Of a stretch of DNA of 64,000 nt, positions 1 through 64,000 are shown piece after piece; positions within the stretch are counted from its first letter, which is position 1; every line of letters begins with the position of its first letter. This stretch comes from a virus. The notes under the pieces are model-generated. The model saw only the letters and a list, made by a program, of their open reading frames with translations, had not been told where the DNA came from and did not search any database. Location of the stretch: the IMG/VR virus record IMGVR_UViG_3300025881_001243, positions 1-64,000 of that record; one strand, 5' to 3'. The translations under genes were made by a program, and so were the position numbers.

Positions 1-2
1 TT

Positions 3-671
3 CAAGGAACTCAAGGTATTCAAGGTATAACTGGTTTACAAGGAACTCAGGGTATTCAAGGTATTCAAGGTATAACTGGAACAGGAACTCAAGGTATTCA
101 AGGTATAACTGGTTTACAAGGTATTCAAGGTTTACAAGGTTTACGAGGTTTACAAGGAGCTCAGGGCATTAGAGGTTTACAAGGAGTTCAAGGTATTCAA
201 GGTATAACTGGAACAGGAACTCAAGGTATTCAAGGTATAACTGGTTTACAAGGTATTCAAGGTATAACTGGAACAGGAACTCAAGGAACTCAAGGAACTC
301 AAGGAACTCAAGGAACTCAAGGAACTCAAGGAACTCAAGGTATTATTGGATCTGATGCGAATACATTAGTAACAACTGATGTTAAAACTGCAGATTATAC
401 ATTAGTACTTAGTGATAGAGATAAGATAATAGAAATGGATAGTACATTAACTAGAGAAATTGTAGTTCCAAATAATACTAGTGTTGCGTTTTCATTAGGA
501 ACACAAGTTATGATTGTAAGAGGTGGTTCAGGTGCACTCTCAATATCAGAAGGATCTGGTGTTACTATAAACTCCTCAAACGATAATAAATCTTTACAGT
601 TTAGATATTCAGGAGCTACCTTAATTAAAAAATCCGTAAACGAATGGTGGTTATTTGGGGATCTATCATAA
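3..671 (+). CDS. Tail-fibre/adhesin C-terminal part with collagen-like repeats (5' truncated by window)
   Basis: The reading frame is open from the left edge and ends at 671, so this is the C-terminal 222 residues of a longer protein. The first ~117 residues are uninterrupted Gly-X-Y triplets (GTQ, GIQ, GIT, GLQ), a collagen-like stalk. It is followed by a ~105-residue globular end with a phage-fibre-like beta pattern (TTDVKTADYTLVLSDRDKII, then VTINSSNDN and NEWWLFGDLS). Collagen-like stalks are known in phage tail fibres and form trimers; the end domain probably contacts the host or the next fibre protein. An internal ATG at 435 is in the same frame but is not needed as a start. The fibre role is inferred from the repeat and the neighbouring lectin-like gene. 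Confidence 0.8.
   Translation, partial: QGTQGIQGITGLQGTQGIQGIQGITGTGTQGIQGITGLQGIQGLQGLRGLQGAQGIRGLQGVQGIQGITGTGTQGIQGITGLQGIQGITGTGTQGTQGTQGTQGTQGTQGTQGIIGSDANTLVTTDVKTADYTLVLSDRDKIIEMDSTLTREIVVPNNTSVAFSLGTQVMIVRGGSGALSISEGSGVTINSSNDNKSLQFRYSGATLIKKSVNEWWLFGDLS
282..335. repeat. Six tandem copies of CAAGGAACT inside the collagen-like stalk
   Basis: Six perfect 9-bp copies encode QGT triplets. They lie in a wider array (1-345) of 9-bp units differing by one or two bases (CAAGGTATT, CAAGGTTTA, and GGTATAACT on the same triplet register). Each unit is in frame, so copy number can change without breaking the protein. Confidence 0.9.
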
Positions 672-681
672 TAATTGATAT

Positions 682-1524
682 ATGATACATTTATCTACAG
701 TAGGAATAATAGAACAACCCCAACCAACAGAACTTTGGTTACCAAGCTCACAGGCTAGATTAGCTGCTTGGATTGATGCATCTGATACTTCTTCATATAC
801 AAGATCAGGATCAACCTTAACAGGAGTTACTGATAAAGCAGGTACTTATACAATGTCAATTGGTAGTACCCCTACCGTTATTGCAAATAGTCTTAATAAT
901 TTAAATGTATTTGATTTTGATGGAAATGAATATTTACAAAGTACTTCATATGAATCTCAAACAACATCCGGTAATCACTGGGCAATAGGTGTATTTAGAT
1001 TTAATACTGTTAACAATACTAAAGATTCATTCTGGTCTTATGAAACAAACGCATCTCCTAAAAGAGATTATGCTGTAAGCTCTTCTGCTTCTAATAATAC
1101 TTGGCCAGGAGAGTTAGATTTAGATGGGCTATCAAGTAATCGAATCAGTAACACTATCGGAAATTCAGAAGAATGGAACCTTAAAAGCATTCAGCAAAAT
1201 ACTTATGCTATTACAGCAGTTTACTTTAATAAGACAGGTAATCAAATAGGTACTAGAGTTGATGGGCAAAGCGCATTCAAGGTAGTTAATGATTACACAA
1301 ATTCTATTCAAAATAATCAAGAATTAAGGCTAATGAGAAATAGATCATCCGTGGAGTTAGACGGTCAGTTAGCTGAATTCTTTGCAGTTGCCGACATACC
1401 AGGAACTAGTGGAACTGATATTTCAACTTTAGAAAAAGGTGAAGGTTATCTTGCTTGGAAATGGGGATTAGTATCATTACTACCTAGTAATCACCCATAT
1501 AAGAACAGTGCTCCTGTCGTTTAA
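682..1524 (+). CDS. Phage structural protein with LamG/ConA-like lectin domain
   Basis: This 280-residue protein has the layout seen in many phage fibre and appendage proteins: an N-terminal strand with LWLPSSQARLAAWIDASDT, a central jelly-roll-like region (residues ~45-230), and the tail EKGEGYLAWKWGLVSLLP followed by HPYKNSAP. The WxDASD start and the LAWKWGL...LP..HPY end are typical of concanavalin-like lectin modules in environmental phage proteins. It begins 10 bases after the fibre gene, so it is probably an accessory fibre or virion-surface carbohydrate-binding protein. No signal peptide is present. The exact virion location is not shown by the sequence. Confidence 0.65.
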   Translation: MIHLSTVGIIEQPQPTELWLPSSQARLAAWIDASDTSSYTRSGSTLTGVTDKAGTYTMSIGSTPTVIANSLNNLNVFDFDGNEYLQSTSYESQTTSGNHWAIGVFRFNTVNNTKDSFWSYETNASPKRDYAVSSSASNNTWPGELDLDGLSSNRISNTIGNSEEWNLKSIQQNTYAITAVYFNKTGNQIGTRVDGQSAFKVVNDYTNSIQNNQELRLMRNRSSVELDGQLAEFFAVADIPGTSGTDISTLEKGEGYLAWKWGLVSLLPSNHPYKNSAPVV

Positions 1525-1527
1525 GGA

Positions 1528-1544
1528 ATATATAAATAAATTAT
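1528..1544 (+). promoter_or_regulatory. T4-late-like promoter box
   Basis: An exact TATAAATA lies at 1531-1538, ten bases before the ATG at 1548. This octamer is the T4 late-promoter consensus. Its use here is inferred. Confidence 0.5.
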
Positions 1545-1547
1545 ATT

Positions 1548-2273
1548 ATGAAGAATAAAGTAATTCATATCGGTATAATAAGCATTTTTGTTAGCTTGTA
1601 CTTTTTAGTAGCTACCATATCAATGATTAACTCTGTGGCGTTTTTTGATTTAACGCATGATGGAATTATGAATTGGGCATTAGCCATAGGATTCGAATTA
1701 GGTGCAGCAGCTTCTCTTGCAGCAATAATTATTTTAGATAAAACAAACAAGACTATGGTTTGGGGTTTATTTTTACTTCTTACTGGTTTTCAGATGATGG
1801 CAAATTCATTTCATGCATTTGTTAATTTAGAAAATTATATGCCTTGGATAGAATTATTTGGGTTGCTTGAAGAAGAACCTATAGTACAAAAAAGAATACT
1901 ATCAGTAGTAAGTGGTGCTATACTTCCATTAGTAGCCTTAGGTTTCATTAAATCATTAGTTGATTACATTAGACCAGAGGATCAGATGGTTGAGATTGAA
2001 AACACCGATATAGAAACACTTGATAATAAAGAAAAAGAAACCTCTACGGATATTGTAACTGAAGAGGTTATTAATCAACCTATAGAATCTTTGGAAATGG
2101 TTGATGAAGAAGTATCCAATGATAAGGATAACAATGATGATAGTGAAATACTTAATCCTTCAAGGTTAAGTAAGACAAAGGTCCGCTATGTTGAAAAAGT
2201 TGCCAAAATAACTGATGCTCTTACAGCAAAAAATCCAAAGACTTTAGCGAAGAATTACAATCCAAAACCTTAA
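1548..2273 (+). CDS. Multi-pass membrane protein with acidic cytoplasmic tail
   Basis: The protein has 241 residues. Four hydrophobic segments are visible at about residues 7-28, 42-62, 70-90 and 120-140. A charged tail from ~145 is rich in Glu, Asp and Asn and ends in a basic stretch (LSKTKVRYVEKVAKITDAL). I do not recognise the family. It sits between structural genes and phoH behind a late-like promoter box, so it may be made late. A role in lysis (holin-like) or envelope modification is possible but not supported by a specific motif. Confidence 0.7.
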   Translation: MKNKVIHIGIISIFVSLYFLVATISMINSVAFFDLTHDGIMNWALAIGFELGAAASLAAIIILDKTNKTMVWGLFLLLTGFQMMANSFHAFVNLENYMPWIELFGLLEEEPIVQKRILSVVSGAILPLVALGFIKSLVDYIRPEDQMVEIENTDIETLDNKEKETSTDIVTEEVINQPIESLEMVDEEVSNDKDNNDDSEILNPSRLSKTKVRYVEKVAKITDALTAKNPKTLAKNYNPKP

Positions 2274-2305
2274 GAAACTTTTCTTAAGAAAAAAAATTAT
2301 TCGCA

Positions 2306-3007
2306 ATGCCAGCAAGAACATATGATGACGATGTCTTTCGTCAAAAAAGAGTTATAAAAAATCCAATAAAATTTAACATATCTTTAAATGAAGAACAGAA
2401 AATAGCAAAAGAACAAATTTTAAATAATACAGTAACAGTATTAGCAGGTAAAGCAGGAAGCGGTAAAACATTATTAGCTTGCCAAGTAGCATTAGATGGT
2501 CTTTTTAGAAGACACTACGAAAAAATTATAATCACCAGACCTACAGTATCTAAAGAAGAAATAGGATTCTTGCCTGGCGACCTTCACCAAAAGATGGATC
2601 CTTGGGTTCAACCAATTTATCAAAATATGTATTTACTATATGGCAAAGAAAGAGTAGAACCTTTTATAAAAGAAGGTAAAATAGAAATTGTACCTGTAGC
2701 ATTTATGAGAGGACGTACATTTTTGGATAGCTGCGTTATTGTAGATGAAGCACAAAACGTTACAATGACACAAATGGAAATGATTGCCACCAGGATAGGC
2801 TTAAGATCTAAAATGATTGTATGCGGTGATGATGGGCAAGTAGATTTAAAAAACAGAAAAGAATCAGGCTTTAAATTCTTATATAATTTAGGAAAGAAAA
2901 TAAAAAATGTTTGCTCTGTAACTTTATTCCAAAATCATAGAGATCCTGTTGTAGATGATTTAATTAATGCATATGAAGAATTCTATGAAAAGAGACCGAA
3001 TAAATAA
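2306..3007 (+). CDS. phoH: PhoH-like P-loop ATPase
   Basis: The 233-residue protein has a Walker A motif GKAGSGKT at residues 48-55, a Walker B/DExx motif CVIVDEAQNV near residue 145, and the PhoH signatures ITRPTVSKEEIGFLPGD and GDDGQVDL. PhoH-family proteins are ATPases with suspected RNA or nucleic-acid roles, and they are common in marine T4-like phages. The length is close to the core PhoH domain with no extra domain. It is followed 19 bases later by the endolysin gene. The family call is firm; the phage role is unknown. Confidence 0.92.
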   Translation: MPARTYDDDVFRQKRVIKNPIKFNISLNEEQKIAKEQILNNTVTVLAGKAGSGKTLLACQVALDGLFRRHYEKIIITRPTVSKEEIGFLPGDLHQKMDPWVQPIYQNMYLLYGKERVEPFIKEGKIEIVPVAFMRGRTFLDSCVIVDEAQNVTMTQMEMIATRIGLRSKMIVCGDDGQVDLKNRKESGFKFLYNLGKKIKNVCSVTLFQNHRDPVVDDLINAYEEFYEKRPNK

Positions 3008-3026
3008 ATCAAATAAATATTAAGAC

Positions 3027-3899
3027 ATGATTTTAAAGAAAGGATCTCGTGGAGATGAAGTTAAAGAATTGCAGGAATATCTCGGATTGTATGTCGATGG
3101 TATATTTGGAAATAAGACACACAATGCTGTATGTAAATGGCAGCATGATAATAGTTTAGATGTTGATGGTATTGTTGGTCCTATAACAATGAATGCTATG
3201 GGGCTTGCTTCTACTGATAATTCAGAAATGCTATATACTAAAGGGGGTTTACTTATACATAAACACTTTTTACCGGCTAATGAATATATGACAGGAAGTA
3301 AACCAGAATATATTTTCTTACACCATACCGCAGGTTGGAATAATCCATATAAAACAATTGATCATTGGGCAAGCGATACAAGAGGTTGTATTGCAACTGA
3401 ATTTGTTTTAGGTGGTCAATCAATAAAAGGTAATGATGATCGATATGATGGTGAATTAGTACAATGTATGCCAGCAGGTGGTTGGGCATGGCACTTAGGA
3501 ACAGGAAGAAGTCATATGCATCAACATTCTGTAGGAATTGAAGTAAATAATTTTGGATGGGTTAAGGATGGTAAAACATATGCAGGTACCAAAGCTGATG
3601 CATCTCAACTTGTTACTTTAACAAAACCTTTTAGAGGATATAAAACATGGCACAGGTATTCTGATAAGCAAATAGAAGTACTAAGAGATTGGATACTTTG
3701 GATTGGTAATAGAGATAACATCGATGTGAGAGCTGGTTTACCTGCTCTTATTAAAGAAAAGGGTGCAGATGCATTTGAATTTAATCAAGAAGTATTAGAA
3801 GGAAAGCATAAAGGACTATGGACACACAGTAATGTTCGAGCCACTAAATCTGATATGTTCCCTCAGCCTGAATTAATGGATATGTTAACTAGTTTATAA
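3027..3899 (+). CDS. Endolysin: N-acetylmuramoyl-L-alanine amidase with peptidoglycan-binding domain
   Basis: Residues 1-60 form a PG_binding_1 repeat ([39 protein letters not shown]). Residues ~94-250 form an Amidase_2 domain: YIFLHHTAG with a zinc-ligand His, [20 protein letters not shown], and a further His in [10 protein letters not shown]. The enzyme should cut the amide bond between muramic acid and the stem peptide. No signal peptide is seen, so a holin or another route is required. The stop overlaps the next start by one base (TAATG). Confidence 0.9.
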
Positions 3900-4285
3900 T
3901 GGAGAAGTACATATACAGAGGAAAACTCGAACGGGTTATTGATGGCGATACGGTTGATGCTCTCATTGATGTCGGTTTTGATATTTGGATTCGAAAGCGT
4001 ATTAGATTCTCAGGCTTGGATGCATGGGAAAGTAGAACTCGTAACTTGGACGAAAAGAAAAAAGGACTGGCTGCTAAAGAAAGAGTAAAGGATCTCTTAA
4101 CTAAAGTAAGTTCAAAGCCTGGATTTTTCAGAATTAAATCTCATGGTGTTGGTAAGTATGGTAGAGTATTAGGTCAATTGTTTATCATGGATTCTGAAGG
4201 AAATCAATGGGATGTTAATGAAACTCTAATAACTGAAGGTCATGCTTATGTTTATGATGGTGGAAAGAAAAAGAAATTTTCCTGA
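3899..4285 (+). CDS. Staphylococcal-nuclease-like (SNase) thermonuclease
   Basis: The 128-residue protein matches the SNase OB-fold: RVIDGDTVDALIDVGFDIW at residues 12-30, IRFSGLDAWESR around 35-46, and GKYGRVLGQLF near residue 80. Asp and Glu residues expected at the calcium and catalytic site are present. No export signal is evident, so it probably acts in the infected cell or on released DNA. It is translationally coupled to the endolysin gene and ends before a terminator. Small SNases occur in many T4-like marine phages. Confidence 0.85.
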   Translation: MEKYIYRGKLERVIDGDTVDALIDVGFDIWIRKRIRFSGLDAWESRTRNLDEKKKGLAAKERVKDLLTKVSSKPGFFRIKSHGVGKYGRVLGQLFIMDSEGNQWDVNETLITEGHAYVYDGGKKKKFS

Positions 4286-4327
4286 CACATTGACATAGAC
4301 AAACATAGAAAGATGACAATATTTCCG

Positions 4328-4363
4328 AAAAACCGTGCTATTTCACTTGTGGCACGGTTTTTT
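4328..4363 (+). terminator. Factor-independent terminator
   Basis: An 11-bp stem (AAAAACCGTGC paired with GCACGGTTTTT) with a 13-base loop runs into a T tract. It closes the phoH-amidase-nuclease unit. Confidence 0.85.
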
Positions 4364-4419
4364 CAGTATATTAATTAAATAAGGAATAATCCTTGTTATA
4401 ACTAAAAATTAATTAAACT

Positions 4420-4779
4420 ATGTTTACATTTAAATCAAATTTTGATGAGATCCTAAAGGACCATCCGTTTTGGGGAGAGTTAGAAAAAATTAAAGATCCC
4501 TTTAAAGAATATCACTTCAGTAAAGAAGACGATGAATACATTTTAGAAATGCCAGTTCCTGGCTTTGATAAAGAAGATATTAAAGTTAAGCTTATTAAGA
4601 ATGACTTAAGTGTTATTATTGAAAGCGAAGATAATCCATGGACACCACCTTTAAATAAAAGGTTCGGTTTACCTGATGACTTTGATAGAAAGAAAATTAA
4701 AGCTAAGGTAGAAAAAGGTATACTATATGTTACTATACCAACCAAAAAAGATTTAGAGAATGATATTGAAATATTATGA
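4420..4779 (+). CDS. Small heat shock protein (Hsp20/alpha-crystallin)
   Basis: The 119 residues show the alpha-crystallin pattern: DDEYILEMPVPGFDKEDIKV (about 36-55), a central strand LSVIIESED, and the closing KAKVEKGILYVTIPTKKD with the G-I-L signature. Hsp20 proteins are ATP-independent holdases. T4-like cyanophages commonly carry one, often near structural genes, where it may help capsid or tail folding. It stands alone between a terminator and the next gene. Confidence 0.9.
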   Translation: MFTFKSNFDEILKDHPFWGELEKIKDPFKEYHFSKEDDEYILEMPVPGFDKEDIKVKLIKNDLSVIIESEDNPWTPPLNKRFGLPDDFDRKKIKAKVEKGILYVTIPTKKDLENDIEIL

Positions 4780-4797
4780 AACTAAATTAATTAAAGG

Positions 4798-4811
4798 TAT
4801 ATAATAATAAA
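4798..4811 (+). promoter_or_regulatory. Late-like promoter box TATATAATAATAAA
   Basis: This 14-base box lies 14 bases before the ATG at 4826. The same string recurs upstream of other genes at 14292 and 50296. Confidence 0.5.
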
Positions 4812-4825
4812 CAAATTTATAAATT

Positions 4826-5062
4826 ATGTCACAAGAAAATCAAGAAATGAACCAGGCACAGGCGGTTAACGTTTTAATTCAAGCTGCTAGGATTGCACAA
4901 GGAAAAGGCGCATATACATTAGAGGACGCTGAAATGGTTGCAAAAGCTATCAGAGTTTTTGTTCCACCTACAGAAGAAACTGAAAATGCTACTGAAGGTA
5001 CTACCGCAGATCCTGTAGTTAATGAAACTTCAACTGAACCTGTTATTGAAAAGGTAAAGTAA
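4826..5062 (+). CDS. Small protein of unknown function
   Basis: The 78-residue protein has a helical N-terminal half (NQAQAVNVLIQAARIAQGKG, TLEDAEMVAKAIRVF) and an acidic, Thr/Glu-rich disordered tail. It has its own late-like promoter box and a strong terminator, so it is a monocistronic, probably highly expressed late gene. I do not recognise it; a small virion or scaffold-associated protein is a possibility. Confidence 0.7.
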   Translation: MSQENQEMNQAQAVNVLIQAARIAQGKGAYTLEDAEMVAKAIRVFVPPTEETENATEGTTADPVVNETSTEPVIEKVK

Positions 5063-5084
5063 ACTTACTTCTTTTAAAACCTAG

Positions 5085-5113
5085 AAAAGGGGAGGGGAAA
5101 CCCTCCCTTTTTT
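5085..5113 (+). terminator. Factor-independent terminator with GAAA tetraloop
   Basis: A GGGAGGG/CCCTCCC stem is closed by a GAAA loop, extended by A-T pairs and followed by a T6 tract. It is the strongest terminator in the window. Confidence 0.92.
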
Positions 5114-5120
5114 AGTACAA

Positions 5121-5134
5121 TATATAATAAAAAT
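5121..5134 (+). promoter_or_regulatory. Late-like promoter box TATATAATAAAAAT
   Basis: The box sits directly after the terminator and 12 bases before the start at 5147, and so could drive the glycan island. Confidence 0.45.
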
Positions 5135-5146
5135 ATACTATCCAAA

Positions 5147-6640
5147 ATGCGCAGAAGAAGAGTACGTAAAGTAAAAATTGCACCTATTATTAGTGATGGG
5201 CCTCTTAGAGTATCTCCGCGTAAAGTAACAAAAAAGGTAAATGAACTTAAGGTTAAGCCTACTGATAATATAGTTCCTAATAAACATAGAGTAGTTAAAC
5301 CTATAAAAGATTCAATTCTTATAAATCCTTCTATTGTAATTCCACCTAAAAAAAGTCATCGAGTATTTATTATTGGTGGCGGTCCAGGTGTTGGAAAAGT
5401 TAAGTTAGCTGATTTAAAAGATGAAGATACTATATGCGTTAATGCTGCAGTGAATTTTGTACCAAACCCTACATATTTTATTACAATGGATTATAGTTAC
5501 TTTGATCCTAAAAGAAAAATAAATACTGTTGATGAGGTAATTAAAAAATCTCAATACTCATATTTTATACTTAACACTAATGGGGGTAATAGCAATATGA
5601 AAGTTATTGATGGTGAGGTAACTGATGTTAGGCATAATTTTGTATATAAAGACTTAGATAAATTTAATAGAGTTATACCTTCTATAACAACATCAGCACC
5701 GAATACTGGTTTTGGTTTAACTGTTAATGATTTTTCTAATGGTAATAATAGTGGCTTTTGTGCTATTCAACTAGCAATTCTTTTAGGATATGAAGAAATT
5801 TATTTAATAGGGTATGATTTAAGTACATCTCCAACCGAAACACACTTTCATCAATTATATGGTACACATAAACTTGGCTTCAGTGATAAAGTTTCTGGCT
5901 ACCGAACTATTATAGAAAATAGTATTAAGTTATTAAATAAATCTAAAAGTAAAGCAAAAATAATCTCAATAACTCCTACTACAATATCTAATATAAAAAC
6001 AACTAGTTTAGATAAAGTTCAATCAAATCCAATAATACGTAATAGCGAAAAAAAATATGTAATAGTTTCGTATTATACAGTTAATACTCCGTATGAACAA
6101 GAAGCAGCTAAACTCAGAAATTCTTTAGAAAGATTAAAGGTACCTTATGATATAGTAGGTGTACCTAATTTAGGTGACTGGCAAGCAAACACTAGATTTA
6201 AAGCTAAGTTTATGCAGGACATGCTAATTAAGCATAAAGGTAAATCTATCGTTTGGGTAGATAGCGATGCTGTTATCCATTCTTATCCATCATTATTTGA
6301 TACTTATGATTGCGATGTTGCCGTACGATGGCAAGATTTTAGATGGAGAAAAAATGAATGTTTAAGTGGAACTATTTATTTAGAAAATAATTCAAAAACA
6401 ATGGAATTATGTAAAAGATGGGAGAATGGTAATATTGCAGAAGGGCCTGGTGCTAAAACATTTGAGCAATGGAATTTAGGAAAGGTTATTGAAGAAATGA
6501 GAGCCGAAGGTAAAATTAGAGATGAAAATTTACCACCAGAATATACAATGATATTCGATAGCATGAGAGCAATGTACCCTAATGTAAATCCAGTAATTGA
6601 ACATTTTCAAGCGAGTAGAAAATTAAGAAATACAATTTAA
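5147..6640 (+). CDS. Two-domain glycan enzyme: DUF115/Maf-like domain plus GT-A-type glycosyltransferase
   Basis: After a basic, probably disordered N-terminus (residues 1-65), residues ~70-280 resemble the DUF115/MptE-like fold of motility accessory factors and sialyltransferase-like enzymes: VFIIGGGPGVGKVKLADL, ICVNAAVNFVPNPTYFITMD, CAIQLAILLGYEEIYLIGYD, HFHQLYG. Residues ~300-497 resemble a nucleotide-sugar transferase, with VPYDIVGVPNLGDWQANT and a DxD-type metal motif in SIVWVDSDAVIHSYP. The fusion suggests one protein that performs two steps in glycan addition. It is the first gene of the island and overlaps the next start at base 6640. Exact sugar and acceptor are unknown. Confidence 0.65.
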   Translation: MRRRRVRKVKIAPIISDGPLRVSPRKVTKKVNELKVKPTDNIVPNKHRVVKPIKDSILINPSIVIPPKKSHRVFIIGGGPGVGKVKLADLKDEDTICVNAAVNFVPNPTYFITMDYSYFDPKRKINTVDEVIKKSQYSYFILNTNGGNSNMKVIDGEVTDVRHNFVYKDLDKFNRVIPSITTSAPNTGFGLTVNDFSNGNNSGFCAIQLAILLGYEEIYLIGYDLSTSPTETHFHQLYGTHKLGFSDKVSGYRTIIENSIKLLNKSKSKAKIISITPTTISNIKTTSLDKVQSNPIIRNSEKKYVIVSYYTVNTPYEQEAAKLRNSLERLKVPYDIVGVPNLGDWQANTRFKAKFMQDMLIKHKGKSIVWVDSDAVIHSYPSLFDTYDCDVAVRWQDFRWRKNECLSGTIYLENNSKTMELCKRWENGNIAEGPGAKTFEQWNLGKVIEEMRAEGKIRDENLPPEYTMIFDSMRAMYPNVNPVIEHFQASRKLRNTI

Positions 6641-7326
6641 TGATGATAGAAGAAAAAAATAAAGTTGTAATTAATAATATAGAAGCAAAGCAAGAAGGAG
6701 TGTTTACCGAAGTATACCAAGAATTAGGCTGGTCAAAACGCCAAATGGAATCTGTTTCAGGTACCGGTTCAACTTTAGAAAATACTGAAATTCTTAGATC
6801 AGAATTACCAAAAGTATGTAAAAAATATGATATTAATAATATTGTAGATATTGCATGTGGTGATTTTAATTGGATGAAAGAAATAGTTAATGAATTTAAA
6901 TATTATAGAGGAGTAGATATAGTAAAAGATTTAATTAAAGCTAATAAAGAAAAATACAAAAATTTTGAAAATGTAGATTTTATGGTAGCAGATGTTATAA
7001 CTGAATTTGATAAATGTATAAAAGGTAAAGATATTGATGCAGTTATTCTTAAGGATGTTCTTGTTCACTTCCCAAACAAATATGTAATGAAGGTATTAGA
7101 TTCTTTACATAAATCATCTATAAAATATGTTTTTATTACTCATTTCGATTCTATTGAACTAAATTGTGATATTGGAGAGTTTAATGGTTGGAGACCACAA
7201 AATTTTACATTATCACCTTGGAAAATGGATAAACCATTGGAAAGTATTATATCACCAACAGAAGAATATAAATGGGGTGATAATGATAATACCGATAAAA
7301 CACTAAGCCTCTGGCAAATAAAATAA
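6640..7326 (+). CDS. Class I SAM-dependent methyltransferase
   Basis: The 228-residue protein has a glycine-rich SAM motif in NIVDIACGDFNWMKEIV (about residues 65-80), an acidic residue at the end of strand 2 (YYRGVDIVKDLI), and motif IV-like VILKDVLVHFPNKYV. It starts at the stop of the preceding gene. Position in the island suggests O-methylation of a sugar, though a protein or small-molecule substrate cannot be excluded. A second ATG three bases downstream could be the start. Confidence 0.75.
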   Translation: MMIEEKNKVVINNIEAKQEGVFTEVYQELGWSKRQMESVSGTGSTLENTEILRSELPKVCKKYDINNIVDIACGDFNWMKEIVNEFKYYRGVDIVKDLIKANKEKYKNFENVDFMVADVITEFDKCIKGKDIDAVILKDVLVHFPNKYVMKVLDSLHKSSIKYVFITHFDSIELNCDIGEFNGWRPQNFTLSPWKMDKPLESIISPTEEYKWGDNDNTDKTLSLWQIK

Positions 7327-7330
7327 TTAT

Positions 7331-8014
7331 ATGTTAAATAACTTTTTTGATAAACTTATTTGTATTAACCTAGATAAAAGAACAGACAGGTTAAATGAAT
7401 CAAAACGCCAATGGGCTGATAATAATCTTCAAGTAGAAAGAATGTCTGCTGTTAATGGTAACCCTATGGGATGGAAACATGTTGATGAAAAAGATGCAGG
7501 CATTAATAAAATTAAACGGGCTTCATGGACTGGTGCAGCAGGCTGTATGGCAAGTCATGTAAATATATGGAAAAGAGCAAAGTTAGAAGGTTGGAAAAAT
7601 GTTTTAATAATTGAAGATGATTGTGATTTTATACCAGATCTGCAAAATAAATTTAATGAATTAATAAAAGAAGTTCCTAATGATTGGGATATGTTATATT
7701 TTGGTGGTGTACATGAAGAGAGAGGTGGTAAATTTATTCCTACTAAAGTTAGTGAAAATGTAGTAAAGTGCGCAAGAATGATTACTACTACTTGTTATGC
7801 TATTAATGAAAGCTGCTATGATTTAGCAATAAATTCTGTTCTTGCCGAAGAGCCTTGGTTTTATACTGCAGTTGATGGTTATTTAGCCGCAGTGGTTCAG
7901 CCTAAATGTAATGCATATGCTTTTAATCCACCACTTGCTTGGCAAAGAGGAAGCTATAGTGACATACAAAGTGGATATAGAGATTATAGTAAATCCATGA
8001 AAGCAAAATATTAA
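7331..8014 (+). CDS. Glycosyltransferase family 25 (LPS-type)
   Basis: The 227 residues carry GT25 hallmarks: FDKLICINLDKRTDRL at residues 6-21, WTGAAGCMASHVNIWKRA near residue 66-83, and ENVLIIEDDCDF-like VLIIEDDCDFIPDL around 90-103, the DDx metal site. GT25 enzymes add galactose or related sugars to lipooligosaccharide or collagen. In the same operon the substrates of KdsD/KdsB products suggest an LPS-like acceptor. Spacing to the neighbours is 3-4 bases. Confidence 0.85.
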   Translation: MLNNFFDKLICINLDKRTDRLNESKRQWADNNLQVERMSAVNGNPMGWKHVDEKDAGINKIKRASWTGAAGCMASHVNIWKRAKLEGWKNVLIIEDDCDFIPDLQNKFNELIKEVPNDWDMLYFGGVHEERGGKFIPTKVSENVVKCARMITTTCYAINESCYDLAINSVLAEEPWFYTAVDGYLAAVVQPKCNAYAFNPPLAWQRGSYSDIQSGYRDYSKSMKAKY

Positions 8015-8017
8015 ATT

Positions 8018-8557
8018 ATGAAGATAGAGTACATTATACCTACATTATATCGTGACACGTTGGATCGTGCAGTAACGTCAATTAAAAGAGAATGTACTGA
8101 CCACAATATTCTAATATGTGGAGAGATTAAAGATGGGAGAGGTGTTGGAAATAGGAATGATGGACTAAATAAAATTAGAATTGACAGTGATTGGATAATT
8201 TTTTTAGATGATGATGATTACCTTAATGAAGGATTTAGTAAACAATTAGATGATACTTATGATATAGTTGTATTAAGAATGTCACAAGATGCATCTAACC
8301 CTTTTTACCCACCTAAAGTAATACCAAGATTAGAAGATAGTAGATTATATAGTGGAAACGTAGGATGTAATTTTGCTATAAAGACTTCTTTATATTTAAA
8401 ACATAAATGGCTGTTTGATGTTACTGCTAAAAATCCAGATTGGAATTTTTTAGAAAAAGCATTATCACACACAAATAAAATAAAAGTAACTAATGAAATT
8501 TATTACGTTGCCCCCATGGGAGGTTATAACAAACTAAAACCAACTGGTAAAAGATAA
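8018..8557 (+). CDS. Short GT-A (family 2-like) glycosyltransferase
   Basis: The 179 residues start with the GT2-like strand KIEYIIPTLYRDTLDRAVTS and have the DXD-like run SDWIIFLDDDDYLNEGF near residue 60-70. The length is shorter than typical GT2 enzymes (about 230 or more), with a compact C-terminal acceptor region (GNVGCNFAIKTSLY). It is probably active because the metal-binding acid cluster is intact. Acceptor unknown. Confidence 0.7.
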   Translation: MKIEYIIPTLYRDTLDRAVTSIKRECTDHNILICGEIKDGRGVGNRNDGLNKIRIDSDWIIFLDDDDYLNEGFSKQLDDTYDIVVLRMSQDASNPFYPPKVIPRLEDSRLYSGNVGCNFAIKTSLYLKHKWLFDVTAKNPDWNFLEKALSHTNKIKVTNEIYYVAPMGGYNKLKPTGKR

Positions 8558-8568
8558 AAAATAAAAAT

Positions 8569-9117
8569 ATGGAACATTTTTACAAAACGTGTGGAGAAAA
8601 TTGGTTTAACTATCCTGACATTTATTCTCAAATAGTTCTTGATGCAAATGATAATTCTCATTTTGTTGAGGTTGGATCATGGAAAGGAATGAGCTCAGTG
8701 TATTTAGCGGTAGAGATAATTAATTCTAACAAAAACATAAAATTTGATTGCGTTGATCTTTGGGGGACAGACCCTAATAGGCTATATGCAGATAGGAAGG
8801 GTTTATATGATACATTTATAAAAAACATTGAACCAGTAAAAGACATAATAAATCCTATTGTATCCTTATCATGGGATGCCGCCTCTATGTATGAAGATAA
8901 TAGTTTAGATTTTGTATGGTTAGATGCTGGTCATAAATACGAAGATATTAAAAAAGATATAGTTGCATGGTATCCTAAAGTAAAGGTTGGTGGAACTATT
9001 GCAGGTCATGATTATACAACAGCAAGAGGCGTACAAACAGCAGTTAATGAATATTTTAATAAAGATTTTAAACAAATAAATACCAGTTGGTTACATAAAA
9101 AAAATAAAAGACTATGA
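8569..9117 (+). CDS. Class I SAM methyltransferase (Methyltransf_24 type)
   Basis: The 182-residue protein has motif I HFVEVGSWKGMSSVYLA (about residues 28-44), the acidic VDLWGTD after strand 2, and LDFVWLDAGHKYEDIKKDI followed by VKVGGTIAGHDY, a pattern typical of methyltransferases found in glycan and cephalosporin hydroxylase-like clusters. It overlaps the following start by four bases (ATGA), so translation is coupled. Confidence 0.8.
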   Translation: MEHFYKTCGENWFNYPDIYSQIVLDANDNSHFVEVGSWKGMSSVYLAVEIINSNKNIKFDCVDLWGTDPNRLYADRKGLYDTFIKNIEPVKDIINPIVSLSWDAASMYEDNSLDFVWLDAGHKYEDIKKDIVAWYPKVKVGGTIAGHDYTTARGVQTAVNEYFNKDFKQINTSWLHKKNKRL

Positions 9118-9710
9118 TAATAACAGCATATAATGAAGTCATACCTAATGTAGTAGTAGAAGGGCAAAGAAAGGTACTTGAAAAATTTGGAGAAAAGATT
9201 ATTCAAATTAAACCTGAAGTATGGGTTGGTCATGCACATACAATAGATGAGTACTTAAGAAATAATGATTGGGATCATGCAATTGTATTAGACATTGATT
9301 GCATTCCTCTAGAAAAAAATGTAATTAAAGATGCAAGAGAATGGGCTTTAAATAATATAGGTCTTTATTCAGTAGCACAAAACCCTAATCACATAAAAGA
9401 TGCACCAGATTATGCAAGCCCTGCCTTTATTGCGTTTTCTAGAAAAACATACGAAGAATTAGGAAACCCCAGTTTTCAAGGGAGTAGTCAATGGGATGTA
9501 GGTGGTGAATTTAGCTACCGAGCCTCAGAAAAAAACTTACCTATCAAACTAATGTATCCTAGTCATGTAGAAAAGGCTAAATGGAAATTTGCAGATGGTA
9601 GCATGTTTGGTATAGGAACAACATATGAAAATAAAGTATACCATCACTTTGAAGGAAGAAGAGTAACAAAAAGCTTTGAAGATAAATGTAATCAAATATT
9701 ATTAAAGTAA
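9114..9710 (+). CDS. Putative GT-A-like glycosyltransferase
   Basis: The protein has 198 residues. A DxD-like motif occurs in WDHAIVLDIDCIPLE near residues 52-66, followed by a region (YASPAFIAFSRKTYEELG, WDVGGEFSYRA) resembling the acceptor side of short nucleotide-diphospho-sugar transferases. The N-terminus IITAYNEVIPNVVVEGQRKV fits the first strand and helix of this fold. Called from fold-like features and island context; the family number is not certain. Confidence 0.55.
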   Translation: MIITAYNEVIPNVVVEGQRKVLEKFGEKIIQIKPEVWVGHAHTIDEYLRNNDWDHAIVLDIDCIPLEKNVIKDAREWALNNIGLYSVAQNPNHIKDAPDYASPAFIAFSRKTYEELGNPSFQGSSQWDVGGEFSYRASEKNLPIKLMYPSHVEKAKWKFADGSMFGIGTTYENKVYHHFEGRRVTKSFEDKCNQILLK

Positions 9711-9719
9711 TAATATAGA

Positions 9720-10316
9720 ATGATAGAAAGTATTAAAAAGATTTTAGAAAAAGAAATCGAAGCTATAGGAAACATTCCTTTAGGTAACCAGTATGAAAAG
9801 GCTGTTAATATAATTAGAAATAAAGTTCACAGTGCCGGTGGTAAAGTTGTAATATCCGGAATGGGTAAAGCTGGTCAAATAGGATTAAACATTTCAACCA
9901 CATTTAGTTCAACAGGTACACCTTCAGTTTACTTACATCCTAGTGAAGCACAACATGGGGACTTAGGAATTCTACAAAGTAATGATGTATTAATTTTATT
10001 ATCAAATTCAGGTAAGACTAGAGAAATTTTAGAATTAATTCAATTATCACGAAACCTTTTTAAAAATATACCTATAATTAGTATAACAGGTAAAAAGGAT
10101 AGTGAATTAGGAAAAGAATCAAATGTATGTTTACATATTGGTGATGCTAAAGAAATTTGCCCTCTAGGATTAACGCCTACAATATCAACAACTCTTATGA
10201 CGGTTATGGGTGATATTTTAGTAGTAGAAACAATGAAGAAAATTAAATTTACAAAGAAAGAATATTCTAAAAGACACCACAGTGGTTATTTAGGACAAAA
10301 AAGTAAAGAAGAATAA
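9720..10316 (+). CDS. kdsD: Arabinose-5-phosphate isomerase, SIS domain only (KdsD-like)
   Basis: The 198 residues form a sugar isomerase (SIS) domain: VVISGMGKAGQIGLNISTTF, SVYLHPSEAQHGDLGIL, and VLILLSNSGKTREILELI. These match the KdsD/GutQ family, which converts ribulose-5-phosphate to arabinose-5-phosphate, the first committed step of Kdo synthesis. Usual KdsD proteins are ~320 residues with two CBS domains; this one stops after the SIS domain, as some phage and Bacteroidetes forms do. A KdsB gene lies 3.2 kb downstream in the same unit, which supports the assignment. Confidence 0.82.
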   Translation: MIESIKKILEKEIEAIGNIPLGNQYEKAVNIIRNKVHSAGGKVVISGMGKAGQIGLNISTTFSSTGTPSVYLHPSEAQHGDLGILQSNDVLILLSNSGKTREILELIQLSRNLFKNIPIISITGKKDSELGKESNVCLHIGDAKEICPLGLTPTISTTLMTVMGDILVVETMKKIKFTKKEYSKRHHSGYLGQKSKEE

Positions 10317-10334
10317 TGAAAATATTTTGTAAAG

Positions 10335-11186
10335 ATGAAGCGTATTATATCTGATAAGAATCTTTTTCAAGCAATAAAAGAATCTATAAATAACAAAACT
10401 CCCTTATCTTATGTTAGGTTAGGTGATGGTGAAATTCAGATACTAAAAAAACCTGAGCACTGTTATACACAAAACGAAACAGAAATTAGGCGAATAGCAT
10501 TAGTTCATATATGTAAAAGATACAACATAGATTTTACTGAAGATTGTGAATTCTTACTAAGATGTAGAAAAATAATAATAGATTCAATTAATACAAGTGA
10601 TTATTTAGGATTATTTACACTTGAAGAAATAAGTGAATTAGCAGTTAAGGGAATAAGCCTTAATACAAATAGATATGTACCAAACAAAGAAATTTTTGAA
10701 TATTATGATATAGATGTTAATAATTTAAAAATATGTAGTATAATGTTTAACAAAGGATCTGAGATTGGTGTCATTGAAAATTTTAAAAAATTAATAGGAA
10801 ATAAAAGAGTTACAATTATTACTAGCCAAGAAAAAAATCTTAGGGCTAATAAAAAGTTTCAAGATACTTTTAATAATAATGTAGATTTTATTAATATTAA
10901 ACATGAACATGGCAACCCAAACAGTAAAGCACTATCACAAAGAGATTGGTTAAGGTCTCAGTTTAAAGATATTAAAAATCATATTGTTCTATTAGGTGTA
11001 GGACATGCAGCTAAAGACTTATGTAATGAATTAAAGAATGATTGGGGCAAATGTGCAATAGATATGGGTAGTGTATTAGATGCATGGGCTGGTATTATTA
11101 GTAGACCTTCCTATGGTAACACTTGGTCACAATGTCTTACAGTACCAATAAATGAAGCCCCTACAACAGATATTTGTTATAGATAA
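10335..11186 (+). CDS. GT-D-fold glycosyltransferase (DUF1792-like)
   Basis: The 283-residue protein begins with a conserved LSYVRLGDGEIQIL (residues ~24-37), as in GT-D-fold transferases whose first strand ends in GDGE. The C-terminal part has VLLGVGHAAKDLCNEL and AIDMGSVLDAWAGI, matching the second conserved block (D.G...D.W.G) of that family. Known members add glucose to serine-rich glycoproteins or bacterial glycans. Together with the GT-A and GT-B enzymes nearby, the island contains several transferase folds. Confidence 0.7.
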   Translation: MKRIISDKNLFQAIKESINNKTPLSYVRLGDGEIQILKKPEHCYTQNETEIRRIALVHICKRYNIDFTEDCEFLLRCRKIIIDSINTSDYLGLFTLEEISELAVKGISLNTNRYVPNKEIFEYYDIDVNNLKICSIMFNKGSEIGVIENFKKLIGNKRVTIITSQEKNLRANKKFQDTFNNNVDFINIKHEHGNPNSKALSQRDWLRSQFKDIKNHIVLLGVGHAAKDLCNELKNDWGKCAIDMGSVLDAWAGIISRPSYGNTWSQCLTVPINEAPTTDICYR

Positions 11187-11230
11187 TGGAAGAAATTGTT
11201 ATTACCATATTAGAAAAAGATAAAGAATAA
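11186..11230 (+). CDS. Tiny coupled ORF (14 aa), possibly a remnant
   Basis: The frame MEEIVITILEKDKE shares its first base with the preceding stop and its last base with the next start, so it is perfectly wedged between two genes. No folded domain is possible at this length. It may be a translation-coupling leader or the stub of a deleted gene. Confidence 0.3.
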   Translation: MEEIVITILEKDKE

Positions 11231-12156
11231 TGAAAATAGATCAAATATTTTTCCCAGATTCCTTTTCTCACTTTAGCAGTAAAGAAAATCAATCTAGTTT
11301 TTTAAAACCGTACTATGATGCAAATAAACCTGCCTTTTTCTTTTCAACTAGGTCTATTACAAAAATAGCCAATGTACATAAAGGTCTGGCTGTGATGATT
11401 GTAAATAATGACGTTAGGCCAATTGAAAATAATTTAGCATGGATTAAGAATAGAAAAAATTTATATTTTATTTCTACTTCTAAACTTATGAGTATATATT
11501 TAGATGAGTTAGGTATTAAATATATTGAATTTCCTTGGAGGTCGAGGGATATACCGCTTAATGTTAATGCAAACAAAAAAGGACATTGTGTATACTTTTA
11601 TGGAGATTCACCAAATAGCAATCATTATGGTTATCATATAATAAAAAGGATAATGAAACAACATTTTCCTCATCTTGTATTAATTACCGCATGCCACCCA
11701 ATAAATCACAAGTCATTTAAAAATTTACCGAATGTATTTCCTGCCTTTGGTGAACATGGATTAAATGAGCTGTATAAAACAATATTTGTTGGAGTTAGGT
11801 TAACTAGATTTGACGGATTAGCTGGAACTGTTCAAGATTTAGGTATAAGAGGAATAAAGACTATATGGAACGGTGGAACGCCATCTGCATTATCATATGA
11901 ATCTGAGGCTGATATTATAAATCATATTAAAAATGAAGAAATGAGTATTGGTTATACTGATAATTCTCTAGCGTCTTTATGTAAAACTTATTTAGACTTA
12001 AATAATAAATCATATAAATACATATTTAATACTGATACTTACACAAATAATAAAGAAACTCCAAAGTTATTTTTTAATGATAAAAAATTATCAGTAATAC
12101 CTTATAGAGAATTTTTAGCCAATACCCATAACATGAATCTTCCACTTTCAGTATAA
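11230..12156 (+). CDS. Putative GT-B-like glycosyltransferase
   Basis: The 308 residues show Rossmann-like alternation. The C-terminal half (FVGVRLTRFDGLAGTVQDLG, IKTIWNGGTPSALSYESEAD) resembles the nucleotide-sugar side of GT-B enzymes, where acidic and glycine residues contact the donor. I recognise no named family with certainty. Its place among sugar genes and the one-base overlap with the upstream mini-ORF support a glycan role. Confidence 0.5.
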   Translation: MKIDQIFFPDSFSHFSSKENQSSFLKPYYDANKPAFFFSTRSITKIANVHKGLAVMIVNNDVRPIENNLAWIKNRKNLYFISTSKLMSIYLDELGIKYIEFPWRSRDIPLNVNANKKGHCVYFYGDSPNSNHYGYHIIKRIMKQHFPHLVLITACHPINHKSFKNLPNVFPAFGEHGLNELYKTIFVGVRLTRFDGLAGTVQDLGIRGIKTIWNGGTPSALSYESEADIINHIKNEEMSIGYTDNSLASLCKTYLDLNNKSYKYIFNTDTYTNNKETPKLFFNDKKLSVIPYREFLANTHNMNLPLSV

Positions 12157-12172
12157 TAAAAATAAATATAGA

Positions 12173-13060
12173 ATGAAAAATCATATAATTCAGTATATAA
12201 AAAATTTAGGTTATGACTATAAATTATCAGGTAAGCTTAATAATTGTATTGATGACATATCATTAATTTATTATGTAAGAGATAATGATTTATGTTACCT
12301 TGATGCTAATGTTCCACATTTAGTAAAAGATAAAAAAAATATAACTTTATTATGCCCATTTGATTTTGATGAATCTAATTCTAACATATCATACATAAAG
12401 GTTAAAGATCCTAAATTAGTATTTTATTATGTTTCTCATTTGTTTGGTAATAATAAAACGTTCGAGATAGATAAAAGCTTAAGTAACAAATACCCTGGTG
12501 TTACTATAGGCACAAATTGTAAAATAGGTAATGATGTTAATATTCAACCCGGTGTAATCATTAGAAGTAATACAATTATTAATGATGGGACAACAATAGA
12601 GTCCGGTTCAGTTATTGGTAGTACTGGCTTATTATGGATCTGGGATACCGAAAGAAAGAAAAAGGTAATGCTTACTCTAACTGGTGGAACTGAAATAGGC
12701 AAGGGCTGTTATATATGCTCTAACGTTTCTATTGTAAGAGGGTCTTGTAATGAAATGACAAAAATTGAGGACGGTGTAATGATTGCACCTGGAACTGCAA
12801 TAGGTCATGGGTGCAGTGTTGGTAAAAATACGCATATCGCAAATAATGTAACATTAAGTGGGGCTGTCACAATTGGCGAAAATTGTTTCTTTGGTTCAGG
12901 ATGTACAGTTCAACCAGCATGTAAAGTATTAGATAATGTAGTTTTAGGTTCTGGTGCAATACTAACCAATAGCACCGAAAAGCCAGGAGTTTATGTAGGT
13001 ATTCCGGCTAAGTGGAAAAAAGAAAGAGAAAATAATTTAAAAGGTTTGCCTAATGATTAA
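12173..13060 (+). CDS. LpxD-like left-handed beta-helix acyltransferase
   Basis: The 295-residue protein has a ~100-residue N-terminal alpha/beta domain and then hexapeptide repeats from ~105 to the end (VTIGTNCKIGNDVNIQPG, VIIRSNTIINDGTTIESG, VSIVRGSCNEMTKIEDG). It finishes with GVYVGIPAKWKKE. The layout and a His in IGHGCSVGKNTHIANN, where LpxD has its catalytic His, suggest transfer of an acyl or acetyl group to an amino-sugar nucleotide. LpxD itself is longer (~340), so a sugar N-acetyltransferase is equally possible. Confidence 0.7.
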   Translation: MKNHIIQYIKNLGYDYKLSGKLNNCIDDISLIYYVRDNDLCYLDANVPHLVKDKKNITLLCPFDFDESNSNISYIKVKDPKLVFYYVSHLFGNNKTFEIDKSLSNKYPGVTIGTNCKIGNDVNIQPGVIIRSNTIINDGTTIESGSVIGSTGLLWIWDTERKKKVMLTLTGGTEIGKGCYICSNVSIVRGSCNEMTKIEDGVMIAPGTAIGHGCSVGKNTHIANNVTLSGAVTIGENCFFGSGCTVQPACKVLDNVVLGSGAILTNSTEKPGVYVGIPAKWKKERENNLKGLPND

Positions 13061-13086
13061 AATAAATAAAAATAAAATAAAGAAAA

Positions 13087-13566
13087 ATGATATCCAGTAA
13101 AGCTAAAATAGGAAAAAATGTAGAAATAGGAAACTTTGTTGTTATTGAAGATGGGGTTGAAATCGGAGATGGTACAGTCATTCGAAATTTTGTAGAATTA
13201 AGAAAGAATACTAAAATTGGTAAAAATTGTTATATTGATTCAAGAGTATCCACATCAGGAAATTGTGAAGTCGGTAATGATGTAACTTTAAGATATGATG
13301 CTATTCTAGCTCGAGGCTGTAAAGTAGGTGATGGAACTTATATTTGCCCTAGGGTAATGACTAATAATCTTGATACAGGAAAAACTCAAATAGGTGGGGC
13401 CCATATTGGCAAAAATTGTTTTATTGGTACTAATACTGTATTCCAACATGGAGTTAAAATAGGAGATAACGTAGTAACGGGTGCTATGGCTTTTATAAAT
13501 AAAGATATTCCTGATAATGAAATATGGATAGGCTCTCCTGCTAAATTTTTTAAGATTAATAACTAA
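13087..13566 (+). CDS. Hexapeptide-repeat sugar acetyltransferase
   Basis: Nearly all 159 residues are left-handed beta-helix repeats (AKIGKNVEIGNFVVIEDG, VEIGDGTVIRNFVELRKN, AHIGKNCFIGTNTVFQHG), ending in the family-typical IWIGSPAKFF. It resembles WlbB/WbpD-type N-acetyltransferases acting on UDP-amino sugars. A His in VFQHGVKIG may be catalytic. Its stop shares a base with the kdsB start, which ties it to the Kdo/LPS pathway. Confidence 0.8.
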   Translation: MISSKAKIGKNVEIGNFVVIEDGVEIGDGTVIRNFVELRKNTKIGKNCYIDSRVSTSGNCEVGNDVTLRYDAILARGCKVGDGTYICPRVMTNNLDTGKTQIGGAHIGKNCFIGTNTVFQHGVKIGDNVVTGAMAFINKDIPDNEIWIGSPAKFFKINN

Positions 13567-14279
13567 TGAATAAAGTAATTGCAGTAATACCGGCAAGATG
13601 GGGATCTACAAGATTGCCAGGTAAACCTCTTGCTGATATAAATGGAAAGCCAATGATACAGTGGGTTTATGAAGCTGTACAAAAATCCAATGCTGATAAA
13701 GTTATAGTTGCAACAGACCATAAAGATATTCTAAACGAAGTAAAAAAGTTTGGTGGGGAAGGTATTATGACTAGCACAAAACATCAAACTGGCACTGAGA
13801 GAGTATTAGAAGCTTATCAACACTATAAAGAAGATTATGGGTATGTTATTAATGTTCAAGGAGATGAGCCTATAATAAATGAGAATGATATTAATCTTTT
13901 AATTTCTGTACTTAAGAAAAATCCTCTTGATATTGCAACCTTAGTAGGTCCATTAACAAAACCACAAGCAAGTGATAGAAATACAGTAAAGGCATTACTT
14001 GATAATAATAAAATAATAATGTTTACAAGAAGTCCTGTTTTTACTACTCAATCATTATATGTTAAAAGGCATATAGGAATTTATGGATTCAGTAAGGTAA
14101 TGACAGAAAGAATTGATAAAAACATTATGATTGAAACTTCTAATGAAATAGTAGAAAATTTAGAGCAGATAAGATGGGGTGACAATGGAATCAGTTTTAA
14201 TTATGCTAGAGCAGCTGGTTTATATAAAGGTATAGATACACAAAAAGATTTGGATTACGTCCGTACATTCTTAAACTAA
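13566..14279 (+). CDS. kdsB: 3-deoxy-manno-octulosonate cytidylyltransferase (CMP-Kdo synthetase)
   Basis: The 237-residue protein matches KdsB from end to end: VIPARWGSTRLPGKPLADI at residues 6-24, VIVATDHKDI, ESTKHQTGTERVLEAY-like TKHQTGTERVLEAY, and VINVQGDEPIINENDI with the catalytic Asp. It activates Kdo with CTP for incorporation into LPS. KdsA and KdsC, needed between KdsD and KdsB, are absent from the window, so host enzymes or genes elsewhere must supply them. It is the last gene of the island. Confidence 0.92.
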   Translation: MNKVIAVIPARWGSTRLPGKPLADINGKPMIQWVYEAVQKSNADKVIVATDHKDILNEVKKFGGEGIMTSTKHQTGTERVLEAYQHYKEDYGYVINVQGDEPIINENDINLLISVLKKNPLDIATLVGPLTKPQASDRNTVKALLDNNKIIMFTRSPVFTTQSLYVKRHIGIYGFSKVMTERIDKNIMIETSNEIVENLEQIRWGDNGISFNYARAAGLYKGIDTQKDLDYVRTFLN

Positions 14280-14291
14280 TATTAAAAAAGC

Positions 14292-14305
14292 TATATAATA
14301 ATAAA
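14292..14305 (+). promoter_or_regulatory. Late-like promoter box TATATAATAATAAA
   Basis: The box lies between kdsB and a small membrane protein gene, eight bases before the ATG at 14314, identical to the boxes at 4798 and 50296. Confidence 0.5.
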
Positions 14306-14313
14306 TCACTATT

Positions 14314-14445
14314 ATGGAAAACCAAGGAAAATCTAAAGAACAACTAAAAGGTAGTTATATAGGTGCATTTATAGGTTTTGTAGGAATCGTCGCTCTTATA
14401 GGTTTTATAGGAATCAGCGCAGTGATAACATATTTAATGTCCTAA
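14314..14445 (+). CDS. Small single-pass membrane protein (43 aa)
   Basis: The protein has a polar N-terminus (MENQGKSKEQLKGS) and a single hydrophobic segment from residue ~15 to 42 rich in Gly, Ile, Val and Phe. It follows a late-like box and its stop shares a base with the next start (TAATG). The function is unknown; it is below the usual size cut-off but its placement is typical of a real gene. Confidence 0.6.
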   Translation: MENQGKSKEQLKGSYIGAFIGFVGIVALIGFIGISAVITYLMS

Positions 14446-14702
14446 TGCAAAAAGAACCAATAAATACATCAAACTTAGACCTAAGTAGTACTACCCCTAT
14501 TATATGCGAAAATTGTGGTAATGAAACATTTAAGCCTATTTTCTTCTTAAGAAAGATTAGTAGGTTTTTAACAGGTGAAGATCAAGATAGAGTATTACCA
14601 ATGGATAGTCTTGCTTGTGTAAACTGCAATCACGTAAACAAAGAATTTAACCCTAATCCTATATCAGAACAAACACAAAATAAAAACAAAAAAGATGAGT
14701 AA
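14445..14702 (+). CDS. Small zinc-ribbon protein
   Basis: The 85-residue protein has two CxxC pairs, CENCG near residue 20 and CVNCN near residue 63, enclosing FKPIFFLRKISRFLTGED. This is a zinc-ribbon arrangement found in short proteins of T4-like marine phages. Overlaps of one base upstream and eight bases downstream show it is in an operon with the next gene. Confidence 0.7.
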   Translation: MQKEPINTSNLDLSSTTPIICENCGNETFKPIFFLRKISRFLTGEDQDRVLPMDSLACVNCNHVNKEFNPNPISEQTQNKNKKDE

Positions 14703-15234
14703 AGAAACTGAAACTAAAGTAGTAGAAATGGCTACAGAGGAAACTCCACGAACACTGGAACAATTAAAAGCAAGAGAAGCTGAATTAGATAAGATTAATG
14801 AAGATCTAATTAAAGAAATGCAAGTGAGAGAATATGAAATTGATTTTAAAACAAAAAAAGTTTTTGATCGACTTCTTAAGTTCTTAGAGAAAGATGCACC
14901 GTGGGGTCATACTACTGCAACCGGTTTAATTATGCTATATCATAATTTAAGAGAAGCAAAAGAATTAGTAAAAGAAAAAGATTTTAAAGGATTAATTCCA
15001 GTAAGATCTACAAGTGTTACTATTCTTTGGCAAATGGTTACAAAGATGACAGGAACTGGATTTTATGAAGCTAAATCATTTGTTGAGTTAATGGCAAATG
15101 TAGGTGAGTCATTATCTGAGGCAGTACAAAAAGTACAGGAAGATAATCAAGCCCTTAGAGACAATCACTCTGAGCTTGCATTAGTTCAACAAGAAATAGA
15201 TAAAGTAACTGTTGAAGGTCCTGTTGCAGAATAA
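14695..15234 (+). CDS. Helical/coiled-coil protein of unknown function
   Basis: The 179 residues are mostly charged helices: a predicted coiled coil at ~20-45 (LKAREAELDKINEDLIKEMQ), a middle region with APWGHTTATGLIMLYHNLRE, and a Gln/Glu-rich C-terminal helix. I do not recognise it. It overlaps genes on both sides and lies just upstream of the capsid-targeted cluster, so a virion assembly role is plausible. Confidence 0.65.
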   Translation: MSKETETKVVEMATEETPRTLEQLKAREAELDKINEDLIKEMQVREYEIDFKTKKVFDRLLKFLEKDAPWGHTTATGLIMLYHNLREAKELVKEKDFKGLIPVRSTSVTILWQMVTKMTGTGFYEAKSFVELMANVGESLSEAVQKVQEDNQALRDNHSELALVQQEIDKVTVEGPVAE

Positions 15235-15482
15235 TGGGTTTTCATAAACGACATATAAACAATCAACAGGTTTTAGATTTATATAAATCTGGTGGTGTAG
15301 AAAATGTTACTAAATGGTATACTGGCAAGGTTGACGCTCTCATCTTAGAGACAGGCCTTGCCAGTAAAATCCATTCTATCCTAACTGATCCTGATTGGGA
15401 AATCTTTGGTAGAGTTAGAGCGAACGAAGAAATCGTTAAACTAATTAATAAAGAATTAGGTATAGAGGACTTTCGTACTTAA
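15234..15482 (+). CDS. Unknown small protein
   Basis: The 82-residue protein starts at the stop of the preceding gene. It contains LDLYKSGGVENVTKWYTGKV and IHSILTDPDWEIFGRVRANE, helical and without a known motif. Operon position suggests a shared role with the preceding helical protein. Confidence 0.65.
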   Translation: MGFHKRHINNQQVLDLYKSGGVENVTKWYTGKVDALILETGLASKIHSILTDPDWEIFGRVRANEEIVKLINKELGIEDFRT

Positions 15483-15526
15483 TAATTTACTTTTTGTTAA
15501 TGAATAAATAAAAAAATACAAGTTTT

Positions 15527-16321
15527 ATGAGATTCATTAGAGACTTCAAACAATTTATTACAGAAAAGAAAGACGAGGACTTTGAAGATAAGATCAAAGG
15601 CCACGGCTATTACAAAGGCATCTCAACTTCTACTGCGAGGGCTAAAGAAAAACAAATGAAAGATCAGGCATCTAAAGCTGATGACGATCCTTCTGCTTAT
15701 AAAGAATTACCTGGTGATACTAAAGGTAAAAAATCCCTAAAGAAATCTAAGCATACTAAAGCATTTGATGATTTATATGATGAAGCATTAGATGAAATGG
15801 TTACCAATGAAGGTGTAATGAGCGAATTACATATAATGATGGAAGAAGCAAAAAACTTTGCTGATTTTAAGAAAAGATTTTATAAAGAATTTAGCGATAA
15901 AGTTAAACCTAATAAAGATTTAGATGATTGGCTAAAGTCTTTATATGAGGATGGGTTATCTGAAGGTATTGATGAAAAGGCAAGTGGAGATCGCGGACCT
16001 ATAAAGGGAAAGGGAATCGAAACTGGTCTTAAAAATAAAGCAGAAAAAACAGGTGTATCATTACCTTTACTAAGACTAGTAATGAGGAGAGGTATGGCTG
16101 CATGGAAATCTGGGCATAGACCTGGCGCTGGGCAAGAGCAGTGGGGTTATGCAAGAGTTAACTCGTTTTTAACTAAAGCACCTGGTACTTGGGGTAGACC
16201 ATTAGATGATCCTAAAAAGAATGGGCCTAAGGGTTCTTATGGAGCTGATGCCGATATTGCTAAAGAAGTAATAAAGAAAGGTGAAGATAAGAAATTAAAA
16301 ACAACAGGATTACCTAAATAA
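15527..16321 (+). CDS. Predicted capsid-targeted protein with conserved marine-phage C-terminal domain
   Basis: The 264-residue protein opens with MRFIRDFKQFITEKK, which matches the T4 capsid-targeting pattern (MKTYQEFIAEA in T4 internal proteins), with a possible prohead-protease site ITE at residues 11-13. The lysine-rich middle is followed by a domain, residues ~175-264, with LVMRRGMAAWKSGHRPGAG, QWGYARVNSFLTKAPGTW and DADIAKEV. I know this block as a conserved hypothetical domain of T4-like cyanophages and pelagiphages. Packaging is inferred from the N-terminus and the neighbours. Confidence 0.7.
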   Translation: MRFIRDFKQFITEKKDEDFEDKIKGHGYYKGISTSTARAKEKQMKDQASKADDDPSAYKELPGDTKGKKSLKKSKHTKAFDDLYDEALDEMVTNEGVMSELHIMMEEAKNFADFKKRFYKEFSDKVKPNKDLDDWLKSLYEDGLSEGIDEKASGDRGPIKGKGIETGLKNKAEKTGVSLPLLRLVMRRGMAAWKSGHRPGAGQEQWGYARVNSFLTKAPGTWGRPLDDPKKNGPKGSYGADADIAKEVIKKGEDKKLKTTGLPK

Positions 16322-16322
16322 T

Positions 16323-16868
16323 ATGAAATTCGTAAAAGGCTTCAAAGATTTTGATAAAGTATCTGAAGAACTTAAATACCATATAGATAATGGATTAGGT
16401 TTAGACGATACTGTTTTCCGTTTAGGTTCAGATGCTCATGCCAAATTATTTGAAGAGGCAGAGCAGTATTGGGATAAAGGAAATATAGTATTAAATGGCA
16501 AGAGTGGATGGATGGCAAAAAACCTAGAAGTAGGAAAGAAAGCTATCTATAAAGACCGTAAATCTGGTAGAACTAAAAAAGTTAAACTTGATTCTCCAGA
16601 AAGAGGTGGTAATAAAAAGTTTATTGTTTATCGTAACACTGGTAAAACTGATAAAGAAACTGGTGAAATAGTAGCAAAGAAAATTGAATGGGGAGATCCA
16701 GGATTGTCTGTAAAGAATGATGATCCAGGAAGAGCTAAAAGTTTTTGGGCAAGGCATCAATGCGACCAAAAGAAAAAGATGGATCCTAATAAGACAGGAT
16801 TCTGGGCATGTTATGGGCCTTCTTTGTTTGGAAAGCAACTTGGTCTGAAGTCAACCAACCCTTGGTAA
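16323..16868 (+). CDS. Predicted head-associated protein with KSFWARHxC C-terminal block
   Basis: The 181 residues begin with MKFVKGFKDFDKVSEE, similar to the shared N-terminal signal but without a clean cleavage site. The C-terminal ~60 residues carry EWGDPGLSVKNDDPGRAKSF, WARHQCDQKKK and FWACYGPSLFGKQLG. This Cys/His-containing block is a recurring hypothetical domain in T4-like marine phages and may bind zinc. It lies 1 base after the previous gene. Confidence 0.65.
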   Translation: MKFVKGFKDFDKVSEELKYHIDNGLGLDDTVFRLGSDAHAKLFEEAEQYWDKGNIVLNGKSGWMAKNLEVGKKAIYKDRKSGRTKKVKLDSPERGGNKKFIVYRNTGKTDKETGEIVAKKIEWGDPGLSVKNDDPGRAKSFWARHQCDQKKKMDPNKTGFWACYGPSLFGKQLGLKSTNPW

Positions 16869-16869
16869 A

Positions 16870-16884
16870 TATATAAAACAATAA
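16870..16884 (+). promoter_or_regulatory. Late-like promoter box
   Basis: TATATAAAACAATAA lies 14 bases before the start at 16899 and resembles the late-like boxes elsewhere in the window. Confidence 0.35.
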
Positions 16885-16898
16885 AAATAAATAAAGAT

Positions 16899-18257
16899 AT
16901 GAAATTTATTCCAAACTATGGAGATTTTAAGAATTCATTAAACGAAGCTTCTTTTAATTATAATGATGATGTAGGCGAAACTAAATTAGGACAAGCCGCT
17001 AGTATAATTTGTTCTTTCTTAAATAAGAAGACTAAATTAGATTTTAAAATCTTTCCATTTGGTGTTAAATCAAATGGGGTAGAAGGTGTTATGTTATATA
17101 GCGCAAAAGGTACTGCCGCTGTTAGGGTAGGTGGTAAAGGAATGAATAGAGGTCCTGGTATTGTTGGTGATCTTGCTTATTTCTCTGATGCATCAAAAAG
17201 AACTGCTGATTTTGTTATGAGTAGTGAGAATTTTCCTATTACTTCATTATGTTATGAATTTGCAAAATTAATTAGCGAACCTGCATATGTTAAAGAAGTT
17301 GAAACTTTACAAGAATCTGTTAATGAAGGTAAGCGTGGTGTATTAAAACCACAAGAACAGAAAATGGTAATGAAACAATTAAAATCTGGTAAGAGTGCCG
17401 CAAAGATTGCTAGAGATCTTGGTATATCATACGGAGCTATTCTTAAATTAAAAAAGAATGAAACTGTTACATTAGAAGAGCCTACTGCCGTTAAAGCAAA
17501 TGAAGAAACTTTAGAAGATAAAGTTAAATTCCTAGATGAAACTTTGACTGATATTTATGATATAGCCAGAAAGGTTGCCGCAGGAGCATTTAATTCACTA
17601 ATGATATCCGGTAGAGCAGGTACAGGTAAAACTTTCAGTGTAGAGAAAGCGCTAAAGGATGAAGGACTTACTGCTGATGATGATTATATTATTGTTTCAG
17701 GTGCTGTATCAACAATTATGATGTTTAAGAAAATGTTTCAGTATAGAAATAAAGTTTTAGTATTTGATGATTGTGATGCTGTATTTAGAGATGAAAATGG
17801 CCGTAATATATTAAAGGCCGCACTTGATACAAAAAAGATAAGAAGAATATCTTATCTTAAGAAAAGTGGATTAGTATTTGATCCTAAGGATTTTGAAATG
17901 GATCCTGAAGGAGAATTTAATATGATAGAAAATGGAATGGTTCCAGCATACTTTGATTTTGCAGGTAGGGTAATATTTATATCTAACCTTGCAAAAGATA
18001 AAGCTGACCCTGATGGTGCTATTCGTTCAAGATCTATTTTAATTGATGTTAACCCAGATGATGTAACATTAATGGAAAGAATTAAAACTCTATTACCTTA
18101 TTTAGAACCTAAGGATATGCCAATGAAAGACAAAGAAGAAATTTATGAATTTATGAAAAAGGCAAATGATGTTTCTATGAGGACTTTTGTTAAGGCTGCA
18201 GGTTTTAAAGTAGCAGGTTTACCTAACTGGGAAAGAATGTCAAAAAGATATTTATAA
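16899..18257 (+). CDS. Predicted capsid-targeted polyprotein with HTH and AAA+ ATPase domains
   Basis: The 452-residue protein starts with MKFIPNYGDFKNSLNEASF, giving a cleavage-like LNE/A at residues 14-17. A second site, SVNEG, lies near residue 142. After it come a resolvase/transposase-like helix-turn-helix (SGKSAAKIARDLGISYGAIL, about 165-184) and an AAA+ module with Walker A GRAGTGKT near 238-245 and Walker B VLVFDDCDAVF near 285. An arginine-rich region (AGRVIFISNLAKDKADPDGA) follows. If processed, the mature product would be a ~310-residue ATPase. An ATPase carried in the head could act on DNA during or just after injection; this is inference. Confidence 0.75.
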   Translation: MKFIPNYGDFKNSLNEASFNYNDDVGETKLGQAASIICSFLNKKTKLDFKIFPFGVKSNGVEGVMLYSAKGTAAVRVGGKGMNRGPGIVGDLAYFSDASKRTADFVMSSENFPITSLCYEFAKLISEPAYVKEVETLQESVNEGKRGVLKPQEQKMVMKQLKSGKSAAKIARDLGISYGAILKLKKNETVTLEEPTAVKANEETLEDKVKFLDETLTDIYDIARKVAAGAFNSLMISGRAGTGKTFSVEKALKDEGLTADDDYIIVSGAVSTIMMFKKMFQYRNKVLVFDDCDAVFRDENGRNILKAALDTKKIRRISYLKKSGLVFDPKDFEMDPEGEFNMIENGMVPAYFDFAGRVIFISNLAKDKADPDGAIRSRSILIDVNPDDVTLMERIKTLLPYLEPKDMPMKDKEEIYEFMKKANDVSMRTFVKAAGFKVAGLPNWERMSKRYL

Positions 18258-18259
18258 TT

Positions 18260-19729
18260 ATGAAATATATTAAAAGTAGAATTGATTTTATTAATGAAAA
18301 GAAGTCTAACAATTTAAATGAAGGGCAATTTTCATGGATGACTCAGGATTCTAATAAACAAATAGGATCTGAAAAACAAAATACTATCGATGTTTATATG
18401 TATGACAACGAAGGTAATAAATGGAAGGAAACTAGATATGACGGTTATGGAGTATTTGGTGGAATGGATTTTTATGATCTTGTTGCTACTATGAACGGTT
18501 ATGATGCCGATAGAGAAAAAGGTATTGATTTAGCTTTTGGTAAATTAAAAACTAAAGATAAAAAGAGAAAGACGTTATTTCCTGCTTTAGTAGAAGATCC
18601 TAGATACAATTGGAAAAGACATAATTTTACAGAACAACCTGAAAATGATCCAAACCAATCATGGTACCAAGAAGAAGAAGATGATGGATATGATGATTAT
18701 TATGAATCTACAGTTACTGAAGGTAAAGGATGGAATGATGTTGCAAGAGTAATGGATTCTGGATTAAAAAAGGCTATAAAGAAAGGGGTAACCAATTTAA
18801 GGTATGCTCAAGATTATGTTAAATCATTAGAAAGAATGGCAAAGAAAAATGCTAAACAGTTCTTTAATGATTATGGAGATTTTACTGAAGATGATTTTAT
18901 TGAAGATGTAAGATATAATATGGCTAATGAAAAAGTTAATGAAGGCAGAGCTTCAGCCGATAGATTACTTAAAGATGTTATAAACGGTAATACATCTGAA
19001 GTTGAAGGTATTAAATTATCTAAGGATATGGCACAAGGCTTTGCGGATTGGTTACGATATTCTACATACGGTAAAAAGTTTGGGTCTTTACCTTTTGATA
19101 AATTATTTACCGCTGCGTTTAATTGGGGATTAGATAGATTTGTTAAAGGTGCTAATACTAAAGTAAAGGATGAGTTTAAAGAACTTAAGGCTAAAGCTAA
19201 AGAAATGCGTAAGGCTGAAATGAAAGGTGAATCTCTTACTGAAGGTAAAGGTGATAAAGCCGTAAGTATGGCACAGAAAAATTTAGATAAGGTAATAACA
19301 GATCTTAAAGCTAATCTTTTAAAATTTAAAGGTGCTAAAACAGATTCAGATAAAGAAAAATTTAAATCTGAAGCAAAGAGATTAACTAAGCTAAGAAAGG
19401 ATGCACAGGATAATTTAGAAGACGCTATATCAAATGCTTATGCCGAAGTTGAATTAGTAGTAATGGAAAATTATGATACTGAACAAAGAAAGGAAATGGC
19501 ATCAAAAGGATTAGCTTTACCTGATGGTAGCTTTCCAATTAAAAACTTAGAAGATTTAAAGAATGCTATTCAGGCATACGGTAGAGCAAAAGATCAATCA
19601 AAAGCTGCAAAGTTTATAGCAAAAAGAGCAAAAGCTTTAAGTGCTGAGGATTTAATTCCAGACACTGAAGATTTTCAAAAAGCTTTAAAAGAAGCATCAT
19701 TCGGAAGAATACCAAAATTTGGAGAATAA
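18260..19729 (+). CDS. Predicted capsid-targeted polyprotein, four cleavage-like sites
   Basis: The 489-residue protein begins MKYIKSRIDFINEKK and has cleavage-like sites LNE/G at residues 19-22, VTE/G near 152, VNE/G near 227 and LTE/G near 327. The segments between them are different in character: an acidic Trp/Tyr-rich one, a Lys-rich helical one, a compact hydrophobic one (YGKKFGSLPFDKLFTAAFNW) and a long charged coiled-coil-like tail. No enzymatic motif is visible. The pattern is that of several small domains made as one chain and cut in the prohead. Confidence 0.7.
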   Translation: MKYIKSRIDFINEKKSNNLNEGQFSWMTQDSNKQIGSEKQNTIDVYMYDNEGNKWKETRYDGYGVFGGMDFYDLVATMNGYDADREKGIDLAFGKLKTKDKKRKTLFPALVEDPRYNWKRHNFTEQPENDPNQSWYQEEEDDGYDDYYESTVTEGKGWNDVARVMDSGLKKAIKKGVTNLRYAQDYVKSLERMAKKNAKQFFNDYGDFTEDDFIEDVRYNMANEKVNEGRASADRLLKDVINGNTSEVEGIKLSKDMAQGFADWLRYSTYGKKFGSLPFDKLFTAAFNWGLDRFVKGANTKVKDEFKELKAKAKEMRKAEMKGESLTEGKGDKAVSMAQKNLDKVITDLKANLLKFKGAKTDSDKEKFKSEAKRLTKLRKDAQDNLEDAISNAYAEVELVVMENYDTEQRKEMASKGLALPDGSFPIKNLEDLKNAIQAYGRAKDQSKAAKFIAKRAKALSAEDLIPDTEDFQKALKEASFGRIPKFGE

Positions 19730-19730
19730 T

Positions 19731-20756
19731 ATGAAATACTTTAAAACATTTGAAAAATATAAATACGGCGTTAATGGTGTAGGTTCCCTTAAGAATTCAT
19801 TGGCTGCATTAAAAAGACAAAATATTACTGGTCGTTATGTAGATCCTGAAACTTTAGCGCAAGGCATCCGTAATGAATATGAAGCTATCACAGGTGAGAA
19901 ATATGAAGATGAAGTTCAGATGTCAATGGATAATACTATTGCTGATATTATTGGTCATTATAAATTAGATGGTCCAGAATTTATGGCTGCATGGGATAAA
20001 GTAATTAAAGAATCAGTTAATGAAGCAGTAAAACCCATTAAGCTTTCTGGTAACTTAAAGAAAGACTTAAAAGTTGTCACAGCTATGGCAGAAAAAATGG
20101 TTAAGTATGCTAAAGACAACTTCAATACATATATACCAACAGGCGAAAAGCTCAGTCAACTAAAGCTCGGAGGTACTAAAGAAAAAGATGTTTTGAAATA
20201 CAATATCAATCACCTAGCAAAGGCAATCAATACAGACTTAACAAAGAAGTATATGAAAGACTTTGTAGCTGAATCAGTAAATGAACAATATACAAAGAGT
20301 TTAGGTTTTAATGTAACTAATGATAATATTTATAAGTTAACTAAGTCATTAGATCCTAATGGTAGATTATGTAAAAATATTTCTAAAGGTTCTGATAATG
20401 TAAAGCCTGAGTTTACTGAAATGCAAAAACTAATGGAAGAAATCCAAAGAATATGGGGTGAGGTTGAGTATATTATTAGTATGTCAAATGAATCCGTTAA
20501 TGAAAAACCAGAAGAAGTTACAGAATCTTATAAAGGTAACTTTACTGATTTTAAATATGATTTAGAAATGGCTATAGATAATATGGATATTTCTCCTAAG
20601 GCAATTAAATCAGTCAAGAAAAAAGGCAATGGTTATGAAGTAAGGCTATCTTCTTATATGAGTGATAAATCTACATGGGAAAAGATTGGTGATACAATCG
20701 GAGCCACACTTATATCATTTAAACCTGGTAGTATTAATATTGGGATATACGAATAA
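19731..20756 (+). CDS. Predicted capsid-targeted polyprotein, three VNE sites
   Basis: I chose the ATG at 19731 rather than a TTG 12 bases upstream because it gives MKYFKTFEKYKYG, the shared N-terminal signal, and directly follows the preceding stop. The 341-residue chain contains ESVNE at about residues 93-97, 180-184 and 252-256, each ending a helical segment of ~75-90 residues. The last module (FTDFKYDLEMAIDNMDISPK, GNGYEVRLSSYMSDKS) looks like a small alpha/beta domain. No family is recognised. Confidence 0.7.
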   Translation: MKYFKTFEKYKYGVNGVGSLKNSLAALKRQNITGRYVDPETLAQGIRNEYEAITGEKYEDEVQMSMDNTIADIIGHYKLDGPEFMAAWDKVIKESVNEAVKPIKLSGNLKKDLKVVTAMAEKMVKYAKDNFNTYIPTGEKLSQLKLGGTKEKDVLKYNINHLAKAINTDLTKKYMKDFVAESVNEQYTKSLGFNVTNDNIYKLTKSLDPNGRLCKNISKGSDNVKPEFTEMQKLMEEIQRIWGEVEYIISMSNESVNEKPEEVTESYKGNFTDFKYDLEMAIDNMDISPKAIKSVKKKGNGYEVRLSSYMSDKSTWEKIGDTIGATLISFKPGSINIGIYE

Positions 20757-20759
20757 GCA

Positions 20760-21101
20760 ATGAAAGATTGCAAATGTAAATCTTGTAAATGTAATGAATT
20801 AACCAATGAACAGGTGGTTCAGCAAATGGAAGATCAAACTAAACCTTTTATTGAAGAACAATATTCAACAGATACAGTCCTAAGACATTTTGATCCAACT
20901 GCACCAGATCATTTATATAAGTGGCATGCCGATGAAGAAGATCGCTTTGTAGAATCTCTTAATGAAAATGATTGGCAATTTCAATTTGATAATGAATTAC
21001 CACAAGAAATTCAACCCGGTAAAATTATTCATATTCCTAAAGGATTAATCCATCGCCTAATTAAAGGTACTTCAGAATTAAGCATTTCTATTAAATCCTA
21101 A
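20760..21101 (+). CDS. Small cupin-like protein
   Basis: The 113-residue protein has a Cys/Lys-rich start (MKDCKCKSCKCNE) that could bind metal, and then a cupin-like second half: HLYKWHADEEDRFVESL, WQFQFDNELP, and IHIPKGLIHRLIKGTSEL. The His residues at the two conserved cupin positions are present. It lies three bases after the polyprotein gene and ends the first capsid-cargo cluster. Substrate unknown. Confidence 0.6.
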   Translation: MKDCKCKSCKCNELTNEQVVQQMEDQTKPFIEEQYSTDTVLRHFDPTAPDHLYKWHADEEDRFVESLNENDWQFQFDNELPQEIQPGKIIHIPKGLIHRLIKGTSELSISIKS

Positions 21102-21150
21102 CTTAAACCAATTACCTTTTTTAGGTATAATTAATATAGAAACATTACTG

Positions 21151-21189
21151 CTTTCAGAAAGTAATAAATGTTGTTATAATTGTATTATA
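21151..21189 (+). promoter_or_regulatory. Promoter, CTTTCA-N17-TTATA class
   Basis: CTTTCA at 21151-21156 is followed after 17 bases by TTATAATTG. The same two elements with the same spacing occur at 25979, 46606, 48682 and 56186. It precedes the ClpC-like gene. Confidence 0.65.
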
Positions 21190-21205
21190 AATCTAAAACT
21201 TAACT

Positions 21206-23224
21206 ATGGGAGAGATATATCCAGAAGAAGACAGCATCAAAAAAGAGCCAGGTAAAATTAAAAAAGGAAATAGTCTCACAATCCTTGATACGTATGGAAC
21301 CAATGTAACTGACTTAGCAGTGAATAAAAAACTAGATCCAGTTATTGGTAGAGAAGATGAAATTCTAAGAGTTGTACAAATTTTAGGTAGACGTAGAAAA
21401 AACAATCCTGTTTTAGTAGGAGAACCTGGTGTAGGTAAGACTGCAATTGTAGAAGGTTTGGCTTCTCGTATTATTGAAGGTAATGTTCCTGTTACTTTAC
21501 AAGGAAAAATTATTTATACATTAGAACTGTCTACTATAGTTGCAGGTACAAAATATCGAGGGCAGTTTGAAGAAAGAATGAAAGCAATAGTTGATGAGTT
21601 AATTGAAAATCCTCATGTAATTATTTTTATAGATGAACTTCACACTATTATGGGGGCAGGTGGATCTACAGGATCTTTAGATGCTGCTAATATTATTAAG
21701 CCTGCATTAGCCCGTGGTGAAATCAGATGTATAGGAGCAACTACTTTTGATGAATTTAGAGAAAGTATTGAATCTGATGGCGCATTGGATAGAAGGTTTC
21801 AAAAGGTTGTAATTGAACCTCCTTCATTAGAAGAAACTGTTGAAATTTTATCTCACCTAAGACATAAGTATTCTGATTTTCATAATGTAAATTACTCTGA
21901 TGAAATTATCCAAATGATAGTTAAGGTTGCTGACCAATACATGATGGATAGATATTTTCCAGATAAAGCAGTAGATATTTTAGATGAGGTAGGTTCTTAT
22001 AAGCATCTTAAGCATATTAAGATTCCTAAAAAGATAAAAAATCTAGAAGCTAAATTAATAATTAAACAAAACGAAAAGAAAGATGCAGTAAAGTCACAGC
22101 GTTATGAACTCGCTGCTCAAAATAGAGATGACTGTTTAAATATTCAATCTAAAATTTCTAGAGAATACAAATCATGGAAGGCTGAATTATCAGAAGTGAA
22201 AATGGAAATTACTGAAGATGATATTTTATATGTAATTTCTAAAGCAACAGGTATTCCTGTAGAAAAGATAACAGACAAAGAACATAAGAACCTATTAGGT
22301 ATTAATAAACATCTATCATCTAAAGTAATGGGACAAGATGAAGCTATTAATAAAATATCAATGACCATCCAACGAAACCGAGTAGGTATACGAAAGAGAA
22401 ACAGGACTATGGGTAATTTTATTTTCTTAGGTCCAACTGGTGTAGGTAAGACTCAATTAGCCAAAGAGATAAGTTCTTATATGTTTAATTCTGAAGAAGA
22501 TCTTATTCGTATAGATATGACCGAATATATGGAAGCTCATTCTGTTTCTAAATTAATAGGAGCACCTCCTGGTTATATAGGGCATGAGGGTGGTGGCTTT
22601 TTAACAGAGCAGGTGAAAAGAAAACCGCATTCCGTTATATTATTTGACGAGGTAGAGAAAGCCCATCCAGAAGTCTTTAATGTATTACTTCAAATGTTAG
22701 ATGATGGTTATTTAACCGACTCATTAGGTAGAACTATTGATTTTAGAAACTGTCTTGTTATTTTAACATCAAACACAGGATCAAGAAAGGTTCAAGAATT
22801 TGGAACCGGTATTGGTTTTAGCAGAAAAACTGTTGCTGAAGAACAAGCAGAAGAAAAGAGTATTATTAATAAAGCCCTTAAGTCAAAATTTGCACCAGAA
22901 TTTTTAAATAGGATTGATGAAGTAATTGTTTTTAATTCTCTTACAAAAAATACTGTAATGTCAATTTTAAATAAAGAATGTAAAGAACTTGCAGAGAACC
23001 TAGTAGATGTAGGAGAATATACATTGAAAATATCTAAGGGTGCTAAAGATATTATTTTGGATCAAGGCTTTGATCCTAAGTACGGTGCTAGGCCACTAAG
23101 AAGAGCACTAGAGCGATTAATAGAAAATCCTGTAGCAGAAATGATTCTTAAGAAAGAAATCGAAGAAGGTGATATCATTAAAGTTACAGGTTTAAAAGGT
23201 ATTTTAACAATTAAAAAAGATTAA
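21206..23224 (+). CDS. clpC: ClpC-like AAA+ unfoldase lacking the N-terminal Clp repeat domain
   Basis: The 672 residues contain both AAA+ modules of a class I Clp: Walker A GEPGVGKT at residues 72-79 and GPTGVGKT at 409-416, Walker B IIFIDE and [13 protein letters not shown], and a UVR-like motif ([20 protein letters not shown]) between them, which points to ClpC rather than ClpB. The usual ~150-residue Clp_N domain is missing. A ClpP partner is not encoded here. It may redirect the host ClpP or remodel phage proteins. It has its own promoter. Confidence 0.9.
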
Positions 23225-23241
23225 ACCTTTTATGTTTTTTA

Positions 23242-23255
23242 CATATAAAAATAAA
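23242..23255 (+). promoter_or_regulatory. Late-like promoter box CATATAAAAATAAA
   Basis: The box follows TTTTTTA and lies 24 bases upstream of the next start; the same T-rich stretch and box occur at 37485 and 59475. Confidence 0.45.
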
Positions 23256-23279
23256 ATAATACTTTAATCTTAAACAAGA

Positions 23280-24299
23280 ATGGCATATTTAACATATGAT
23301 GATATCCAATTAGTACCAGCATTTTCGGGTATTAAATCAAGACAATCAATTGATCTCACAACAAACCTTTCTAAAAATTATAAAATTAGTATACCTATCG
23401 TAGGATCTCCTATGGATACTGTTTGTGAAAGTGAAATGGCATTTAAGCTTTATCAGTTAGGTGGTGTTGGTTGTATTCACAGATTTAATAAAATTATAGA
23501 GCAGTATACTGAAATTCAAAAACTCTGTGAAAAGATAAGTGCTACAGGTAAATGGTCTGCCGCTATTCCTATTATGGCTGCGATAGGAGTTCAGGAGGAT
23601 GATAAGAAAAGAGCTAAGAATTTAATTAAAGCAGGTGCTAATGTACTCTTAATTGATGTTGCACACGGTGATCACCAAAATGTTATAGATATGACAAAAT
23701 GGTGTAAAGATAATTTACCTAGCCATGTAGATATTATTGCAGGTAATATTGCAACAGCAGAGGCAGCCGAACGATTACAAGATGCAGGTGCAGATGGTTT
23801 GCGAGTAGGTATTGGTGGTGGATCATTATGTACTACAAGAATTAAAACTGGATTTGGTGTACCTAATGTTACTTGTCTTGAGGAAATATCTAAAGTTGCA
23901 ACAGTTCCTATTATGGCAGATGGTGGAATTAGAAGCAGTGGAGATATTGCAAAAGCATTAGCAGTCGGTGCTGATAATGTAATGTTAGGTTCTCTCCTCG
24001 CTGGTACTTTAGAATCACCGGGTCAGATGGTTGAAAAAAGTAATGCTCTTTATAAAAGATATAGAGGATCTGCTTCTTTAGAAACTAAAACTACTCATGG
24101 CCAAGCACAAAGAAACGTAGAAGGAGAATCCACAATTATTCCATTTAAAGGTGGTGTCAAATATATAATTAAAGGTTTAACTGATGGTGTAAGATCTGCT
24201 TTATCATATGCAGGAGCTAAAGAAATAAAATCATTTTTTCCTGAATATGTACAAGTTACTAACGCTGGACAAAATGAAGCAAAACCACATTTATTATGA
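23280..24299 (+). CDS. IMP dehydrogenase/GMP reductase family enzyme without CBS domains
   Basis: The 339-residue TIM-barrel protein has the start LTYDDIQLVPAFSGIKSRQ, the catalytic-loop Cys in GIGGGSLCTTRIKTG (Cys near residue 184), and the phosphate-binding MADGGIRSSGDIAKALAVGA. The second flap (YRGSASLETKTTHGQAQRN) deviates from the usual YxGMxS, so IMPDH and GMPR cannot be told apart by eye. IMPDH makes XMP for GTP synthesis; GMPR recycles GMP. Together with thymidylate synthase and dCMP deaminase it fits nucleotide supply for replication. Confidence 0.85.
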   Translation: MAYLTYDDIQLVPAFSGIKSRQSIDLTTNLSKNYKISIPIVGSPMDTVCESEMAFKLYQLGGVGCIHRFNKIIEQYTEIQKLCEKISATGKWSAAIPIMAAIGVQEDDKKRAKNLIKAGANVLLIDVAHGDHQNVIDMTKWCKDNLPSHVDIIAGNIATAEAAERLQDAGADGLRVGIGGGSLCTTRIKTGFGVPNVTCLEEISKVATVPIMADGGIRSSGDIAKALAVGADNVMLGSLLAGTLESPGQMVEKSNALYKRYRGSASLETKTTHGQAQRNVEGESTIIPFKGGVKYIIKGLTDGVRSALSYAGAKEIKSFFPEYVQVTNAGQNEAKPHLL

Positions 24300-24505
24300 A
24301 AAACTTTTTAAATAACAAATATGTAAGATTGGTTTTTAGTATATCAATTATAGGATCTGCTATACCTTCTATCTATGAAGATTTTACCTATGGTCATCAG
24401 GGAACTTGGACCCATTATGGAATGGCTCTTGTAGGAATTTTATATTTTATTGAATCATTACTTTGGACTTTAGACTTATGGACAGACAACTCAAAAAAGA
24501 ATTAG
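24296..24505 (+). CDS. Small two-segment membrane protein
   Basis: The 69-residue protein has two hydrophobic segments (LVFSISIIGSAIPSIY and YGMALVGILYFIESLLW). It overlaps the preceding stop by four bases (ATGA) and the next gene by 28 bases. No family recognised; a partner for the following mini-CorA is possible. Confidence 0.6.
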   Translation: MKNFLNNKYVRLVFSISIIGSAIPSIYEDFTYGHQGTWTHYGMALVGILYFIESLLWTLDLWTDNSKKN

Positions 24506-24855
24506 AAACCTTTGAAGATTTAATTTTCGATGGAAAGGAAATAAACACAGATGACTTTTATCTATTAAAGAAAAAGCTTTTAAAGAAAGAGGAATTAGAA
24601 TTACTTGAAATTCATTTATTGTTAGAAGCAATGTTAGATAAAAGAAATGATAAGTTAATGAATAGGAGATTGAACATTCTTACTATTTGGTCAACTATAT
24701 TTTTACCTCTCTCATTTTACACTGGGTTATGGGGAATGAACTTTGATGACGTACCTTTAATATCAGATGATAACGGGTTTTGGGTATTCTCTGCATTAAC
24801 AGGAGTAACAGTTTTAGGAATGTGGTTATATTTTAAAAAGAATAAATGGATTTAG
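24478..24855 (+). CDS. Mini-CorA: truncated CorA-type Mg2+ channel protein
   Basis: I use the ATG at 24478 rather than a TTG at 24463. The 125 residues end in the CorA pore module: IFLPLSFYTGLWGMNFDDVP contains the family's YGMNF-type signature (here LWGMNF), and a second transmembrane helix (FWVFSALTGVTVLGMWLYF) follows, ending in KKNKW. The usual ~200-residue cytoplasmic funnel is reduced to one helical hairpin. CorA forms pentameric Mg2+ channels; whether this short form conducts is unknown. Confidence 0.7.
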   Translation: MDRQLKKELETFEDLIFDGKEINTDDFYLLKKKLLKKEELELLEIHLLLEAMLDKRNDKLMNRRLNILTIWSTIFLPLSFYTGLWGMNFDDVPLISDDNGFWVFSALTGVTVLGMWLYFKKNKWI

Positions 24856-25856
24856 ATAAAGATTTTACAATAGACGAAAGATACCAGGAGCTTTTACAAA
24901 CTATTTTAGATTTTGGTAAAGATAAAAAAGATAGAACAGGTACAGGTACAAAATCAATTTTCGGATATACTATCAGATGGGATATGTCACAAGGGTTTCC
25001 TTTGTTAACTACAAAGAGAATGCCAATGAAAACAATTGCTACTGAACTAAAGTGGTTCTTAAAAGGAGATACCAACATTAAGTACCTCGTTGATAATAAT
25101 TGTAATATTTGGAATGGTGATGCTTATAAACGATATGCAGATATTGAATGCAATCCACCTCATGACCATTCGTTATCACAAAAAGAGTTTGTTGATAAAA
25201 TTAAAACCGATGATGGGTTTGCAAAAGTATGGGGAGAACTGGGCCCTATCTATGGAAAGCAGTGGAGAGATTGGGATGAAATTGGTGAAGATCAAATTAT
25301 AAATTTAATTAATGATCTTAAAACAAACCCAGACAGTAGAAGATTAATGGTTAATGCATGGAATGTTGGTGAGTTAGATCAAATGACTTTACCTCCGTGC
25401 CATTACGGTTTTCAAATATACACTAAAGAGTTAAGCTTCCATGAAAGATGGGCTTTATATTCTGATAAACCATACGACGGTAACGGTTTAGGTATGATAA
25501 ATACTTTAGACTTTATGGATGATAACGAAATACCAACTAGGTCAATTTCTTTAATGTGGAATCAAAGATCTGTTGATACATTCTTAGGTCTTCCGTTTAA
25601 CATTGCAAGTTATGCATTACTTTTAAAAATCATCGCACATGAGGTAAATATGGTACCTGATCAATTAATTGGAAATCTAGGAGATGTACATTTATATAAA
25701 AATCATATAGAACAAGCAAAGGAACAACTCGAAAGGGATCCAATTATGCTACCTGAACTTAATATAGTTGCATCTGATATTTTAAGTGGTGAATTTGCAT
25801 ACGAACTTTTAGATTACGAAAGTCATAAATCTATTAAAGCACCTTTAAGCAATTAA
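24846..25856 (+). CDS. thyA: Thymidylate synthase
   Basis: The 336-residue protein is a clear ThyA: GKDKKDRTGTGTKSIFGY at the start, LPPCHYGFQIYTKE with the nucleophilic Cys near residue 185, MWNQRSVDTFLGLPFNIASY, and NLGDVHLYKNHIEQ. It methylates dUMP to dTMP with methylenetetrahydrofolate. It is longer than E. coli ThyA (264) because of insertions after SLSQKEF and around SDKPYDGNG. It starts inside the end of the mini-CorA gene. Confidence 0.95.
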   Translation: MDLDKDFTIDERYQELLQTILDFGKDKKDRTGTGTKSIFGYTIRWDMSQGFPLLTTKRMPMKTIATELKWFLKGDTNIKYLVDNNCNIWNGDAYKRYADIECNPPHDHSLSQKEFVDKIKTDDGFAKVWGELGPIYGKQWRDWDEIGEDQIINLINDLKTNPDSRRLMVNAWNVGELDQMTLPPCHYGFQIYTKELSFHERWALYSDKPYDGNGLGMINTLDFMDDNEIPTRSISLMWNQRSVDTFLGLPFNIASYALLLKIIAHEVNMVPDQLIGNLGDVHLYKNHIEQAKEQLERDPIMLPELNIVASDILSGEFAYELLDYESHKSIKAPLSN

Positions 25857-25859
25857 CAT

Positions 25860-25973
25860 ATGAAATGGTATAAAAAATATAATTGGACTTTTATCATAGG
25901 ATGGGTAGTAATATTAAGCATAAGCTTATGTCTTTGGGTATGGATTTATAGAATGTTTAAATTATTATTCTAA
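25860..25973 (+). CDS. Small single-pass membrane protein (37 aa)
   Basis: The frame encodes a basic N-terminus (MKWYKKYN), one hydrophobic segment (WTFIIGWVVILSISLCLWVW) and a short basic end. It lies three bases after thyA. Unknown function. Confidence 0.5.
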   Translation: MKWYKKYNWTFIIGWVVILSISLCLWVWIYRMFKLLF

Positions 25974-25978
25974 TTATG

Positions 25979-26011
25979 CTTTCATTTTATAATTATTTTT
26001 GTTATATTTTT
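25979..26011 (+). promoter_or_regulatory. Promoter, CTTTCA-N17-TTATA class
   Basis: CTTTCA, 17 bases, then TTATATTTT, ending 15 bases before the uvsE start. It is the same arrangement as at 21151. Confidence 0.6.
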
Positions 26012-26026
26012 TTAAAATAAAACAAT

Positions 26027-26992
26027 ATGGAAACCAATCTAGGATACTGTTGTATCAATCTAAATCTTCGTAACAAACCTATTACAGTCAATCGAACCTG
26101 TAGAAAGATTACCTTTCAACAAAAAGGTATGAATCATGTTAGTGGCTTGGCATTACAGAATATCAGAGATCTTATTGAGATTATCAAATGGAATGACAAG
26201 AACGGTTTCAAGGTATACCGCATGTCATCAGATATGTTTCCTTGGATGTCAGAATACGAGCTCAAAGATTTGCCAGATTTTCAAAAGATATCTACACTTC
26301 TAAAAGGTGCAGGTACACTGGCTCAAAAATATGGCCAGAGATTATCATTTCACCCAGGCCCTTTCAATGTACTAGGTTCCCCTAATCCTGTATTGGTTCA
26401 AAAAACACAAAAAGAACTAAACCAAACAGCAGAGATCATGGATCTTATGGGTCTTCCACAATCTCACTTCTATCCTATCAATATCCACTGTAATGGTGTA
26501 TACGGTGACAAGATGGCTACTATGGGTAGATGGGCATCTAATTATCTCAATCTATCTAAATCTGCTCAAGCCAGGTTGGTTGTAGAGAATGATGACAAAG
26601 GGAGTATGTATTCTGTACAAGATCTATATGACGGTATATTTTCGGCAGTAAAGGTTCCTATTACATTCGATTTTCATCATCACCGTTTTCAACCAGGTGG
26701 CCTATCAGAGCAAGAGGCGTTTGAATTGGCAATGAGTACCTGGCATCATCATAACATAAAACCATTATTTCACTATTCGTCATGTCGTCGTACATTCGAG
26801 GATCCTAAATGTAAAGCACAAGCTCATGCTGACTTTGTATACGAAAAGATCAATGATTACGGCCATGCAGTAGATATCGAGGTAGAAGCAAAAGGTAAAG
26901 AAGTTGCTGTACTCAAATACAGAGAAGAACATAATACATTATTGGAAAATTATTTACCTTTTGATAGGCAAGAGGAATTAGAATTAATTTAA
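26027..26992 (+). CDS. uvsE: UV damage endonuclease (UvsE/UVDE family)
   Basis: The 321-residue protein begins LGYCCINLNLRNKP and has the TIM-barrel metal-site strands of UVDE: VYRMSSDMFPWMS, RLSFHPGPFNVLG, INIHCNGVYGDK, RLVVENDDKG, VPITFDFHHHRF and KPLFHYSSCRR. UVDE nicks 5' of pyrimidine dimers and other lesions, using manganese. The gene uses more C-ending codons (ATC, CTC) than its neighbours, which may reflect a different origin. It has its own promoter. Confidence 0.93.
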   Translation: METNLGYCCINLNLRNKPITVNRTCRKITFQQKGMNHVSGLALQNIRDLIEIIKWNDKNGFKVYRMSSDMFPWMSEYELKDLPDFQKISTLLKGAGTLAQKYGQRLSFHPGPFNVLGSPNPVLVQKTQKELNQTAEIMDLMGLPQSHFYPINIHCNGVYGDKMATMGRWASNYLNLSKSAQARLVVENDDKGSMYSVQDLYDGIFSAVKVPITFDFHHHRFQPGGLSEQEAFELAMSTWHHHNIKPLFHYSSCRRTFEDPKCKAQAHADFVYEKINDYGHAVDIEVEAKGKEVAVLKYREEHNTLLENYLPFDRQEELELI

Positions 26993-27000
26993 AAAAAACT

Positions 27001-27297
27001 ATGATTGAGGTTATTAAAACAAAAGCAATGAAGAGTACTACAAAAGTAGAAGGTCTTCTTGTACAAATGAATGATAAACAGTGGTATGCAATAACTCGTA
27101 TGATGCCGCCAAGACACGGATGGTATCTTAGATGCTCACCATCAAATTCAACCGGTAAATTAAGCTTTGGTGATGAGATTTATATGTATCCCACTGGTAA
27201 AAATAAAGCAGAATTTCAAGAAGGTATTGATGAATTATTAGACATTCTTAATAATAATAAAGCTGGGAGAATAGAAAATCCTAATTATAATAGATAA
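27001..27297 (+). CDS. Unknown small protein
   Basis: The 98-residue protein contains VQMNDKQWYAITRMMPPRHG, WYLRCSPSNSTGKLSFGDE and a helical end. Predominantly beta in the first half. It follows uvsE by eight bases and precedes a glycosyltransferase. No family recognised. Confidence 0.6.
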   Translation: MIEVIKTKAMKSTTKVEGLLVQMNDKQWYAITRMMPPRHGWYLRCSPSNSTGKLSFGDEIYMYPTGKNKAEFQEGIDELLDILNNNKAGRIENPNYNR

Positions 27298-27303
27298 CAA
27301 AAT

Positions 27304-27996
27304 ATGATAGCAGTAACTATAGGAGTAGGTGATGAGTTCGAAAAATTTGCAAAATGGAGTGCAAGAAAGGTTGAGAAACACTTAGGTCTTAAAACTTACG
27401 TATTAGGCGAACAATTTCTTCAATACGCAAATTCTCCTGGTTGGGAAATGGATATGGCACAAAAGTCTTCGTGTATTAAATTTTTACTGTTTAAGATTTT
27501 TCCTAATGCCGATAGGATTATGTATTTTGATGCTGATTGGCGACCAGTTAGAGATTTTAATATTTATGATTATGTTCCTGATGAAAATAACCTTTATTTT
27601 TGTAGAGATGATGATCCTGAAAAATTAGGTGAAAAATATGGTTTAGGAAAGGATAGATACTTTAATGCAGGCTGGTTTGTTGCTTCTAGGAAACACGCAT
27701 CTTTATTTGAAGAATGTCATAAAAGATTCGATCAATTTGAAACTACTTGGTTTGATCAATGCATAATGAACCAAGTATTTAATGATAAGGTAACATTTGC
27801 AGATCCTAGATTAAATAAAAAAATATCAATGAGAAAGTTAAAAGACGGGCCATCTGGTGATTGGGCTACTGTTGAAAGTTTAACTAATGATTGGGTAGAT
27901 TATGCAGGGGTAGAAAGAAAGGATATGCTAACATTACATCACGGTGTAAATCATCAAGTTTATAAAAAAGAAATACAAGATTGGACATGGGAATAA
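27304..27996 (+). CDS. GT8-like glycosyltransferase
   Basis: The 230-residue protein has a DxD motif in DRIMYFDADWRPVRDF (about residues 75-90), followed by GKDRYFNAGWFVASRK and FDQCIMNQVF, matching the donor and acceptor sides of family 8 enzymes, and a final HHGVNHQVY. The donor is probably a UDP-hexose. It overlaps the next gene by ten bases, so a joint role with that epimerase in sugar supply is likely. Confidence 0.75.
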   Translation: MIAVTIGVGDEFEKFAKWSARKVEKHLGLKTYVLGEQFLQYANSPGWEMDMAQKSSCIKFLLFKIFPNADRIMYFDADWRPVRDFNIYDYVPDENNLYFCRDDDPEKLGEKYGLGKDRYFNAGWFVASRKHASLFEECHKRFDQFETTWFDQCIMNQVFNDKVTFADPRLNKKISMRKLKDGPSGDWATVESLTNDWVDYAGVERKDMLTLHHGVNHQVYKKEIQDWTWE

Positions 27997-29330
27997 AATC
28001 AAAAGAATTAATTGCAATACCTGCTTTAGGTTTATCTATAAATAACGGAAACTTTGATGAAGTTAAAGACTTCATTGAAAGCATAGATTATCCTGTTGAT
28101 AATGTTATTATTATGAATAGTAACAACGAAGATGAATCTAGTAATAATTTAAGATTTAAATCTAAAAACCCTTCACCTTATGTTTTAAATGTAGAGGTTA
28201 TTAATACAAAGGGTAATACATGGAATCTTATTACTGAAGCACTTCCTACTAAACCTTATTGGGTAATATGTAATCCTCGTGTTTTACTCAAACCTGGTCT
28301 TTTATGCAAAATATCAGAGTCATCAAAACTAACATTACCATTGAATGATGATTCTTATCACTGGGACAATTTCACAGACTTAGATCATTTTCTAAAAAAT
28401 CCTCGTAAAGAATCTGATTATTTTGTAATAACTAAAAACGGTGTACAAAATAAAATAAAAGAATGGGCTGATAATTTTAGGTCAAGAGTGTTGGTTACAG
28501 GTGGTGCTGGTTTTATAGGTAGTAATTTAATTAAATCTCTTTTAGATAAAGGCTACATAGTATCTTCAATTGATAATTATGACAGTGGATCCGAGTCTAA
28601 TCATGTTGAGGGTTGTACTTATTATAAAGGTGATATAGTAACATGGATAGAAAGTAATATGGAAGATTTTGAGATCTGTTTTCATTTAGCAGGCCTTAGT
28701 CGTATTCAACCATCTTTTTCTAATCCAGATGAAACTTTTAGGGTAAATACAATAGGAACACAAAAAGTATTAGAATTTACTAAAAAGAATAATATGAAGT
28801 TAATATATGCAGGCTCTTCATCTAGGTGGCATAACCCATATCAATCTCCTTATGCAACATCCAAGTATTTAGGTGAAGAGTTATGTAAAATGTATAGAAA
28901 AACATATGACTTACACATAGAGATAGCCAGATTTTATAATGTATATGGTCCTGGCGAAATAGTAGATGGGGATTGGGCAGCAGTAACCGGTATTTGGAGA
29001 AGGCAAGTAAGAGATGGTGAGAAAATCACAATTGTGGGTGATGGTAATCAAAGACGAGATTTTACCTTTGTTGGTGACATCGTAGATGGTTTAATTAAAA
29101 TCCTAGAATCAGGCGAAAGGCATAATGATGCGTGGGAATTCGGAACAGGTATGAATTATTCTATAAATGATGTTTATGAAATGTTTAAGAGAAAATTCGG
29201 AGTAGGTAAAATTCATTTACCTGATCAACCTGGTAATTATAGAGAAACTTTAAGAGAAAATGATGACTCTTTAGATAGATTAGGGTGGTTACCTACAGAT
29301 AAACTTAGTAATTATATCAAAAACTTATAA
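27987..29330 (+). CDS. NAD-dependent nucleotide-sugar epimerase/dehydratase with extra N-terminal domain
   Basis: The ATG at 27987 is preferred over a TTG at 27981, giving 447 residues. Residues ~165-447 are an extended short-chain dehydrogenase: VLVTGGAGFIGSNLIKSLL, DNYDSG, and the YxxxK catalytic pair in SPYATSKYLGEEL, with substrate-side NVYGPGE. Residues 1-160 form a separate alpha/beta domain (ALPTKPYWVICNPRVLLKPG) that looks like a degenerate glycosyltransferase. The fusion is unusual. The enzyme probably interconverts UDP- or dTDP-sugars. Confidence 0.85.
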   Translation: MGIKSKELIAIPALGLSINNGNFDEVKDFIESIDYPVDNVIIMNSNNEDESSNNLRFKSKNPSPYVLNVEVINTKGNTWNLITEALPTKPYWVICNPRVLLKPGLLCKISESSKLTLPLNDDSYHWDNFTDLDHFLKNPRKESDYFVITKNGVQNKIKEWADNFRSRVLVTGGAGFIGSNLIKSLLDKGYIVSSIDNYDSGSESNHVEGCTYYKGDIVTWIESNMEDFEICFHLAGLSRIQPSFSNPDETFRVNTIGTQKVLEFTKKNNMKLIYAGSSSRWHNPYQSPYATSKYLGEELCKMYRKTYDLHIEIARFYNVYGPGEIVDGDWAAVTGIWRRQVRDGEKITIVGDGNQRRDFTFVGDIVDGLIKILESGERHNDAWEFGTGMNYSINDVYEMFKRKFGVGKIHLPDQPGNYRETLRENDDSLDRLGWLPTDKLSNYIKNL

Positions 29331-29415
29331 TTGTTAATAACTTTCTCATTTTTAGAGAAAAAAGTTGTGAAATAATTTTCAATTCCCAATTATTTTGATT
29401 ATATTTATAATATAT
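29331..29415 (+). promoter_or_regulatory. Long conserved promoter element, copy 1
   Basis: It starts TTGTTAATAACTTT, contains AGAGAAAAAAG and ATTTTCAATTCCCAA, and ends TTGATTATATTTATAATAT. TTTTCA and TTATA are 17 bases apart. Seven further copies are in the window. Confidence 0.75.
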
Positions 29416-29443
29416 TAATTCAAACTATATTAAAACAATCAAA

Positions 29444-29845
29444 ATGGTAAAAACGGAAATCACAACATTTAACAAGGCTAATCTACAAGTCCTAAGAACT
29501 GAAATCGACAACGCTCTTAAAGCTGTAGAAAATAAATTTGGAATCAAATTACATGCAGGTAATGCATCATTCTCTGGAAATGAGGTAACCTTTAAACTAA
29601 AAGGAAATACTATCAGTGAAGGCGGAGAAGCAATTACTAAAGAAGCAATTGATTGGAACCGTCATAAAGGATTACATGGCATGGATCATTTATCTGTAGG
29701 TGATCAAATTACAATCCAAGGTAAATCATATACTCTTACAGGATTTAATACAAGAGCAAGAAAAGCTCCGGTTAATTTTAAAGATTCTTTAGGAAGAGGT
29801 TACAAATGTTCTATGAGAATGTTACAAATGGAAAACTCTAAATAA
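29444..29845 (+). CDS. Unknown protein, probably early
   Basis: The 133-residue protein has a helical start (NLQVLRTEIDNALKAVENKF) and a beta-rich end with HKGLHGMDHLSVGDQITIQG. The sequence of the middle is consistent with a small OB- or SH3-like barrel. It is the first gene behind a long promoter element. Not recognised. Confidence 0.65.
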   Translation: MVKTEITTFNKANLQVLRTEIDNALKAVENKFGIKLHAGNASFSGNEVTFKLKGNTISEGGEAITKEAIDWNRHKGLHGMDHLSVGDQITIQGKSYTLTGFNTRARKAPVNFKDSLGRGYKCSMRMLQMENSK

Positions 29846-29846
29846 T

Positions 29847-30107
29847 ATGAAAGATCTAAAATACATACCAAAAGACTACCTACAAGACTTCCTTGTGGGT
29901 ATGTCTAACTACGATACTGAAACTCTCTTAACGGATTTAAGCGTCTGTGAACTCTTGGATGGTAAAGTACCTGAGGATCATAATCCTGATGTACCTCCAT
30001 ATCAAGCAGCTGAAGCATTCTTGGTTCTTTTTACAGAAAGGGAAGAATATGAACTGTGCACAATGCTATTAAAAAAATGGCCTAAGCTTAAAAATAAGGA
30101 AGTATGA
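29847..30107 (+). CDS. Unknown small protein
   Basis: The 86 residues are mainly helical and acidic (YLQDFLVGMSNYDTETLLTD, EAFLVLFTEREEYELCTML). It follows the previous gene by one base and overlaps the next by four. Not recognised. Confidence 0.6.
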   Translation: MKDLKYIPKDYLQDFLVGMSNYDTETLLTDLSVCELLDGKVPEDHNPDVPPYQAAEAFLVLFTEREEYELCTMLLKKWPKLKNKEV

Positions 30108-30262
30108 TCTTAGAATTCTTTGGCATACTATTTATTTTACTTTTAAGCTTTGTATTCCACATGGTTGTTTATGAAGATGATTGGGTTAAAGAATGGTACT
30201 GGAAAGTATTAATCGGTGGCGGTATCCTAACTGTAGTATTTTTTGCAATAATGGGTTATTGA
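30104..30262 (+). CDS. Small two-segment membrane protein (52 aa)
   Basis: It starts within the previous stop (ATGA). Two hydrophobic segments, residues 2-21 and 34-51, flank a charged loop (YEDDWVKEWYWK). The stop lies at the upstream edge of the next promoter element. Unknown function. Confidence 0.55.
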   Translation: MILEFFGILFILLLSFVFHMVVYEDDWVKEWYWKVLIGGGILTVVFFAIMGY

Positions 30263-30265
30263 AAA

Positions 30266-30350
30266 TTGTTAATAACTTTTTTCATTTTTAGAGAAAAAAG
30301 TCTACGAAAAATTTTTATTTCCCAATTATTTTGATTATATTTAATTATAT
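30266..30350 (+). promoter_or_regulatory. Long conserved promoter element, copy 2
   Basis: Same order of blocks as copy 1: TTGTTAATAACTTTTT, AGAGAAAAAAGTC, TTATTTCCCAATTA, TTTTGATTATATTTAATTAT. An AAAACGGAAA leader lies just before the start codon. Confidence 0.75.
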
Positions 30351-30371
30351 TAATAATTAAAAAACGGAAAT

Positions 30372-30797
30372 ATGGAAACATTACAAAACAAGGAAATCGT
30401 ACTAAAGGACACTGAAATCATGACAGTAGACATACTGTCGCAATACCCAAGTGGTAAATTCAGATTCATAACAAGGACTAAATTAGGTATGACTTGTGTA
30501 GATGCAAGAGACTTTGATAATCCAAGGTTATCTGCTCACCCAGAATCAATCATTAGCGGTTACAAAAAAGGAGCATTGCAAACCGTACAATTTCAACCAG
30601 AAGGATCTGACTTCTATTTAACAGTATTCTCAAGGACTGGTAAAAAAGTAAAGTTAATTGACGAAAGCATCTTAGCTGACTTAACAGTAGGAACTATTAA
30701 CAGTATGTATTACAATACTAATCTGTATAGTCAAGATCAATATCAATCAGTTAACTCTAAAACATGGGCGAGTAAAGCATTCGTCCTTAACTCATAA
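30372..30797 (+). CDS. Unknown protein, probably early
   Basis: The 141-residue protein looks beta-rich (IMTVDILSQYPSGKFRFITR, GALQTVQFQPEGSDFYLTVF). It follows promoter element copy 2 and the AAAACGGAAA leader. Not recognised. Confidence 0.65.
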   Translation: METLQNKEIVLKDTEIMTVDILSQYPSGKFRFITRTKLGMTCVDARDFDNPRLSAHPESIISGYKKGALQTVQFQPEGSDFYLTVFSRTGKKVKLIDESILADLTVGTINSMYYNTNLYSQDQYQSVNSKTWASKAFVLNS

Positions 30798-30809
30798 AAA
30801 ACGGAAATT

Positions 30810-31031
30810 ATGTCAACCGAATTAAAAACACTTAAAGGAAAATTTCACAGTTCTAAAACTGGTAAATTGGAAAACACTGAATTGTCATTGACAAGATTCA
30901 GCGGAGGAAAGGAAGGTATGAAACTTCAATTAACATTGAGAGATCAAGGAGACTTCTTCACTCACATTGCTCTTAACAAGGAAGAGCTCAAAACTTTAGT
31001 TAAAGAAATCCAAGAAAATTTTGATATCTAA
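30810..31031 (+). CDS. Unknown small protein, probably early
   Basis: The 73 residues include LKGKFHSSKTGKLENTELSL and a final helix (ALNKEELKTLVKEIQENF). The start codon is preceded by AAAACGGAAATT, the same leader as upstream. It may be a small beta-sheet plus helix domain. Confidence 0.6.
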   Translation: MSTELKTLKGKFHSSKTGKLENTELSLTRFSGGKEGMKLQLTLRDQGDFFTHIALNKEELKTLVKEIQENFDI

Positions 31032-31032
31032 A

Positions 31033-31108
31033 TTGTTAATAACTTTTTGAAAATAACTGCTTAGAAATTTTCAAATCCCAACAATTTTGATTATATTTAT
31101 ATTATATA
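31033..31108 (+). promoter_or_regulatory. Long conserved promoter element, copy 3
   Basis: TTGTTAATAACTTTTTGAAA, then TAGAAATTTTCAAATCCCAA, then TTTTGATTATATTTATATTA, followed by AAAACGGAAATT directly before the ATG. Confidence 0.75.
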
Positions 31109-31131
31109 AAAACAATTAAAAAACGGAAATT

Positions 31132-31440
31132 ATGGCTACAATTACAATTCACGCACAGTACTACGAAAATTACTCTGACACGGCAACTCCTCACTGGAAA
31201 CCTAAAGGCGGTCAGGTATTTGAAATTGAAAATATCTTAGGTGATATGATCATGTATGCGGATGATCTGAAAGAGGTACTTACAAACCTTGTTGCTGCAA
31301 AAAGCAATGAACACTTCAAGTATGAATACCGAGAGCATGATGTTGACTTCATCGGTAAAGATTTATCAATCACAGCTGAAATGCTGACAACAGAAATTAG
31401 AAATCAATTTAATAAAGAAGAGAACTATGAACTTTCATAA
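31132..31440 (+). CDS. Unknown small protein, probably early
   Basis: The 102 residues include ITIHAQYYENYSDTATPHW and KPKGGQVFEIENI, then a helix (MYADDLKEVLTNLVAAKS). The N-terminal phrase recurs in hypothetical proteins of large phages. Overlaps the next gene by 14 bases. No function assigned. Confidence 0.65.
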   Translation: MATITIHAQYYENYSDTATPHWKPKGGQVFEIENILGDMIMYADDLKEVLTNLVAAKSNEHFKYEYREHDVDFIGKDLSITAEMLTTEIRNQFNKEENYELS

Positions 31441-31786
31441 CATTATATTTAAAAGAGAAGATGGGTTAGGTGGATTCAGATCTACTACACATTTTCAAAA
31501 CGGACTAAAGTTATCAGTATCTGCTGGTATGGGTGTATACTGTACTCCTAGAGAAGACCTCTCTAGTATAAATCAATTCTTATCATTTGAGATCGGTATT
31601 TTTGATTCAGATGGAGAATGGGTAACTAAAGAATTCTTTCCTGATCATAACGATGATGTTGTAGGATGGTTAAGCAGAGATGAGATTAATGACTTAATGG
31701 ACAGAATCGCAAATCACGGTAAGCCACAAAAAGACATACCAGGATTTGAAGGTACTTTGGATCAACTTAATAATCTTAAGATATGA
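31427..31786 (+). CDS. Unknown small protein
   Basis: The 119-residue protein has FRSTTHFQNGLKLSVSAGMG, YCTPREDLSSINQFLSFEIG and WLSRDEINDLMDRIANHG. It resembles short hypothetical proteins of T4-like phages with a small beta sheet and C-terminal helix. Overlaps both neighbours. Confidence 0.6.
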   Translation: MNFHNIIFKREDGLGGFRSTTHFQNGLKLSVSAGMGVYCTPREDLSSINQFLSFEIGIFDSDGEWVTKEFFPDHNDDVVGWLSRDEINDLMDRIANHGKPQKDIPGFEGTLDQLNNLKI

Positions 31787-32016
31787 TGAGTGAAGATAAA
31801 AGATATGTAGTAACAATGGATATGTATGTCTATGCAAAGGATGACTATACTGCTCGTAAGAAAGCACATAAGATGAAAGATGCATTTGACAAAGATAATC
31901 GTAGACCGGCAATTACCGAAATTGGTGAACAACCATTTGCTACATTAACTTATAGAAAACTATCCGATCACTCTGAACCTTTTGAAGAATCTAAAACTGA
32001 AGACTTACCTTTTTAA
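31783..32016 (+). CDS. Unknown small protein
   Basis: The 77 residues start with a strand YVVTMDMYVYAKDDYTARKK and a helix (AHKMKDAFDKD), a ferredoxin-like small fold, and end with acidic residues. It overlaps the previous stop by four bases. Confidence 0.6.
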   Translation: MMSEDKRYVVTMDMYVYAKDDYTARKKAHKMKDAFDKDNRRPAITEIGEQPFATLTYRKLSDHSEPFEESKTEDLPF

Positions 32017-32017
32017 T

Positions 32018-32311
32018 ATGCCAAAGAAGTATAAAATAGTATCTCATATGGGAATTGCCTTTGCAAATATTGGTGGGCAAAAATACTTATTTCCTGGATG
32101 GATCCCAGTAGAAGATCACATTTCTTTTGATGATGTTGAAGTTACAAATCCTTATGATAACATAAAAAAGGAAATATTTCAAGTTACAGGCTCAACTGGG
32201 AATAAATATACTGTTACTAAAAATGGTAACCGATTAAGTTGTGACTGTCCTGCAGGTAAATTTAGAGGAACATGTAAACATTCTAAACAAATTGCTGCAG
32301 AATTGGCATAG
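32018..32311 (+). CDS. SWIM zinc-finger protein
   Basis: The ATG at 32018 immediately after the preceding stop is preferred to a TTG inside that gene. The 97 residues end in a SWIM motif, CDCPAGKFRGTCKHSKQIA (CxC...CxH), after a beta hairpin (YTVTKNGNRLSCD). SWIM fingers bind DNA or proteins and are found in recombination mediators and transposases. A small stand-alone form fits an early regulatory role. Confidence 0.75.
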   Translation: MPKKYKIVSHMGIAFANIGGQKYLFPGWIPVEDHISFDDVEVTNPYDNIKKEIFQVTGSTGNKYTVTKNGNRLSCDCPAGKFRGTCKHSKQIAAELA

Positions 32312-32338
32312 CTTAGTTAAAAATAATTTTAATCAATA

Positions 32339-32530
32339 ATGGAAAAAGTTAAAGAAATTTTTGGAAAAGTCGTAAGTTGGATTGACACAAAAGGATTTTC
32401 TGCACTAGCATCATTAGGTATCGGTCTAGGTTTGTGGATATTCGGTTATAAGATTTATGCAGGAATTGCATTTGGCGTATTCTTAACTAGGAACTGGGAC
32501 CTCTTAAGAGGTTTAGTAACTAAGAAGTAA
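32339..32530 (+). CDS. Small membrane protein (63 aa)
   Basis: An amphipathic start (EKVKEIFGKVVSWIDTKG) is followed by two hydrophobic stretches with glycine pairs (LASLGIGLGLWIFGYKIYAG). The gene ends before a terminator. Unknown; holin-like size but no proof. Confidence 0.55.
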   Translation: MEKVKEIFGKVVSWIDTKGFSALASLGIGLGLWIFGYKIYAGIAFGVFLTRNWDLLRGLVTKK

Positions 32531-32534
32531 ATTT

Positions 32535-32575
32535 AAAAAGGATCTGGGTATTTTACCTGGATCCTTTATTTTTTG
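32535..32575 (+). terminator. Factor-independent terminator
   Basis: A 14-bp stem (AAAGGATCTGGGTA with TACCTGGATCCTTT, two G-U pairs) and a T-rich tail close the early block before the second capsid-targeted cluster. Confidence 0.85.
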
Positions 32576-32577
32576 TA

Positions 32578-32591
32578 GAATAAATAATAAA
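32578..32591 (+). promoter_or_regulatory. Late-like promoter box GAATAAATAATAAA
   Basis: It lies 11 bases before the first gene of the second capsid-targeted cluster and resembles the TATAAATA class. Confidence 0.4.
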
Positions 32592-32602
32592 ACAAGATAA
32601 AC

Positions 32603-32959
32603 ATGGAAAACTTACACACATTTGAATCCCTTAATGAAGCTAAGAAATTAGACACTATTAAAAAACAAGTTTTGGATTTTGCTGAAAAGAACGGTAAATC
32701 TAAATGGGGAGACTTACAAAAACATATCTTAACTCTTAAAGGATTAGATCCAAAAGATAGAGATAACCGCGGTCAATTTTCATCTTATTTTTCAGGAGGC
32801 TCTTCATGGCAATCAAAAGGAAAGGATACTAAATTAGGAAGAGACGCAAACTCACACGGTTTATTAATGAGACCTACTAAAAAAGATCCTCGTTACCTAG
32901 AGAAGGATGGCAATGAATATGTTGTAAAGGTATGGGACGGTAAATCTAAATTATCATAA
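32603..32959 (+). CDS. Predicted capsid-targeted small protein
   Basis: The 118-residue protein begins MENLHTFESLNEAKKL with LNE/A at residues 10-13, like a T4 internal-protein leader. The rest is basic and has ILTLKGLDPKDRDNRGQFSS, YFSGGSSWQSKGKDTK and GLLMRPTKKDPRYLEKDGN. The last half is a conserved-looking hypothetical domain. Mature size after cleavage would be about 105 residues. Confidence 0.7.
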   Translation: MENLHTFESLNEAKKLDTIKKQVLDFAEKNGKSKWGDLQKHILTLKGLDPKDRDNRGQFSSYFSGGSSWQSKGKDTKLGRDANSHGLLMRPTKKDPRYLEKDGNEYVVKVWDGKSKLS

Positions 32960-32960
32960 T

Positions 32961-33287
32961 ATGAAAAACTTTAATGAATTTATAAATGAAGCGGTAAACT
33001 ACAAAGATCGTAGTGGTAAGCCATTTAAGATAAAGGGTATTGATTTTGTTTATACTGAACAGGGTGGTAGGTTTTATGGAACTTCATTATATGATGTAGC
33101 AAAAACTGCAAATGTAAATAAAAGATCTAAGATAGATTATGAAGATTCTAAAAAACTATTAAAGTCATTAGGCATCAGAGAAGAATTGCCTAGATCTTAT
33201 GGACCAGGTACTTTAGATAAAATATGTAAAGAATTAAAAAAGAAAGGCATCGTTTGTGATCATGGAGATTACATGGATGTATCCTAA
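32961..33287 (+). CDS. Predicted capsid-targeted small protein
   Basis: The 108-residue protein opens with MKNFNEFINEAVNYKD, a near match to the T4 internal-protein leader, with INE/A at residues 8-11. The mature part is basic and includes IDFVYTEQGGRFYGTSLYDV and KIDYEDSKKLLKSLGIREEL. It starts one base after the previous gene. Confidence 0.7.
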   Translation: MKNFNEFINEAVNYKDRSGKPFKIKGIDFVYTEQGGRFYGTSLYDVAKTANVNKRSKIDYEDSKKLLKSLGIREELPRSYGPGTLDKICKELKKKGIVCDHGDYMDVS

Positions 33288-33313
33288 ATATATAAAAAAA
33301 TTAATCTAAACAT

Positions 33314-34132
33314 ATGAAATATATTAAAGACTTCGATACAATTATCGAAAGTAAATCAAACGATAACCTAAACGAAGGTTCTAAGTTAATAGATGAAAAA
33401 ACTGGAAAAGTTGTTAAATTACCTTATAAGACTAAAGACTTTAGAGGAGATGCAATTACAGTTAAAGGTTTTACCGACCCGCACAAATCAAGCTCAAGCG
33501 GTAGAATACAAACAGACAAAGGAGAATTCTTTCCTGGTGTTGCAGGGGTTAAGATTATAGGACATCAATTTGAATCTATGAATGAAGCTAAATTCGTAAG
33601 TTCATATGATACAGAAGTAAATGATGCTGAAACTAAAAAAGAAATAAAGAAAATTTATCCAAATGCAAAATTCTTTATTGGTAAACATTCACACTTCTTT
33701 GGAGAACTCGAACCAAACCTTTTCTTTAAAGCTTATTATGCTAAAGAAATAGAATATGATACTGGTGAAGCGATTAAAGGTGATTTTAAAATCACTTCAG
33801 TTTATTCTAAGAAAGGAAGCAACTATGTAGAATTAATGAAAGAATCATTAGTTACTGAAGCTAAGAAATTTAAGCCTGGTGATAAATGGTCAAGTGATTT
33901 TGATTATGAAGGTATGTTAAAGTATGCATTAAAAGTAAATGAGAAAACTCCTATTAAGATGTTGAATAAATTATTTGACTCTGCTACTGATGTAAACTAT
34001 CATACACCTTTTAGAAACTTAGGTATTGCAATCGATTGGATTGAAGATGGTGATAAGAAAGGTGCTAAGGATTACATAAAGAACTTTCATGATGACATTA
34101 AGGAAGAAATGAAAGATCAAGGAATAAAATAA
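33314..34132 (+). CDS. Predicted capsid-targeted polyprotein
   Basis: The 272 residues begin MKYIKDFDTIIESKSNDNLN with LNE/G ending near residue 22. Further sites are MNE/A near 89 and VTE/A near 180, so three modules of about 65-90 residues result. The last module (FDYEGMLKYALKVNEKTPIK, LFDSATDVNYHTPFRNLGIA) is a helical domain repeated in similar form in the following gene. A late-like box (33289-33300) lies upstream. Confidence 0.7.
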   Translation: MKYIKDFDTIIESKSNDNLNEGSKLIDEKTGKVVKLPYKTKDFRGDAITVKGFTDPHKSSSSGRIQTDKGEFFPGVAGVKIIGHQFESMNEAKFVSSYDTEVNDAETKKEIKKIYPNAKFFIGKHSHFFGELEPNLFFKAYYAKEIEYDTGEAIKGDFKITSVYSKKGSNYVELMKESLVTEAKKFKPGDKWSSDFDYEGMLKYALKVNEKTPIKMLNKLFDSATDVNYHTPFRNLGIAIDWIEDGDKKGAKDYIKNFHDDIKEEMKDQGIK

Positions 34133-34137
34133 GAACT

Positions 34138-35349
34138 ATGAAATATTTTAAAACTCATTCTGAATTTTTAAATGAAGCTAAATTATCTGCTATTCATAAA
34201 GCTGCAAAGAAAGGAAGTTATCCTGTAACTGTGGTGGTAGTAAGTAATGGTTCAGTTACTAAACAAGAAATAGTTAATACTCCTGCGGCAGTACCTGCTG
34301 TATTTAATGAATTACAAAAAGAATATCCTGGTGCTACTATCAATATTGAATCTAAAACCGGAGAAACCTTATTTGTAGAATCTGTAGTTAATGAAAAATT
34401 GGCAAGAGGTTTAAAACCATTATTAAAGACAGGGTCAACTATTACTAAAAAAGTTGGAGAAGATGCATTGCTAGATTTATCTGATAAGTTTGATAGAATA
34501 GATGATGAATATGCTGGAACTATAGCAAGTTGGTTAGACATGGCTATTGAATTAATGCAAGATGGTTATGCAGGAGATGCTACTAAAAAATTAAAGCAAT
34601 TTAATAAAGCATGTAAGGATGTTCTTAATGGAAAGGATGTTGGTTCAGCTTTTGAATCAACAATTACCGAAGGTAAATTTACTAAGAGATCATTGATGAA
34701 AGCTATGAAAAAGGATGATGGTTTTATTCAACTAGGTAATGGTCAAGAATATGTTATCTATAATCCTAATAACGGTAACCAAGATAATACTGATATGTGG
34801 GATGATAAAGTTATCTTTGCATTAGACCAAGACGGCGAAGAGCATGAAATTAAATATTCTGATATTGTAAGCTACAATGAAAGTCGTAAAATAAATCTTA
34901 AAGCTGCTCATCTATCTTCTGAAGAATATCAAAAGGCAAAAAAGCTTAAAGACTTTGATAAAGAAGATTGGGAATGGAATTCTAAATCTGGTCTTTATGA
35001 TAGAGTTAATGAAGCAACAGATTTAAATGATCCTGTATTAGTATCATATAGAGCTACGAGAAAAACTTTACCTAAATTTAAACCTACTAAAGCAAAATCA
35101 CGTAGGTTAAGTTTTGATAAGTATATGGATTTATTAGATGCCAGGCTTGACATAGATCAACAGATTAAAGATTTACGTGATGAAATGTCTCAAACACTTA
35201 GAGACATGGAACAAGAAGCTGAACCAGAAGGTGGTGAAATTGCTGATGAGTATGGTTCTACTATGATGAAGCAAGAAAAAGAATATGCTAAACTAATGGC
35301 CAAGAAGGATAAGATCATGGCTAGAATTGACAAACACAGAATGGCTTAA
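34138..35349 (+). CDS. Predicted capsid-targeted polyprotein, four cleavage-like sites
   Basis: The 403-residue protein opens MKYFKTHSEFLNEAKLS (LNE/A at 11-14). More sites are VNE/K near 84, ITE/G near 176 and VNE/A near 290. The module at 95-170 (LLDLSDKFDRIDDEYAGTIA, SWLDMAIELMQDGYAGDATK) resembles the last module of the preceding gene, which suggests module sharing. The C-terminal 110 residues are a charged coiled coil. No enzyme motif is seen. Confidence 0.7.
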   Translation: MKYFKTHSEFLNEAKLSAIHKAAKKGSYPVTVVVVSNGSVTKQEIVNTPAAVPAVFNELQKEYPGATINIESKTGETLFVESVVNEKLARGLKPLLKTGSTITKKVGEDALLDLSDKFDRIDDEYAGTIASWLDMAIELMQDGYAGDATKKLKQFNKACKDVLNGKDVGSAFESTITEGKFTKRSLMKAMKKDDGFIQLGNGQEYVIYNPNNGNQDNTDMWDDKVIFALDQDGEEHEIKYSDIVSYNESRKINLKAAHLSSEEYQKAKKLKDFDKEDWEWNSKSGLYDRVNEATDLNDPVLVSYRATRKTLPKFKPTKAKSRRLSFDKYMDLLDARLDIDQQIKDLRDEMSQTLRDMEQEAEPEGGEIADEYGSTMMKQEKEYAKLMAKKDKIMARIDKHRMA

Positions 35350-35351
35350 CT

Positions 35352-36122
35352 ATGAAATATTTTAAAACATACGAAGGATTTAAAAAGGACTATATGAAAA
35401 AGATAGACCTTAAAGATTTTAAGAAAATCAAAAAAGGTTCTAAGATTTTATATATGGGCGGACCCGTAGAAGTACTTGACAATAATGGCTATGTTTTAAA
35501 ACTAAAAGGTAAAGATGGTAAAACCTTTATGGTTAATAAATCTCAATTTGATCATGGTGGAATGATTAGAGAAGGTTGGGGTAAAGCACCTAACGCAGAT
35601 AAAGCAATGAGAGATTTAAAAAAGAAAGGATCTGTAAATGAAGCAGTTTACATTCCTAGTAATATTGAAGAATTTGCTAAGAGGAAAGGAATATTACCTT
35701 TAGTAAAGAAAATAGGAAGATGGGCAGAAAAAGCCGGTAAAAGAATTAATGGTGGAACTGCAATAGGTAAATATTATGATACTTTAATATTAGATCTAAA
35801 ACACCAAGGTGGAGAGATTAGAGTTAACATTGATACTGACGAAGTAAAATTACACGGTACCGTTGTTACTGATCCTAAATCTTTTAAAAAGGCGTTAAAA
35901 GAATCTATTAATGAAGACATGGAAGGTGTTAAGAAAGATATCATGGATCATTGGTATGAACTGTATGGAGAAAAGTTTATTAATAAATATCCTGCTGTTG
36001 CAAAAATCTTAAAGCAACGAAAAAATGTAGATGCCAGAGAACTTTCAAGAATCTGGGATGAAACATACGGAGAAGACTTCAAAGAAAAATATCCTGCCAT
36101 GTGGGACAAGCTTTCTAAATAA
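35352..36122 (+). CDS. Predicted capsid-targeted polyprotein
   Basis: The 256 residues start MKYFKTYEGFKKDYMKK. Sites VNE/A near residue 95 and INE/D near 186 divide it into three modules: a beta-rich KOW/SH3-like one (GSKILYMGGPVEVLDNNGYV), an alpha/beta one (FAKRKGILPLVKKIGRWAEK, GKYYDTLILDLKHQGGEIRV), and a short helical one with two similar repeats (YGEKFINKYPAVAKILKQ and YGEDFKEKYPAMWDKLSK). Confidence 0.7.
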   Translation: MKYFKTYEGFKKDYMKKIDLKDFKKIKKGSKILYMGGPVEVLDNNGYVLKLKGKDGKTFMVNKSQFDHGGMIREGWGKAPNADKAMRDLKKKGSVNEAVYIPSNIEEFAKRKGILPLVKKIGRWAEKAGKRINGGTAIGKYYDTLILDLKHQGGEIRVNIDTDEVKLHGTVVTDPKSFKKALKESINEDMEGVKKDIMDHWYELYGEKFINKYPAVAKILKQRKNVDARELSRIWDETYGEDFKEKYPAMWDKLSK

Positions 36123-36160
36123 CTCTGAACGCGGAGTAAATCAAAATAATTTATTGTTCA

Positions 36161-37309
36161 ATGAAACATTTAGTCATGACCTTAGTTGGTCTTTTTCTAG
36201 TTACTTGTGCATACTCTTACCCAGGGTGCATTGATCCTATAGCACTTAACTATGATGAAGATGCAACCACAGATAACGGTACTTGTGTATATTCAGTTGG
36301 CCCAGATCCTATCATAATTGATTTAATTATATCTGAGGAAGAATGTCAAGTATTTGATGCAGGAATTTTATCTTCATACTTTTACGAAGCGACTTTAGTA
36401 AATATAGGAACCGAAGCAGTTACATATTTTTGCCTTAGTGATTTTTTAGGTACTACATTTAATTGTTTTAATGGTGTTTCTAATTTAGCGGTTTGGATTC
36501 AACCTGGAGATACAATCACCGTGAGTGGGACGATTAATGGTGTGGGTACTTGGGTAGCAGGGCAAGGTAATTATTTTACAATTACAAGTGTACCTAATGA
36601 AATAATTACTGGTAATAATAACTTTGTATTTGATATGATTACTGGAGTTGACTGTCAACTTAATGAAGATGAGCCTTGTGATACTATTTATATTACAGAA
36701 ACTGAGTTTTTAACAGACACTCTCTACATCACTCAAAATTTTACGGATACGATATACCTTACAGAAACTGAGTTTTTAACAGACACTCTCTACATCACTC
36801 AAAATTTTACGGATACGATATACCTTACAGAAACTATCTACATCACTGACACCCTTTATATCACGGAATACGGCACAGACACACTATACTTGGACAACTT
36901 TATATACATTACAGACACACTTACTCAATATATTACAGAAGAAACTCTAATAGATTGCATAACAGGTTTACCTTGTATTGAGAATCCAGGTTACCCTTGT
37001 CTAGGAGAAGAAAGTATATATGTACCTAATACATTTACACCTAATAACGATGGAGTAAATGATGTATGGAAAATTATATATGATTTAAATTGTTGGGAAA
37101 ACATAGAATTTAAAATCTTTAATAGATGGGGGCAAAATATTTATGTTGGGAATGCTAATGACTTTGAAGATTACCCCTTTTGGGACGGGAGTGTAAATAA
37201 TGGAAGTTATTTAGTATCTGATGGTGTTTACTATTATGAAGTAAAAGGTAAAAAGGTTGATTCTCCTGTCATAGTTCAAGAAGCTGGACACATTACAGTA
37301 TTCCGATGA
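36161..37309 (+). CDS. Secreted protein with T9SS type B (CHU_C/gliding) C-terminal sorting domain
   Basis: The 382-residue protein has a signal peptide (MKHLVMTLVGLFLVTCAYSY). A GCIDPIALNYDEDATTDNGT repeat, common in Bacteroidetes secreted proteins, follows. After a beta-rich domain and a Thr-rich stalk with a 22-residue tandem repeat comes the CHU_C domain, residues ~285-382: YVPNTFTPNNDGVNDVWKI, IFNRWGQNIY and SDGVYYYEVKG. This domain directs export through the type IX secretion system. In a phage it implies a product placed on or outside the host surface. Confidence 0.88.
   Translation: MKHLVMTLVGLFLVTCAYSYPGCIDPIALNYDEDATTDNGTCVYSVGPDPIIIDLIISEEECQVFDAGILSSYFYEATLVNIGTEAVTYFCLSDFLGTTFNCFNGVSNLAVWIQPGDTITVSGTINGVGTWVAGQGNYFTITSVPNEIITGNNNFVFDMITGVDCQLNEDEPCDTIYITETEFLTDTLYITQNFTDTIYLTETEFLTDTLYITQNFTDTIYLTETIYITDTLYITEYGTDTLYLDNFIYITDTLTQYITEETLIDCITGLPCIENPGYPCLGEESIYVPNTFTPNNDGVNDVWKIIYDLNCWENIEFKIFNRWGQNIYVGNANDFEDYPFWDGSVNNGSYLVSDGVYYYEVKGKKVDSPVIVQEAGHITVFR
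36695..36826. repeat. Perfect 66-bp tandem duplication in the stalk of the T9SS-type protein
   Basis: Two identical 66-bp copies, followed by the first nine bases of a third, encode a 22-residue unit starting TETEFLTDTLYIT. Perfect identity suggests a recent or still variable duplication. Confidence 0.95.
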
Positions 37310-37378
37310 TTAATAATTTGTTAACAATTAGTTAACACTAAAAAGAGAAACTATAGCCTTTTTTACCATAAATAATAT

Positions 37379-37459
37379 ATGGAGCAACAAAATAAACAAG
37401 ACATAAGTTCAGTTTTATACATCACTATCATGGTGGTAGTTTTCATACTTTCAGTTTAA
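37379..37459 (+). CDS. Very small membrane protein (26 aa)
   Basis: The frame reads MEQQNKQDISSVLYITIMVV and continues with a hydrophobic end. It lies after a short AT-rich region with ACCATAAATAAT, a late-like box. Real but unverified; single-pass membrane peptides of this size occur in T4-like phages. Confidence 0.4.
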   Translation: MEQQNKQDISSVLYITIMVVVFILSV

Positions 37460-37484
37460 TTTCTTAAACTTTTTTAGTTTTTTA

Positions 37485-37498
37485 CATATAATAATAAA
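37485..37498 (+). promoter_or_regulatory. Late-like promoter box CATATAATAATAAA
   Basis: Preceded by TTTTTTA and six bases upstream of the ATG at 37505. Confidence 0.5.
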
Positions 37499-37504
37499 TC
37501 ATTT

Positions 37505-37732
37505 ATGTTTAGACTAATAAGACGCTGGTTTACGCCTTCTTACACAAATTTAGTAAAATTTGAATATTCACCAAAAGGGTTTCAAAAAGCCAAGAGGTGG
37601 GCCAAGGTGAGACCGCACCCCTTTTTAATCAATCTAAATTTGTGGGATTATGTCAATAGCGAATTCATAGATTCTGAACATAAATTAGCAGAAATAAATA
37701 AAAGAAAAGAAAATTATGAAAACAAAAAGTAA
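37505..37732 (+). CDS. Unknown small basic protein
   Basis: The 75 residues are rich in Arg, Lys and aromatic residues (MFRLIRRWFTPSYTNLVKFE, KGFQKAKRWAKVRPHPF). No family recognised. It overlaps the following small ORF by 17 bases. Confidence 0.55.
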   Translation: MFRLIRRWFTPSYTNLVKFEYSPKGFQKAKRWAKVRPHPFLINLNLWDYVNSEFIDSEHKLAEINKRKENYENKK

Positions 37733-37844
37733 GTATCTTCTAAACATAGAAGGTAAAAAAAGGTACAGAGGAAATACATGGTTAGGATTAATATTAAACG
37801 TAGTAAGAGGTAATCATGATAGAAAAGGGCCTAAATCTAACTAA
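37716..37844 (+). CDS. Small basic protein (42 aa)
   Basis: The frame encodes MKTKSKYLLNIEGKKRYRGN followed by a short hydrophobic stretch (TWLGLILNVVRG) and a basic end. It bridges two annotated genes with overlaps of 17 and 29 bases, so its reality depends on placement alone. Confidence 0.45.
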   Translation: MKTKSKYLLNIEGKKRYRGNTWLGLILNVVRGNHDRKGPKSN

Positions 37845-38001
37845 AGAAGATATTATAGAAGCAAGAGATAGGGTAGAATTATTCTATAGCTTTATAGTAA
37901 ATTATCTTATTCAACAACCAGTTTACAAATTAAATAAAGACTACGCTAAACATATAGATATAGCATTAGAAAGTTTAGCCAAAGCAAAAGAAGAAATATG
38001 A
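37816..38001 (+). CDS. Unknown small helical protein
   Basis: The 61 residues look helical (TKEDIIEARDRVELFYSFIV, IDIALESLAKAKEEI). The stop overlaps the methylglyoxal synthase start by four bases. No function recognised. Confidence 0.55.
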   Translation: MIEKGLNLTKEDIIEARDRVELFYSFIVNYLIQQPVYKLNKDYAKHIDIALESLAKAKEEI

Positions 38002-38375
38002 AGATAGCAGTAATAGCTCATGACGGTAAGAAAGCTGATATGGTTTCTTTTGTTATGAAAAGATTAGACTTTTTTAAAAATAAAAATGTTGAACTTGTAG
38101 GCACAGGCACAACGGGTACTATGATTGAACATGCAGGATTAAGAGTCGAGTTAGTAGCAAGTGGACCAATGGGTGGTGATGCCGAAATTGGTGCTATGGT
38201 TACTAAAGGTGAAGTTGATTGTGTACTCTTTTTTAGAGATCCGTTAGACAAGCATCCTCATGATGTAGATATTAGTATGTTAATGAGATTATGCGATGTT
38301 CATAACATTCCACTAGCAACGAATTATAAATCGGCACATATGTTGATTAAGTATTTTAAAAACAAATTAAATTAA
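37998..38375 (+). CDS. mgsA: Methylglyoxal synthase
   Basis: The 125-residue protein matches MgsA throughout: IAVIAHDGKKADMV with the His at residue 8, LVGTGTTGTMIEHAG, VASGPMGGDAEIGAMV, and FFRDPLDKHPHDVDISMLMR, where the Asp is the general base and the His/Pro-Asp run contacts phosphate. It turns dihydroxyacetone phosphate into methylglyoxal and phosphate. E. coli MgsA is 152 residues; the core is complete here. A toxic electrophile-forming enzyme is a rare phage gene. Confidence 0.9.
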   Translation: MKIAVIAHDGKKADMVSFVMKRLDFFKNKNVELVGTGTTGTMIEHAGLRVELVASGPMGGDAEIGAMVTKGEVDCVLFFRDPLDKHPHDVDISMLMRLCDVHNIPLATNYKSAHMLIKYFKNKLN

Positions 38376-38376
38376 T

Positions 38377-39048
38377 ATGGATATAATTGAAAAAAATATA
38401 ACACCAGATAAAGGTGATTGGGGAATTATTACATCACCTTCTTTAAAAGTAAACAATAAAGAGATGAAGCCTAGATCATGGGTATGCGATGATTTTTATG
38501 AAGATCCTGATATGGTTAGAGAATATGCTTTATCACAAAGCTATTGGGCTGATGGGCATGGTGGTGTAGGCTGGAGAACACGTAAACAATTTATCTTTGA
38601 TGGCGTTAAAGAAAAAATAGAATCCATTATGGGTATGGAAATTACTAACTGGGCTGAAACGTATTCTATATGTGGAGTATTTCAAGCAGGTTTTGGTAAC
38701 AGTGATGGTATACCTCCCCAGGTATTTCATGCAGATTCACAAAAGTGGGCAGCAATGGTATTTTTAACACCAGATGCACCCACATCAACAGGTACAAAAA
38801 TTGTTAGAAATAAAATAACAAAGAAATACGATACCGAGGCGGTAGATAATATTACTGAGATCTTTGCTAACCAAGAAACATTCTGTGATCCTACTCCTTA
38901 TGAAGACGTAGATACATTTGGTAATGTTTATAATAGAATGGTTATATTTGATGGTCATTGTGCTCATACATCTATGGGTTACTTTGGAAGTAACTTTGCA
39001 AACGGTAGGCTTTGGCAAATGTTTTTCTTTGATGCAAAACAAAAATAA
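38377..39048 (+). CDS. 2-oxoglutarate/Fe(II)-dependent oxygenase-like protein
   Basis: The 223-residue protein has PRSWVCDDFYEDPDMVREYA, the metal-site-like FHADSQKWAAMVFLTPDAP (HxD), and a distal HCAHTSMGYFG followed by RLWQMFFFD with the Arg that would bind oxoglutarate. This matches a DUF6445-like group in large phages. Substrate unknown; such enzymes hydroxylate proteins, nucleotides or small molecules. Confidence 0.75.
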   Translation: MDIIEKNITPDKGDWGIITSPSLKVNNKEMKPRSWVCDDFYEDPDMVREYALSQSYWADGHGGVGWRTRKQFIFDGVKEKIESIMGMEITNWAETYSICGVFQAGFGNSDGIPPQVFHADSQKWAAMVFLTPDAPTSTGTKIVRNKITKKYDTEAVDNITEIFANQETFCDPTPYEDVDTFGNVYNRMVIFDGHCAHTSMGYFGSNFANGRLWQMFFFDAKQK

Positions 39049-39052
39049 AATT

Positions 39053-39217
39053 ATGAAAGAAAGAATTAAAAGAAACTTTTGGTATGTGCTTATGGTTAGT
39101 GGAATAGGTTTATTAGCATCTTCATTAATGCAAGGCGAAACTTTTGCTTGGCAAATACCATCTGCGTGTGGTTTAATTATTTTATCATTAATCATGGAGA
39201 GCGCAACTAATGAATGA
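39053..39217 (+). CDS. Small membrane protein (54 aa)
   Basis: The ATG at 39053 lies four bases after the oxygenase stop. A basic start (MKERIKRNF) precedes two hydrophobic segments (WYVLMVSGIGLLASSLM and WQIPSACGLIILSLIM). Not recognised. Confidence 0.6.
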   Translation: MKERIKRNFWYVLMVSGIGLLASSLMQGETFAWQIPSACGLIILSLIMESATNE

Positions 39218-39359
39218 TGGTTGGCATATTCAATATTTAAAAGATGAAGACCTCTGGTACTTAACAAAGCATGAAGTTGATAATGGTATAGTTTTTGAAG
39301 GATGGTATTATACATCTAACCAATTAATAGAAGATCTTTCCAGATATATAAACAAATAA
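39210..39359 (+). CDS. Small acidic protein (49 aa)
   Basis: The frame MNDGWHIQYLKDEDLWYLTK continues to a Tyr-rich end (WYYTSNQLIEDLSRYINK). It overlaps the previous gene by eight bases and ends nine bases before the next. Unknown. Confidence 0.5.
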   Translation: MNDGWHIQYLKDEDLWYLTKHEVDNGIVFEGWYYTSNQLIEDLSRYINK

Positions 39360-39368
39360 AGTACTACA

Positions 39369-39944
39369 GTGGCTAATATACCTACTTTTGAAAATTTTAA
39401 TCATAACACAATGTTGGTTAATGAAACTTATGAAATATTAGAAGGTCAAATATCTCATGATGAGTTATCTGAAATTTTAAACGAAGGCATCTTCTCATTT
39501 ATTAAAGGTATCTTCTCTAATCCAAAAAAGAAAAGAGAATTAGATAAACTTGGTGAAGAATTATTTAAATTAAAAGTAGAGCTTCAAAAAATACAAATAG
39601 AAGAAGATCAAATAGATGTATTTAAAGATGAGGTGAAATCAAAAGGTAATGATTATACTTCAACAAAATCTAAGATAGATGTTGCAGATAAAGCTAAAGC
39701 CGCAAAGATACAAGCATTGAGAAAGAAAGAAGAAATTACTATTTCTAAAATGGATGCAATCGGAGAAGGAAATGATAAACTAACTAAATATGTTAATAAA
39801 GTAAAGTTAGAAATTAGAATCCGAGCCAACGATGCTATTATAAAACTTGCGGATGATGAAATAGCAAGAGTCTTAAAACAGATGCAGAAGAAAGATGCTA
39901 AAGAAATTAAAATCCTGGATAAAGAATTGGCTAAAGCCGCGTAA
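39369..39944 (+). CDS. Predicted capsid-targeted helical protein
   Basis: It uses a GTG start, giving VANIPTFENFNHN (read as Met), related to the capsid-signal pattern. Sites ILE/G near residue 26 and LNE/G near 39 fit prohead cleavage. The remaining ~150 residues are charged coiled coil (KLGEELFKLKVELQKIQIEE, DEIARVLKQMQKKD). 191 residues in total. It could be a scaffold- or core-like protein of the prohead. Confidence 0.6.
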   Translation: MANIPTFENFNHNTMLVNETYEILEGQISHDELSEILNEGIFSFIKGIFSNPKKKRELDKLGEELFKLKVELQKIQIEEDQIDVFKDEVKSKGNDYTSTKSKIDVADKAKAAKIQALRKKEEITISKMDAIGEGNDKLTKYVNKVKLEIRIRANDAIIKLADDEIARVLKQMQKKDAKEIKILDKELAKAA

Positions 39945-39999
39945 AGCAAATAGAGTTGATGAATGGGATAATTGGTACCCAGATAATGATTTAGATTAA
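39895..39999 (+). CDS. Small ORF overlapping the end of the helical protein (34 aa)
   Basis: In the next frame, MLKKLKSWIKNWLKPRKANR then an acidic aromatic end (DEWDNWYPDNDLD). Its stop lies one base before the next ATG and the 50-base overlap is long. An amphipathic basic helix with acidic tail is plausible as a real product, but there is no further support. Confidence 0.4.
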   Translation: MLKKLKSWIKNWLKPRKANRVDEWDNWYPDNDLD

Positions 40000-40000
40000 T

Positions 40001-40348
40001 ATGGCAAATTTTGAAAATAGACCTTGGGGTAGGTTTGATATTCTACTAGATACTCCTAAATGCAAAGTAAAAATAATTGAAGTAAAACCTAATCAAAGGC
40101 TAAGCTATCAATATCATAAACACAGAGCAGAGAGATGGGTTGTGGTTGAAGGTACATTAACAGTTATACTTAATGACGTAGAGCATACCTTAAATTATGG
40201 AGACTTTATTGATATACCTAAAGGTGATAAACATCGTGCTTGGAATAAAACGGAAAACCCTACAAAGTTTATAGAAACGCAAATCGGAACCTACTTTGGT
40301 GAAGATGACATAGTTAGAGTATCAGATGACTATAATAGAACAGTATGA
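40001..40348 (+). CDS. Cupin, mannose-6-phosphate isomerase type II-like domain
   Basis: The 115 residues match the C-terminal cupin of type II phosphomannose isomerases: ENRPWGRFDILLD, VKIIEVKPNQRLSYQYHKHR, AERWVVVEGTLTVIL and YGDFIDIPKGDKHRAWN. The metal-site residues (QYHKHR...E...H) are present. It lacks the nucleotidyltransferase half. It probably isomerises mannose- or fructose-6-phosphate, or another sugar phosphate, for glycan synthesis. Confidence 0.8.
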   Translation: MANFENRPWGRFDILLDTPKCKVKIIEVKPNQRLSYQYHKHRAERWVVVEGTLTVILNDVEHTLNYGDFIDIPKGDKHRAWNKTENPTKFIETQIGTYFGEDDIVRVSDDYNRTV

Positions 40349-40566
40349 AATTTAGATCAGGTAAGTATAAAGGAGTTGATGTAGAAACAGTTAAAAGAAT
40401 GGCTCCTTGGTATATTCAATGGGTACGTGAAAACAGACCAGAGATGTTAAGAGCTTCTAAACAACCACATCCAAAACCTTATAAAAAACCGGTATATGTA
40501 GATCCACCAGATATACCAAAGGCTGGAGCAATAAAGCCTAACTACGATTTTGACAATATGTTTTAA
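40345..40566 (+). CDS. Small basic protein, ExoX-C/DUF3820-like
   Basis: The 73 residues start MKFRSGKYKGVDVETVKRMA and PWYIQWVRENRPEML, matching the short GKYKG...YIxW module that follows some exonucleases or stands alone as DUF3820-like proteins. The rest is Pro/Lys-rich. It overlaps the cupin stop by four bases. Confidence 0.6.
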   Translation: MKFRSGKYKGVDVETVKRMAPWYIQWVRENRPEMLRASKQPHPKPYKKPVYVDPPDIPKAGAIKPNYDFDNMF

Positions 40567-40570
40567 TTGA

Positions 40571-40586
40571 CAATATATAAATCAAA
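40571..40586 (+). promoter_or_regulatory. Late-like promoter box
   Basis: CAATATATAAATCAAA contains TATAAAT, 11 bases before the start at 40598. Confidence 0.45.
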
Positions 40587-40597
40587 TAATCTGTGTA

Positions 40598-40846
40598 ATG
40601 AAATACATTCAAACTCTAAATGAAATGAATACAGCTGGGTATGGTAACGATCCTAAGAAACCTAAAGCTATCGATAAGGTAGAGATTAGAGTTGCAAATT
40701 GGAGAGATGGTTTAAAGAAAGGCTGGACTCCAACTACACAGTATAGCCCAAGGCTCGCAAAGCTAAGAAAGCAATGGGAAGATGTAATTGAAAAGCATAA
40801 AGACCAATGGCAACCAAAGTATAATTTTGGTGATCTCTTAGCATAA
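40598..40846 (+). CDS. Predicted capsid-targeted small protein
   Basis: The 82-residue protein begins MKYIQTLNEMNTAGYG with LNE at residues 7-9. The rest is basic and compact (VEIRVANWRDGLKKGWTPTT, LAKLRKQWEDVIEKHK). It sits apart from the two main clusters, behind a late-like box. Confidence 0.55.
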   Translation: MKYIQTLNEMNTAGYGNDPKKPKAIDKVEIRVANWRDGLKKGWTPTTQYSPRLAKLRKQWEDVIEKHKDQWQPKYNFGDLLA

Positions 40847-40864
40847 TAACTAAATCATAACAAT

Positions 40865-41665
40865 ATGAAAACTCTATTTAAACTAATCTGCATAATAGTC
40901 TTAACTCTATCAGTAAATAGTTGTGGAGTAGGATGGCAAATCAATTCATATAATCCAGACTATGTTGATGAGAATTACCAAATAGAAGAGATAAACACAG
41001 TAAGCCAATTGCAATGGAAACTTCAAACGGATTGGGTCTTTGCTAATAACTATTACTTATACTTACAAAGGCAAAATTACTCTTTCTTCCATAATCAATT
41101 TTACAATAATAGACTATATAGATATGGATGGCAAAGTCCACATAATTATTGGATGAATTGGCAATGGAGTTATCCACACAGATGGTCAATTTTTGGATAC
41201 GACAGATGGGGATATAATGTCTATAGTTGGAACGCTTGGAATCAGTATCCTTTCTACGGAAATTGGAATACAAATTACTGGTGGAACTATCAAAACAATC
41301 ATCCATACTATTCTCATATTTATGGACCAAGAACTAGTTATTTAGGTAATGTATATGGTAGGAGAGGTTTCTCAAATACCAATAGAATCAGTACTTCAAG
41401 AATAGGAAGATCATCAACCACTAAACCACACAGAAACACTAATCCTGTAGTTAATAATAAACCGGTAATAAATACAAAACCACCAATTAGAACTAGACCG
41501 AAAGATGATATTAGAACTCTATATCCTTCTGGTTTTATTAACTCTAATCCAACTACTAGACCTAACAATCCTAGACCTACAACTAGACCAGTAAACACAA
41601 AACCTCCAGTTAGAACTAAGTCCACAGTTCCACAAAGATCTAATAGAAGAGGCGGCAATAAATAG
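40865..41665 (+). CDS. Lipoprotein, Trp/Tyr/Asn-rich with Pro/Arg/Thr-rich tail
   Basis: The 266-residue protein has a lipoprotein signal (MKTLFKLICIIVLTLSVNSC, Cys at residue 20). Residues ~55-170 are packed with Trp, Tyr and Asn (NYWMNWQWSYPHRWSIFGYD). The C-terminal 95 residues are basic and low-complexity (TRPNNPRPTTRPVNTKPPVR). Similar Trp/Tyr/Asn-rich lipoproteins occur in flavobacteria. It should be anchored in the envelope; its role, perhaps shielding the cell from other phages, is inference. Confidence 0.75.
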   Translation: MKTLFKLICIIVLTLSVNSCGVGWQINSYNPDYVDENYQIEEINTVSQLQWKLQTDWVFANNYYLYLQRQNYSFFHNQFYNNRLYRYGWQSPHNYWMNWQWSYPHRWSIFGYDRWGYNVYSWNAWNQYPFYGNWNTNYWWNYQNNHPYYSHIYGPRTSYLGNVYGRRGFSNTNRISTSRIGRSSTTKPHRNTNPVVNNKPVINTKPPIRTRPKDDIRTLYPSGFINSNPTTRPNNPRPTTRPVNTKPPVRTKSTVPQRSNRRGGNK

Positions 41666-41729
41666 GATTCAATCTAAACAATCAAAACAATCAAAGGTCA
41701 GCACACTGGGCACACTAAACTAAACGAAC

Positions 41730-41843
41730 ATGCAATTCCCTAGAAAACCACAATTACCCTCTAAACCACAAAGTGCTCAAATTTATTGGAATGATGAATG
41801 GAATCTATCTCAACCTCCAACTTCTCAAACAACCACTAAATAA
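41730..41843 (+). CDS. Small Pro/Gln-rich ORF (37 aa)
   Basis: The frame MQFPRKPQLPSKPQSAQIYW ends SQTTTK. Its composition resembles the tail of the preceding lipoprotein. No promoter box is visible. Weak support. Confidence 0.3.
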   Translation: MQFPRKPQLPSKPQSAQIYWNDEWNLSQPPTSQTTTK

Positions 41844-42340
41844 GCAAGAACCCTAGTATATCCGCAAAGATATAGTTCTTCACAATAACCACAATCTATA
41901 CTCAAAAAGATATAACGGATACTATAATAAACAACTCAACTATTGTAGATACCTATATAATCGCGTATACCAGTACTAGCATAGAATAGTCGTATCCAGG
42001 GTAGTAATCATTGGACTATCAGTATTTCCGTACCGGAGGTCTGATTGCTAATATCTGGCTACTGGTACTACGATCCAGAAGAGTTTGATATATACTAGCC
42101 GTTTTTTACTCTAATTCTATGTAATACCGCTATTTTCACTCAAAGTACTTACCGTAATCAACTGACAAGTCTCACTGGTGCCCATGTTACCAGGAAGGAA
42201 CCAAATCATTCGGCACATGCTACCTCCTGGACCTCCGCCTGAAACAAGAGCCTCTGAGTTACTAGTATATTGTGGATGTACAGTCTAGTATAGTAGATGT
42301 ACAGTAGATAGGATTATCCCTGTAGTACACGAAGCCAGTT
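41844..42340. other. Non-coding stretch with hairpins and TAGTA-rich segments
   Basis: No convincing ORF occurs on either strand. The sequence is richer in G+C than its surroundings. It includes a CTGGT...ACCAG hairpin around 42175-42195, several CTAG words, and GATGTACAGT repeated 21 bases apart (42275-42284, 42296-42305). It ends at a promoter element. It could hold an RNA gene, a replication-related site or a decayed gene. Confidence 0.5.
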
Positions 42341-42420
42341 AGTAAACTTTTTTCACTTAGAGAGAAAATAACTGCTCTAGAATTTTTTATTCCCAACAAA
42401 TAGTATTATATTTAAATATA
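42341..42420 (+). promoter_or_regulatory. Long conserved promoter element, copy 4 (divergent 5' block)
   Basis: The first block is reduced (AGTAAACTTTTTTCACTT), but AGAGAAAATAACTGC, TTTTTATTCCCAACAA and TATTATATTTAAATATA are retained, with start codon 15 bases further on. Confidence 0.65.
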
Positions 42421-42435
42421 ACAAATTACTACTAC

Positions 42436-42618
42436 ATGCTACGATTACTAAACACTATCCTTGTTATCTCAACGTTTCTGTTATTTGTCTGGCTAGCCCC
42501 ATTTATTATTAAGGGGATCTGCTGGTTATTCTTACAATTGCTGTTATATCCATTTAATACAATTGGTATAGTTGTAATACTTGCTATATTACTTTGGCCT
42601 TCTAAATCGCGATCATAA
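42436..42618 (+). CDS. Small membrane protein (60 aa)
   Basis: Almost entirely hydrophobic: LLNTILVISTFLLFVWLAPF and IGIVVILAILLWP form two segments. The stop shares a base with the SprT-like start. No family recognised. Confidence 0.6.
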   Translation: MLRLLNTILVISTFLLFVWLAPFIIKGICWLFLQLLLYPFNTIGIVVILAILLWPSKSRS

Positions 42619-43049
42619 TGGCAAACTGTATACAAATTACTGGTGGTAAATCTAGTGAACATCGACTAGCAGGAGAATGTGTAAAGTGGTGTATTAAGCA
42701 ATTGCTGCCGAGGTACAGATCCTTGGATATTAGTATTAGATTTTGCGTTATGGAAGATCATGGATGTTGCTATAAATTAGACGATGAGGTAGGTCGTAAA
42801 TTTAAGCTAAGTATCCGTAAAGGTTTAAGCATCTATGAACTGATTAGTACGCTCTGCCACGAGATGGTACATGTAAAACAATATGCTAAAAAGGAGTTGA
42901 GGTGGTGTAACCGGAAGAACAATAATATGTGGAAGAAATCTGTTAAAAATGATATAGCATACGAGGACCAACCGTGGGAGAAGGAAGCCTATAGATTAGA
43001 ACCTAAAATGGCTATTGACTTCTTTACTATCTGTACATCCACCTTATAA
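42618..43049 (+). CDS. SprT-like zinc metallopeptidase
   Basis: The 143-residue protein has the zincin motif HEMVHVKQYA (HExxH, about residues 84-93) within LSIYELISTLCHEMVHVKQ, preceded by a small beta domain. SprT/Spartan-like proteases can digest DNA-protein crosslinks; phage forms are of unknown target. Cysteines (CNRK, MANCI, CGCC-like GCCYKL) may add a metal site. It is in a two-gene early unit. Confidence 0.75.
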   Translation: MANCIQITGGKSSEHRLAGECVKWCIKQLLPRYRSLDISIRFCVMEDHGCCYKLDDEVGRKFKLSIRKGLSIYELISTLCHEMVHVKQYAKKELRWCNRKNNNMWKKSVKNDIAYEDQPWEKEAYRLEPKMAIDFFTICTSTL

Positions 43050-43053
43050 ACAA

Positions 43054-43140
43054 TTGTTAATAACTTTTTTCATATTTAGAGAAAATAACTGCCCAAAAAT
43101 TTTTTATTCCCAACAATATTGATTATATTTATAATATAAT
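43054..43140 (+). promoter_or_regulatory. Long conserved promoter element, copy 5
   Basis: TTGTTAATAACTTTTTTCAT, AGAGAAAATAACTGC, TTTTTTATTCCCAACAA, then TTGATTATATTTATAATAT. It precedes a 62-residue ORF. Confidence 0.75.
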
Positions 43141-43167
43141 AATTCAAACCATATAAAACAAACAACT

Positions 43168-43356
43168 ATGGCATATCCTTACAAAAACAAAGAAAACCGG
43201 TATCCACAAGGTTACCTTCCGAAGATCCAATATTGGGCCGGAGTATTAGCCGAGGCAATCGAAGCCGGAGAGGATCATACTACTATTGGTATGGCTAAGT
43301 CTAAATTGGATTACTTCTATAATAAGGAAGCTATCCGTAATTCAAAGGAATTCTAA
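43168..43356 (+). CDS. Unknown small protein, probably early
   Basis: The 62 residues are helical (YLPKIQYWAGVLAEAIEAGE, TIGMAKSKLDYFYNKEAIRN). It is the only gene between two promoter elements, so it is a monocistronic early gene. Such small products often bind host enzymes. Confidence 0.6.
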   Translation: MAYPYKNKENRYPQGYLPKIQYWAGVLAEAIEAGEDHTTIGMAKSKLDYFYNKEAIRNSKEF

Positions 43357-43368
43357 TTGTTTATAAGG

Positions 43369-43441
43369 TGTTAATAACTTTGAGAAAAAAGACACCCAAA
43401 AATTTTCAATTCTCAAGAAATTGTGTTATATTTATATTATA
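43369..43441 (+). promoter_or_regulatory. Long conserved promoter element, copy 6
   Basis: TGTTAATAACTTTGAGAAAA, ATTTTCAATTCTCAAG, then TTGTGTTATATTTATATTA and the AAAACGGAAA leader. Confidence 0.75.
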
Positions 43442-43457
43442 ATTAAAAAACGGAAAA

Positions 43458-43631
43458 ATGGTAAAAACAACAACAAAGTACAAAGTAGAATTGCAAGGCG
43501 ATCTACTAATGATCAAAGACCTAAAAGGTAATCTCCTAAGAGGCATGGCGGTGCAAGGATTCAACGCTGTAGATAAGTTCAACGAAATGGTTGAAAAAGT
43601 AAAGAATCACGAATCTAAAATGTCTAAGTAA
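43458..43631 (+). CDS. Unknown small basic protein (57 aa), probably early
   Basis: The start follows AAAACGGAAAA. It reads MVKTTTKYKVELQGDLLMIK with a beta hairpin and then a helix (AVDKFNEMVEKVKNHES). It ends one base before the RadA-like start. Confidence 0.55.
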   Translation: MVKTTTKYKVELQGDLLMIKDLKGNLLRGMAVQGFNAVDKFNEMVEKVKNHESKMSK

Positions 43632-43632
43632 T

Positions 43633-44496
43633 ATGGGAGTATCTAAACTAAATAACAGGCTGACTCAAATCTCAAATGTCAAATATGCTAAAGGTCTATT
43701 TGATGCTCACAAGACCAATACTCCACTCGACGGTTTATTCTCAATCGATGGTGGTGTACCAAAGGCTACTAACTGGATGGTAGTAGGGGATCCTGGAGTT
43801 GGTAAATCTACAGTAACACTGGATATTATCGCTAATGCAAAAAAGAGCGGTAGTAAGGTACTATTCATCTCGGCTGAAATGAACCAAGTAGATCTATACC
43901 TCTACGTTCAACGATATCCGAAGTTTGGAGAATTGGATATATTCTTTCCACAAGATATTGCTGAAGATGAAGATCCAAGGAAAGTATTAAACAGTATCTT
44001 AGATACAGGATATGATCTTGTACTGATTGACTCCTTTGTGGAACTACAAGAAACTATCCGTGAACATGCTAAGATGACAAGGAATAGTTCAGAGAAGTGG
44101 TTATTGGATATGATGTACAAACAAAATCTTGGTCAGAATAAAGGCAAGAAGTATACATCATTCCTTAATATACAACAGGTAAATAAAGGTGGTACATTCG
44201 TTGGTTCTAATAAACTAAAGCATATGACTACTGGGATGATGGAAATCCGATTTGTGGATGAAAGGTCTCAAGATGAACGTTATGTTGTATTTAGTAAAAA
44301 CCGTCGAGGTCATGTAGGAAAACAAATGTTCTTTGATCTATCTGCCTCAGGTGATGTTACATATGATACTGAAAGGTTCAAAAAATCTGAAAGCCTTAAG
44401 CAACTGAAAAAGAAAGAAAAGGAAATGGTCAAAAAGGATGGCCTTGAATTTGATAAGCTATTCGGTTTAAAGGATGAGGTAACTGAGAATAAATAA
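43633..44496 (+). CDS. RadA/RecA-fold ATPase
   Basis: The 287-residue protein has Walker A GDPGVGKS at residues 52-59, a Walker B-like DLVLIDSFVELQET near 135-148, and the strand GSKVLFISAEMNQVDLYLYV typical of RadA/Sms. The N-terminal zinc finger and C-terminal Lon-like domain of RadA are absent. It may remodel recombination or replication intermediates. A Lys-rich tail (LKKKEKEMVKKDG) follows. It is in an early unit with copy 6 upstream. Confidence 0.8.
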   Translation: MGVSKLNNRLTQISNVKYAKGLFDAHKTNTPLDGLFSIDGGVPKATNWMVVGDPGVGKSTVTLDIIANAKKSGSKVLFISAEMNQVDLYLYVQRYPKFGELDIFFPQDIAEDEDPRKVLNSILDTGYDLVLIDSFVELQETIREHAKMTRNSSEKWLLDMMYKQNLGQNKGKKYTSFLNIQQVNKGGTFVGSNKLKHMTTGMMEIRFVDERSQDERYVVFSKNRRGHVGKQMFFDLSASGDVTYDTERFKKSESLKQLKKKEKEMVKKDGLEFDKLFGLKDEVTENK

Positions 44497-44506
44497 AGAA
44501 AGGGAA

Positions 44507-44580
44507 TTGTTAATAACTTCTATGAAAAAAGTCCTAGAAATATTTTCAATTCCCAACAATTTGTGTTATATTTATAATAT
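44507..44580 (+). promoter_or_regulatory. Long conserved promoter element, copy 7
   Basis: TTGTTAATAACTTC, GAAAAAAGTCCTAG, ATTTTCAATTCCCAACAA, then TTGTGTTATATTTATAATAT; AAAACGG follows at 44585. Confidence 0.78.
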
Positions 44581-44607
44581 AATAAAAACGGTTAAAATAT
44601 ACAAATT

Positions 44608-45765
44608 ATGAGAAGTATTACAACACTAAGTCAAAATGCCTTCGACGTTAAAAAGGCTGAAGCAATCAATAACCAATTGATGCGGAAAGAAATTACTCTA
44701 TCAGAATTCAATGTAATTGACAACAACCATATCGATGTGGACGGTGTTAAGATTGAGGTAACTGATAAAGCATTCGGTAAATTGCTTGGCCGCCTCCGTA
44801 TTCCTAAGGCGTTTGCTACAAGATTTAGTGAAGGATTCGGTAATGATGGTTTACGCCAATTGATTACTATGATGAAATCTATGAAATCATCTAAGAACGA
44901 TCAAACGGTAACTCTATTGGTCGATCCATCTAACCGAAAGATTACTGATATTCTACCTGCAGGATATGCTTCTATTTCAAATGAATCATTCATTGATTTT
45001 GCTGAAAGGTATATCAATCAATATAACTTGGATGTAACGCATATGGGATCAAGCCAATATGGTGGAACTCAAATTAACTGTGTATCACCACAAGGTATGT
45101 TTAATGTACCAGGAATGACAAACGAGGTATTTAATACTGGAGTAACATTCAGAAATACACCAACTCGTGGATTGGAAGTATCACCTTACCTAGAACGTCT
45201 AATCTGTGCAAACGGAATGACCTCAACTGCATTCGCTGAAAACTATGGTCTTCATAACCTCAACGATAAAAACATCAATGAGTTTAATGAACATATGATC
45301 CGAATGGCATCTACTAACTTCCAACCAGTAGGATTGGCCGATAATATCAAAAAGGCTAATAATACCGATGCAAGTTTAGCAGAAATCCAACGCGCTGCCT
45401 CAAGTATACTATCACTGGATAAAAACATCGATTATAACTATATCCAAAAGTATATCCCTGTAGATCGTGCAATGAAAGCATATGCTGATTTAGGAGCTGA
45501 TCCAAATACCTTTACAAAGGCTCAAATGAAAAATGCTAAATCTGGTATGTCTGTTTGGGATGTAGTAAATGGAATGACCAATTTTGCCTCTAACGATACT
45601 AAGTATAATGTTAATGAAGGTAAAATGGGGAATCTAATGGTAACTGCCGGTAATATTCTTTGTAAGAAGCAATATGATACTGAAGGTTACTTGGATATCA
45701 ATCCATTCGCTAATAAACAATTGCTAACTACCTCTGAAGCCGCAATGGTTCGAGGAGAAGCATAA
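44608..45765 (+). CDS. DUF932-like protein
   Basis: The 385-residue protein includes VEVTDKAFGKLLGRLRIPKA, VTLLVDPSNRKITDILPAGY, and VTFRNTPTRGLEVSPYLERL with CANGMTS, an overall arrangement like the DUF932 family found in phages and plasmids near replication genes. No catalytic motif is known. Its own promoter and terminator make it a monocistronic, probably abundant early protein. Confidence 0.6.
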   Translation: MRSITTLSQNAFDVKKAEAINNQLMRKEITLSEFNVIDNNHIDVDGVKIEVTDKAFGKLLGRLRIPKAFATRFSEGFGNDGLRQLITMMKSMKSSKNDQTVTLLVDPSNRKITDILPAGYASISNESFIDFAERYINQYNLDVTHMGSSQYGGTQINCVSPQGMFNVPGMTNEVFNTGVTFRNTPTRGLEVSPYLERLICANGMTSTAFAENYGLHNLNDKNINEFNEHMIRMASTNFQPVGLADNIKKANNTDASLAEIQRAASSILSLDKNIDYNYIQKYIPVDRAMKAYADLGADPNTFTKAQMKNAKSGMSVWDVVNGMTNFASNDTKYNVNEGKMGNLMVTAGNILCKKQYDTEGYLDINPFANKQLLTTSEAAMVRGEA

Positions 45766-45827
45766 ACCTATCAATTGATTATGAAATAAACCACCGGGTT
45801 TTAAATTTCCGTTTTTCTCCCTAGGTT

Positions 45828-45872
45828 ATAGGGCAGCCATAAATCTGTATTCAGACTAGGCTGCCCTTTTTT
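45828..45872 (+). terminator. Factor-independent terminator
   Basis: AGGGCAGCC pairs with GGCTGCCCT, with a smaller TCTG/CAGA stem in the loop, then T6. It closes the DUF932-like gene. Confidence 0.88.
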
Positions 45873-46605
45873 GTGCTTAAAAACTCACACATTCTAGAGT
45901 GCTCTAGAAGCAGCCAGGACAATATGCCTATTTTTGTGTGATTTTGTCTTGGTTATTGTGCATATTGTCCTGGCCTGCTAGCAATAGCCTCTAGAACGGC
46001 CCTCTAGAGCCCATATATACGTCATATTGTCACTAATTTCCCACAAATAGCACTCTAGAGCGGCATCTAGACACCCAATATAGCCCATATTGCGATATAT
46101 CGGCCCTAGTAGCTATAGTCCTCCACAGCGCAGCTATTTCACAGCATTGTCAACAACCACCCCTAGCTCCTAAAACAACTAAAAGGGCATAATCCCTAAT
46201 AACTACTATAGCAATATAAATAATTACCAGTAACCTGCTAGAGCCTGCTAGAAAGGGATAATGTCTACTAGCTTAAAGTTATCTGTCTATAAGAGAATAC
46301 CCTATATGGTAGTAACTAGTAGTAACCACCTAATGGTCTATAGAGTAAAGGTATCCAGCTGTCTGGTAGTACTGTAGGGCTAGTAGCTATTAGAAGGGTA
46401 AGGTAAGGTCCAGAGAATAATACCCTTGATATGTATTTTTCACTTGGGTGAATTTAGGTCAAACCGGCGCATGCGTTTGGGCCCACGCAAAAATTCTAGC
46501 CAGAAAATTTGCTAGTATCCAGAATGTGAGTCTAAGAAAGATGTCTAATTCTCGTAAGTCTAGTCCAGAAATTTTTTCATCCTGTAAAAAAAGAGCTAGT
46601 AAAAA
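45873..46605. other. Non-coding region very rich in CTAG, with a long inverted repeat
   Basis: About 730 bases without a credible gene. CTAG appears roughly twenty times, whereas a random sequence of this composition would have about three. A perfect 15-base inverted repeat (GCCAGGACAATATGC at 45913-45927, GCATATTGTCCTGGC at 45960-45974) encloses a 32-base T/G-rich loop. Possible roles: replication origin, terminase or protein-binding region, or RNA gene. Confidence 0.6.
45913..45974. repeat. 15-bp perfect inverted repeat
   Basis: The arms continue outward with one bulged base to GCAGCC/GGCCTGC. The loop is GT-rich. No T tract follows, so a terminator is unlikely. Confidence 0.9.
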
Positions 46606-46646
46606 CTTTCAGATAAGGTATCCACCTGTTATAATTTTATTATAAT
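46606..46646 (+). promoter_or_regulatory. Promoter, CTTTCA-N17-TTATA class
   Basis: CTTTCAGA, then CCTGTTATAATTTTATTATA, identical in spacing to 21151 and 48682. The start codon follows 16 bases downstream. Confidence 0.68.
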
Positions 46647-46662
46647 AACAAAATAACTACAA

Positions 46663-46830
46663 ATGGACAAATTCCTAAATGACATTTCAACAAACCAAGC
46701 AGATGCTCTAGCATCCATTGCGGAGTCCTTATCCGCAATCAGTACTACTGCTAACCTCATCATGGTACTCCTGGCTTGTCTAGTAATCTCTAAAGGACTA
46801 AAAGAAATTCATAAATTCATTAACTTGTAA
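46663..46830 (+). CDS. Small membrane protein (55 aa)
   Basis: A polar helix (NDISTNQADALASIAESLSA) leads into a hydrophobic segment (NLIMVLLACLVISKGL). It lies directly behind a good promoter. The layout, amphipathic helix then one transmembrane segment, is seen in phage accessory proteins. Unknown. Confidence 0.6.
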   Translation: MDKFLNDISTNQADALASIAESLSAISTTANLIMVLLACLVISKGLKEIHKFINL

Positions 46831-46834
46831 TACC

Positions 46835-47233
46835 ATGAAACTTCTCTACTGTAATACCTGCCGAGATATTTTCTCTCTATCGTATACTACCAAGACCTGC
46901 CACTGTGGCGAGTCTGGTGGCCATTACGAGTCTGATGGTCTAAACGCGACATACTATGGTAACGCTACGCCACTCGGATTTACTAATAATACCTTTAAGC
47001 ATGCAAGGGAACGACAACCAGAGTTCGGCGCTGGTTTTGAATTTACCGCGTTTGTTATTCCAAAGGTTTGTCCTTCTATGGACCATATAGATTATTCAGA
47101 GTATATTCCTGTTACTAGTGATCCAGACTATTTTGATGAATTAGTAGATAGGTTAGAGGAAGAAGTGGTTAGAGAAAAAAATTCAAAGAAATTAGGAAAT
47201 GCCTTTAAACAATCTGGGGATGGTGCTATATAA
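46835..47233 (+). CDS. Putative zinc-binding protein
   Basis: The 132-residue protein starts with CNTC at residues 6-9 and CHCG near 22-25, a zinc-ribbon-like pair, and continues with HYESDGLNATYYGNATPLGF and FEFTAFVIPKVCPSMDHID. The acidic C-terminal helix is charged. Four bases after the preceding gene. Not recognised. Confidence 0.6.
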   Translation: MKLLYCNTCRDIFSLSYTTKTCHCGESGGHYESDGLNATYYGNATPLGFTNNTFKHARERQPEFGAGFEFTAFVIPKVCPSMDHIDYSEYIPVTSDPDYFDELVDRLEEEVVREKNSKKLGNAFKQSGDGAI

Positions 47234-47256
47234 TAATAATAAATGGAATGGAGAAT

Positions 47257-47415
47257 ATGAAGACTAAAAAAATTAAATCAATTACTGAAACTTGCATATA
47301 CTGCATAGGATATAGTACTATGGGATTTTTACTACTTACTTTAGGGTTCGCGCTAACCGTGGCTTTTTGCCATCTCTTCGGCTTGGACACCTCCTGGGCT
47401 AACTCAATACTCTAA
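47257..47415 (+). CDS. Small membrane protein (52 aa)
   Basis: MKTKKIKSITETCIYCIGYS is followed by one long hydrophobic segment (GFLLLTLGFALTVAFCHLFG). Several Cys residues flank the membrane. Unknown. Confidence 0.5.
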   Translation: MKTKKIKSITETCIYCIGYSTMGFLLLTLGFALTVAFCHLFGLDTSWANSIL

Positions 47416-47423
47416 GTGGAACT

Positions 47424-47473
47424 ATGTGCGACCGTATGCAGAATGTGCGACCGCCATTAGAAAATGTGCCGAA
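47424..47473. repeat. Phased ATGTGCGACCG repeats upstream of a small gene
   Basis: ATGTGCGACCG at 47424 and 47443, and ATGTGCCGA at 47464, lie 19 and 21 bases apart, on nearly the same helix face. Possible operator. Confidence 0.5.
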
Positions 47474-47531
47474 CCTCTAAGAACTCAGAAAATAACTCTA
47501 CATTTTTATATAAACTTTTAATTACAAAACC

Positions 47532-47756
47532 ATGTCAAGAAACATTAAAGACTGGATGATCAAAGAACCTGTAAAGGGTAACCAATACGAACTGTGGCGC
47601 CTCCTCCCTGGCTCCGTGTTTACTATCTCTACACCAAGGGGAACTGATACCTTCCTGGTGAATAAACAGAACGGTAGCTTAACTCATTGTCAAATATTTG
47701 ATGAAGGTGAGTTTACTGCATTAGATTCTTCTATTACAGTAACTGCTATGGGTTAA
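47532..47756 (+). CDS. Unknown small protein
   Basis: The 74 residues include DWMIKEPVKGNQYELWRLLP, GSVFTISTPRGTDTFLVN and a beta-rich end. A small beta-barrel seems likely. It is preceded by the phased repeats and followed by the tRNA-like element. Confidence 0.6.
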   Translation: MSRNIKDWMIKEPVKGNQYELWRLLPGSVFTISTPRGTDTFLVNKQNGSLTHCQIFDEGEFTALDSSITVTAMG

Positions 47757-47764
47757 CTAAGAAT

Positions 47765-47841
47765 CGGCCGGTATCTCCTCAAGCTTATACCTTGTAGAAA
47801 GAGTAATTGGTTACATGAGAGTTCAAGTCTCTCTCGGCCGA
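47765..47841 (+). ncRNA. tRNA-like element without a regular anticodon arm
   Basis: A 7-bp acceptor-like stem (CGGCCGG with TCGGCCG, one G-T pair) and a perfect T arm (GAGAG TTCAAGT CTCTC) with the GTTCAAGTC consensus are present, and the length is 77 bases as in a tRNA. Between them are two other hairpins, GGTAT/ATACC and GTAA/TTAC, that do not form a normal D arm and anticodon arm. A decayed or unusual tRNA, or a tRNA mimic, is likely. Confidence 0.5.
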
Positions 47842-47864
47842 CCGTAAACAAAATACATATTTGC

Positions 47865-47878
47865 AATATAATAATAAA
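47865..47878 (+). promoter_or_regulatory. Late-like promoter box AATATAATAATAAA
   Basis: The box lies nine bases before the start at 47888, and the same string is at 55505. Confidence 0.45.
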
Positions 47879-47887
47879 CATAGTAAC

Positions 47888-48193
47888 ATGCTTAAAAAGA
47901 AATACAACAGAAGTAAATCTGATTTGCTTAAATCTCTTAAGAGTATCAACAGACCAACTGTGGTACTTAGTATTGAAGTAATAGAAACGTCTAAGATTAA
48001 AGACTACCTTATCTATGAGTGTGTGTACTTAGACAATAATGTAGAAAAACGCATTAATATCATAGCAAGTGATATTACTGAAGCTATGCAAAAACTTGAA
48101 CCTTATGTTGGTTCAGGAATCCCAGATACTACCACCAACCTAATTCTAGGTAGCGAGAGATATGCTGATGTTCCTCTTGATCCACCAATATAA
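47888..48193 (+). CDS. Unknown small protein
   Basis: The ATG at 47888 is chosen; an upstream TTG would run through the promoter box. The 101 residues start very basic (MLKKKYNRSKSDLLKSLKS), then a beta-rich part (PTVVLSIEVIETSKIKDYLI) and an acidic helix. Not recognised. Confidence 0.6.
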   Translation: MLKKKYNRSKSDLLKSLKSINRPTVVLSIEVIETSKIKDYLIYECVYLDNNVEKRINIIASDITEAMQKLEPYVGSGIPDTTTNLILGSERYADVPLDPPI

Positions 48194-48214
48194 ATATAGA
48201 AACAAAAACTTATT

Positions 48215-48496
48215 ATGACTAAAGAAGATTTTAATGGACCTAAAGTTCTTGTAGACTTTTGGGCTGAATGGTGTGGACCGTGTAAAGTAATGAAACCTAC
48301 ATTAGAAAAATTTGCTACTGATAACCCTAATGTGGAAGTTATCTTTTGTAATGTAGATAAAGAATCAGACCTTGCTAAAGAATATGGTATTAGAAGTATT
48401 CCTACTCTATTGTATTTTGAAAAAGGGGAAATTAAAGGAAAAAAGATTGGTAACGTTTCTACTGGTCAAATCAAGGAATTAATAAATGGTATCTAA
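48215..48496 (+). CDS. trxA: Thioredoxin
   Basis: The 93-residue protein is a complete small thioredoxin: VLVDFWAEWCGPCKVMKPTL with the WCGPC redox site near residues 19-23, IFCNVDKESDLAKEYGIRSI, and the cis-Pro in RSIPTLLYFEKGE. It can supply electrons to a ribonucleotide reductase. It overlaps the next small membrane gene by 11 bases. Confidence 0.93.
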   Translation: MTKEDFNGPKVLVDFWAEWCGPCKVMKPTLEKFATDNPNVEVIFCNVDKESDLAKEYGIRSIPTLLYFEKGEIKGKKIGNVSTGQIKELINGI

Positions 48497-48668
48497 TTAT
48501 TTTATTGCATATATTACTATGGGCGTGGTGTGTGGGTTTTGTTTTGATACTCTTTACCAAAGACTAGGTATGGAGCAGGCATCTAACTTTGAAAGAATAT
48601 TCTGGTTTATTGCATGGCCTTTCTTTGTACTTATCTTTTTATATGGTATATTTAAAGATGATGAATAA
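48486..48668 (+). CDS. Small membrane protein (60 aa)
   Basis: Two hydrophobic stretches (YFIAYITMGVVCGFCF and RIFWFIAWPFFVLIFLYGIF) flank a polar middle and end in KDDE. It begins inside the thioredoxin gene. Unknown. Confidence 0.55.
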   Translation: MVSNYFIAYITMGVVCGFCFDTLYQRLGMEQASNFERIFWFIAWPFFVLIFLYGIFKDDE

Positions 48669-48681
48669 TTTTTAATAAACA

Positions 48682-48722
48682 CTTTCAGAACACATAACAA
48701 CCTGTTATAATTATACTATAAA
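48682..48722 (+). promoter_or_regulatory. Promoter, CTTTCA-N17-TTATA class
   Basis: CTTTCAGA, then CCTGTTATAATTATACTATA; spacing is the same as at 46606. Confidence 0.68.
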
Positions 48723-48735
48723 CAATATAACAAAT

Positions 48736-48963
48736 ATGAATAAATTTACCGCACCCTTCGCATTCGCCTTTTTACTTATACTAGGTTTTGTGATTATGGC
48801 ATTGTTACTTGCATGGCCTACTCAATGGCTTTGGAATGAATGCCTCGTATCGGCTATTGATGCTGTTAATCCTATTGGATTCTGGCAAGCCTTTGGATTA
48901 AATGTACTATTTTCAATTATCTTTAATAAGAACACAGTAAACCCTAAGAAATCAAAGAAGTAA
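48736..48963 (+). CDS. Small membrane protein (75 aa)
   Basis: Two hydrophobic segments (FAFAFLLILGFVIMALLLAW and IGFWQAFGLNVLFSIIF) with WPTQWLWNECLVSAIDAVNP between them and a basic tail (NPKKSKK). This WPTQ.LWN pattern recurs in small membrane proteins of large phages. The tRNA-Leu follows nine bases later. Confidence 0.6.
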   Translation: MNKFTAPFAFAFLLILGFVIMALLLAWPTQWLWNECLVSAIDAVNPIGFWQAFGLNVLFSIIFNKNTVNPKKSKK

Positions 48964-48971
48964 AATCGAAT

Positions 48972-49057
48972 GCCGCTGTGGTGAAATTGGTAGACACGAG
49001 GGACTTAAAATCCCTTTCGCCGAACGGTGAGTGACGGTTCGAATCCGTCCAGCGGTA
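48972..49057 (+). tRNA. tRNA-Leu (anticodon TAA)
   Basis: A 7-bp acceptor (GCCGCTG/CAGCGGT with G-T ends), a D arm with AAATTGGTAGAC, an anticodon loop around TAA (GGGAC TTAAAAT CCC), a long class II variable arm, and a T arm GACGGTTCGAATCCGTC. CCA is not encoded. Confidence 0.93.
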
Positions 49058-49079
49058 CTAACCTTAATAATTAAAAAAA

Positions 49080-49349
49080 ATGACAGAACCAAAATTTAAA
49101 GTAGGAGACAAAGTCTCATGGATTAAACCTATGGCATGTGTACCTCACCCAGAGGGAAAGACTGACCGTAATGGTGTAGTACTTCCAGTGTTTAGGGACA
49201 AATTAGAAAAAGGCCGAGTTATGAGTTATAACTATCACGGATATTCAATAAGACCTGACTGGGCAGAGGAATACAAAAATTCACTATGTGGCGAAAGGTA
49301 CTATGATGTTACTATTTATACAAATGACAAATCTCTTAAATCAATTTAA
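49080..49349 (+). CDS. Unknown small protein with KOW/SH3-like start
   Basis: The 89 residues begin KFKVGDKVSWIKPMACVPHP and continue VVLPVFRDKLEKGRVMSYNY. The VGDKV..I pattern suggests a small SH3-like barrel. The stop is two bases before the next gene. Confidence 0.6.
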   Translation: MTEPKFKVGDKVSWIKPMACVPHPEGKTDRNGVVLPVFRDKLEKGRVMSYNYHGYSIRPDWAEEYKNSLCGERYYDVTIYTNDKSLKSI

Positions 49350-49351
49350 TT

Positions 49352-49579
49352 ATGGAAAATACAATTGATGTAAAAAGTAAAGATGAAGTATGGTGGGCAA
49401 CTACTAACGAATATGATCTTGAAGTAAACGGAGAAAACTTATCAATGAGAATTGCTGAAACTCCAAAGAGTACAGAATTCTTTGTATGGAATGAATCTAC
49501 TGGCTGGGAAGAAGCTGATACTGATACAGGTATTATGGAAATAGTTTATGAAGCATGGAGTAACGGAGAATTAGAATAA
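49352..49579 (+). CDS. Unknown small acidic protein
   Basis: The 75 residues are beta-rich and acidic (DEVWWATTNEYDLEVNGENL, WNESTGWEEADTDTGIME). No family recognised. It precedes a hairpin RNA candidate. Confidence 0.6.
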   Translation: MENTIDVKSKDEVWWATTNEYDLEVNGENLSMRIAETPKSTEFFVWNESTGWEEADTDTGIMEIVYEAWSNGELE

Positions 49580-49584
49580 AACAT

Positions 49585-49687
49585 TTAGGAGGGGTGAGTA
49601 CGCTGTTAGGCTCGACACCATTGAAAAAAGGTTTATAGTAAAGTCGGCAAACCAGAAACCTTGAAACACCCATAAACCTCCTCCTAA
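49585..49687 (+). ncRNA. Candidate structured small RNA upstream of tRNA-Arg
   Basis: TTAGGAGG at 49585-49592 pairs with CCTCCTAA at 49680-49687, extended by GGTG/CACC, and an inner 7-bp stem (AAGGTTT at 49628-49634, AAACCTT at 49656-49662) closes a 21-base loop. No ORF fits on the + strand. A processed RNA or pseudo-tRNA is possible. Confidence 0.45.
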
Positions 49688-49693
49688 TTTTAT

Positions 49694-49767
49694 GGACTCG
49701 TAGCTCAGCTGGATAGAGCATCGCCCTTCTAAGGCGACGGTCATAGGTTCGAATCCTATCGGGTTCA
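49694..49767 (+). tRNA. tRNA-Arg (anticodon TCT)
   Basis: A complete cloverleaf: GGACTCG acceptor pairing with CGGGTTC, D arm GCTCAGCTGGATAGAGC, anticodon loop CTTCTAA in GCCCTTCTAAGGC, and T arm ATAGGTTCGAATCCTAT. AGA is the favoured Arg codon here, so the tRNA fits the phage codon use. CCA is not encoded. Confidence 0.95.
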
Positions 49768-49785
49768 CAAATGAAATAAAATAAT

Positions 49786-50274
49786 ATGGTAGAATATAAA
49801 AATAGACACGGAGACGTTTACACGTTCACAAAACAAGAAGATGGGTCGGTCCTATGGGAAGGTTCATTTGAGCACTGTAGAATTGGAAGTTCTAATGATT
49901 ATAAGTTAGCTTATCAAAATTACTGTAAGGATAGTTCTGGGATAGGAATTCATCCTATGCACATTGAAGATTTTAAAGAAGCAATTCATGAATCAATCTA
50001 TGATGAAAATGATCGATATGTAGGACCTAGTACTATAGGAAAGCAATACCAAAATCTAGTAAAGTCAAATCCATGGATCAGTATGGTAGATCCGAGCGGA
50101 GGACCGTATATTAATGAGCATTCTAATCTAGATATTTTTGGTAAAGAATTCAAAGGCCTTTGTGTTCAATATTTTTCACCAGTTAAAACAGGTTATGTAA
50201 TTAATACTTATGGTAAATTTGATCACCTAGCAGATACTAAAATCATAGGAGGTATAATTAATACTTCTGAATGA
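49786..50274 (+). CDS. Unknown protein
   Basis: The 162 residues include YKNRHGDVYTFTKQEDGSVL, HCRIGSSNDYKLAYQNYCKD, PMHIEDFKEAIHESIYDEND and YINEHSNLDIFGKEFKGLCV. Mixed alpha/beta with no known motif. It precedes the large RNA candidate by about 20 bases and may be separate from it. Confidence 0.6.
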   Translation: MVEYKNRHGDVYTFTKQEDGSVLWEGSFEHCRIGSSNDYKLAYQNYCKDSSGIGIHPMHIEDFKEAIHESIYDENDRYVGPSTIGKQYQNLVKSNPWISMVDPSGGPYINEHSNLDIFGKEFKGLCVQYFSPVKTGYVINTYGKFDHLADTKIIGGIINTSE

Positions 50275-50295
50275 TGAAACTTTTTTTAAACTAAG

Positions 50296-50309
50296 TATAT
50301 AATAATAAA
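50296..50309 (+). promoter_or_regulatory. Late-like promoter box TATATAATAATAAA
   Basis: No start codon with an ORF follows within 480 bases, so the transcript from this box would begin with the structured region at 50320-50775. Confidence 0.55.
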
Positions 50310-50319
50310 TCCAAACGGA

Positions 50320-50775
50320 TTAATAAGTTCTATGAAATTATGGGAAGGCACAGAACGGAAAACTTTAGGTAGCTCCTAAATGATTATTCCAATTATGTGT
50401 AGATGCGTTGCTGAAAAATTCCTGAGCAAAAGGGAATAAGGCACTTGGCTAGGGCGATGGTTCGCTGATATCTCAAATGAGAAATTCAGAACTGGTTAAT
50501 CACCAGAGCTAAAGGTTTAACGCATTAAAAATCTAACAGAGATTTTGCAAAGACTTCCAGGTAAGCAAACCGCCGAATCCTGGTTAATGACTGAACAACG
50601 CAAAGAGTATGTGGCGTAAGGTACACTTGAAGATTATGATAATCAATTACGATGATTAAACCTCGGCCGGTTTAATTAAGTAATAGGACGGCAGTCCAAA
50701 GAGTGGTAGTCTAATATAAAGCAGCTTTCGTTAATAAAGGTATTCTCAAATCCTTTCGCATCGTCTTCCTTTTTT
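50320..50775 (+). ncRNA. Large structured RNA candidate (about 450 nt)
   Basis: There is no ORF, and many local hairpins can be read: TTTAGG/CCTAAA (50364-50380), CTGGT/ACCAG (50492-50506), AAAATCT/AGATTTT (50528-50546), CCAGG/CCTGG (50557-50583), ATTAAACC/GGTTTAAT (50655-50676), GGAC/GTCC (50686-50697). A long-range pair TGCGTT/AACGCA (50404-50409, 50519-50524) encloses some of them. A late-like box precedes it and a T run (CTTCCTTTTTTATT) ends it. It resembles large ornate phage RNAs found near tRNAs, but no class can be assigned by eye. Confidence 0.6.
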
Positions 50776-50791
50776 ATTAAATCAATCAACA

Positions 50792-51274
50792 ATGGCAAAA
50801 GTAAAAACAATTACAGTAAATGGTAAAGCTTCTGAGTATGATGTTACATATACTAAAGCGTATGTAGCAAAAATCATCTCAAATCAATCAGATTTATATT
50901 CAGAAGTCTCTTCAGGCAGTCTTCCATACAATGCAATAAAGGAAATTTACATAGATGGTATTTTAGAAGCTGAATTAATAGGCTCTAAACTTTATGCAGT
51001 TTTACCAAACAAAAAACCTAAATACGACCCTTACATAGATCGCCAAGAACCTGTGCAAGAAGAGTTTGATGAATCACATGCATTAGACGAGGTTTTAAAT
51101 GATATGATTGAATCTATGAACGAAGAAGAGTTAGAAGAATTTTACGGGGAAATTCAAGATATGCATATAAAAGATACCCCAACAAAAATTTATCTACAAA
51201 GTGTTACTGCACCGCCACCGTACTGGGTTACTGATACTACATTAGGTGATGTAAAGATAAATTACTCTTCTTAA
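50792..51274 (+). CDS. Unknown acidic protein
   Basis: The 160 residues begin with a beta-rich part (KTITVNGKASEYDVTYTKAY) and end with an acidic helix (VLNDMIESMNEEELEEFYGE) and PPPYWVTDTTLGDVKINYSS. Not recognised. A late-like box follows before the next gene. Confidence 0.6.
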   Translation: MAKVKTITVNGKASEYDVTYTKAYVAKIISNQSDLYSEVSSGSLPYNAIKEIYIDGILEAELIGSKLYAVLPNKKPKYDPYIDRQEPVQEEFDESHALDEVLNDMIESMNEEELEEFYGEIQDMHIKDTPTKIYLQSVTAPPPYWVTDTTLGDVKINYSS

Positions 51275-51276
51275 AA

Positions 51277-51290
51277 TATATACAATAAAT
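51277..51290 (+). promoter_or_regulatory. Late-like promoter box TATATACAATAAAT
   Basis: Nine bases before the ATG at 51300. Confidence 0.4.
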
Positions 51291-51299
51291 TAAAATATT

Positions 51300-51746
51300 A
51301 TGATAAATGTTTATGCTTCTGATAATTGGTCAGATAAAATAACTTCATTACTTTCATCAGATGATTATAAAGTATATGATAAAGATACTTACGATAAAGC
51401 GCTGGCTACTAATCAATGGGTTATTGCAGTAAAGAGTGGTGAAGAACGATTAGTTATACAGACTACATTATTAAGGTTTTCAGAATTTGAAACCTTTTTT
51501 AATGGGTGTAATAATTTAAATGGTGTAACTGTAGGCAAAGGGTTAACGGTTGGCTGCTGCTCATTAATAAGACCAGGTACTGTAATAGGTGACCAAGTTT
51601 ATGTTGGGGCCGGTTCAATTATAGATTTAAATTGCAATATTGGAGATGGTGTAACTATTGGAGATAATGTAACTGTAAATGAAGGAGTTAGTATTCCTAA
51701 CAATACCACTATTCCGTCAGGATCTGTCGTATCAATAGAAGAGTAA
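51300..51746 (+). CDS. Protein with left-handed beta-helix domain
   Basis: Residues ~75-148 are hexapeptide repeats (VTVGKGLTVGCCSLIRPG, VYVGAGSIIDLNCNIGDG, VTIGDNVTVNEGVSIPNN). The first 70 residues form a separate alpha/beta domain. The helix is short, three to four turns, and lacks the usual acyltransferase loop and His, so it may be a structural or binding protein. Confidence 0.65.
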   Translation: MINVYASDNWSDKITSLLSSDDYKVYDKDTYDKALATNQWVIAVKSGEERLVIQTTLLRFSEFETFFNGCNNLNGVTVGKGLTVGCCSLIRPGTVIGDQVYVGAGSIIDLNCNIGDGVTIGDNVTVNEGVSIPNNTTIPSGSVVSIEE

Positions 51747-51773
51747 ATAACTTTAAATAGTAAATATTACATT

Positions 51774-51800
51774 AAGGACTGGTTTATGCCAGTCTTTTTT
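51774..51800 (+). terminator. Factor-independent terminator
   Basis: AAGGACTGG with CCAGTCTTT around a TTTATG loop, then T-rich sequence. Confidence 0.85.
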
Positions 51801-51877
51801 GTTTTTGTAAAGATTTAAGAAATTTCTCTCAAAAAATCCTGATCTTTAAAATAAATACTAAAAATAGTTCTAACTTT

Positions 51878-53086
51878 ATGAAACACTTAATTAGCATTTT
51901 AATTGGATTAGTTATATTAACATCAACTAATGCGAGTGCTCAAAATGATTCTTTCTTTTCAAATTTATACCAAGACTTTTTAAAGTATGGTACTATCTAT
52001 GGAGGAGGGGATATAAACAATTCTATTGAGGCAGCTGAGCCTACATATTTTTTACGAACTAATCCAGACGGTAGTATATACTCAATTCCTGATGTTGTTG
52101 ATAATACTCCAATTTATCCATTTGATTATAGATACGGTTTTGGTATTAGAAAGTTAGCAAGATTTAATTATGACAGAAAGCCAAAAAATTATTATGACGG
52201 TACCGAAAATCAATTAACATTTGGTGCACCTTCATCTGCTATACCTGGTTTGGAATATCAATTTCATTTTGAAAAGGAAAGATGGCGAGGTGAAGATTTT
52301 ACTAACTATAGATTCTTTATAAAGCATACCGGTAAATATCATATTGCAAAAGTTCAAGCTAGAGAAGTTGGTAAAATTAATCTTAATTATAATTCAGCTG
52401 AACTTAGAGGAAGATTACCAATAGGCAAAAAGTTTAGTATATCTGCTGGGGCTATATTAAGAGGTCATGAAAGAGCTTATGGTTATAACCCTGTGGAAAT
52501 TTGGCTAAACGAAACTAACGATAGTGGTCAAGCTATAAATCAATGGTATCAATTAGGATATGAATATGGTTACCAAGATGTTTTTTATACACAAACCAGT
52601 ACAGATCCAAATACAGGTCAACCGGTAACCACACAAGATTGGTGTTGGGTAGATGCTGATGGTAATGAAGTAGCTCACTCAGATTTAGATTTTAGAGAAA
52701 CGATAATGCCTGGTTTAATGAATCGTTTCAATGGTGAAGCCTGGGACTTATTAGATCCATGGATGGAGGTAGCCCCTATAGTAGGCATTGATTTTTATCA
52801 TTATGAAAATAGATTCTGGGTACATGCTTACGCTAATTATATTTTACCACTTCATACATACATTGCTGGAGAAGAAGAATTTAGTTATCTTAACCGAAAC
52901 AATTGGGGTCTAGGTGGATTAAGAGAAGATTCTGAACCGGAACAATGGTCTGATTATTCCTTTGGAACTTCATTAGGTTTTAAAGTAAATAAAAATCTTG
53001 GAGTATTTATTGAAGGTGAATATTCTAAAATGTGGGATAGCAAACTATACCAAACTATGTTTGGATTAAATTATACTTTTAAATAA
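51878..53086 (+). CDS. Exported protein with outer-membrane-like C-terminus
   Basis: The 402-residue protein has a signal peptide (MKHLISILIGLVILTSTNAS, cut near SAQ). Many strands follow, with long loops rich in Tyr and Asp (YDRKPKNYYDGTENQLTFGA, WYQLGYEYGYQDVFYTQTST). The final strands (LGVFIEGEYSKMW, YQTMFGLNYTFK) resemble an outer-membrane barrel end with an aromatic residue near the C-terminus. Probably inserted in or bound to the outer membrane. It could alter the receptor surface. Confidence 0.65.
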   Translation: MKHLISILIGLVILTSTNASAQNDSFFSNLYQDFLKYGTIYGGGDINNSIEAAEPTYFLRTNPDGSIYSIPDVVDNTPIYPFDYRYGFGIRKLARFNYDRKPKNYYDGTENQLTFGAPSSAIPGLEYQFHFEKERWRGEDFTNYRFFIKHTGKYHIAKVQAREVGKINLNYNSAELRGRLPIGKKFSISAGAILRGHERAYGYNPVEIWLNETNDSGQAINQWYQLGYEYGYQDVFYTQTSTDPNTGQPVTTQDWCWVDADGNEVAHSDLDFRETIMPGLMNRFNGEAWDLLDPWMEVAPIVGIDFYHYENRFWVHAYANYILPLHTYIAGEEEFSYLNRNNWGLGGLREDSEPEQWSDYSFGTSLGFKVNKNLGVFIEGEYSKMWDSKLYQTMFGLNYTFK

Positions 53087-53098
53087 GAATAGATTAAA

Positions 53099-53383
53099 AT
53101 GGCAAAAGAGTTAAATGAAGATATTGGATTTAAGGTTAGTATTAAAACTTTATTAGCAATAGGTGCAGCAATGGCAACAGTAATCAGTATGTGGTTTGTA
53201 TTACAAGCTGATATAGATGATGCAAAGAAATTACCTAAACCTGTAATTGAAAGAATGGAATTTGATATGAAGGATGAATTAATCAGACAAACTATTATGG
53301 ATACGCAAGAAGATGTTGAGGAAATGAAAGAGCAACTGAAGAAGATTGATGAACGCCTTTATGAATTACAACAAAGAAGATAA
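53099..53383 (+). CDS. Membrane-anchored coiled-coil protein
   Basis: The 94-residue protein has one transmembrane segment (TLLAIGAAMATVISMWFVLQ, about 18-38) and a charged coiled coil afterwards (DVEEMKEQLKKIDERLYELQ). This layout is seen in Rz-like spanins and in accessory lysis proteins, but also elsewhere. It sits between two exported proteins. Confidence 0.65.
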   Translation: MAKELNEDIGFKVSIKTLLAIGAAMATVISMWFVLQADIDDAKKLPKPVIERMEFDMKDELIRQTIMDTQEDVEEMKEQLKKIDERLYELQQRR

Positions 53384-53384
53384 T

Positions 53385-53822
53385 ATGAAAAAGATTTTAG
53401 TAATAATATTTTTACTAGCAAACATATTTGCATCTGCACAGAACCAAAGACATTTTTTAAATTGGGTATCTGATAAAACTTTTGATGAAAAAGTTACAGG
53501 ATATGGTGCTTATGAAGATCACGATGATCATGATGTAATAGTTGTAGAATTTTACGCAGAGTTTAATAAAGATAATGCATTTAAAGATTGGGCAAAGGTT
53601 GATAAATTGGATGGGGTTAAATACTATAGATGTGATATTTCTAATTCACCCCAATTAAAAAAGGATCTTAAAATTAGAATGGCACCTACTATCTTACTTT
53701 ATATTAGAGGAGATGCATATATTAAATTTACAGCTAAGGCTGGTTTGGATCTTAAATGCCCAGTTGATTATGATAAGTTAGTTAGAGCAATAGAAGTAGT
53801 AAAAATAGAATCTCAATATTAA
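53385..53822 (+). CDS. Exported thioredoxin-fold protein lacking the CxxC site
   Basis: The ATG at 53385 is chosen over one at 53346 because it gives a signal peptide (MKKILVIIFLLANIFASAQ). The 145-residue protein has VIVVEFYAEFNKDNAFKDWA where thioredoxin has its WCGPC, followed by KYYRCDISNSPQLKKDLKIR and the cis-Pro MAPTILLYIRGD. Without the cysteine pair it cannot act as an oxidoreductase and is likely a binding or assembly factor in the periplasm. Confidence 0.75.
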   Translation: MKKILVIIFLLANIFASAQNQRHFLNWVSDKTFDEKVTGYGAYEDHDDHDVIVVEFYAEFNKDNAFKDWAKVDKLDGVKYYRCDISNSPQLKKDLKIRMAPTILLYIRGDAYIKFTAKAGLDLKCPVDYDKLVRAIEVVKIESQY

Positions 53823-53846
53823 TTCTGAAACAAATTTATTAAATGC

Positions 53847-53860
53847 TATATAATTAAATA
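53847..53860 (+). promoter_or_regulatory. Late-like promoter box TATATAATTAAATA
   Basis: The same string is at 57697. Downstream lies a GTAAAC/GTTTAC hairpin (about 53886-53903) in the leader of the barrel gene. Confidence 0.45.
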
Positions 53861-54013
53861 TAATTTAAAGAAACTAAAGAAAACTGTAAACGTGTCTGTT
53901 TACGGCTACTCATTTGAAAATTTATGGAAATTTAAGTACTAGATTCATTTCTCAAAATATTCAAGTGTTTTATAATAAGTGAAAACAATTAATAACAAAA
54001 ACAAATTTTAAAA

Positions 54014-54442
54014 ATGAAAAATTTAATTTTAACTTTCGCTCTAACAATCCTAGTAGGTTTTGGAGCAAACGCACAAAATGCAAAAGGTGATTGGTACGTA
54101 GGTACTGGTGACGTTGCAAATGTCGCATGGACAGAATGGGCAATGGCCCCAACATTAGGTTACGGAGTATCCGATAAACTTATGTTAGGTTTAGGAATTG
54201 CACAAGCTGATTCAACTGAGGATCTTGCATTGGATATTCATGCAAGATATTTTATGAATGCAGGTGGACAGGATTTTTTCCTATACGCTGCTATGAGTGA
54301 ATTTGAAACTGATAATCTTGAATTAGGTTTAGGTAAAATGTTCACATTCCACAAAGATGCTATTTTTGTTGATCCTAAAGTGGTTTACCATACTGGAAAT
54401 AAAACAACAAATTTAACATTAGGATTTGGATTAAGATTCTAA
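54014..54442 (+). CDS. Small outer-membrane beta-barrel protein
   Basis: The 142-residue protein has a signal peptide (MKNLILTFALTILVGFGANA, cut before QNA) and then about eight alternating strands (WAMAPTLGYGVSDKLMLGLG, FFLYAAMSEFETDNLELGLG), ending in the classic terminal Phe (LTLGFGLRF). This is the pattern of an eight-stranded barrel inserted by BAM. The long leader (150 bases), own promoter and terminator suggest strong expression. Phage barrels can block superinfection. Confidence 0.8.
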   Translation: MKNLILTFALTILVGFGANAQNAKGDWYVGTGDVANVAWTEWAMAPTLGYGVSDKLMLGLGIAQADSTEDLALDIHARYFMNAGGQDFFLYAAMSEFETDNLELGLGKMFTFHKDAIFVDPKVVYHTGNKTTNLTLGFGLRF

Positions 54443-54460
54443 AACTAATTTTTATAAATA

Positions 54461-54493
54461 AAAACCCAGGATTCTAGGACCCTGGGTTTTTTT
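54461..54493 (+). terminator. Factor-independent terminator
   Basis: A 10-bp stem AAAACCCAGG/CCTGGGTTTT with a 10-base loop and T7. Confidence 0.92.
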
Positions 54494-54518
54494 GTGCCTA
54501 AACCTTATCTCTTTTTTC

Positions 54519-54532
54519 CATATAATAAATAT
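54519..54532 (+). promoter_or_regulatory. Late-like promoter box CATATAATAAATAT
   Basis: It ends one base before the ATG at 54534, after a T-rich stretch. The unusually short gap would give an almost leaderless transcript. Confidence 0.4.
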
Positions 54533-54533
54533 A

Positions 54534-55487
54534 ATGGATATCGGTCAATACATAAATAAAGATCCTAAAAAGTATTTCATTACTTTTGGAAATGGCTTAT
54601 TTAAGAATAGGTCAAAAACTCTATTTGATGAAGCCACTTCCACTGGGTGGTTTGATGGGGTTATTATAGAATCTCCAGATACTATTCAGCATTTTATGAA
54701 TTTACATACCAATCAATTTTCTAAAGGAAGAGGTTTTGGTTATTGGATATGGAAGCCTTATATCATACTAAGGCAATTAATGCAAATGAATGATGGTGAT
54801 TATCTTTTTTACATAGATGCAGGTTCTAGAATACTCTCACATAAAAAAGAAAGGTTTAATGATTACGTTGGGTTACTAGATACTCAGCCAGTTTGGGCGA
54901 GCGGTACAACTTCATATAAGGTTAATCAATTTACAAAAAAATCTTTATTAAGAAGACTGGGTATGCTAGGCTATTCAGATTTATGCAATTGTTTACAAGT
55001 AGAGAGTGGGTTTATTGCAATTAAGAAAACTAAAGAAGGTATAACCTTTATACAAGAATGGCTTAATCTGTGCCTAGAAGATAATTACAAATATATCACA
55101 GATGAATTATTTGAAGAACAGGATTCTTGTTTTATAGAACATAGACATGACCAGTCTATTCTTGATTGTCTTATTAAGATTAATGGATTTAGGTGGTTAA
55201 ATTCTGATTGTTATGGAGAAGGTCCATTCTTTCATAGTAGAATGACAGATAAAGGTCCTAGAGAATTTGCACCTGATTGGTGGCGAGGAGAACCTGACTA
55301 TGATCCTAGCGTTCATTTGCTTTTACCTGATTATAGAAAAAGTAAAAAGAATCCTAATTGGTGGAAATTACAAAATGATGAAGAATCTAATATAGCAAAA
55401 TCAGAGGAAGAATATCTAAACCTTAAATGGGAGTATTGGGCAAATGGTCATATAGCAGCTGGAGATAATGTAGATTGGTTAAAATAA
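54534..55487 (+). CDS. Putative glycosyltransferase (GT-A type)
   Basis: The ATG at 54534 after the promoter box is preferred to a TTG at 54492. The 317-residue protein has GFGYWIWKPYIILRQL, a pattern common in capsule-type transferases, then DYLFYIDAGSRILSHK with the acidic metal site, and HRHDQSILDCLIKI. Long Trp-rich acceptor loops follow (WWRGEPDYDPSVHLLLP). It stands alone, far from the glycan island. Confidence 0.7.
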   Translation: MDIGQYINKDPKKYFITFGNGLFKNRSKTLFDEATSTGWFDGVIIESPDTIQHFMNLHTNQFSKGRGFGYWIWKPYIILRQLMQMNDGDYLFYIDAGSRILSHKKERFNDYVGLLDTQPVWASGTTSYKVNQFTKKSLLRRLGMLGYSDLCNCLQVESGFIAIKKTKEGITFIQEWLNLCLEDNYKYITDELFEEQDSCFIEHRHDQSILDCLIKINGFRWLNSDCYGEGPFFHSRMTDKGPREFAPDWWRGEPDYDPSVHLLLPDYRKSKKNPNWWKLQNDEESNIAKSEEEYLNLKWEYWANGHIAAGDNVDWLK

Positions 55488-55504
55488 ACAAATCATTTTT
55501 TTAC

Positions 55505-55518
55505 AATATAATAATAAA
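55505..55518 (+). promoter_or_regulatory. Late-like promoter box AATATAATAATAAA
   Basis: Nine bases before the ATG at 55528, after TTTTTTTAC. Confidence 0.5.
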
Positions 55519-55527
55519 CAAACAAAT

Positions 55528-55872
55528 ATGGAAACACTTTATTTTACCTTAGGTATATTAACGGTCTTAGTTATATTAGGATTCATTGGTATTGTTAATG
55601 TTTGGGGCAAAGTTTCAGACTTAAAAATAGTTGAAAGAGATCTTACTGATCATATTAATGAAATTGCAGATGATCTTAATGAAGAATTACAAACACTTGC
55701 TACACAAGTACATGATGAAACTGAAAGCCTTGATATTGAGATTAGAGGAGAAGTTAAAGAATTCAGTAAATATATTGATTCTCGTCTAGATAAATTTGAA
55801 GTTAAATTAAATACTCGTTTATCAAAAATAGAAGCGGCTGTTAGTTCTGTCATCGTTAATACCAACAAATAA
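55528..55872 (+). CDS. Membrane-anchored coiled-coil protein
   Basis: The 114-residue protein has one N-terminal transmembrane segment (LYFTLGILTVLVILGFIGIV) and a long heptad-like coiled coil (DHINEIADDLNEELQTLATQ, IDSRLDKFEVKLNTRLSKIE). Such proteins resemble spanin or holin partners, but no specific family is evident. Confidence 0.65.
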   Translation: METLYFTLGILTVLVILGFIGIVNVWGKVSDLKIVERDLTDHINEIADDLNEELQTLATQVHDETESLDIEIRGEVKEFSKYIDSRLDKFEVKLNTRLSKIEAAVSSVIVNTNK

Positions 55873-55879
55873 TTTTAAT

Positions 55880-55952
55880 TGTGCCTTGGTGTAACTGGCA
55901 ACACGTCTGGTTTTGGTCCAGAAGAGTGGAGGTTCGAGCCCTTCAGGCACAA
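55880..55952 (+). tRNA. tRNA-Gln (anticodon TTG)
   Basis: A perfect 7-bp acceptor (TGTGCCT/AGGCACA), D stem GTGT/ACAC, anticodon arm TCTGG TTTTGGT CCAGA with TTG, and T arm GGAGGTTCGAGCCCTTC. CCA is not encoded. It lies 28 bases before the bS21-like gene. Confidence 0.94.
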
Positions 55953-55980
55953 CATTATTAAGCTACTAAATATATACTAT

Positions 55981-56181
55981 ATGATTATAATTAAAAACAG
56001 TGGTAAAGACTCTATTGATAAAATGCTTAAGAAGTATAAACAGAAACAAAAGAGAACTAAGCAAATTAGAAGTATTAGAGAAAGGAAGGAATATACGAAA
56101 CCGTCCGTTAAGAAAAGAGAGCAAAAACTTAAAGCAATCTACATCCAAAAACTTAGAGACCAAGAGCAAAAAAGGTCTTAA
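55981..56181 (+). CDS. rpsU: Ribosomal protein bS21 homologue
   Basis: The ATG at 55981 is chosen; an upstream frame start would run through tRNA-Gln. The 66 residues match bS21 in length and pattern: IIIKNSGKDSIDKMLKKYKQ, then IRERKEYTKPSVKKREQ, comparable to the RRREHYEKPTEKRKR block of bacterial bS21. bS21 binds near the anti-Shine-Dalgarno of 16S rRNA. Phage bS21 genes are known from metagenomes and may alter host translation towards phage mRNA. Confidence 0.85.
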   Translation: MIIIKNSGKDSIDKMLKKYKQKQKRTKQIRSIRERKEYTKPSVKKREQKLKAIYIQKLRDQEQKRS

Positions 56182-56185
56182 TTAT

Positions 56186-56218
56186 CTTTCACTTTACATG
56201 TACCTTTGTTATATTTAA
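56186..56218 (+). promoter_or_regulatory. Promoter, CTTTCA-N17-TTATA class
   Basis: CTTTCACT, then TTTGTTATATTTAAA with 17 bases between CTTTCA and TTATA. The 3'-phosphatase gene starts 17 bases later. Confidence 0.6.
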
Positions 56219-56234
56219 ATTAAATAAATTAATT

Positions 56235-56738
56235 ATGAAATTAGACATAAGTGAATTTGATATGGATGGTACACAAAATACTGTTATCTTTGACCTCGAT
56301 GGTACCCTTGCTGATATTGAAGAACGAAGAAAGTTTTCATCTACTATAGAAGGTAAGATGAATTGGGATGAATTCTTCAATCCTAAAAACATTGCAATGG
56401 ATAAACCTAACCATTCGGTTATTATGATAGCAAAAATTCTTAAAGATGCTGGTCATACTATTGTAATATTATCAGGTCGAAGTAAAGCAACCAAAGATGC
56501 TACACGAGAATGGTTAAATGAAAATAATGTACCTTTTGATGTATTGAAAATGAGACCTACCAGTCATCCATTTAAGTGGATGCCAGACGATAAGTTAAAG
56601 AAGCACTGGTTAGATACATTATTTGAAGGTGATAAGAAAAATGATATTCTTTGTGTATTTGATGATAGAGATAAGGTAGTTAAGATGTGGCGAGAAAATG
56701 GGCTTGATTGTTTTCAGGTTGCTGAAGGTAATTTTTAA
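56235..56738 (+). CDS. Polynucleotide 3'-phosphatase-like HAD enzyme (PseT C-terminal domain)
   Basis: The 167-residue protein is a HAD phosphatase: motif I VIFDLDGTLADIEERRKF near residues 17-34, motif II TIVILSGRSKATKDATREWL, and motif III/IV in ILCVFDDRDKVVKMWRENGL. The order and the GRSKATKDATREWL segment match the 3'-phosphatase half of T4 polynucleotide kinase. The kinase half is absent. It would remove 3'-phosphates to prepare RNA or DNA ends for ligation. Confidence 0.85.
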   Translation: MKLDISEFDMDGTQNTVIFDLDGTLADIEERRKFSSTIEGKMNWDEFFNPKNIAMDKPNHSVIMIAKILKDAGHTIVILSGRSKATKDATREWLNENNVPFDVLKMRPTSHPFKWMPDDKLKKHWLDTLFEGDKKNDILCVFDDRDKVVKMWRENGLDCFQVAEGNF

Positions 56739-56748
56739 AAAAACAAAT

Positions 56749-56964
56749 ATGAATAAAAAACTATATAGAGGAAACGGTTATATTGGAGGCGTATGCGAAG
56801 GGCTAGGTAATTGGTCAGGTATACCATCCATTTTATTTAGAATCGGTTTTTTATTTGTACTACCAGCGGCATTTTGGGTATATCTTATATCGTGGATATT
56901 TTTATCTAAACCAGTAACATGCTCGGAAGATTTAGATTACGAATGGCATAATGAATCTAGTTAA
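56749..56964 (+). CDS. PspC-domain membrane protein
   Basis: The ATG at 56749 gives 71 residues matching a PspC domain: NKKLYRGNGYIGGVCEGLGN, then IPSILFRIGFLFVLPAAFWV, YLISWIFLSKP. PspC senses or limits envelope stress in bacteria. A phage copy could suppress the host phage-shock response or steady the membrane late in infection; this is inference. Confidence 0.8.
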   Translation: MNKKLYRGNGYIGGVCEGLGNWSGIPSILFRIGFLFVLPAAFWVYLISWIFLSKPVTCSEDLDYEWHNESS

Positions 56965-56965
56965 T

Positions 56966-57058
56966 ATGAAAAGATTTTTAACTAAATTAGAATCAATAGA
57001 TATTTTTCTAATTATAGCATTAGGGTATTTTGCTCTGATGCTGTTTTGTTTAACTTAA
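56966..57058 (+). CDS. Very small membrane protein (30 aa)
   Basis: MKRFLTKLESIDIFLIIALG then a hydrophobic end. One transmembrane segment. It begins one base after the PspC gene. Unknown. Confidence 0.45.
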   Translation: MKRFLTKLESIDIFLIIALGYFALMLFCLT

Positions 57059-57067
57059 AAAAAATAT

Positions 57068-57640
57068 ATGATATTTAAATATGATAAAGATAAATTAATG
57101 TATAGTCAAGTATGTATTAAAACTTGGTTATTATATTCTTTAGGAATTTTAACAATAGTTCTAATAGTTGGTTTTTCATTTGGGAGAACCACTGCAAAGG
57201 AGGTTATCATTGAAAATTTACAAGAAGGGGAAACTCAAATTTTTATTACCGAGGTTGATACCTTTTCACATGATAGATTAGTGTCTATGTTAACGGATCT
57301 TAATGTTGACTACCCACATATAGTTATGGCACAATCCATTTTAGAAACTGGTCATTGGAAAAGTGATATCTTTTTGGAGAACCATAACCTTTTTGGTATG
57401 AAGCAAGCAAGGCGTAGAATTACCACAGCAGAAGGTACCTCAAGAAATCATGCTTACTATAATCATTGGAGAGAATCAGTATACGACTACGCTTTTTATC
57501 AATGTAGGTATTTAAGCAAATTAGATTCAGAGGAAGAATACTTTGAATACTTAGGTGCAAGTTATGCTGAAGCAAAAAACTATGTTAATATGCTGAAGCA
57601 AGTAATTAAGAAAAATAACCTAGAGGAATTGTTTAAATAA
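57068..57640 (+). CDS. Signal-anchored glucosaminidase (second lysin)
   Basis: The 190-residue protein has a membrane anchor at residues ~17-40 (TWLLYSLGILTIVLIVGFSF) and then a glucosaminidase domain: PHIVMAQSILETGHWKSDIF with the catalytic Glu, ENHNLFGMKQARRR and YYNHWRESVYDYAFYQ. These are marks of FlgJ/Bax-type beta-N-acetylglucosaminidases. The anchor-first layout places the enzyme on the periplasmic face. Together with the amidase at 3027 it gives two complementary cell-wall cutters. Confidence 0.85.
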   Translation: MIFKYDKDKLMYSQVCIKTWLLYSLGILTIVLIVGFSFGRTTAKEVIIENLQEGETQIFITEVDTFSHDRLVSMLTDLNVDYPHIVMAQSILETGHWKSDIFLENHNLFGMKQARRRITTAEGTSRNHAYYNHWRESVYDYAFYQCRYLSKLDSEEEYFEYLGASYAEAKNYVNMLKQVIKKNNLEELFK

Positions 57641-57696
57641 TATCTTAAAGTTGTAAGGTTCTTGAGAGTTGAACCTAAACTAAAAATTAAGCTCTC

Positions 57697-57710
57697 TATA
57701 TAATTAAATA
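57697..57710 (+). promoter_or_regulatory. Late-like promoter box TATATAATTAAATA
   Basis: Ten bases before the ATG at 57720; identical to 53847. Confidence 0.5.
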
Positions 57711-57719
57711 AAAATAAAG

Positions 57720-58247
57720 ATGAAGAAGATTTTAATGATGGTAATGGTTTCGCTTGGCCTACAATTACAAGCACAAACATTGTGTGACTCAAATATGACT
57801 TACACGATAGGCTCACAATATCAACTCGAGATTGCATTTCCAATAACTGGAAATAGCTTACCAGTTATGGCTCCTTTATATGCTATAACTTATGGTGGTC
57901 AAACAACATTAGGTGAAGATAGTTGTTTTAGCCAACCATGTAATCATATAGTGTACAATTACAATCCAACTACTGGAATGCCTTATGATACAATAACAAC
58001 TTGTTTGTCTTATACTTTAACAGATACATTAGGTTATGTTGATACATTGAATTGTTGTTTTAATCAAGTATGGGATGGTCAGGCTTGGATGAGAATGTCT
58101 ATGGGCGGTACTGTTGGTATAGAAGAATTAACTCCTACTATGATTGGTGATAATAAAATCTATGATGTATATGGAAGAGAATTACTTACTGCGCCTATTG
58201 GTCAGATGTATATTCAGAATAGAAAGAAGTATATCAAACTAAGATAA
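57720..58247 (+). CDS. Secreted protein with T9SS type A-like C-terminal signal
   Basis: The 175-residue protein has a signal peptide (MKKILMMVMVSLGLQLQAQ). A Cys- and Thr-rich beta domain follows (CDSNMTYTIGSQYQLEIAFP, TITTCLSYTLTDTLGYVDTL). The C-terminus, VGIEELTP then KIYDVYGRELLTAPIGQMYI and KKYIKLR, resembles the IYDxxGRE...G.YI..GKKY.K pattern of the Bacteroidetes type IX sorting signal. It would be exported through the host T9SS. It has a promoter and a terminator of its own. Confidence 0.75.
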   Translation: MKKILMMVMVSLGLQLQAQTLCDSNMTYTIGSQYQLEIAFPITGNSLPVMAPLYAITYGGQTTLGEDSCFSQPCNHIVYNYNPTTGMPYDTITTCLSYTLTDTLGYVDTLNCCFNQVWDGQAWMRMSMGGTVGIEELTPTMIGDNKIYDVYGRELLTAPIGQMYIQNRKKYIKLR

Positions 58248-58264
58248 TAAAAAGCTATAAGACT

Positions 58265-58293
58265 AAAAGGCCACTCATAGAGTGGTCTTTTTT
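58265..58293. terminator. Bidirectional terminator between convergent genes
   Basis: GGCCACTC/GAGTGGTC with flanking A and T runs (AAAAGG on the left, TTTTTT on the right) can act in both directions. Confidence 0.85.
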
Positions 58294-58300
58294 AGTTAAA

Positions 58301-58678
58301 TTATATTCCTAGGTCCTTATGAAGAACTTTCATAAAACCATCAAAAGTATGTTTCCCATAATCTTCTCTTAAGATTTTTCCAATTGCTAAAGCAAAATCT
58401 GTATAAGACATTGAATCATCTATCTTAATCATTGCTTTATCCATTGCTTTTGCTAATGCATCTGATTTTTTAGATTCGTCTATATTTGAAGTTTTCCAAT
58501 GTTCACTATCACCAGCACCACGAGCAGGGTGAACTCCGCCAAAGTCCTGGTATGCAGGAGTACCTGTTGCATTAGTATCTTGCCCGGCCATTTCATCCCA
58601 ATAATTTTTAAAATCTTGTACTGTTCCTTTATAATGGCGGATCTTACTTAAATCCTTTCGTTCTTGATTGTTTTCCAT
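58301..58678 (-). CDS. Protein of the minus-strand capsid-targeted block
   Basis: The 125-residue protein (MENNQERKDLSKIRHYKGTV) lacks the shared leader. It contains FKNYWDEMAGQDTNATGTPA, DFGGVHPARGAGDSEHW and a helical end. It overlaps the upstream gene by one base and is the last gene before the shared terminator. Association with the head is inferred from its neighbours only. Confidence 0.65.
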   Translation of the reverse strand: MENNQERKDLSKIRHYKGTVQDFKNYWDEMAGQDTNATGTPAYQDFGGVHPARGAGDSEHWKTSNIDESKKSDALAKAMDKAMIKIDDSMSYTDFALAIGKILREDYGKHTFDGFMKVLHKDLGI

Positions 58679-58923
58679 TATTTACCGAATTTTGTTTTGA
58701 GCTTATGAATTTCGGTCTGTACCTTTAATCCTTCAAGATCAATTTTATCCATTTTTATTTTTAATTCGTATAAAGCAATTGCATAATTATCGCCTCTATC
58801 TTGAGCTGCTCTATATCTTTGGATATTTTCTTTTTCCCTAGCTTTTAATCTAGCAGCAGCCTCATTAGGTTTAAATTCATAATCAGATGCTTCATTTAAA
58901 TAGTTGTTAAATTTAGGTATCAT
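58678..58923 (-). CDS. Predicted capsid-targeted small protein
   Basis: The 81 residues begin MIPKFNNYLNEASDYEF with LNE/A at residues 9-12, like a T4 internal-protein leader. The mature part would be a helical, charged protein (AAARLKAREKENIQRYRAAQ, LEGLKVQTEIHKLKTKFGK). Confidence 0.68.
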   Translation of the reverse strand: MIPKFNNYLNEASDYEFKPNEAAARLKAREKENIQRYRAAQDRGDNYAIALYELKIKMDKIDLEGLKVQTEIHKLKTKFGK

Positions 58924-59426
58924 TATACTTTATAATTTTTAAGGAGATCTTTCAATTCTACAATATCAGCAGGATTTAATTGAACATAATTTCTTCCTAT
59001 GTTTATTTGCATACATTTTCTTCCTAAGCCAAAATCTTCAATATCCTTGGGTCCAACAAATGTAGTTATTTGCGCATTATCAGAACCTTTAATTCCAGCT
59101 TGGTTCCATGAACTAATATCAGTCCCTTCATTAAGAGTAGATTCGCCCATAGCAGAATAACTTTCACACGCTTCATCTATCTTATCGTTGATATGTTTTT
59201 TTGCTTCTTTAATATATGATTCTGCTGTATGTTCAGCATTATCATTAGATTCATAGCTATTTGCCTGTTCTGCTACATGATTACCTAGTGTTTGTACTGG
59301 GCCTACTATAGCGTTCATATCATATCCTGTTTCTGCTCGATTAGTTCCTCCTAAGGAAAAAGATGCAGAATCACTAGGTGCAAAACCTACAGGAATAAAA
59401 TCTTCAAATAAAGGTACCTTTTTCAT
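58923..59426 (-). CDS. Predicted capsid-targeted protein
   Basis: The 167-residue protein starts MKKVPLFEDFIPVGFAPSDS, a related leader, and has a site LNE/G near residue 99 (STLNEGTDISSWNQ). The N-terminal half is Ser/Asn/Ala-rich and helical, the C-terminal half beta-rich (MQINIGRNYVQLNPADIVEL). It is the first gene of the only minus-strand operon; a TATATAATCAAAATAA-like late box read on the minus strand lies about 15 bases upstream. Confidence 0.65.
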   Translation of the reverse strand: MKKVPLFEDFIPVGFAPSDSASFSLGGTNRAETGYDMNAIVGPVQTLGNHVAEQANSYESNDNAEHTAESYIKEAKKHINDKIDEACESYSAMGESTLNEGTDISSWNQAGIKGSDNAQITTFVGPKDIEDFGLGRKCMQINIGRNYVQLNPADIVELKDLLKNYKV

Positions 59427-59474
59427 AATATTGTTATTTTGATTATATATTCATAAAACTAACTCGCGTTTTTA

Positions 59475-59488
59475 CATATAAAAATAAA
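59475..59488 (+). promoter_or_regulatory. Late-like promoter box CATATAAAAATAAA
   Basis: Nine bases before the ATG at 59498, preceded by TTTTTA; identical to 23242. Confidence 0.5.
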
Positions 59489-59497
59489 CAACTTATT

Positions 59498-59683
59498 ATG
59501 TCAGAATTTTTAAGAACCACCATGGGTCGTAAATTATTAGAAAAGGATATACCAAAATTATCATCTGCGTTGGAAAGAATTGCAGATCAGATGGAAATTA
59601 AGAACAAGCTCGAGGAAAAGAAGTTTAGGTTAGACGAAAAAATCAAAAAACTTCAAATTAAAGATATCAATGAAAAAGGATAA
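59498..59683 (+). CDS. Small coiled-coil protein (61 aa)
   Basis: A short start (MSEFLRTTMGRKLLEKDIPK) is followed by a heptad-like helix (LSSALERIADQMEIKNKLEE). It overlaps the next gene by 14 bases. Unknown. Confidence 0.6.
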   Translation: MSEFLRTTMGRKLLEKDIPKLSSALERIADQMEIKNKLEEKKFRLDEKIKKLQIKDINEKG

Positions 59684-59939
59684 AGACATTACTTATGAGC
59701 AGTTTATAGCTCACATGAATAAAGGTAATAAAGTCTATATGAAAAAACCTAGATCATGGCAAAAGGTATGGTTTTGGTGGGAAAGCAAAAAAGAGAAGTG
59801 GTTTTTAAATAAAGCTTTTGATAAAAGAGAAGATGGTATTGTAAAACCAGAACCTTCAGTATGGATAACGGCAAAACAAATGGAATCCCACATGGATCAC
59901 ATGGTTAGAATGGGATATAAATATTATATAAATGAATAA
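59670..59939 (+). CDS. Unknown small basic protein
   Basis: The 89 residues are rich in Trp, Lys and Met (MKKPRSWQKVWFWWESKKEK, SVWITAKQMESHMDHMVRMG). No family recognised. It overlaps the next start by eight bases. Confidence 0.6.
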   Translation: MKKDKDITYEQFIAHMNKGNKVYMKKPRSWQKVWFWWESKKEKWFLNKAFDKREDGIVKPEPSVWITAKQMESHMDHMVRMGYKYYINE

Positions 59940-60276
59940 GTTAATTTTAGCATTTTTGCTATTCTTTACCGGTCAAGCAGCAATATGGTTTCAAACAAAT
60001 GGTCAATTTGTATGGCCTTGGTTTAAAAAGAATCCATTAACAGTTTCAGTTTTATTTGGAACTGCAATTAGTTACATATTAATTTATGGTACCAGGTTTA
60101 TGGTAGAATACTATGATGGTTTATTATGGCCAGGTAGATTTATAGCCTTTGGGTCTGGAATTATTTCATTTACATTTTTAACTTGGTACTTTCTTGGTGA
60201 AGGGATTACCACAAAAACAATAGTGTCACTGTGTTTAGCATGTAGCTTAATAGGAATACAGTTATTTTGGAAATGA
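59932..60276 (+). CDS. Small multi-pass membrane protein, DMT-like
   Basis: The 114 residues form four transmembrane segments (LILAFLLFFTGQAAIWFQ, VSVLFGTAISYILIYGT, FIAFGSGIISFTFLTWYFLG, TIVSLCLACSLIGIQLFW). The GEGITTKTIVSL segment before the last helix resembles half-size drug/metabolite transporters. Similar proteins occur in T4-like marine phages. Substrate unknown. Confidence 0.65.
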   Translation: MNKLILAFLLFFTGQAAIWFQTNGQFVWPWFKKNPLTVSVLFGTAISYILIYGTRFMVEYYDGLLWPGRFIAFGSGIISFTFLTWYFLGEGITTKTIVSLCLACSLIGIQLFWK

Positions 60277-61091
60277 AAGACCCTTACAAAATATTAGGTG
60301 TTGATAAAACATCCACTGCTAATGATATTAAAAAAGCTTATAGAAAATTAGCCAAAGAATATCACCCTGATAAGTCTAAAGGCAATGAAGAAAAGTTTAA
60401 AGAAATTGCAGATGCATATGAAACTTTAAGTAATTCTACAAAGAGATCACAATATGATCAAGCTGCGAATAACCCATTTGGTAAATTTGAAGAAGGTTTC
60501 TTTGAAGACTTTATAAAAACAGGAAATGATCCAGGTTTTACTAATATGTTTAACCAAAGATATGGATTTAATACTAGGGGTGGTAATATTACTGCACAGG
60601 TTTACATTACTTTAGAAGAAGCTTATTTTGGATGTAGTAGGGAAATAAGAGTAGGTACAAGAGTTGTAAGTGTTGATATTAAGAGCGGTGTAAAGCCAGG
60701 ACAGAGAATGAGATTAAAAGGATTAGGCCAAAGAGGAATGACCGAAAATCAAAACGGCGATCTTATTTTAACTGTATTAATACAAGATGATCCTAATTTT
60801 TATTTGGACCAAAAAGGTTTGCATACAATTAAGCATATAAGTTTATATGATGCTTTACTTGGAGGTAAGGGAGAAGTAAAAGTATTTGATAAAACAATAA
60901 GTTATAATATTCCTAAGTGTGTTAAGAACGGTACTATGCTTAGGATAAAAGGTAAAGGATTTCCTGCTTACAATAATTCTAATATCTTAGGTGACTTTTT
61001 CGTGAATATCCTTGTAGATTTACCTAAACAATTATCTGAGGAACAAGAAGCATTGGTTAAAAAAATGAAAGATATACAAGATGGATATTAA
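60273..61091 (+). CDS. dnaJ: DnaJ/CbpA-type co-chaperone
   Basis: The ATG at 60273 overlaps the previous stop by four bases and gives 272 residues. The J domain (DPYKILGVDKTSTANDIKKA, EYHPDKSKGN with HPD) is complete. A Gly/Phe-poor linker and two beta-rich C-terminal domains follow (IKSGVKPGQRMRLKGLGQRG, LLGGKGEVKVFDKTISYNIP), without the zinc finger. It would recruit the host DnaK, perhaps for head assembly or replication. Confidence 0.9.
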   Translation: MKDPYKILGVDKTSTANDIKKAYRKLAKEYHPDKSKGNEEKFKEIADAYETLSNSTKRSQYDQAANNPFGKFEEGFFEDFIKTGNDPGFTNMFNQRYGFNTRGGNITAQVYITLEEAYFGCSREIRVGTRVVSVDIKSGVKPGQRMRLKGLGQRGMTENQNGDLILTVLIQDDPNFYLDQKGLHTIKHISLYDALLGGKGEVKVFDKTISYNIPKCVKNGTMLRIKGKGFPAYNNSNILGDFFVNILVDLPKQLSEEQEALVKKMKDIQDGY

Positions 61092-61332
61092 TGACGAAGA
61101 ATTTATGAAGTCATTATTGGATCAGTTAGAAAATCAGAGCTGGGATCAATATATGAATTTATGTTATAATACAATTATAATGTTTCCAGACCAGGTTTTA
61201 CAATATGATGAAAAAACAGCAAAGCATAGAGTTAAAAGTTTAGACAAGATTTTACTACATTTTGAAGAAAGAGAGGATTTTGAAAAATGCGCCAAGCTTA
61301 AAGAGATTCAAGACAAATTAAAAAATTGTTAA
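61081..61332 (+). CDS. Small protein with UVR-like helical hairpin
   Basis: The 83-residue acidic protein ends with LDKILLHFEEREDFEKCAKL and KEIQDKL, resembling the UvrB/UvrC interaction motif that is also seen in ClpC. The first half is helical. It overlaps dnaJ by 11 bases and lies just upstream of a promoter element. Confidence 0.6.
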   Translation: MDINDEEFMKSLLDQLENQSWDQYMNLCYNTIIMFPDQVLQYDEKTAKHRVKSLDKILLHFEEREDFEKCAKLKEIQDKLKNC

Positions 61333-61400
61333 TAACTTTTAGAAAAAAGTCCTAGAAAAATTTTCAATTCCCAATTTTTTTTATTATATTTATAATATAA
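61326..61400 (+). promoter_or_regulatory. Long conserved promoter element, copy 8
   Basis: TTGTTAATAACTTTTAGAAA, AAAAAGTCCTAGAAAAA, TTTTCAATTCCCAA, TTATATTTATAATATAA, then AAACGGA before the ligase start. It is 14.7 kb from copy 7. Confidence 0.78.
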
Positions 61401-61415
61401 TTAAATAAACGGAAT

Positions 61416-62738
61416 ATGACTGAATACACAAACATTACTTATTTACAATCCTTCTTGGAGGAAATGCAATCTTCCTCTTCAGGAAATCATAAAATTGCCA
61501 CTCTTAAAAAGTATGCTGATAACTCTGATGAAAATTCTGATAGAGAATTCTTACAGAAAGTTTTCTTCTATACTTACAATCCTTATTTTAAATATAATGT
61601 AACTCCTAAGAATTGCAAAAAGAATTCTGATTTACTAGGTCACCGAAATACATACGGAAGTATTTTTACTCTGTTGGATGATTTAAGAAACAGAGTATGC
61701 ACTGGGCATACCGCTATTGCAAATGTAAATAGATTTGTTAAAGAATGGCCACAATGGGAGACTATCATTTATTCTATTCTCAACCGAGATTTAAATATGG
61801 GCTGTGGAACTACTTCCATTAATAAAGCAATCCACCCAGATTTAATTCCTACATTTAAAGTGGCTTTAGCAAATGCATATAATCCAAAGAGGGTAAATTT
61901 TCAAAGTGGAGAATGGTACGGATCAAGAAAATTAGATGGTGTCCGCTGTATCTGCCGCAAGGAAATGAATACAGTTACCTTCTTTTCAAGAAACGGTAAA
62001 GAATTTGAAACTCTAGGTAAACTTGCAGATGAAATTTCTAAGATAGGTGGAGACTTTATCCTAGATGGAGAAATCTGTATGGTTGATAAAGATGGTAATG
62101 AAGACTTCCAAGGAATTATGAAACAGATCCGAAAGAAGAATCATCAAATTGAAAATCCTAAATTCTTTGTATTTGATTACCTAACCTTAGATGAATTTGA
62201 TGATAAAGTTGGAACCACCTCTCTTACAGAAAGACTCCGTAATGGATATGATATTCTTCCAGAAAATATTAATTCAGATATGTTAGAATTCTTACCACAG
62301 GTTCAATTGACTACCGAAGAACAATTTACTGAAATGGCTAAAGAAGCTGAAGAGGCTGGGTTTGAAGGTATTATGGTTAGAAAGAATACCGGGTATGAAG
62401 GTAAGAGAAGTCATAATCTTTTAAAAGTTAAAAAATTCCATGATGCTGAATACACGGTATTAGAATGTATTAACGGTACCATGAGATGGACAGAAAACGG
62501 AAAGCAGGTTGAAAAAGAAGGTCTAAGTAATATAATTATTGAACATAAAGGCAATAAGGTAAGTGTAGGATCTGGATTCTCTAAAGAACAAAGAGAACAT
62601 TACCTTAATAATCATAATGAACTAATCGGTAAAACTGTAACTGTTCAATATTTTGAAGAAAGCCAAAATCAGAACGGTGGATATTCATTAAGATTCCCTG
62701 TAGTAAAACACATATACAAGAATGGGAGGGATTGTTAA
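61416..62738 (+). CDS. ATP-dependent DNA ligase
   Basis: The 440-residue protein has the nucleotidyltransferase core: motif I in GSRKLDGVRCICRKE (the Lys near residue 172 receives AMP), motif III FILDGEICMVDKDG, motif IV GFEGIMVRKNTGYEG and motif V NLLKVKKFHDAEYTVLE. An N-terminal helical region (about 150 residues) resembles T4 ligase (gp30). An OB domain is at the end. It would join Okazaki fragments and nicks. The stop shares a base with the next ATG. Confidence 0.95.
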   Translation: MTEYTNITYLQSFLEEMQSSSSGNHKIATLKKYADNSDENSDREFLQKVFFYTYNPYFKYNVTPKNCKKNSDLLGHRNTYGSIFTLLDDLRNRVCTGHTAIANVNRFVKEWPQWETIIYSILNRDLNMGCGTTSINKAIHPDLIPTFKVALANAYNPKRVNFQSGEWYGSRKLDGVRCICRKEMNTVTFFSRNGKEFETLGKLADEISKIGGDFILDGEICMVDKDGNEDFQGIMKQIRKKNHQIENPKFFVFDYLTLDEFDDKVGTTSLTERLRNGYDILPENINSDMLEFLPQVQLTTEEQFTEMAKEAEEAGFEGIMVRKNTGYEGKRSHNLLKVKKFHDAEYTVLECINGTMRWTENGKQVEKEGLSNIIIEHKGNKVSVGSGFSKEQREHYLNNHNELIGKTVTVQYFEESQNQNGGYSLRFPVVKHIYKNGRDC

Positions 62739-63388
62739 TGTATCCATTCCATATCTCACCTGTGGTGAAGGAACGGAAACAGATTAATATATATTGTATG
62801 GAATTATTTGAGAAGTATAGAAAATGGGGGAAAGATATAACTGTCTTTGATGTTGATGATACTTTAATTGTAACCAAAAGTAAAATTAGAGTCTTTAATC
62901 CAAAAACAGGATATGAGATTGATCTTACACCACAAGAATTTAATACATTTAAAACTAAACCTCATGATAAGTTTGATTTTAATGACTTTAGGGATTTAGA
63001 AATTCTTAAGGCTGGTAAAATAATTGATTGGGTTTTTAATATTCTTAAAAGAACAATTTCAAAAGGAACTGCTGTGGGCATTATTACTGCGAGAGATGAT
63101 TCAAAACTTATCTATGATTTTTTAATGCATAACGGGGTTGATGTTAATCCTGATTTTATATTTGCAATCAATGATCCTAGCTTAGGATTTACTGGATCTA
63201 CTGCACAGAAGAAAAAGGATGCCTTTATGAAATTTGTTCAAATGGGATTTAGGAATTTTAAATTCTTTGATGATGATAAAGAAAATATAAAAATTGCAAA
63301 CAGTCTTAATAAAGAATTACCTGAGGTAAGAATGAAGGCTACTTTAATAAAACAAAAATGGATTCCAAGCTTCAGCGACTTCAAATAA
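62738..63388 (+). CDS. HAD-superfamily phosphatase
   Basis: Motif I is DITVFDVDDTLIVTKSKIRV, motif II VGIITARDDSKLIYDFL and motif IV FKFFDDDKENIKIANSL. The protein is 216 residues from the ATG at 62738 or 196 from 62798, which gives MELFEKYRKWGKD just before motif I and may be the true start. It has the look of a phage nucleotide or polynucleotide phosphatase, but the substrate is unknown. The next gene overlaps by 31 bases. Confidence 0.75.
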   Translation: MYPFHISPVVKERKQINIYCMELFEKYRKWGKDITVFDVDDTLIVTKSKIRVFNPKTGYEIDLTPQEFNTFKTKPHDKFDFNDFRDLEILKAGKIIDWVFNILKRTISKGTAVGIITARDDSKLIYDFLMHNGVDVNPDFIFAINDPSLGFTGSTAQKKKDAFMKFVQMGFRNFKFFDDDKENIKIANSLNKELPEVRMKATLIKQKWIPSFSDFK

Positions 63389-63831
63389 AACTAAATGCAT
63401 TTACTAATATTTTATTAAGTATTAGAGATCTTTCAAATTCTTCTACTACTAAGGTTGGCTGCATGGCATTAAAAAAAGACTTTAGTAAAATAGCAAGCTT
63501 TGGGTATAATGGATCTTATAGTGGCGCTGGTACAAATAAAAATACTGGAACAGAAGAAGATTCTTTAACACCTGGTGAAAGTGGGTTTATTCATGCTGAG
63601 GTAAATATGATTGCTAAGTTTCAAGAATATGATCCACAAAATTACATAATACTCTTAACACTCTCACCTTGTAAAATGTGCACTAAAATTTTAGTTAATG
63701 CTGGATTTAAGCATGTTTATTGGATACAAGACTACAGAGACATGTCTCATCTTAAAATATTTAGTGAATGTAATGTGACACATGGTAAAATTTCTAACCT
63801 AGTAAATGACTACCACTCTATAAAGGACTGA
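63358..63831 (+). CDS. dCMP deaminase-type cytidine deaminase
   Basis: The 157-residue protein has the zinc site: GFIHAEVNMIAKFQEYD (HAE with the proton-shuttling Glu) and LSPCKMCTKILVNAGFKHVY (PCxxC). The STTKVGCMALKKDFSKIASF and GYNGSYSG blocks match dCMP deaminase. It would convert dCMP to dUMP, the substrate of the ThyA encoded at 24846. Confidence 0.92.
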   Translation: MDSKLQRLQIKLNAFTNILLSIRDLSNSSTTKVGCMALKKDFSKIASFGYNGSYSGAGTNKNTGTEEDSLTPGESGFIHAEVNMIAKFQEYDPQNYIILLTLSPCKMCTKILVNAGFKHVYWIQDYRDMSHLKIFSECNVTHGKISNLVNDYHSIKD

Positions 63832-63857
63832 ATATATACAAAAAATAGTACATACTT

Positions 63858-64000
63858 TTGGTCGTTGAAGCATTAACATTTAAACTATCTCTTGATTTTT
63901 TTGTCTACTTAAAAAAGTACAAAATAGATGTGTCTAAAATCCGTGTAGGATTTTATGACCAAGTAAATCAAAAAACTGAATTTACGGATTTTAACAGCAT
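63858..64000 (+). CDS. Open frame cut by the right window edge
   Basis: A frame with TTG at 63858 reads VVEALTFKLSLDFFVYLKKY and stays open to the edge. It has no ATG in the window, so the start and function are unknown. The AT-rich 25 bases before it hold no clear promoter. Confidence 0.35.
   Translation, partial: MVVEALTFKLSLDFFVYLKKYKIDVSKIRVGFYDQVNQKTEFTDFNS

Follow-up and report, generated by a model that had tools for sequence, protein, structure and literature searches.

Why do five adjacent phage genes begin with variants of one short leader, and why do three of the encoded chains carry predicted protease sites far inside? The question is raised by a cluster at positions 15527-20756 of the window, a 64,000-nucleotide stretch of a viral record that is itself a 67-kb fragment (Table 1). 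A sequence-only reading had likened the leader to that of the T4 internal proteins, which directs proteins into the prohead and is removed by the protease gp21, and the open reading frames do lie as it described. We consider it probable that the five genes encode head-targeted precursors of a T4-type phage, namely capsid-targeted, modular polyproteins cut by the prohead protease; their packaging, cleavage, retention and injection, and the functions of the modules, are what we infer. New is the behavior of the segments between predicted cut sites, which act as exchangeable modules.

Table 1. Features of the window; an arrow marks a predicted cut
Feature	Coordinates	Strand	Description
Promoter-like motif GAATAAATAA	15502..15511	+	Upstream of P1
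P1	15527..16321	+	264 aa; leader MRFIRDFKQFITE↓KK, then a chain with a C-terminal DUF5824 domain (residues 169-217)
P2	16323..16868	+	181 aa, single domain; leader MKFVKGFKDF (MKFVKGFKDFDKVSE)
Promoter-like motif ATATATAA	16869..16876	+	Upstream of P3; same motif before the G004 portal and protease genes
P3	16899..18257	+	452 aa; leader MKFIPNYGDFKNSLNE (..SLNE↓A), N-terminal domain, VNE143↓GK, HTH-like stretch, NrdC.10-like AAA ATPase
Predicted cut site VNE143↓G in P3	17319..17327	+	
P4	18260..19729	+	489 aa; leader MKYIKSRIDFINEKKSNNLNE, then four modules, D1-D4
D1 (P4 residues 22-154)	18323..18721	+	Ends VTE↓G; directly behind the leader in L002/L091 (GEALITE↓GQFSW), 64% identity
D2 (P4 residues 155-228)	18722..18943	+	Ends VNE↓G; 74-77% identity in homologues
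D3 (P4 residues 229-328)	18944..19243	+	Ends LTE↓G; 57-88% identity in homologues
D4 (P4 residues 329-489)	19244..19729	+	Contains the ALPDGSFPI domain; G004 has D4 behind a leader of its own (FITE↓AYSDED)
P5	19731..20756	+	341 aa; leader MKYFKTFEKYKY without cut site; VNE98↓A, VNE185↓Q, VNE258↓K, VTE265↓S
Second cluster, five leader genes	32603..36122	+	Starts 32603, 32961, 33314, 34138, 35352
Two further leader genes	39369..40846	+	39369-39944 and 40598-40846, each with ATATATAA upstream
Two leader genes	58678..59426	-	58923-59426 has an LNE↓GTDI module, alone behind the leader in L003_12314

Leaders in these phages follow the consensus M-K-x-[IV]-K-x-[FY]-x-x-F. On a leader profile with a cutoff of 7, P1 to P5 score 12.7-21.6 (P1, 20.8), a support that is partly circular for P1 and P3, since both were among the profile seeds; 322 ORFs of the window and its relatives score at least 7, against about 5 expected from internal methionines. 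The likeness to T4 was borne out by a profile built only from these phages, on which IPI ranks first of 51 T4 proteins, with a score of 3.0 and the next protein at -6.1; IPIII, whose leader is one residue shorter, was missed by this ungapped profile. For P5, we take the leader ATG at 19731 as the start, the ORF list having taken an upstream TTG at 19719. The proposed cut after (L/I)xE stands for part of the cluster. Such a site ends the leader in P1, P3 and P4, and that of P1 ([IL].E) is kept in all six orthologues; in P2, VSE15 aligns with VSP in most relatives and the site is not conserved, and the P5 leader has no cut site at all. In 59 of the 78 members of an independent set, retrieved solely with the MKHIKLFE DNA pattern of the leader, an xE site follows the leader immediately. 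Megablast of the cluster region found no match among cultured phages, and P3 as a single-sequence query found none in IMG/VR, where P2 has 69 relatives; P2 gave no hit in bacterial and archaeal genomes, which were searched for a host.

Internal sites are predicted in P3 (E143), P4 (E21, E154, E228 and E328) and P5 (E98, E185, E258 and VTE265). The sequence-only reading had placed them correctly to within three residues, missing VTE265, and they prove to be well above chance and at module boundaries. Judged by counts, it is [VIL][NT]E[GAS], and not (L/I)xE in general, that is conspicuous as a putative site: the former, a motif picked after the sequences had been seen, occurs internally seven times in the five proteins against 0.45 expected (0/2000 shuffles), and the latter is not enriched there (18 vs 15.0 expected). 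With the window excluded, more distant relatives hold 13 [VIL][NT]E[GAS] sites against 3.0, and within the close clade the counts are 39 against 3.2 in leader proteins and 44 against 22.8 in non-leader proteins. The motif [VIL]NE gives 63 against 16.6 expected. The broader leader set defined by the MKHIKLFE pattern has no enrichment of internal sites (5 vs 3.5), and the polyprotein feature is therefore confined to this lineage; the leader itself is much wider spread than the predicted multi-site chains. At cleavage position P4, F is found in 62% of leader sites, and S or E in internal ones, which have lost the leader's aromatic residues and kept its P1' preference for A, G or S. In the AlphaFold model of protein P4, which is of moderate quality (pLDDT 64.6), site 228 falls within a predicted helix and sites 154 and 328 in low-confidence stretches; the model of P3 was unusable (38.5).

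How do the segments between these sites behave? One module may be internal in one phage, stand alone behind the leader in another and be reordered in a third. Thus D2 is found behind its own leader in L003 and L004 (FINE↓AKGWND) and follows D3 in L001, while D3 stands behind the leader in L001, L005 and G004 (ILE↓RRASA) and in L003 (INE↓GRAAA). Similarly, the N-terminal module of P5 is C-terminal in L008_13410, and residues 178-341 of P5 match 80-238 of L008_11930. The internal ends of such displaced homologies fall on [VIL][NT]E in 52% of cases, against 13.8% expected, and their starts in 28%, against 10.4% (0/300 permutations for ends and starts); K and D control motifs are not enriched. Our model alignment, A4, covers D1, D3 and D4, because MAFFT misplaced D2 and D4 fragments. 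L049 and L060, otherwise near-identical, are set apart by the gain of one module and the loss of another, with the joins exactly at VNE/INE. The modules seem to be strung behind a capsid-entry tag and swapped at exactly the protease-type joints.

It is conceivable that these chains are ordinary fusions of neighbouring leader genes, in which internal NE motifs are relics of leaders, no internal cutting takes place and the proteins act whole. A complete leader is indeed retained inside L049_2521 (MKKLQTLESFVNE↓KK), and neighbouring genes hold the same modules separately. However, most internal sites keep [VIL][NT]E↓[AGS] although the leader aromatics are gone, the P3 junction [VL]NE↓[AG] is kept in 5/5 orthologues across a one-residue shift and variable flanks, and inserted modules bring a site at either end, so that we regard plain fusion as unlikely.

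What do the modules resemble? P1 matches Pfam DUF5824 (7.4e-15) and phrog_3041 (1.5e-18). Residues 163-449 of P3 match phrog_1250, an NrdC.10-like AAA family (8.1e-41), with weak matches to an HTH at 151-192 and to AAA_16 (5e-5, under the curated cutoff); the free-standing relatives of its AAA part, VH7D gp167 and DAC16_79, come without leader and without the N-terminal domain. With the P4 model as query, fold searches yielded nothing in the PDB at E below 0.001; the only matches were short viral ones (about 40-50% identity over 75-90 columns), which we take to be the D4 domain; a D4-related domain occurs in a Microbacterium phage protein adjoining the major capsid protein.

These contents bear on a further alternative, in which the proteins are prohead core or scaffold parts that are cut to pieces and lost from the head as it matures, and not cargo that is kept and injected. 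The T4 prohead protease cuts the core proteins gp22, gp67 and gp68 at many (L/I)xE sites into several pieces, which are mostly removed (PMC9026906), and core-like sequences rich in sites are also encoded by G004, the closest long relative of the window (at 174235-175968, and in the tail of the protease). Unlike that scaffold, the predicted pieces here include conserved domains, among them the P3 AAA ATPase with its conserved nucleotide-binding motifs and the HTH-like part, and modules keep 57-88% identity across phages that order them differently, a hint that it is the folded modules that count. A scaffold role is, in our estimate, improbable.

A gp21-like prohead protease, which had been named as something to look for in the flanking genome, is absent from the 67-kb fragment; of 20 long relatives, however, 17 have one, a T4 gp21-type S77 protease scoring above cutoff. 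G004 encodes a Gp23-type capsid protein and a T4-type portal besides this protease, whose S77 domain runs from 18182 onward, and a leader gene (22041-23111) follows its capsid gene directly. Shortly after the protease domain comes a conserved VNE, which the alignment pairs with VNE159 of T4 gp21. We equate LNE↓S of the major capsid protein with the T4 gp23 site only tentatively, as the two did not coincide in the alignment. The promoter-like ATATATAA lies upstream of 26 G004 genes, against 1.9 expected, including the portal gene, the protease gene and eight leader genes; in the window, seven of the ten genes with either promoter-like motif are leader genes (p 1.8e-5, post hoc). The T4-type late promoter TATAAATA was not seen before leader, portal, protease or capsid genes. 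Gene 33314 of the second cluster has two modules, in reverse order relative to L003_11058. That the leader, a short amphipathic N-terminus, targets the chains elsewhere (host membrane, chaperone or replication compartment), with the E-ending sites serving a host protease or another phage protease, is very improbable given that its best T4 match is IPI, that leader, portal and protease genes have a promoter-like motif in common and that a leader gene adjoins the G004 capsid gene.

How do these chains compare with known packaged proteins? T4 IPI, IPII, IPIII and Alt have a similar short leader, M-K-x-F/Y-x-x-F ending in [LI]xE and followed by A or S, and T4 too places one leader before many small proteins unrelated to each other and encodes a gp21-type protease. 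Here, in contrast, there are several domains per chain with sites between them, the modules are shuffled and the core of the site is [VIL][NT]E. Contrary to the earlier view that T4 cargo is cut only N-terminally, Alt undergoes a further cut close to its C-terminus (PMC9026906); cuts in T4 internal proteins are confined to the chain ends, whereas P3, P4 and P5 have predicted sites between modules and are therefore not plain T4-type internal proteins. In the phiKZ-like SPN3US, packaged proteins such as gp53 and gp54 are processed by the prohead protease gp245, long propeptides being cut more than once; the motif in that phage is (S/A)-X-E, the cuts fall in propeptides and the portion of the account drawn on here describes no shuffled modules between sites (PMC10052503). 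In the present phages the motif that is conspicuous is [VIL]NE, and the protease is of the S77 gp21 type. Polyvalent proteins (Iyer et al. 2017, PMC5512222) are multidomain polypeptides with shuffled architectures, a makeup to which module homology points here too; polyvalent proteins are thought to be packaged and delivered. Their processing has been proposed to depend on built-in zincin-like metallopeptidases (PMC5512222), whereas P1-P5 have a T4-type leader and prohead-protease-type sites, and Pfam searches of them up to E 1 found neither such a peptidase nor any other listed polyvalent-protein effector domain.

The phrog_3041/T4-GC190 nucleotidyltransferase proteins of cyano-, pelagi- and methylophilales phages are also leader-bearing chains, and a P1-type DUF5824 (HTVC008M gp130) occurs in the same chain as the nucleotidyltransferase, but their homology to this cluster is only distant. 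One of them, a distant analogue, the cyanophage S-SM1 nucleotidyltransferase with leader MKKFSAFLNEA, was detected in purified virions (PMC3037559); in Melnitz_18 the nucleotidyltransferase domain shares a chain with P1- and P2-type domains. We rejected a reading of the phrog_3041 homology that would place P1 itself in virions: the S-SM1 virion protein is no homologue of P1, its match being limited to the nucleotidyltransferase part.

We propose the following model for the leader-tagged polyproteins. The leader would work like the T4 internal-protein capsid targeting sequence and draw the chain into the prohead core, where the gp21-like S77 protease would cut behind the E of [VIL]-[NT]-E, most often where A, G or S follows. 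Cutting would strip the leader where a site is present (P1, P3 and P4) and split P3, P4 and P5 into modules, for example D1 to D4 in P4 and, in P3, the HTH together with the NrdC.10-like AAA part. Once freed, the modules would stay in the head alongside the DNA and probably pass into the host when the phage infects. Since one and the same short cut site flanks every module, recombination at the sites could gain, lose or reorder modules without mutual harm. With about even confidence, we extend this model to an exchangeable cargo system, in which each genome may encode leader-tagged polyproteins drawn from a shared pool of modules bounded by prohead-protease sites. Once packaged, these modules would be released by the head protease; phages would trade cargo by recombining at the sites, and a single leader would serve to deliver many effectors.

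If this is correct, phage capsid cargo would not be bound to one gene, one leader and one protein, and a T4-type head could carry polyproteins that are dissected by its own maturation protease. The grammar of cut sites would then predict capsid cargo and module boundaries from sequence in many uncultured leader-bearing phages, and would offer a ready way of loading several proteins from one chain into a T4-type capsid. For the phages themselves, it would provide a mechanism for the fast exchange of early-infection proteins.

The five adjacent leader-bearing genes (encoding P1–P5), their leaders and their listed internal sites were all found where the sequence-only reading had placed them, and about 14 leader genes occur across the whole window. 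A leader profile for this phage group found 322 leader-bearing ORFs at a score cutoff of 7 against about 5 expected, an abundance far beyond chance. Built from these marine phages alone and run on 51 T4 proteins, the profile ranked the known internal protein IPI first (score 3.0, runner-up -6.1); the profile, being ungapped, did not pick up IPIII, which has a leader shorter by one residue. Adjoining the cluster, genes at 9720–14279 (isomerase, hexapeptide acyltransferases, cytidylyltransferase) resemble those for sugar-nucleotide or Kdo-type surface polysaccharide synthesis, and immediately 3′ of it, at 21206–23224, lies a 672-aa ClpA/ClpB-like AAA+ protein, with synteny in the relatives L001 and G004.

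Leader genes, P4 modules and upstream motifs in the window
Feature	Position	Strand	Remark
Leader cluster, P1–P5	15527–20756		5 genes
Second leader cluster	32603–36122		5 genes
Further leader genes	39369–40846		2 genes
Leader genes	58678–59426	minus	2 genes
P4 module D1	residues 22–154		bounded by predicted sites
P4 module D2	residues 155–228		bounded by predicted sites
P4 module D3	residues 229–328		bounded by predicted sites
P4 module D4	residues 329–489		starts at predicted site
ATATATAA/GAATAAATAA	upstream of 1548, 3027, 5147, 15527, 16899, 32603, 33314, 39369, 40598, 58923(-)

Worded for the broad gp21 motif (L/I)xE, the claim of internal cut sites would be weak, since this motif is not enriched in P1–P5 (18 versus 15.0 expected). 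It stands for the narrower [VIL][NT]E[GAS], picked post hoc after the sequences were inspected, which occurs 7 times versus 0.45 expected (0 of 2000 shuffles). The narrower motif is also found 13 times versus 3.0 expected in 60 more distant leader proteins, window excluded, with only a mild excess (44 versus 22.8) in non-leader proteins of the same phages.

The segments between sites behave as exchangeable units. In relatives, D1 of the 489-aa P4 lies immediately behind a leader (GEALITE|GQFSW, the bar marking the predicted cut), D2 behind a leader (FINE|AKGWND) or downstream of D3, and D3 (SILE|RRASAD or SINE|GRAAAK) and the conserved part of D4 (FITE|AYSDED) behind leaders. At 33314–34132, two modules are inverted in order relative to the ORF L003_11058, with MNE|AKFV matching VNE|AKFV and VTE|AKKF matching LNE|AKKF at the junctions. 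Among 176 displaced homologies (after deduplication), 52% of internal ends fall on [VIL][NT]E versus 13.8% expected, and 28% of starts versus 10.4% (0 of 300 permutations); control motifs with K or D instead of E show no enrichment. The cleanest exchange separates two relatives' ORFs, L049_2521 and L060_7778, whose DNA is 95–98% identical: one module is gained (VETVSE|AKIARK...HESLNE|DYDK against VESINE|DYDK), and the other difference is a lost module (AESVNE|KKELPK...ESFVNE|KKDQT against AESVNE|KKDQT). In a P4 structure model (14 sequences, mean pLDDT 64.6), sites 154 and 328 lie within low-confidence stretches (65–162, 323–328) and site 228 inside a helix; the P3 model was unusable.

Are the internal sites mere fossil leaders from fused leader genes? 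An entire leader persists inside L049_2521, and leader-gene fusion is therefore one source of them. However, the leader aromatics are lost internally, where cut-site position P4 is S or E rather than F (62% in leaders), whereas positions P3–P1 are unchanged, as is the P1′ preference for A/G/S (29/20/13% versus 26/19/13%). In protein P3, moreover, [VL]NE|[AG] is kept at the junction in five orthologues despite variable, shifting flanks. Loss of the aromatics with retention of the site core fits selection for cutting.

The source record, a 67,256-base virus fragment, has no protease gene. The prohead protease called for by the sequence-only reading is present in relatives: 69 IMG/VR loci were retrieved with P2 as query, and among the 20 long contigs from which these come, 17 have an open frame of 504–747 aa whose Peptidase_S77 match exceeds the curated cutoff. 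In G004 (181.7 kb; P2 87% identical), the gene order is portal (phrog_213, 1.3e-70), S77 protease fused to a lengthy coiled tail, capsid protein of the Gp23 type (7.8e-31) and leader gene MAKLKTYSEFLNEG. Because the capsid protein's closest named relatives belong to phages infecting Bacteroidota (Prevotella Lak phages, Tenacibaculum phages), the host is likely a Bacteroidota member. RVNE, then SYG or SFG, directly follows the protease domain in all ten recovered proteases and aligns with VNE159 of T4 gp21. Near residue 45, the capsid proteins carry LNE|S in the G004 group and LYE|D in others, likely a propeptide site, although the alignment with T4 gp23 FLTE|A is not clean. In this group of phages, the protease and its long, coiled, repeat-bearing tail form one chain (G004 18182–19903, L080; L100–L107) of about 570–735 aa among proteins inspected, unlike the 212-aa T4 gp21, as if protease and scaffold were a single precursor divided at the conserved VNE. 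Adjoining leader genes, G004 174235–175968 (L088 14235–15968) encodes an acidic, core-protein-like 577-aa product in which GGNKGDKSKTK units recur and which has several [VIL]xE sites.

About 25 nt 5′ of the start codon, the promoter-like ATATATAA precedes 26 of 202 G004 genes (1.9 expected), including those for portal and protease as well as 8 leader genes. In the window it precedes 7 genes (0.7 expected), five of them leader genes. The related GAATAAATAA lies 5′ of P1 and of 32603; leader genes make up 7 of the 10 window genes with either motif (hypergeometric 1.8e-5, post hoc). This is consistent with leader genes being expressed together with head genes, possibly from a late promoter unlike T4 TATAAATA.

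P1 ends in DUF5824 (7.4e-15), and P3 contains an NrdC.10-like AAA ATPase (8.1e-41); where this ATPase has free-standing relatives, in Vibrio and Bacteroides phages, these carry no leader. The leader extends well past this phage group, since LR756502, a 642-kb uncultured huge phage, has a leader-bearing AAA protein among further leader genes (L114 8576–11070: MSRIRKYKEFITES, MKIKKYQAFYEAF with AAA, MKHLKRFSELNEG). Two adjacent proteins of Flavobacterium phage immuto (L108 9989–11054) begin MKKSELVKLIKEEL and MKKSQLREIIRKEL, possibly a second shared-leader type. A domain within D4 recurs in a 1548-aa protein of Microbacterium phage Cece, annotated as capsid maturation protease and adjoining the major capsid protein. 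Melnitz_18 joins a nucleotidyltransferase and the P1 and P2 domains in one chain; a homologue of this nucleotidyltransferase, the leader-bearing cyanophage S-SM1 protein (MKKFSAFLNEA...), was seen in purified virions (PMC3037559), indirectly the closest approach to physical evidence.

A separate IMG/VR scan for DNA encoding MKHIKLFE then x-F gave at least 120 stretches. Among the matches listed, 59 of 78 distinct proteins have an xE site behind the leader at residues 10–17, most commonly INE or VNE; most of the proteins are short, with a median of 174 aa, and have no excess of internal sites (5 versus 3.5). The leader class is thus widespread and similar to plain T4 internal proteins, and the internal multi-site chains are a trait of the window's lineage. 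Modular chains of this kind are not described in the papers retrieved on capsid targeting, prohead protease, polyproteins and jumbo phages, from a collection that covers a minority of subscription papers. We assign them to a variant of T4-type capsid-targeted internal proteins, rather than to the plain class, because their predicted cuts are not confined to the chain ends; they would work like capsid-targeted internal proteins that mature through cleavage by a gp21-type protease, with packaging, cutting and injection predicted.
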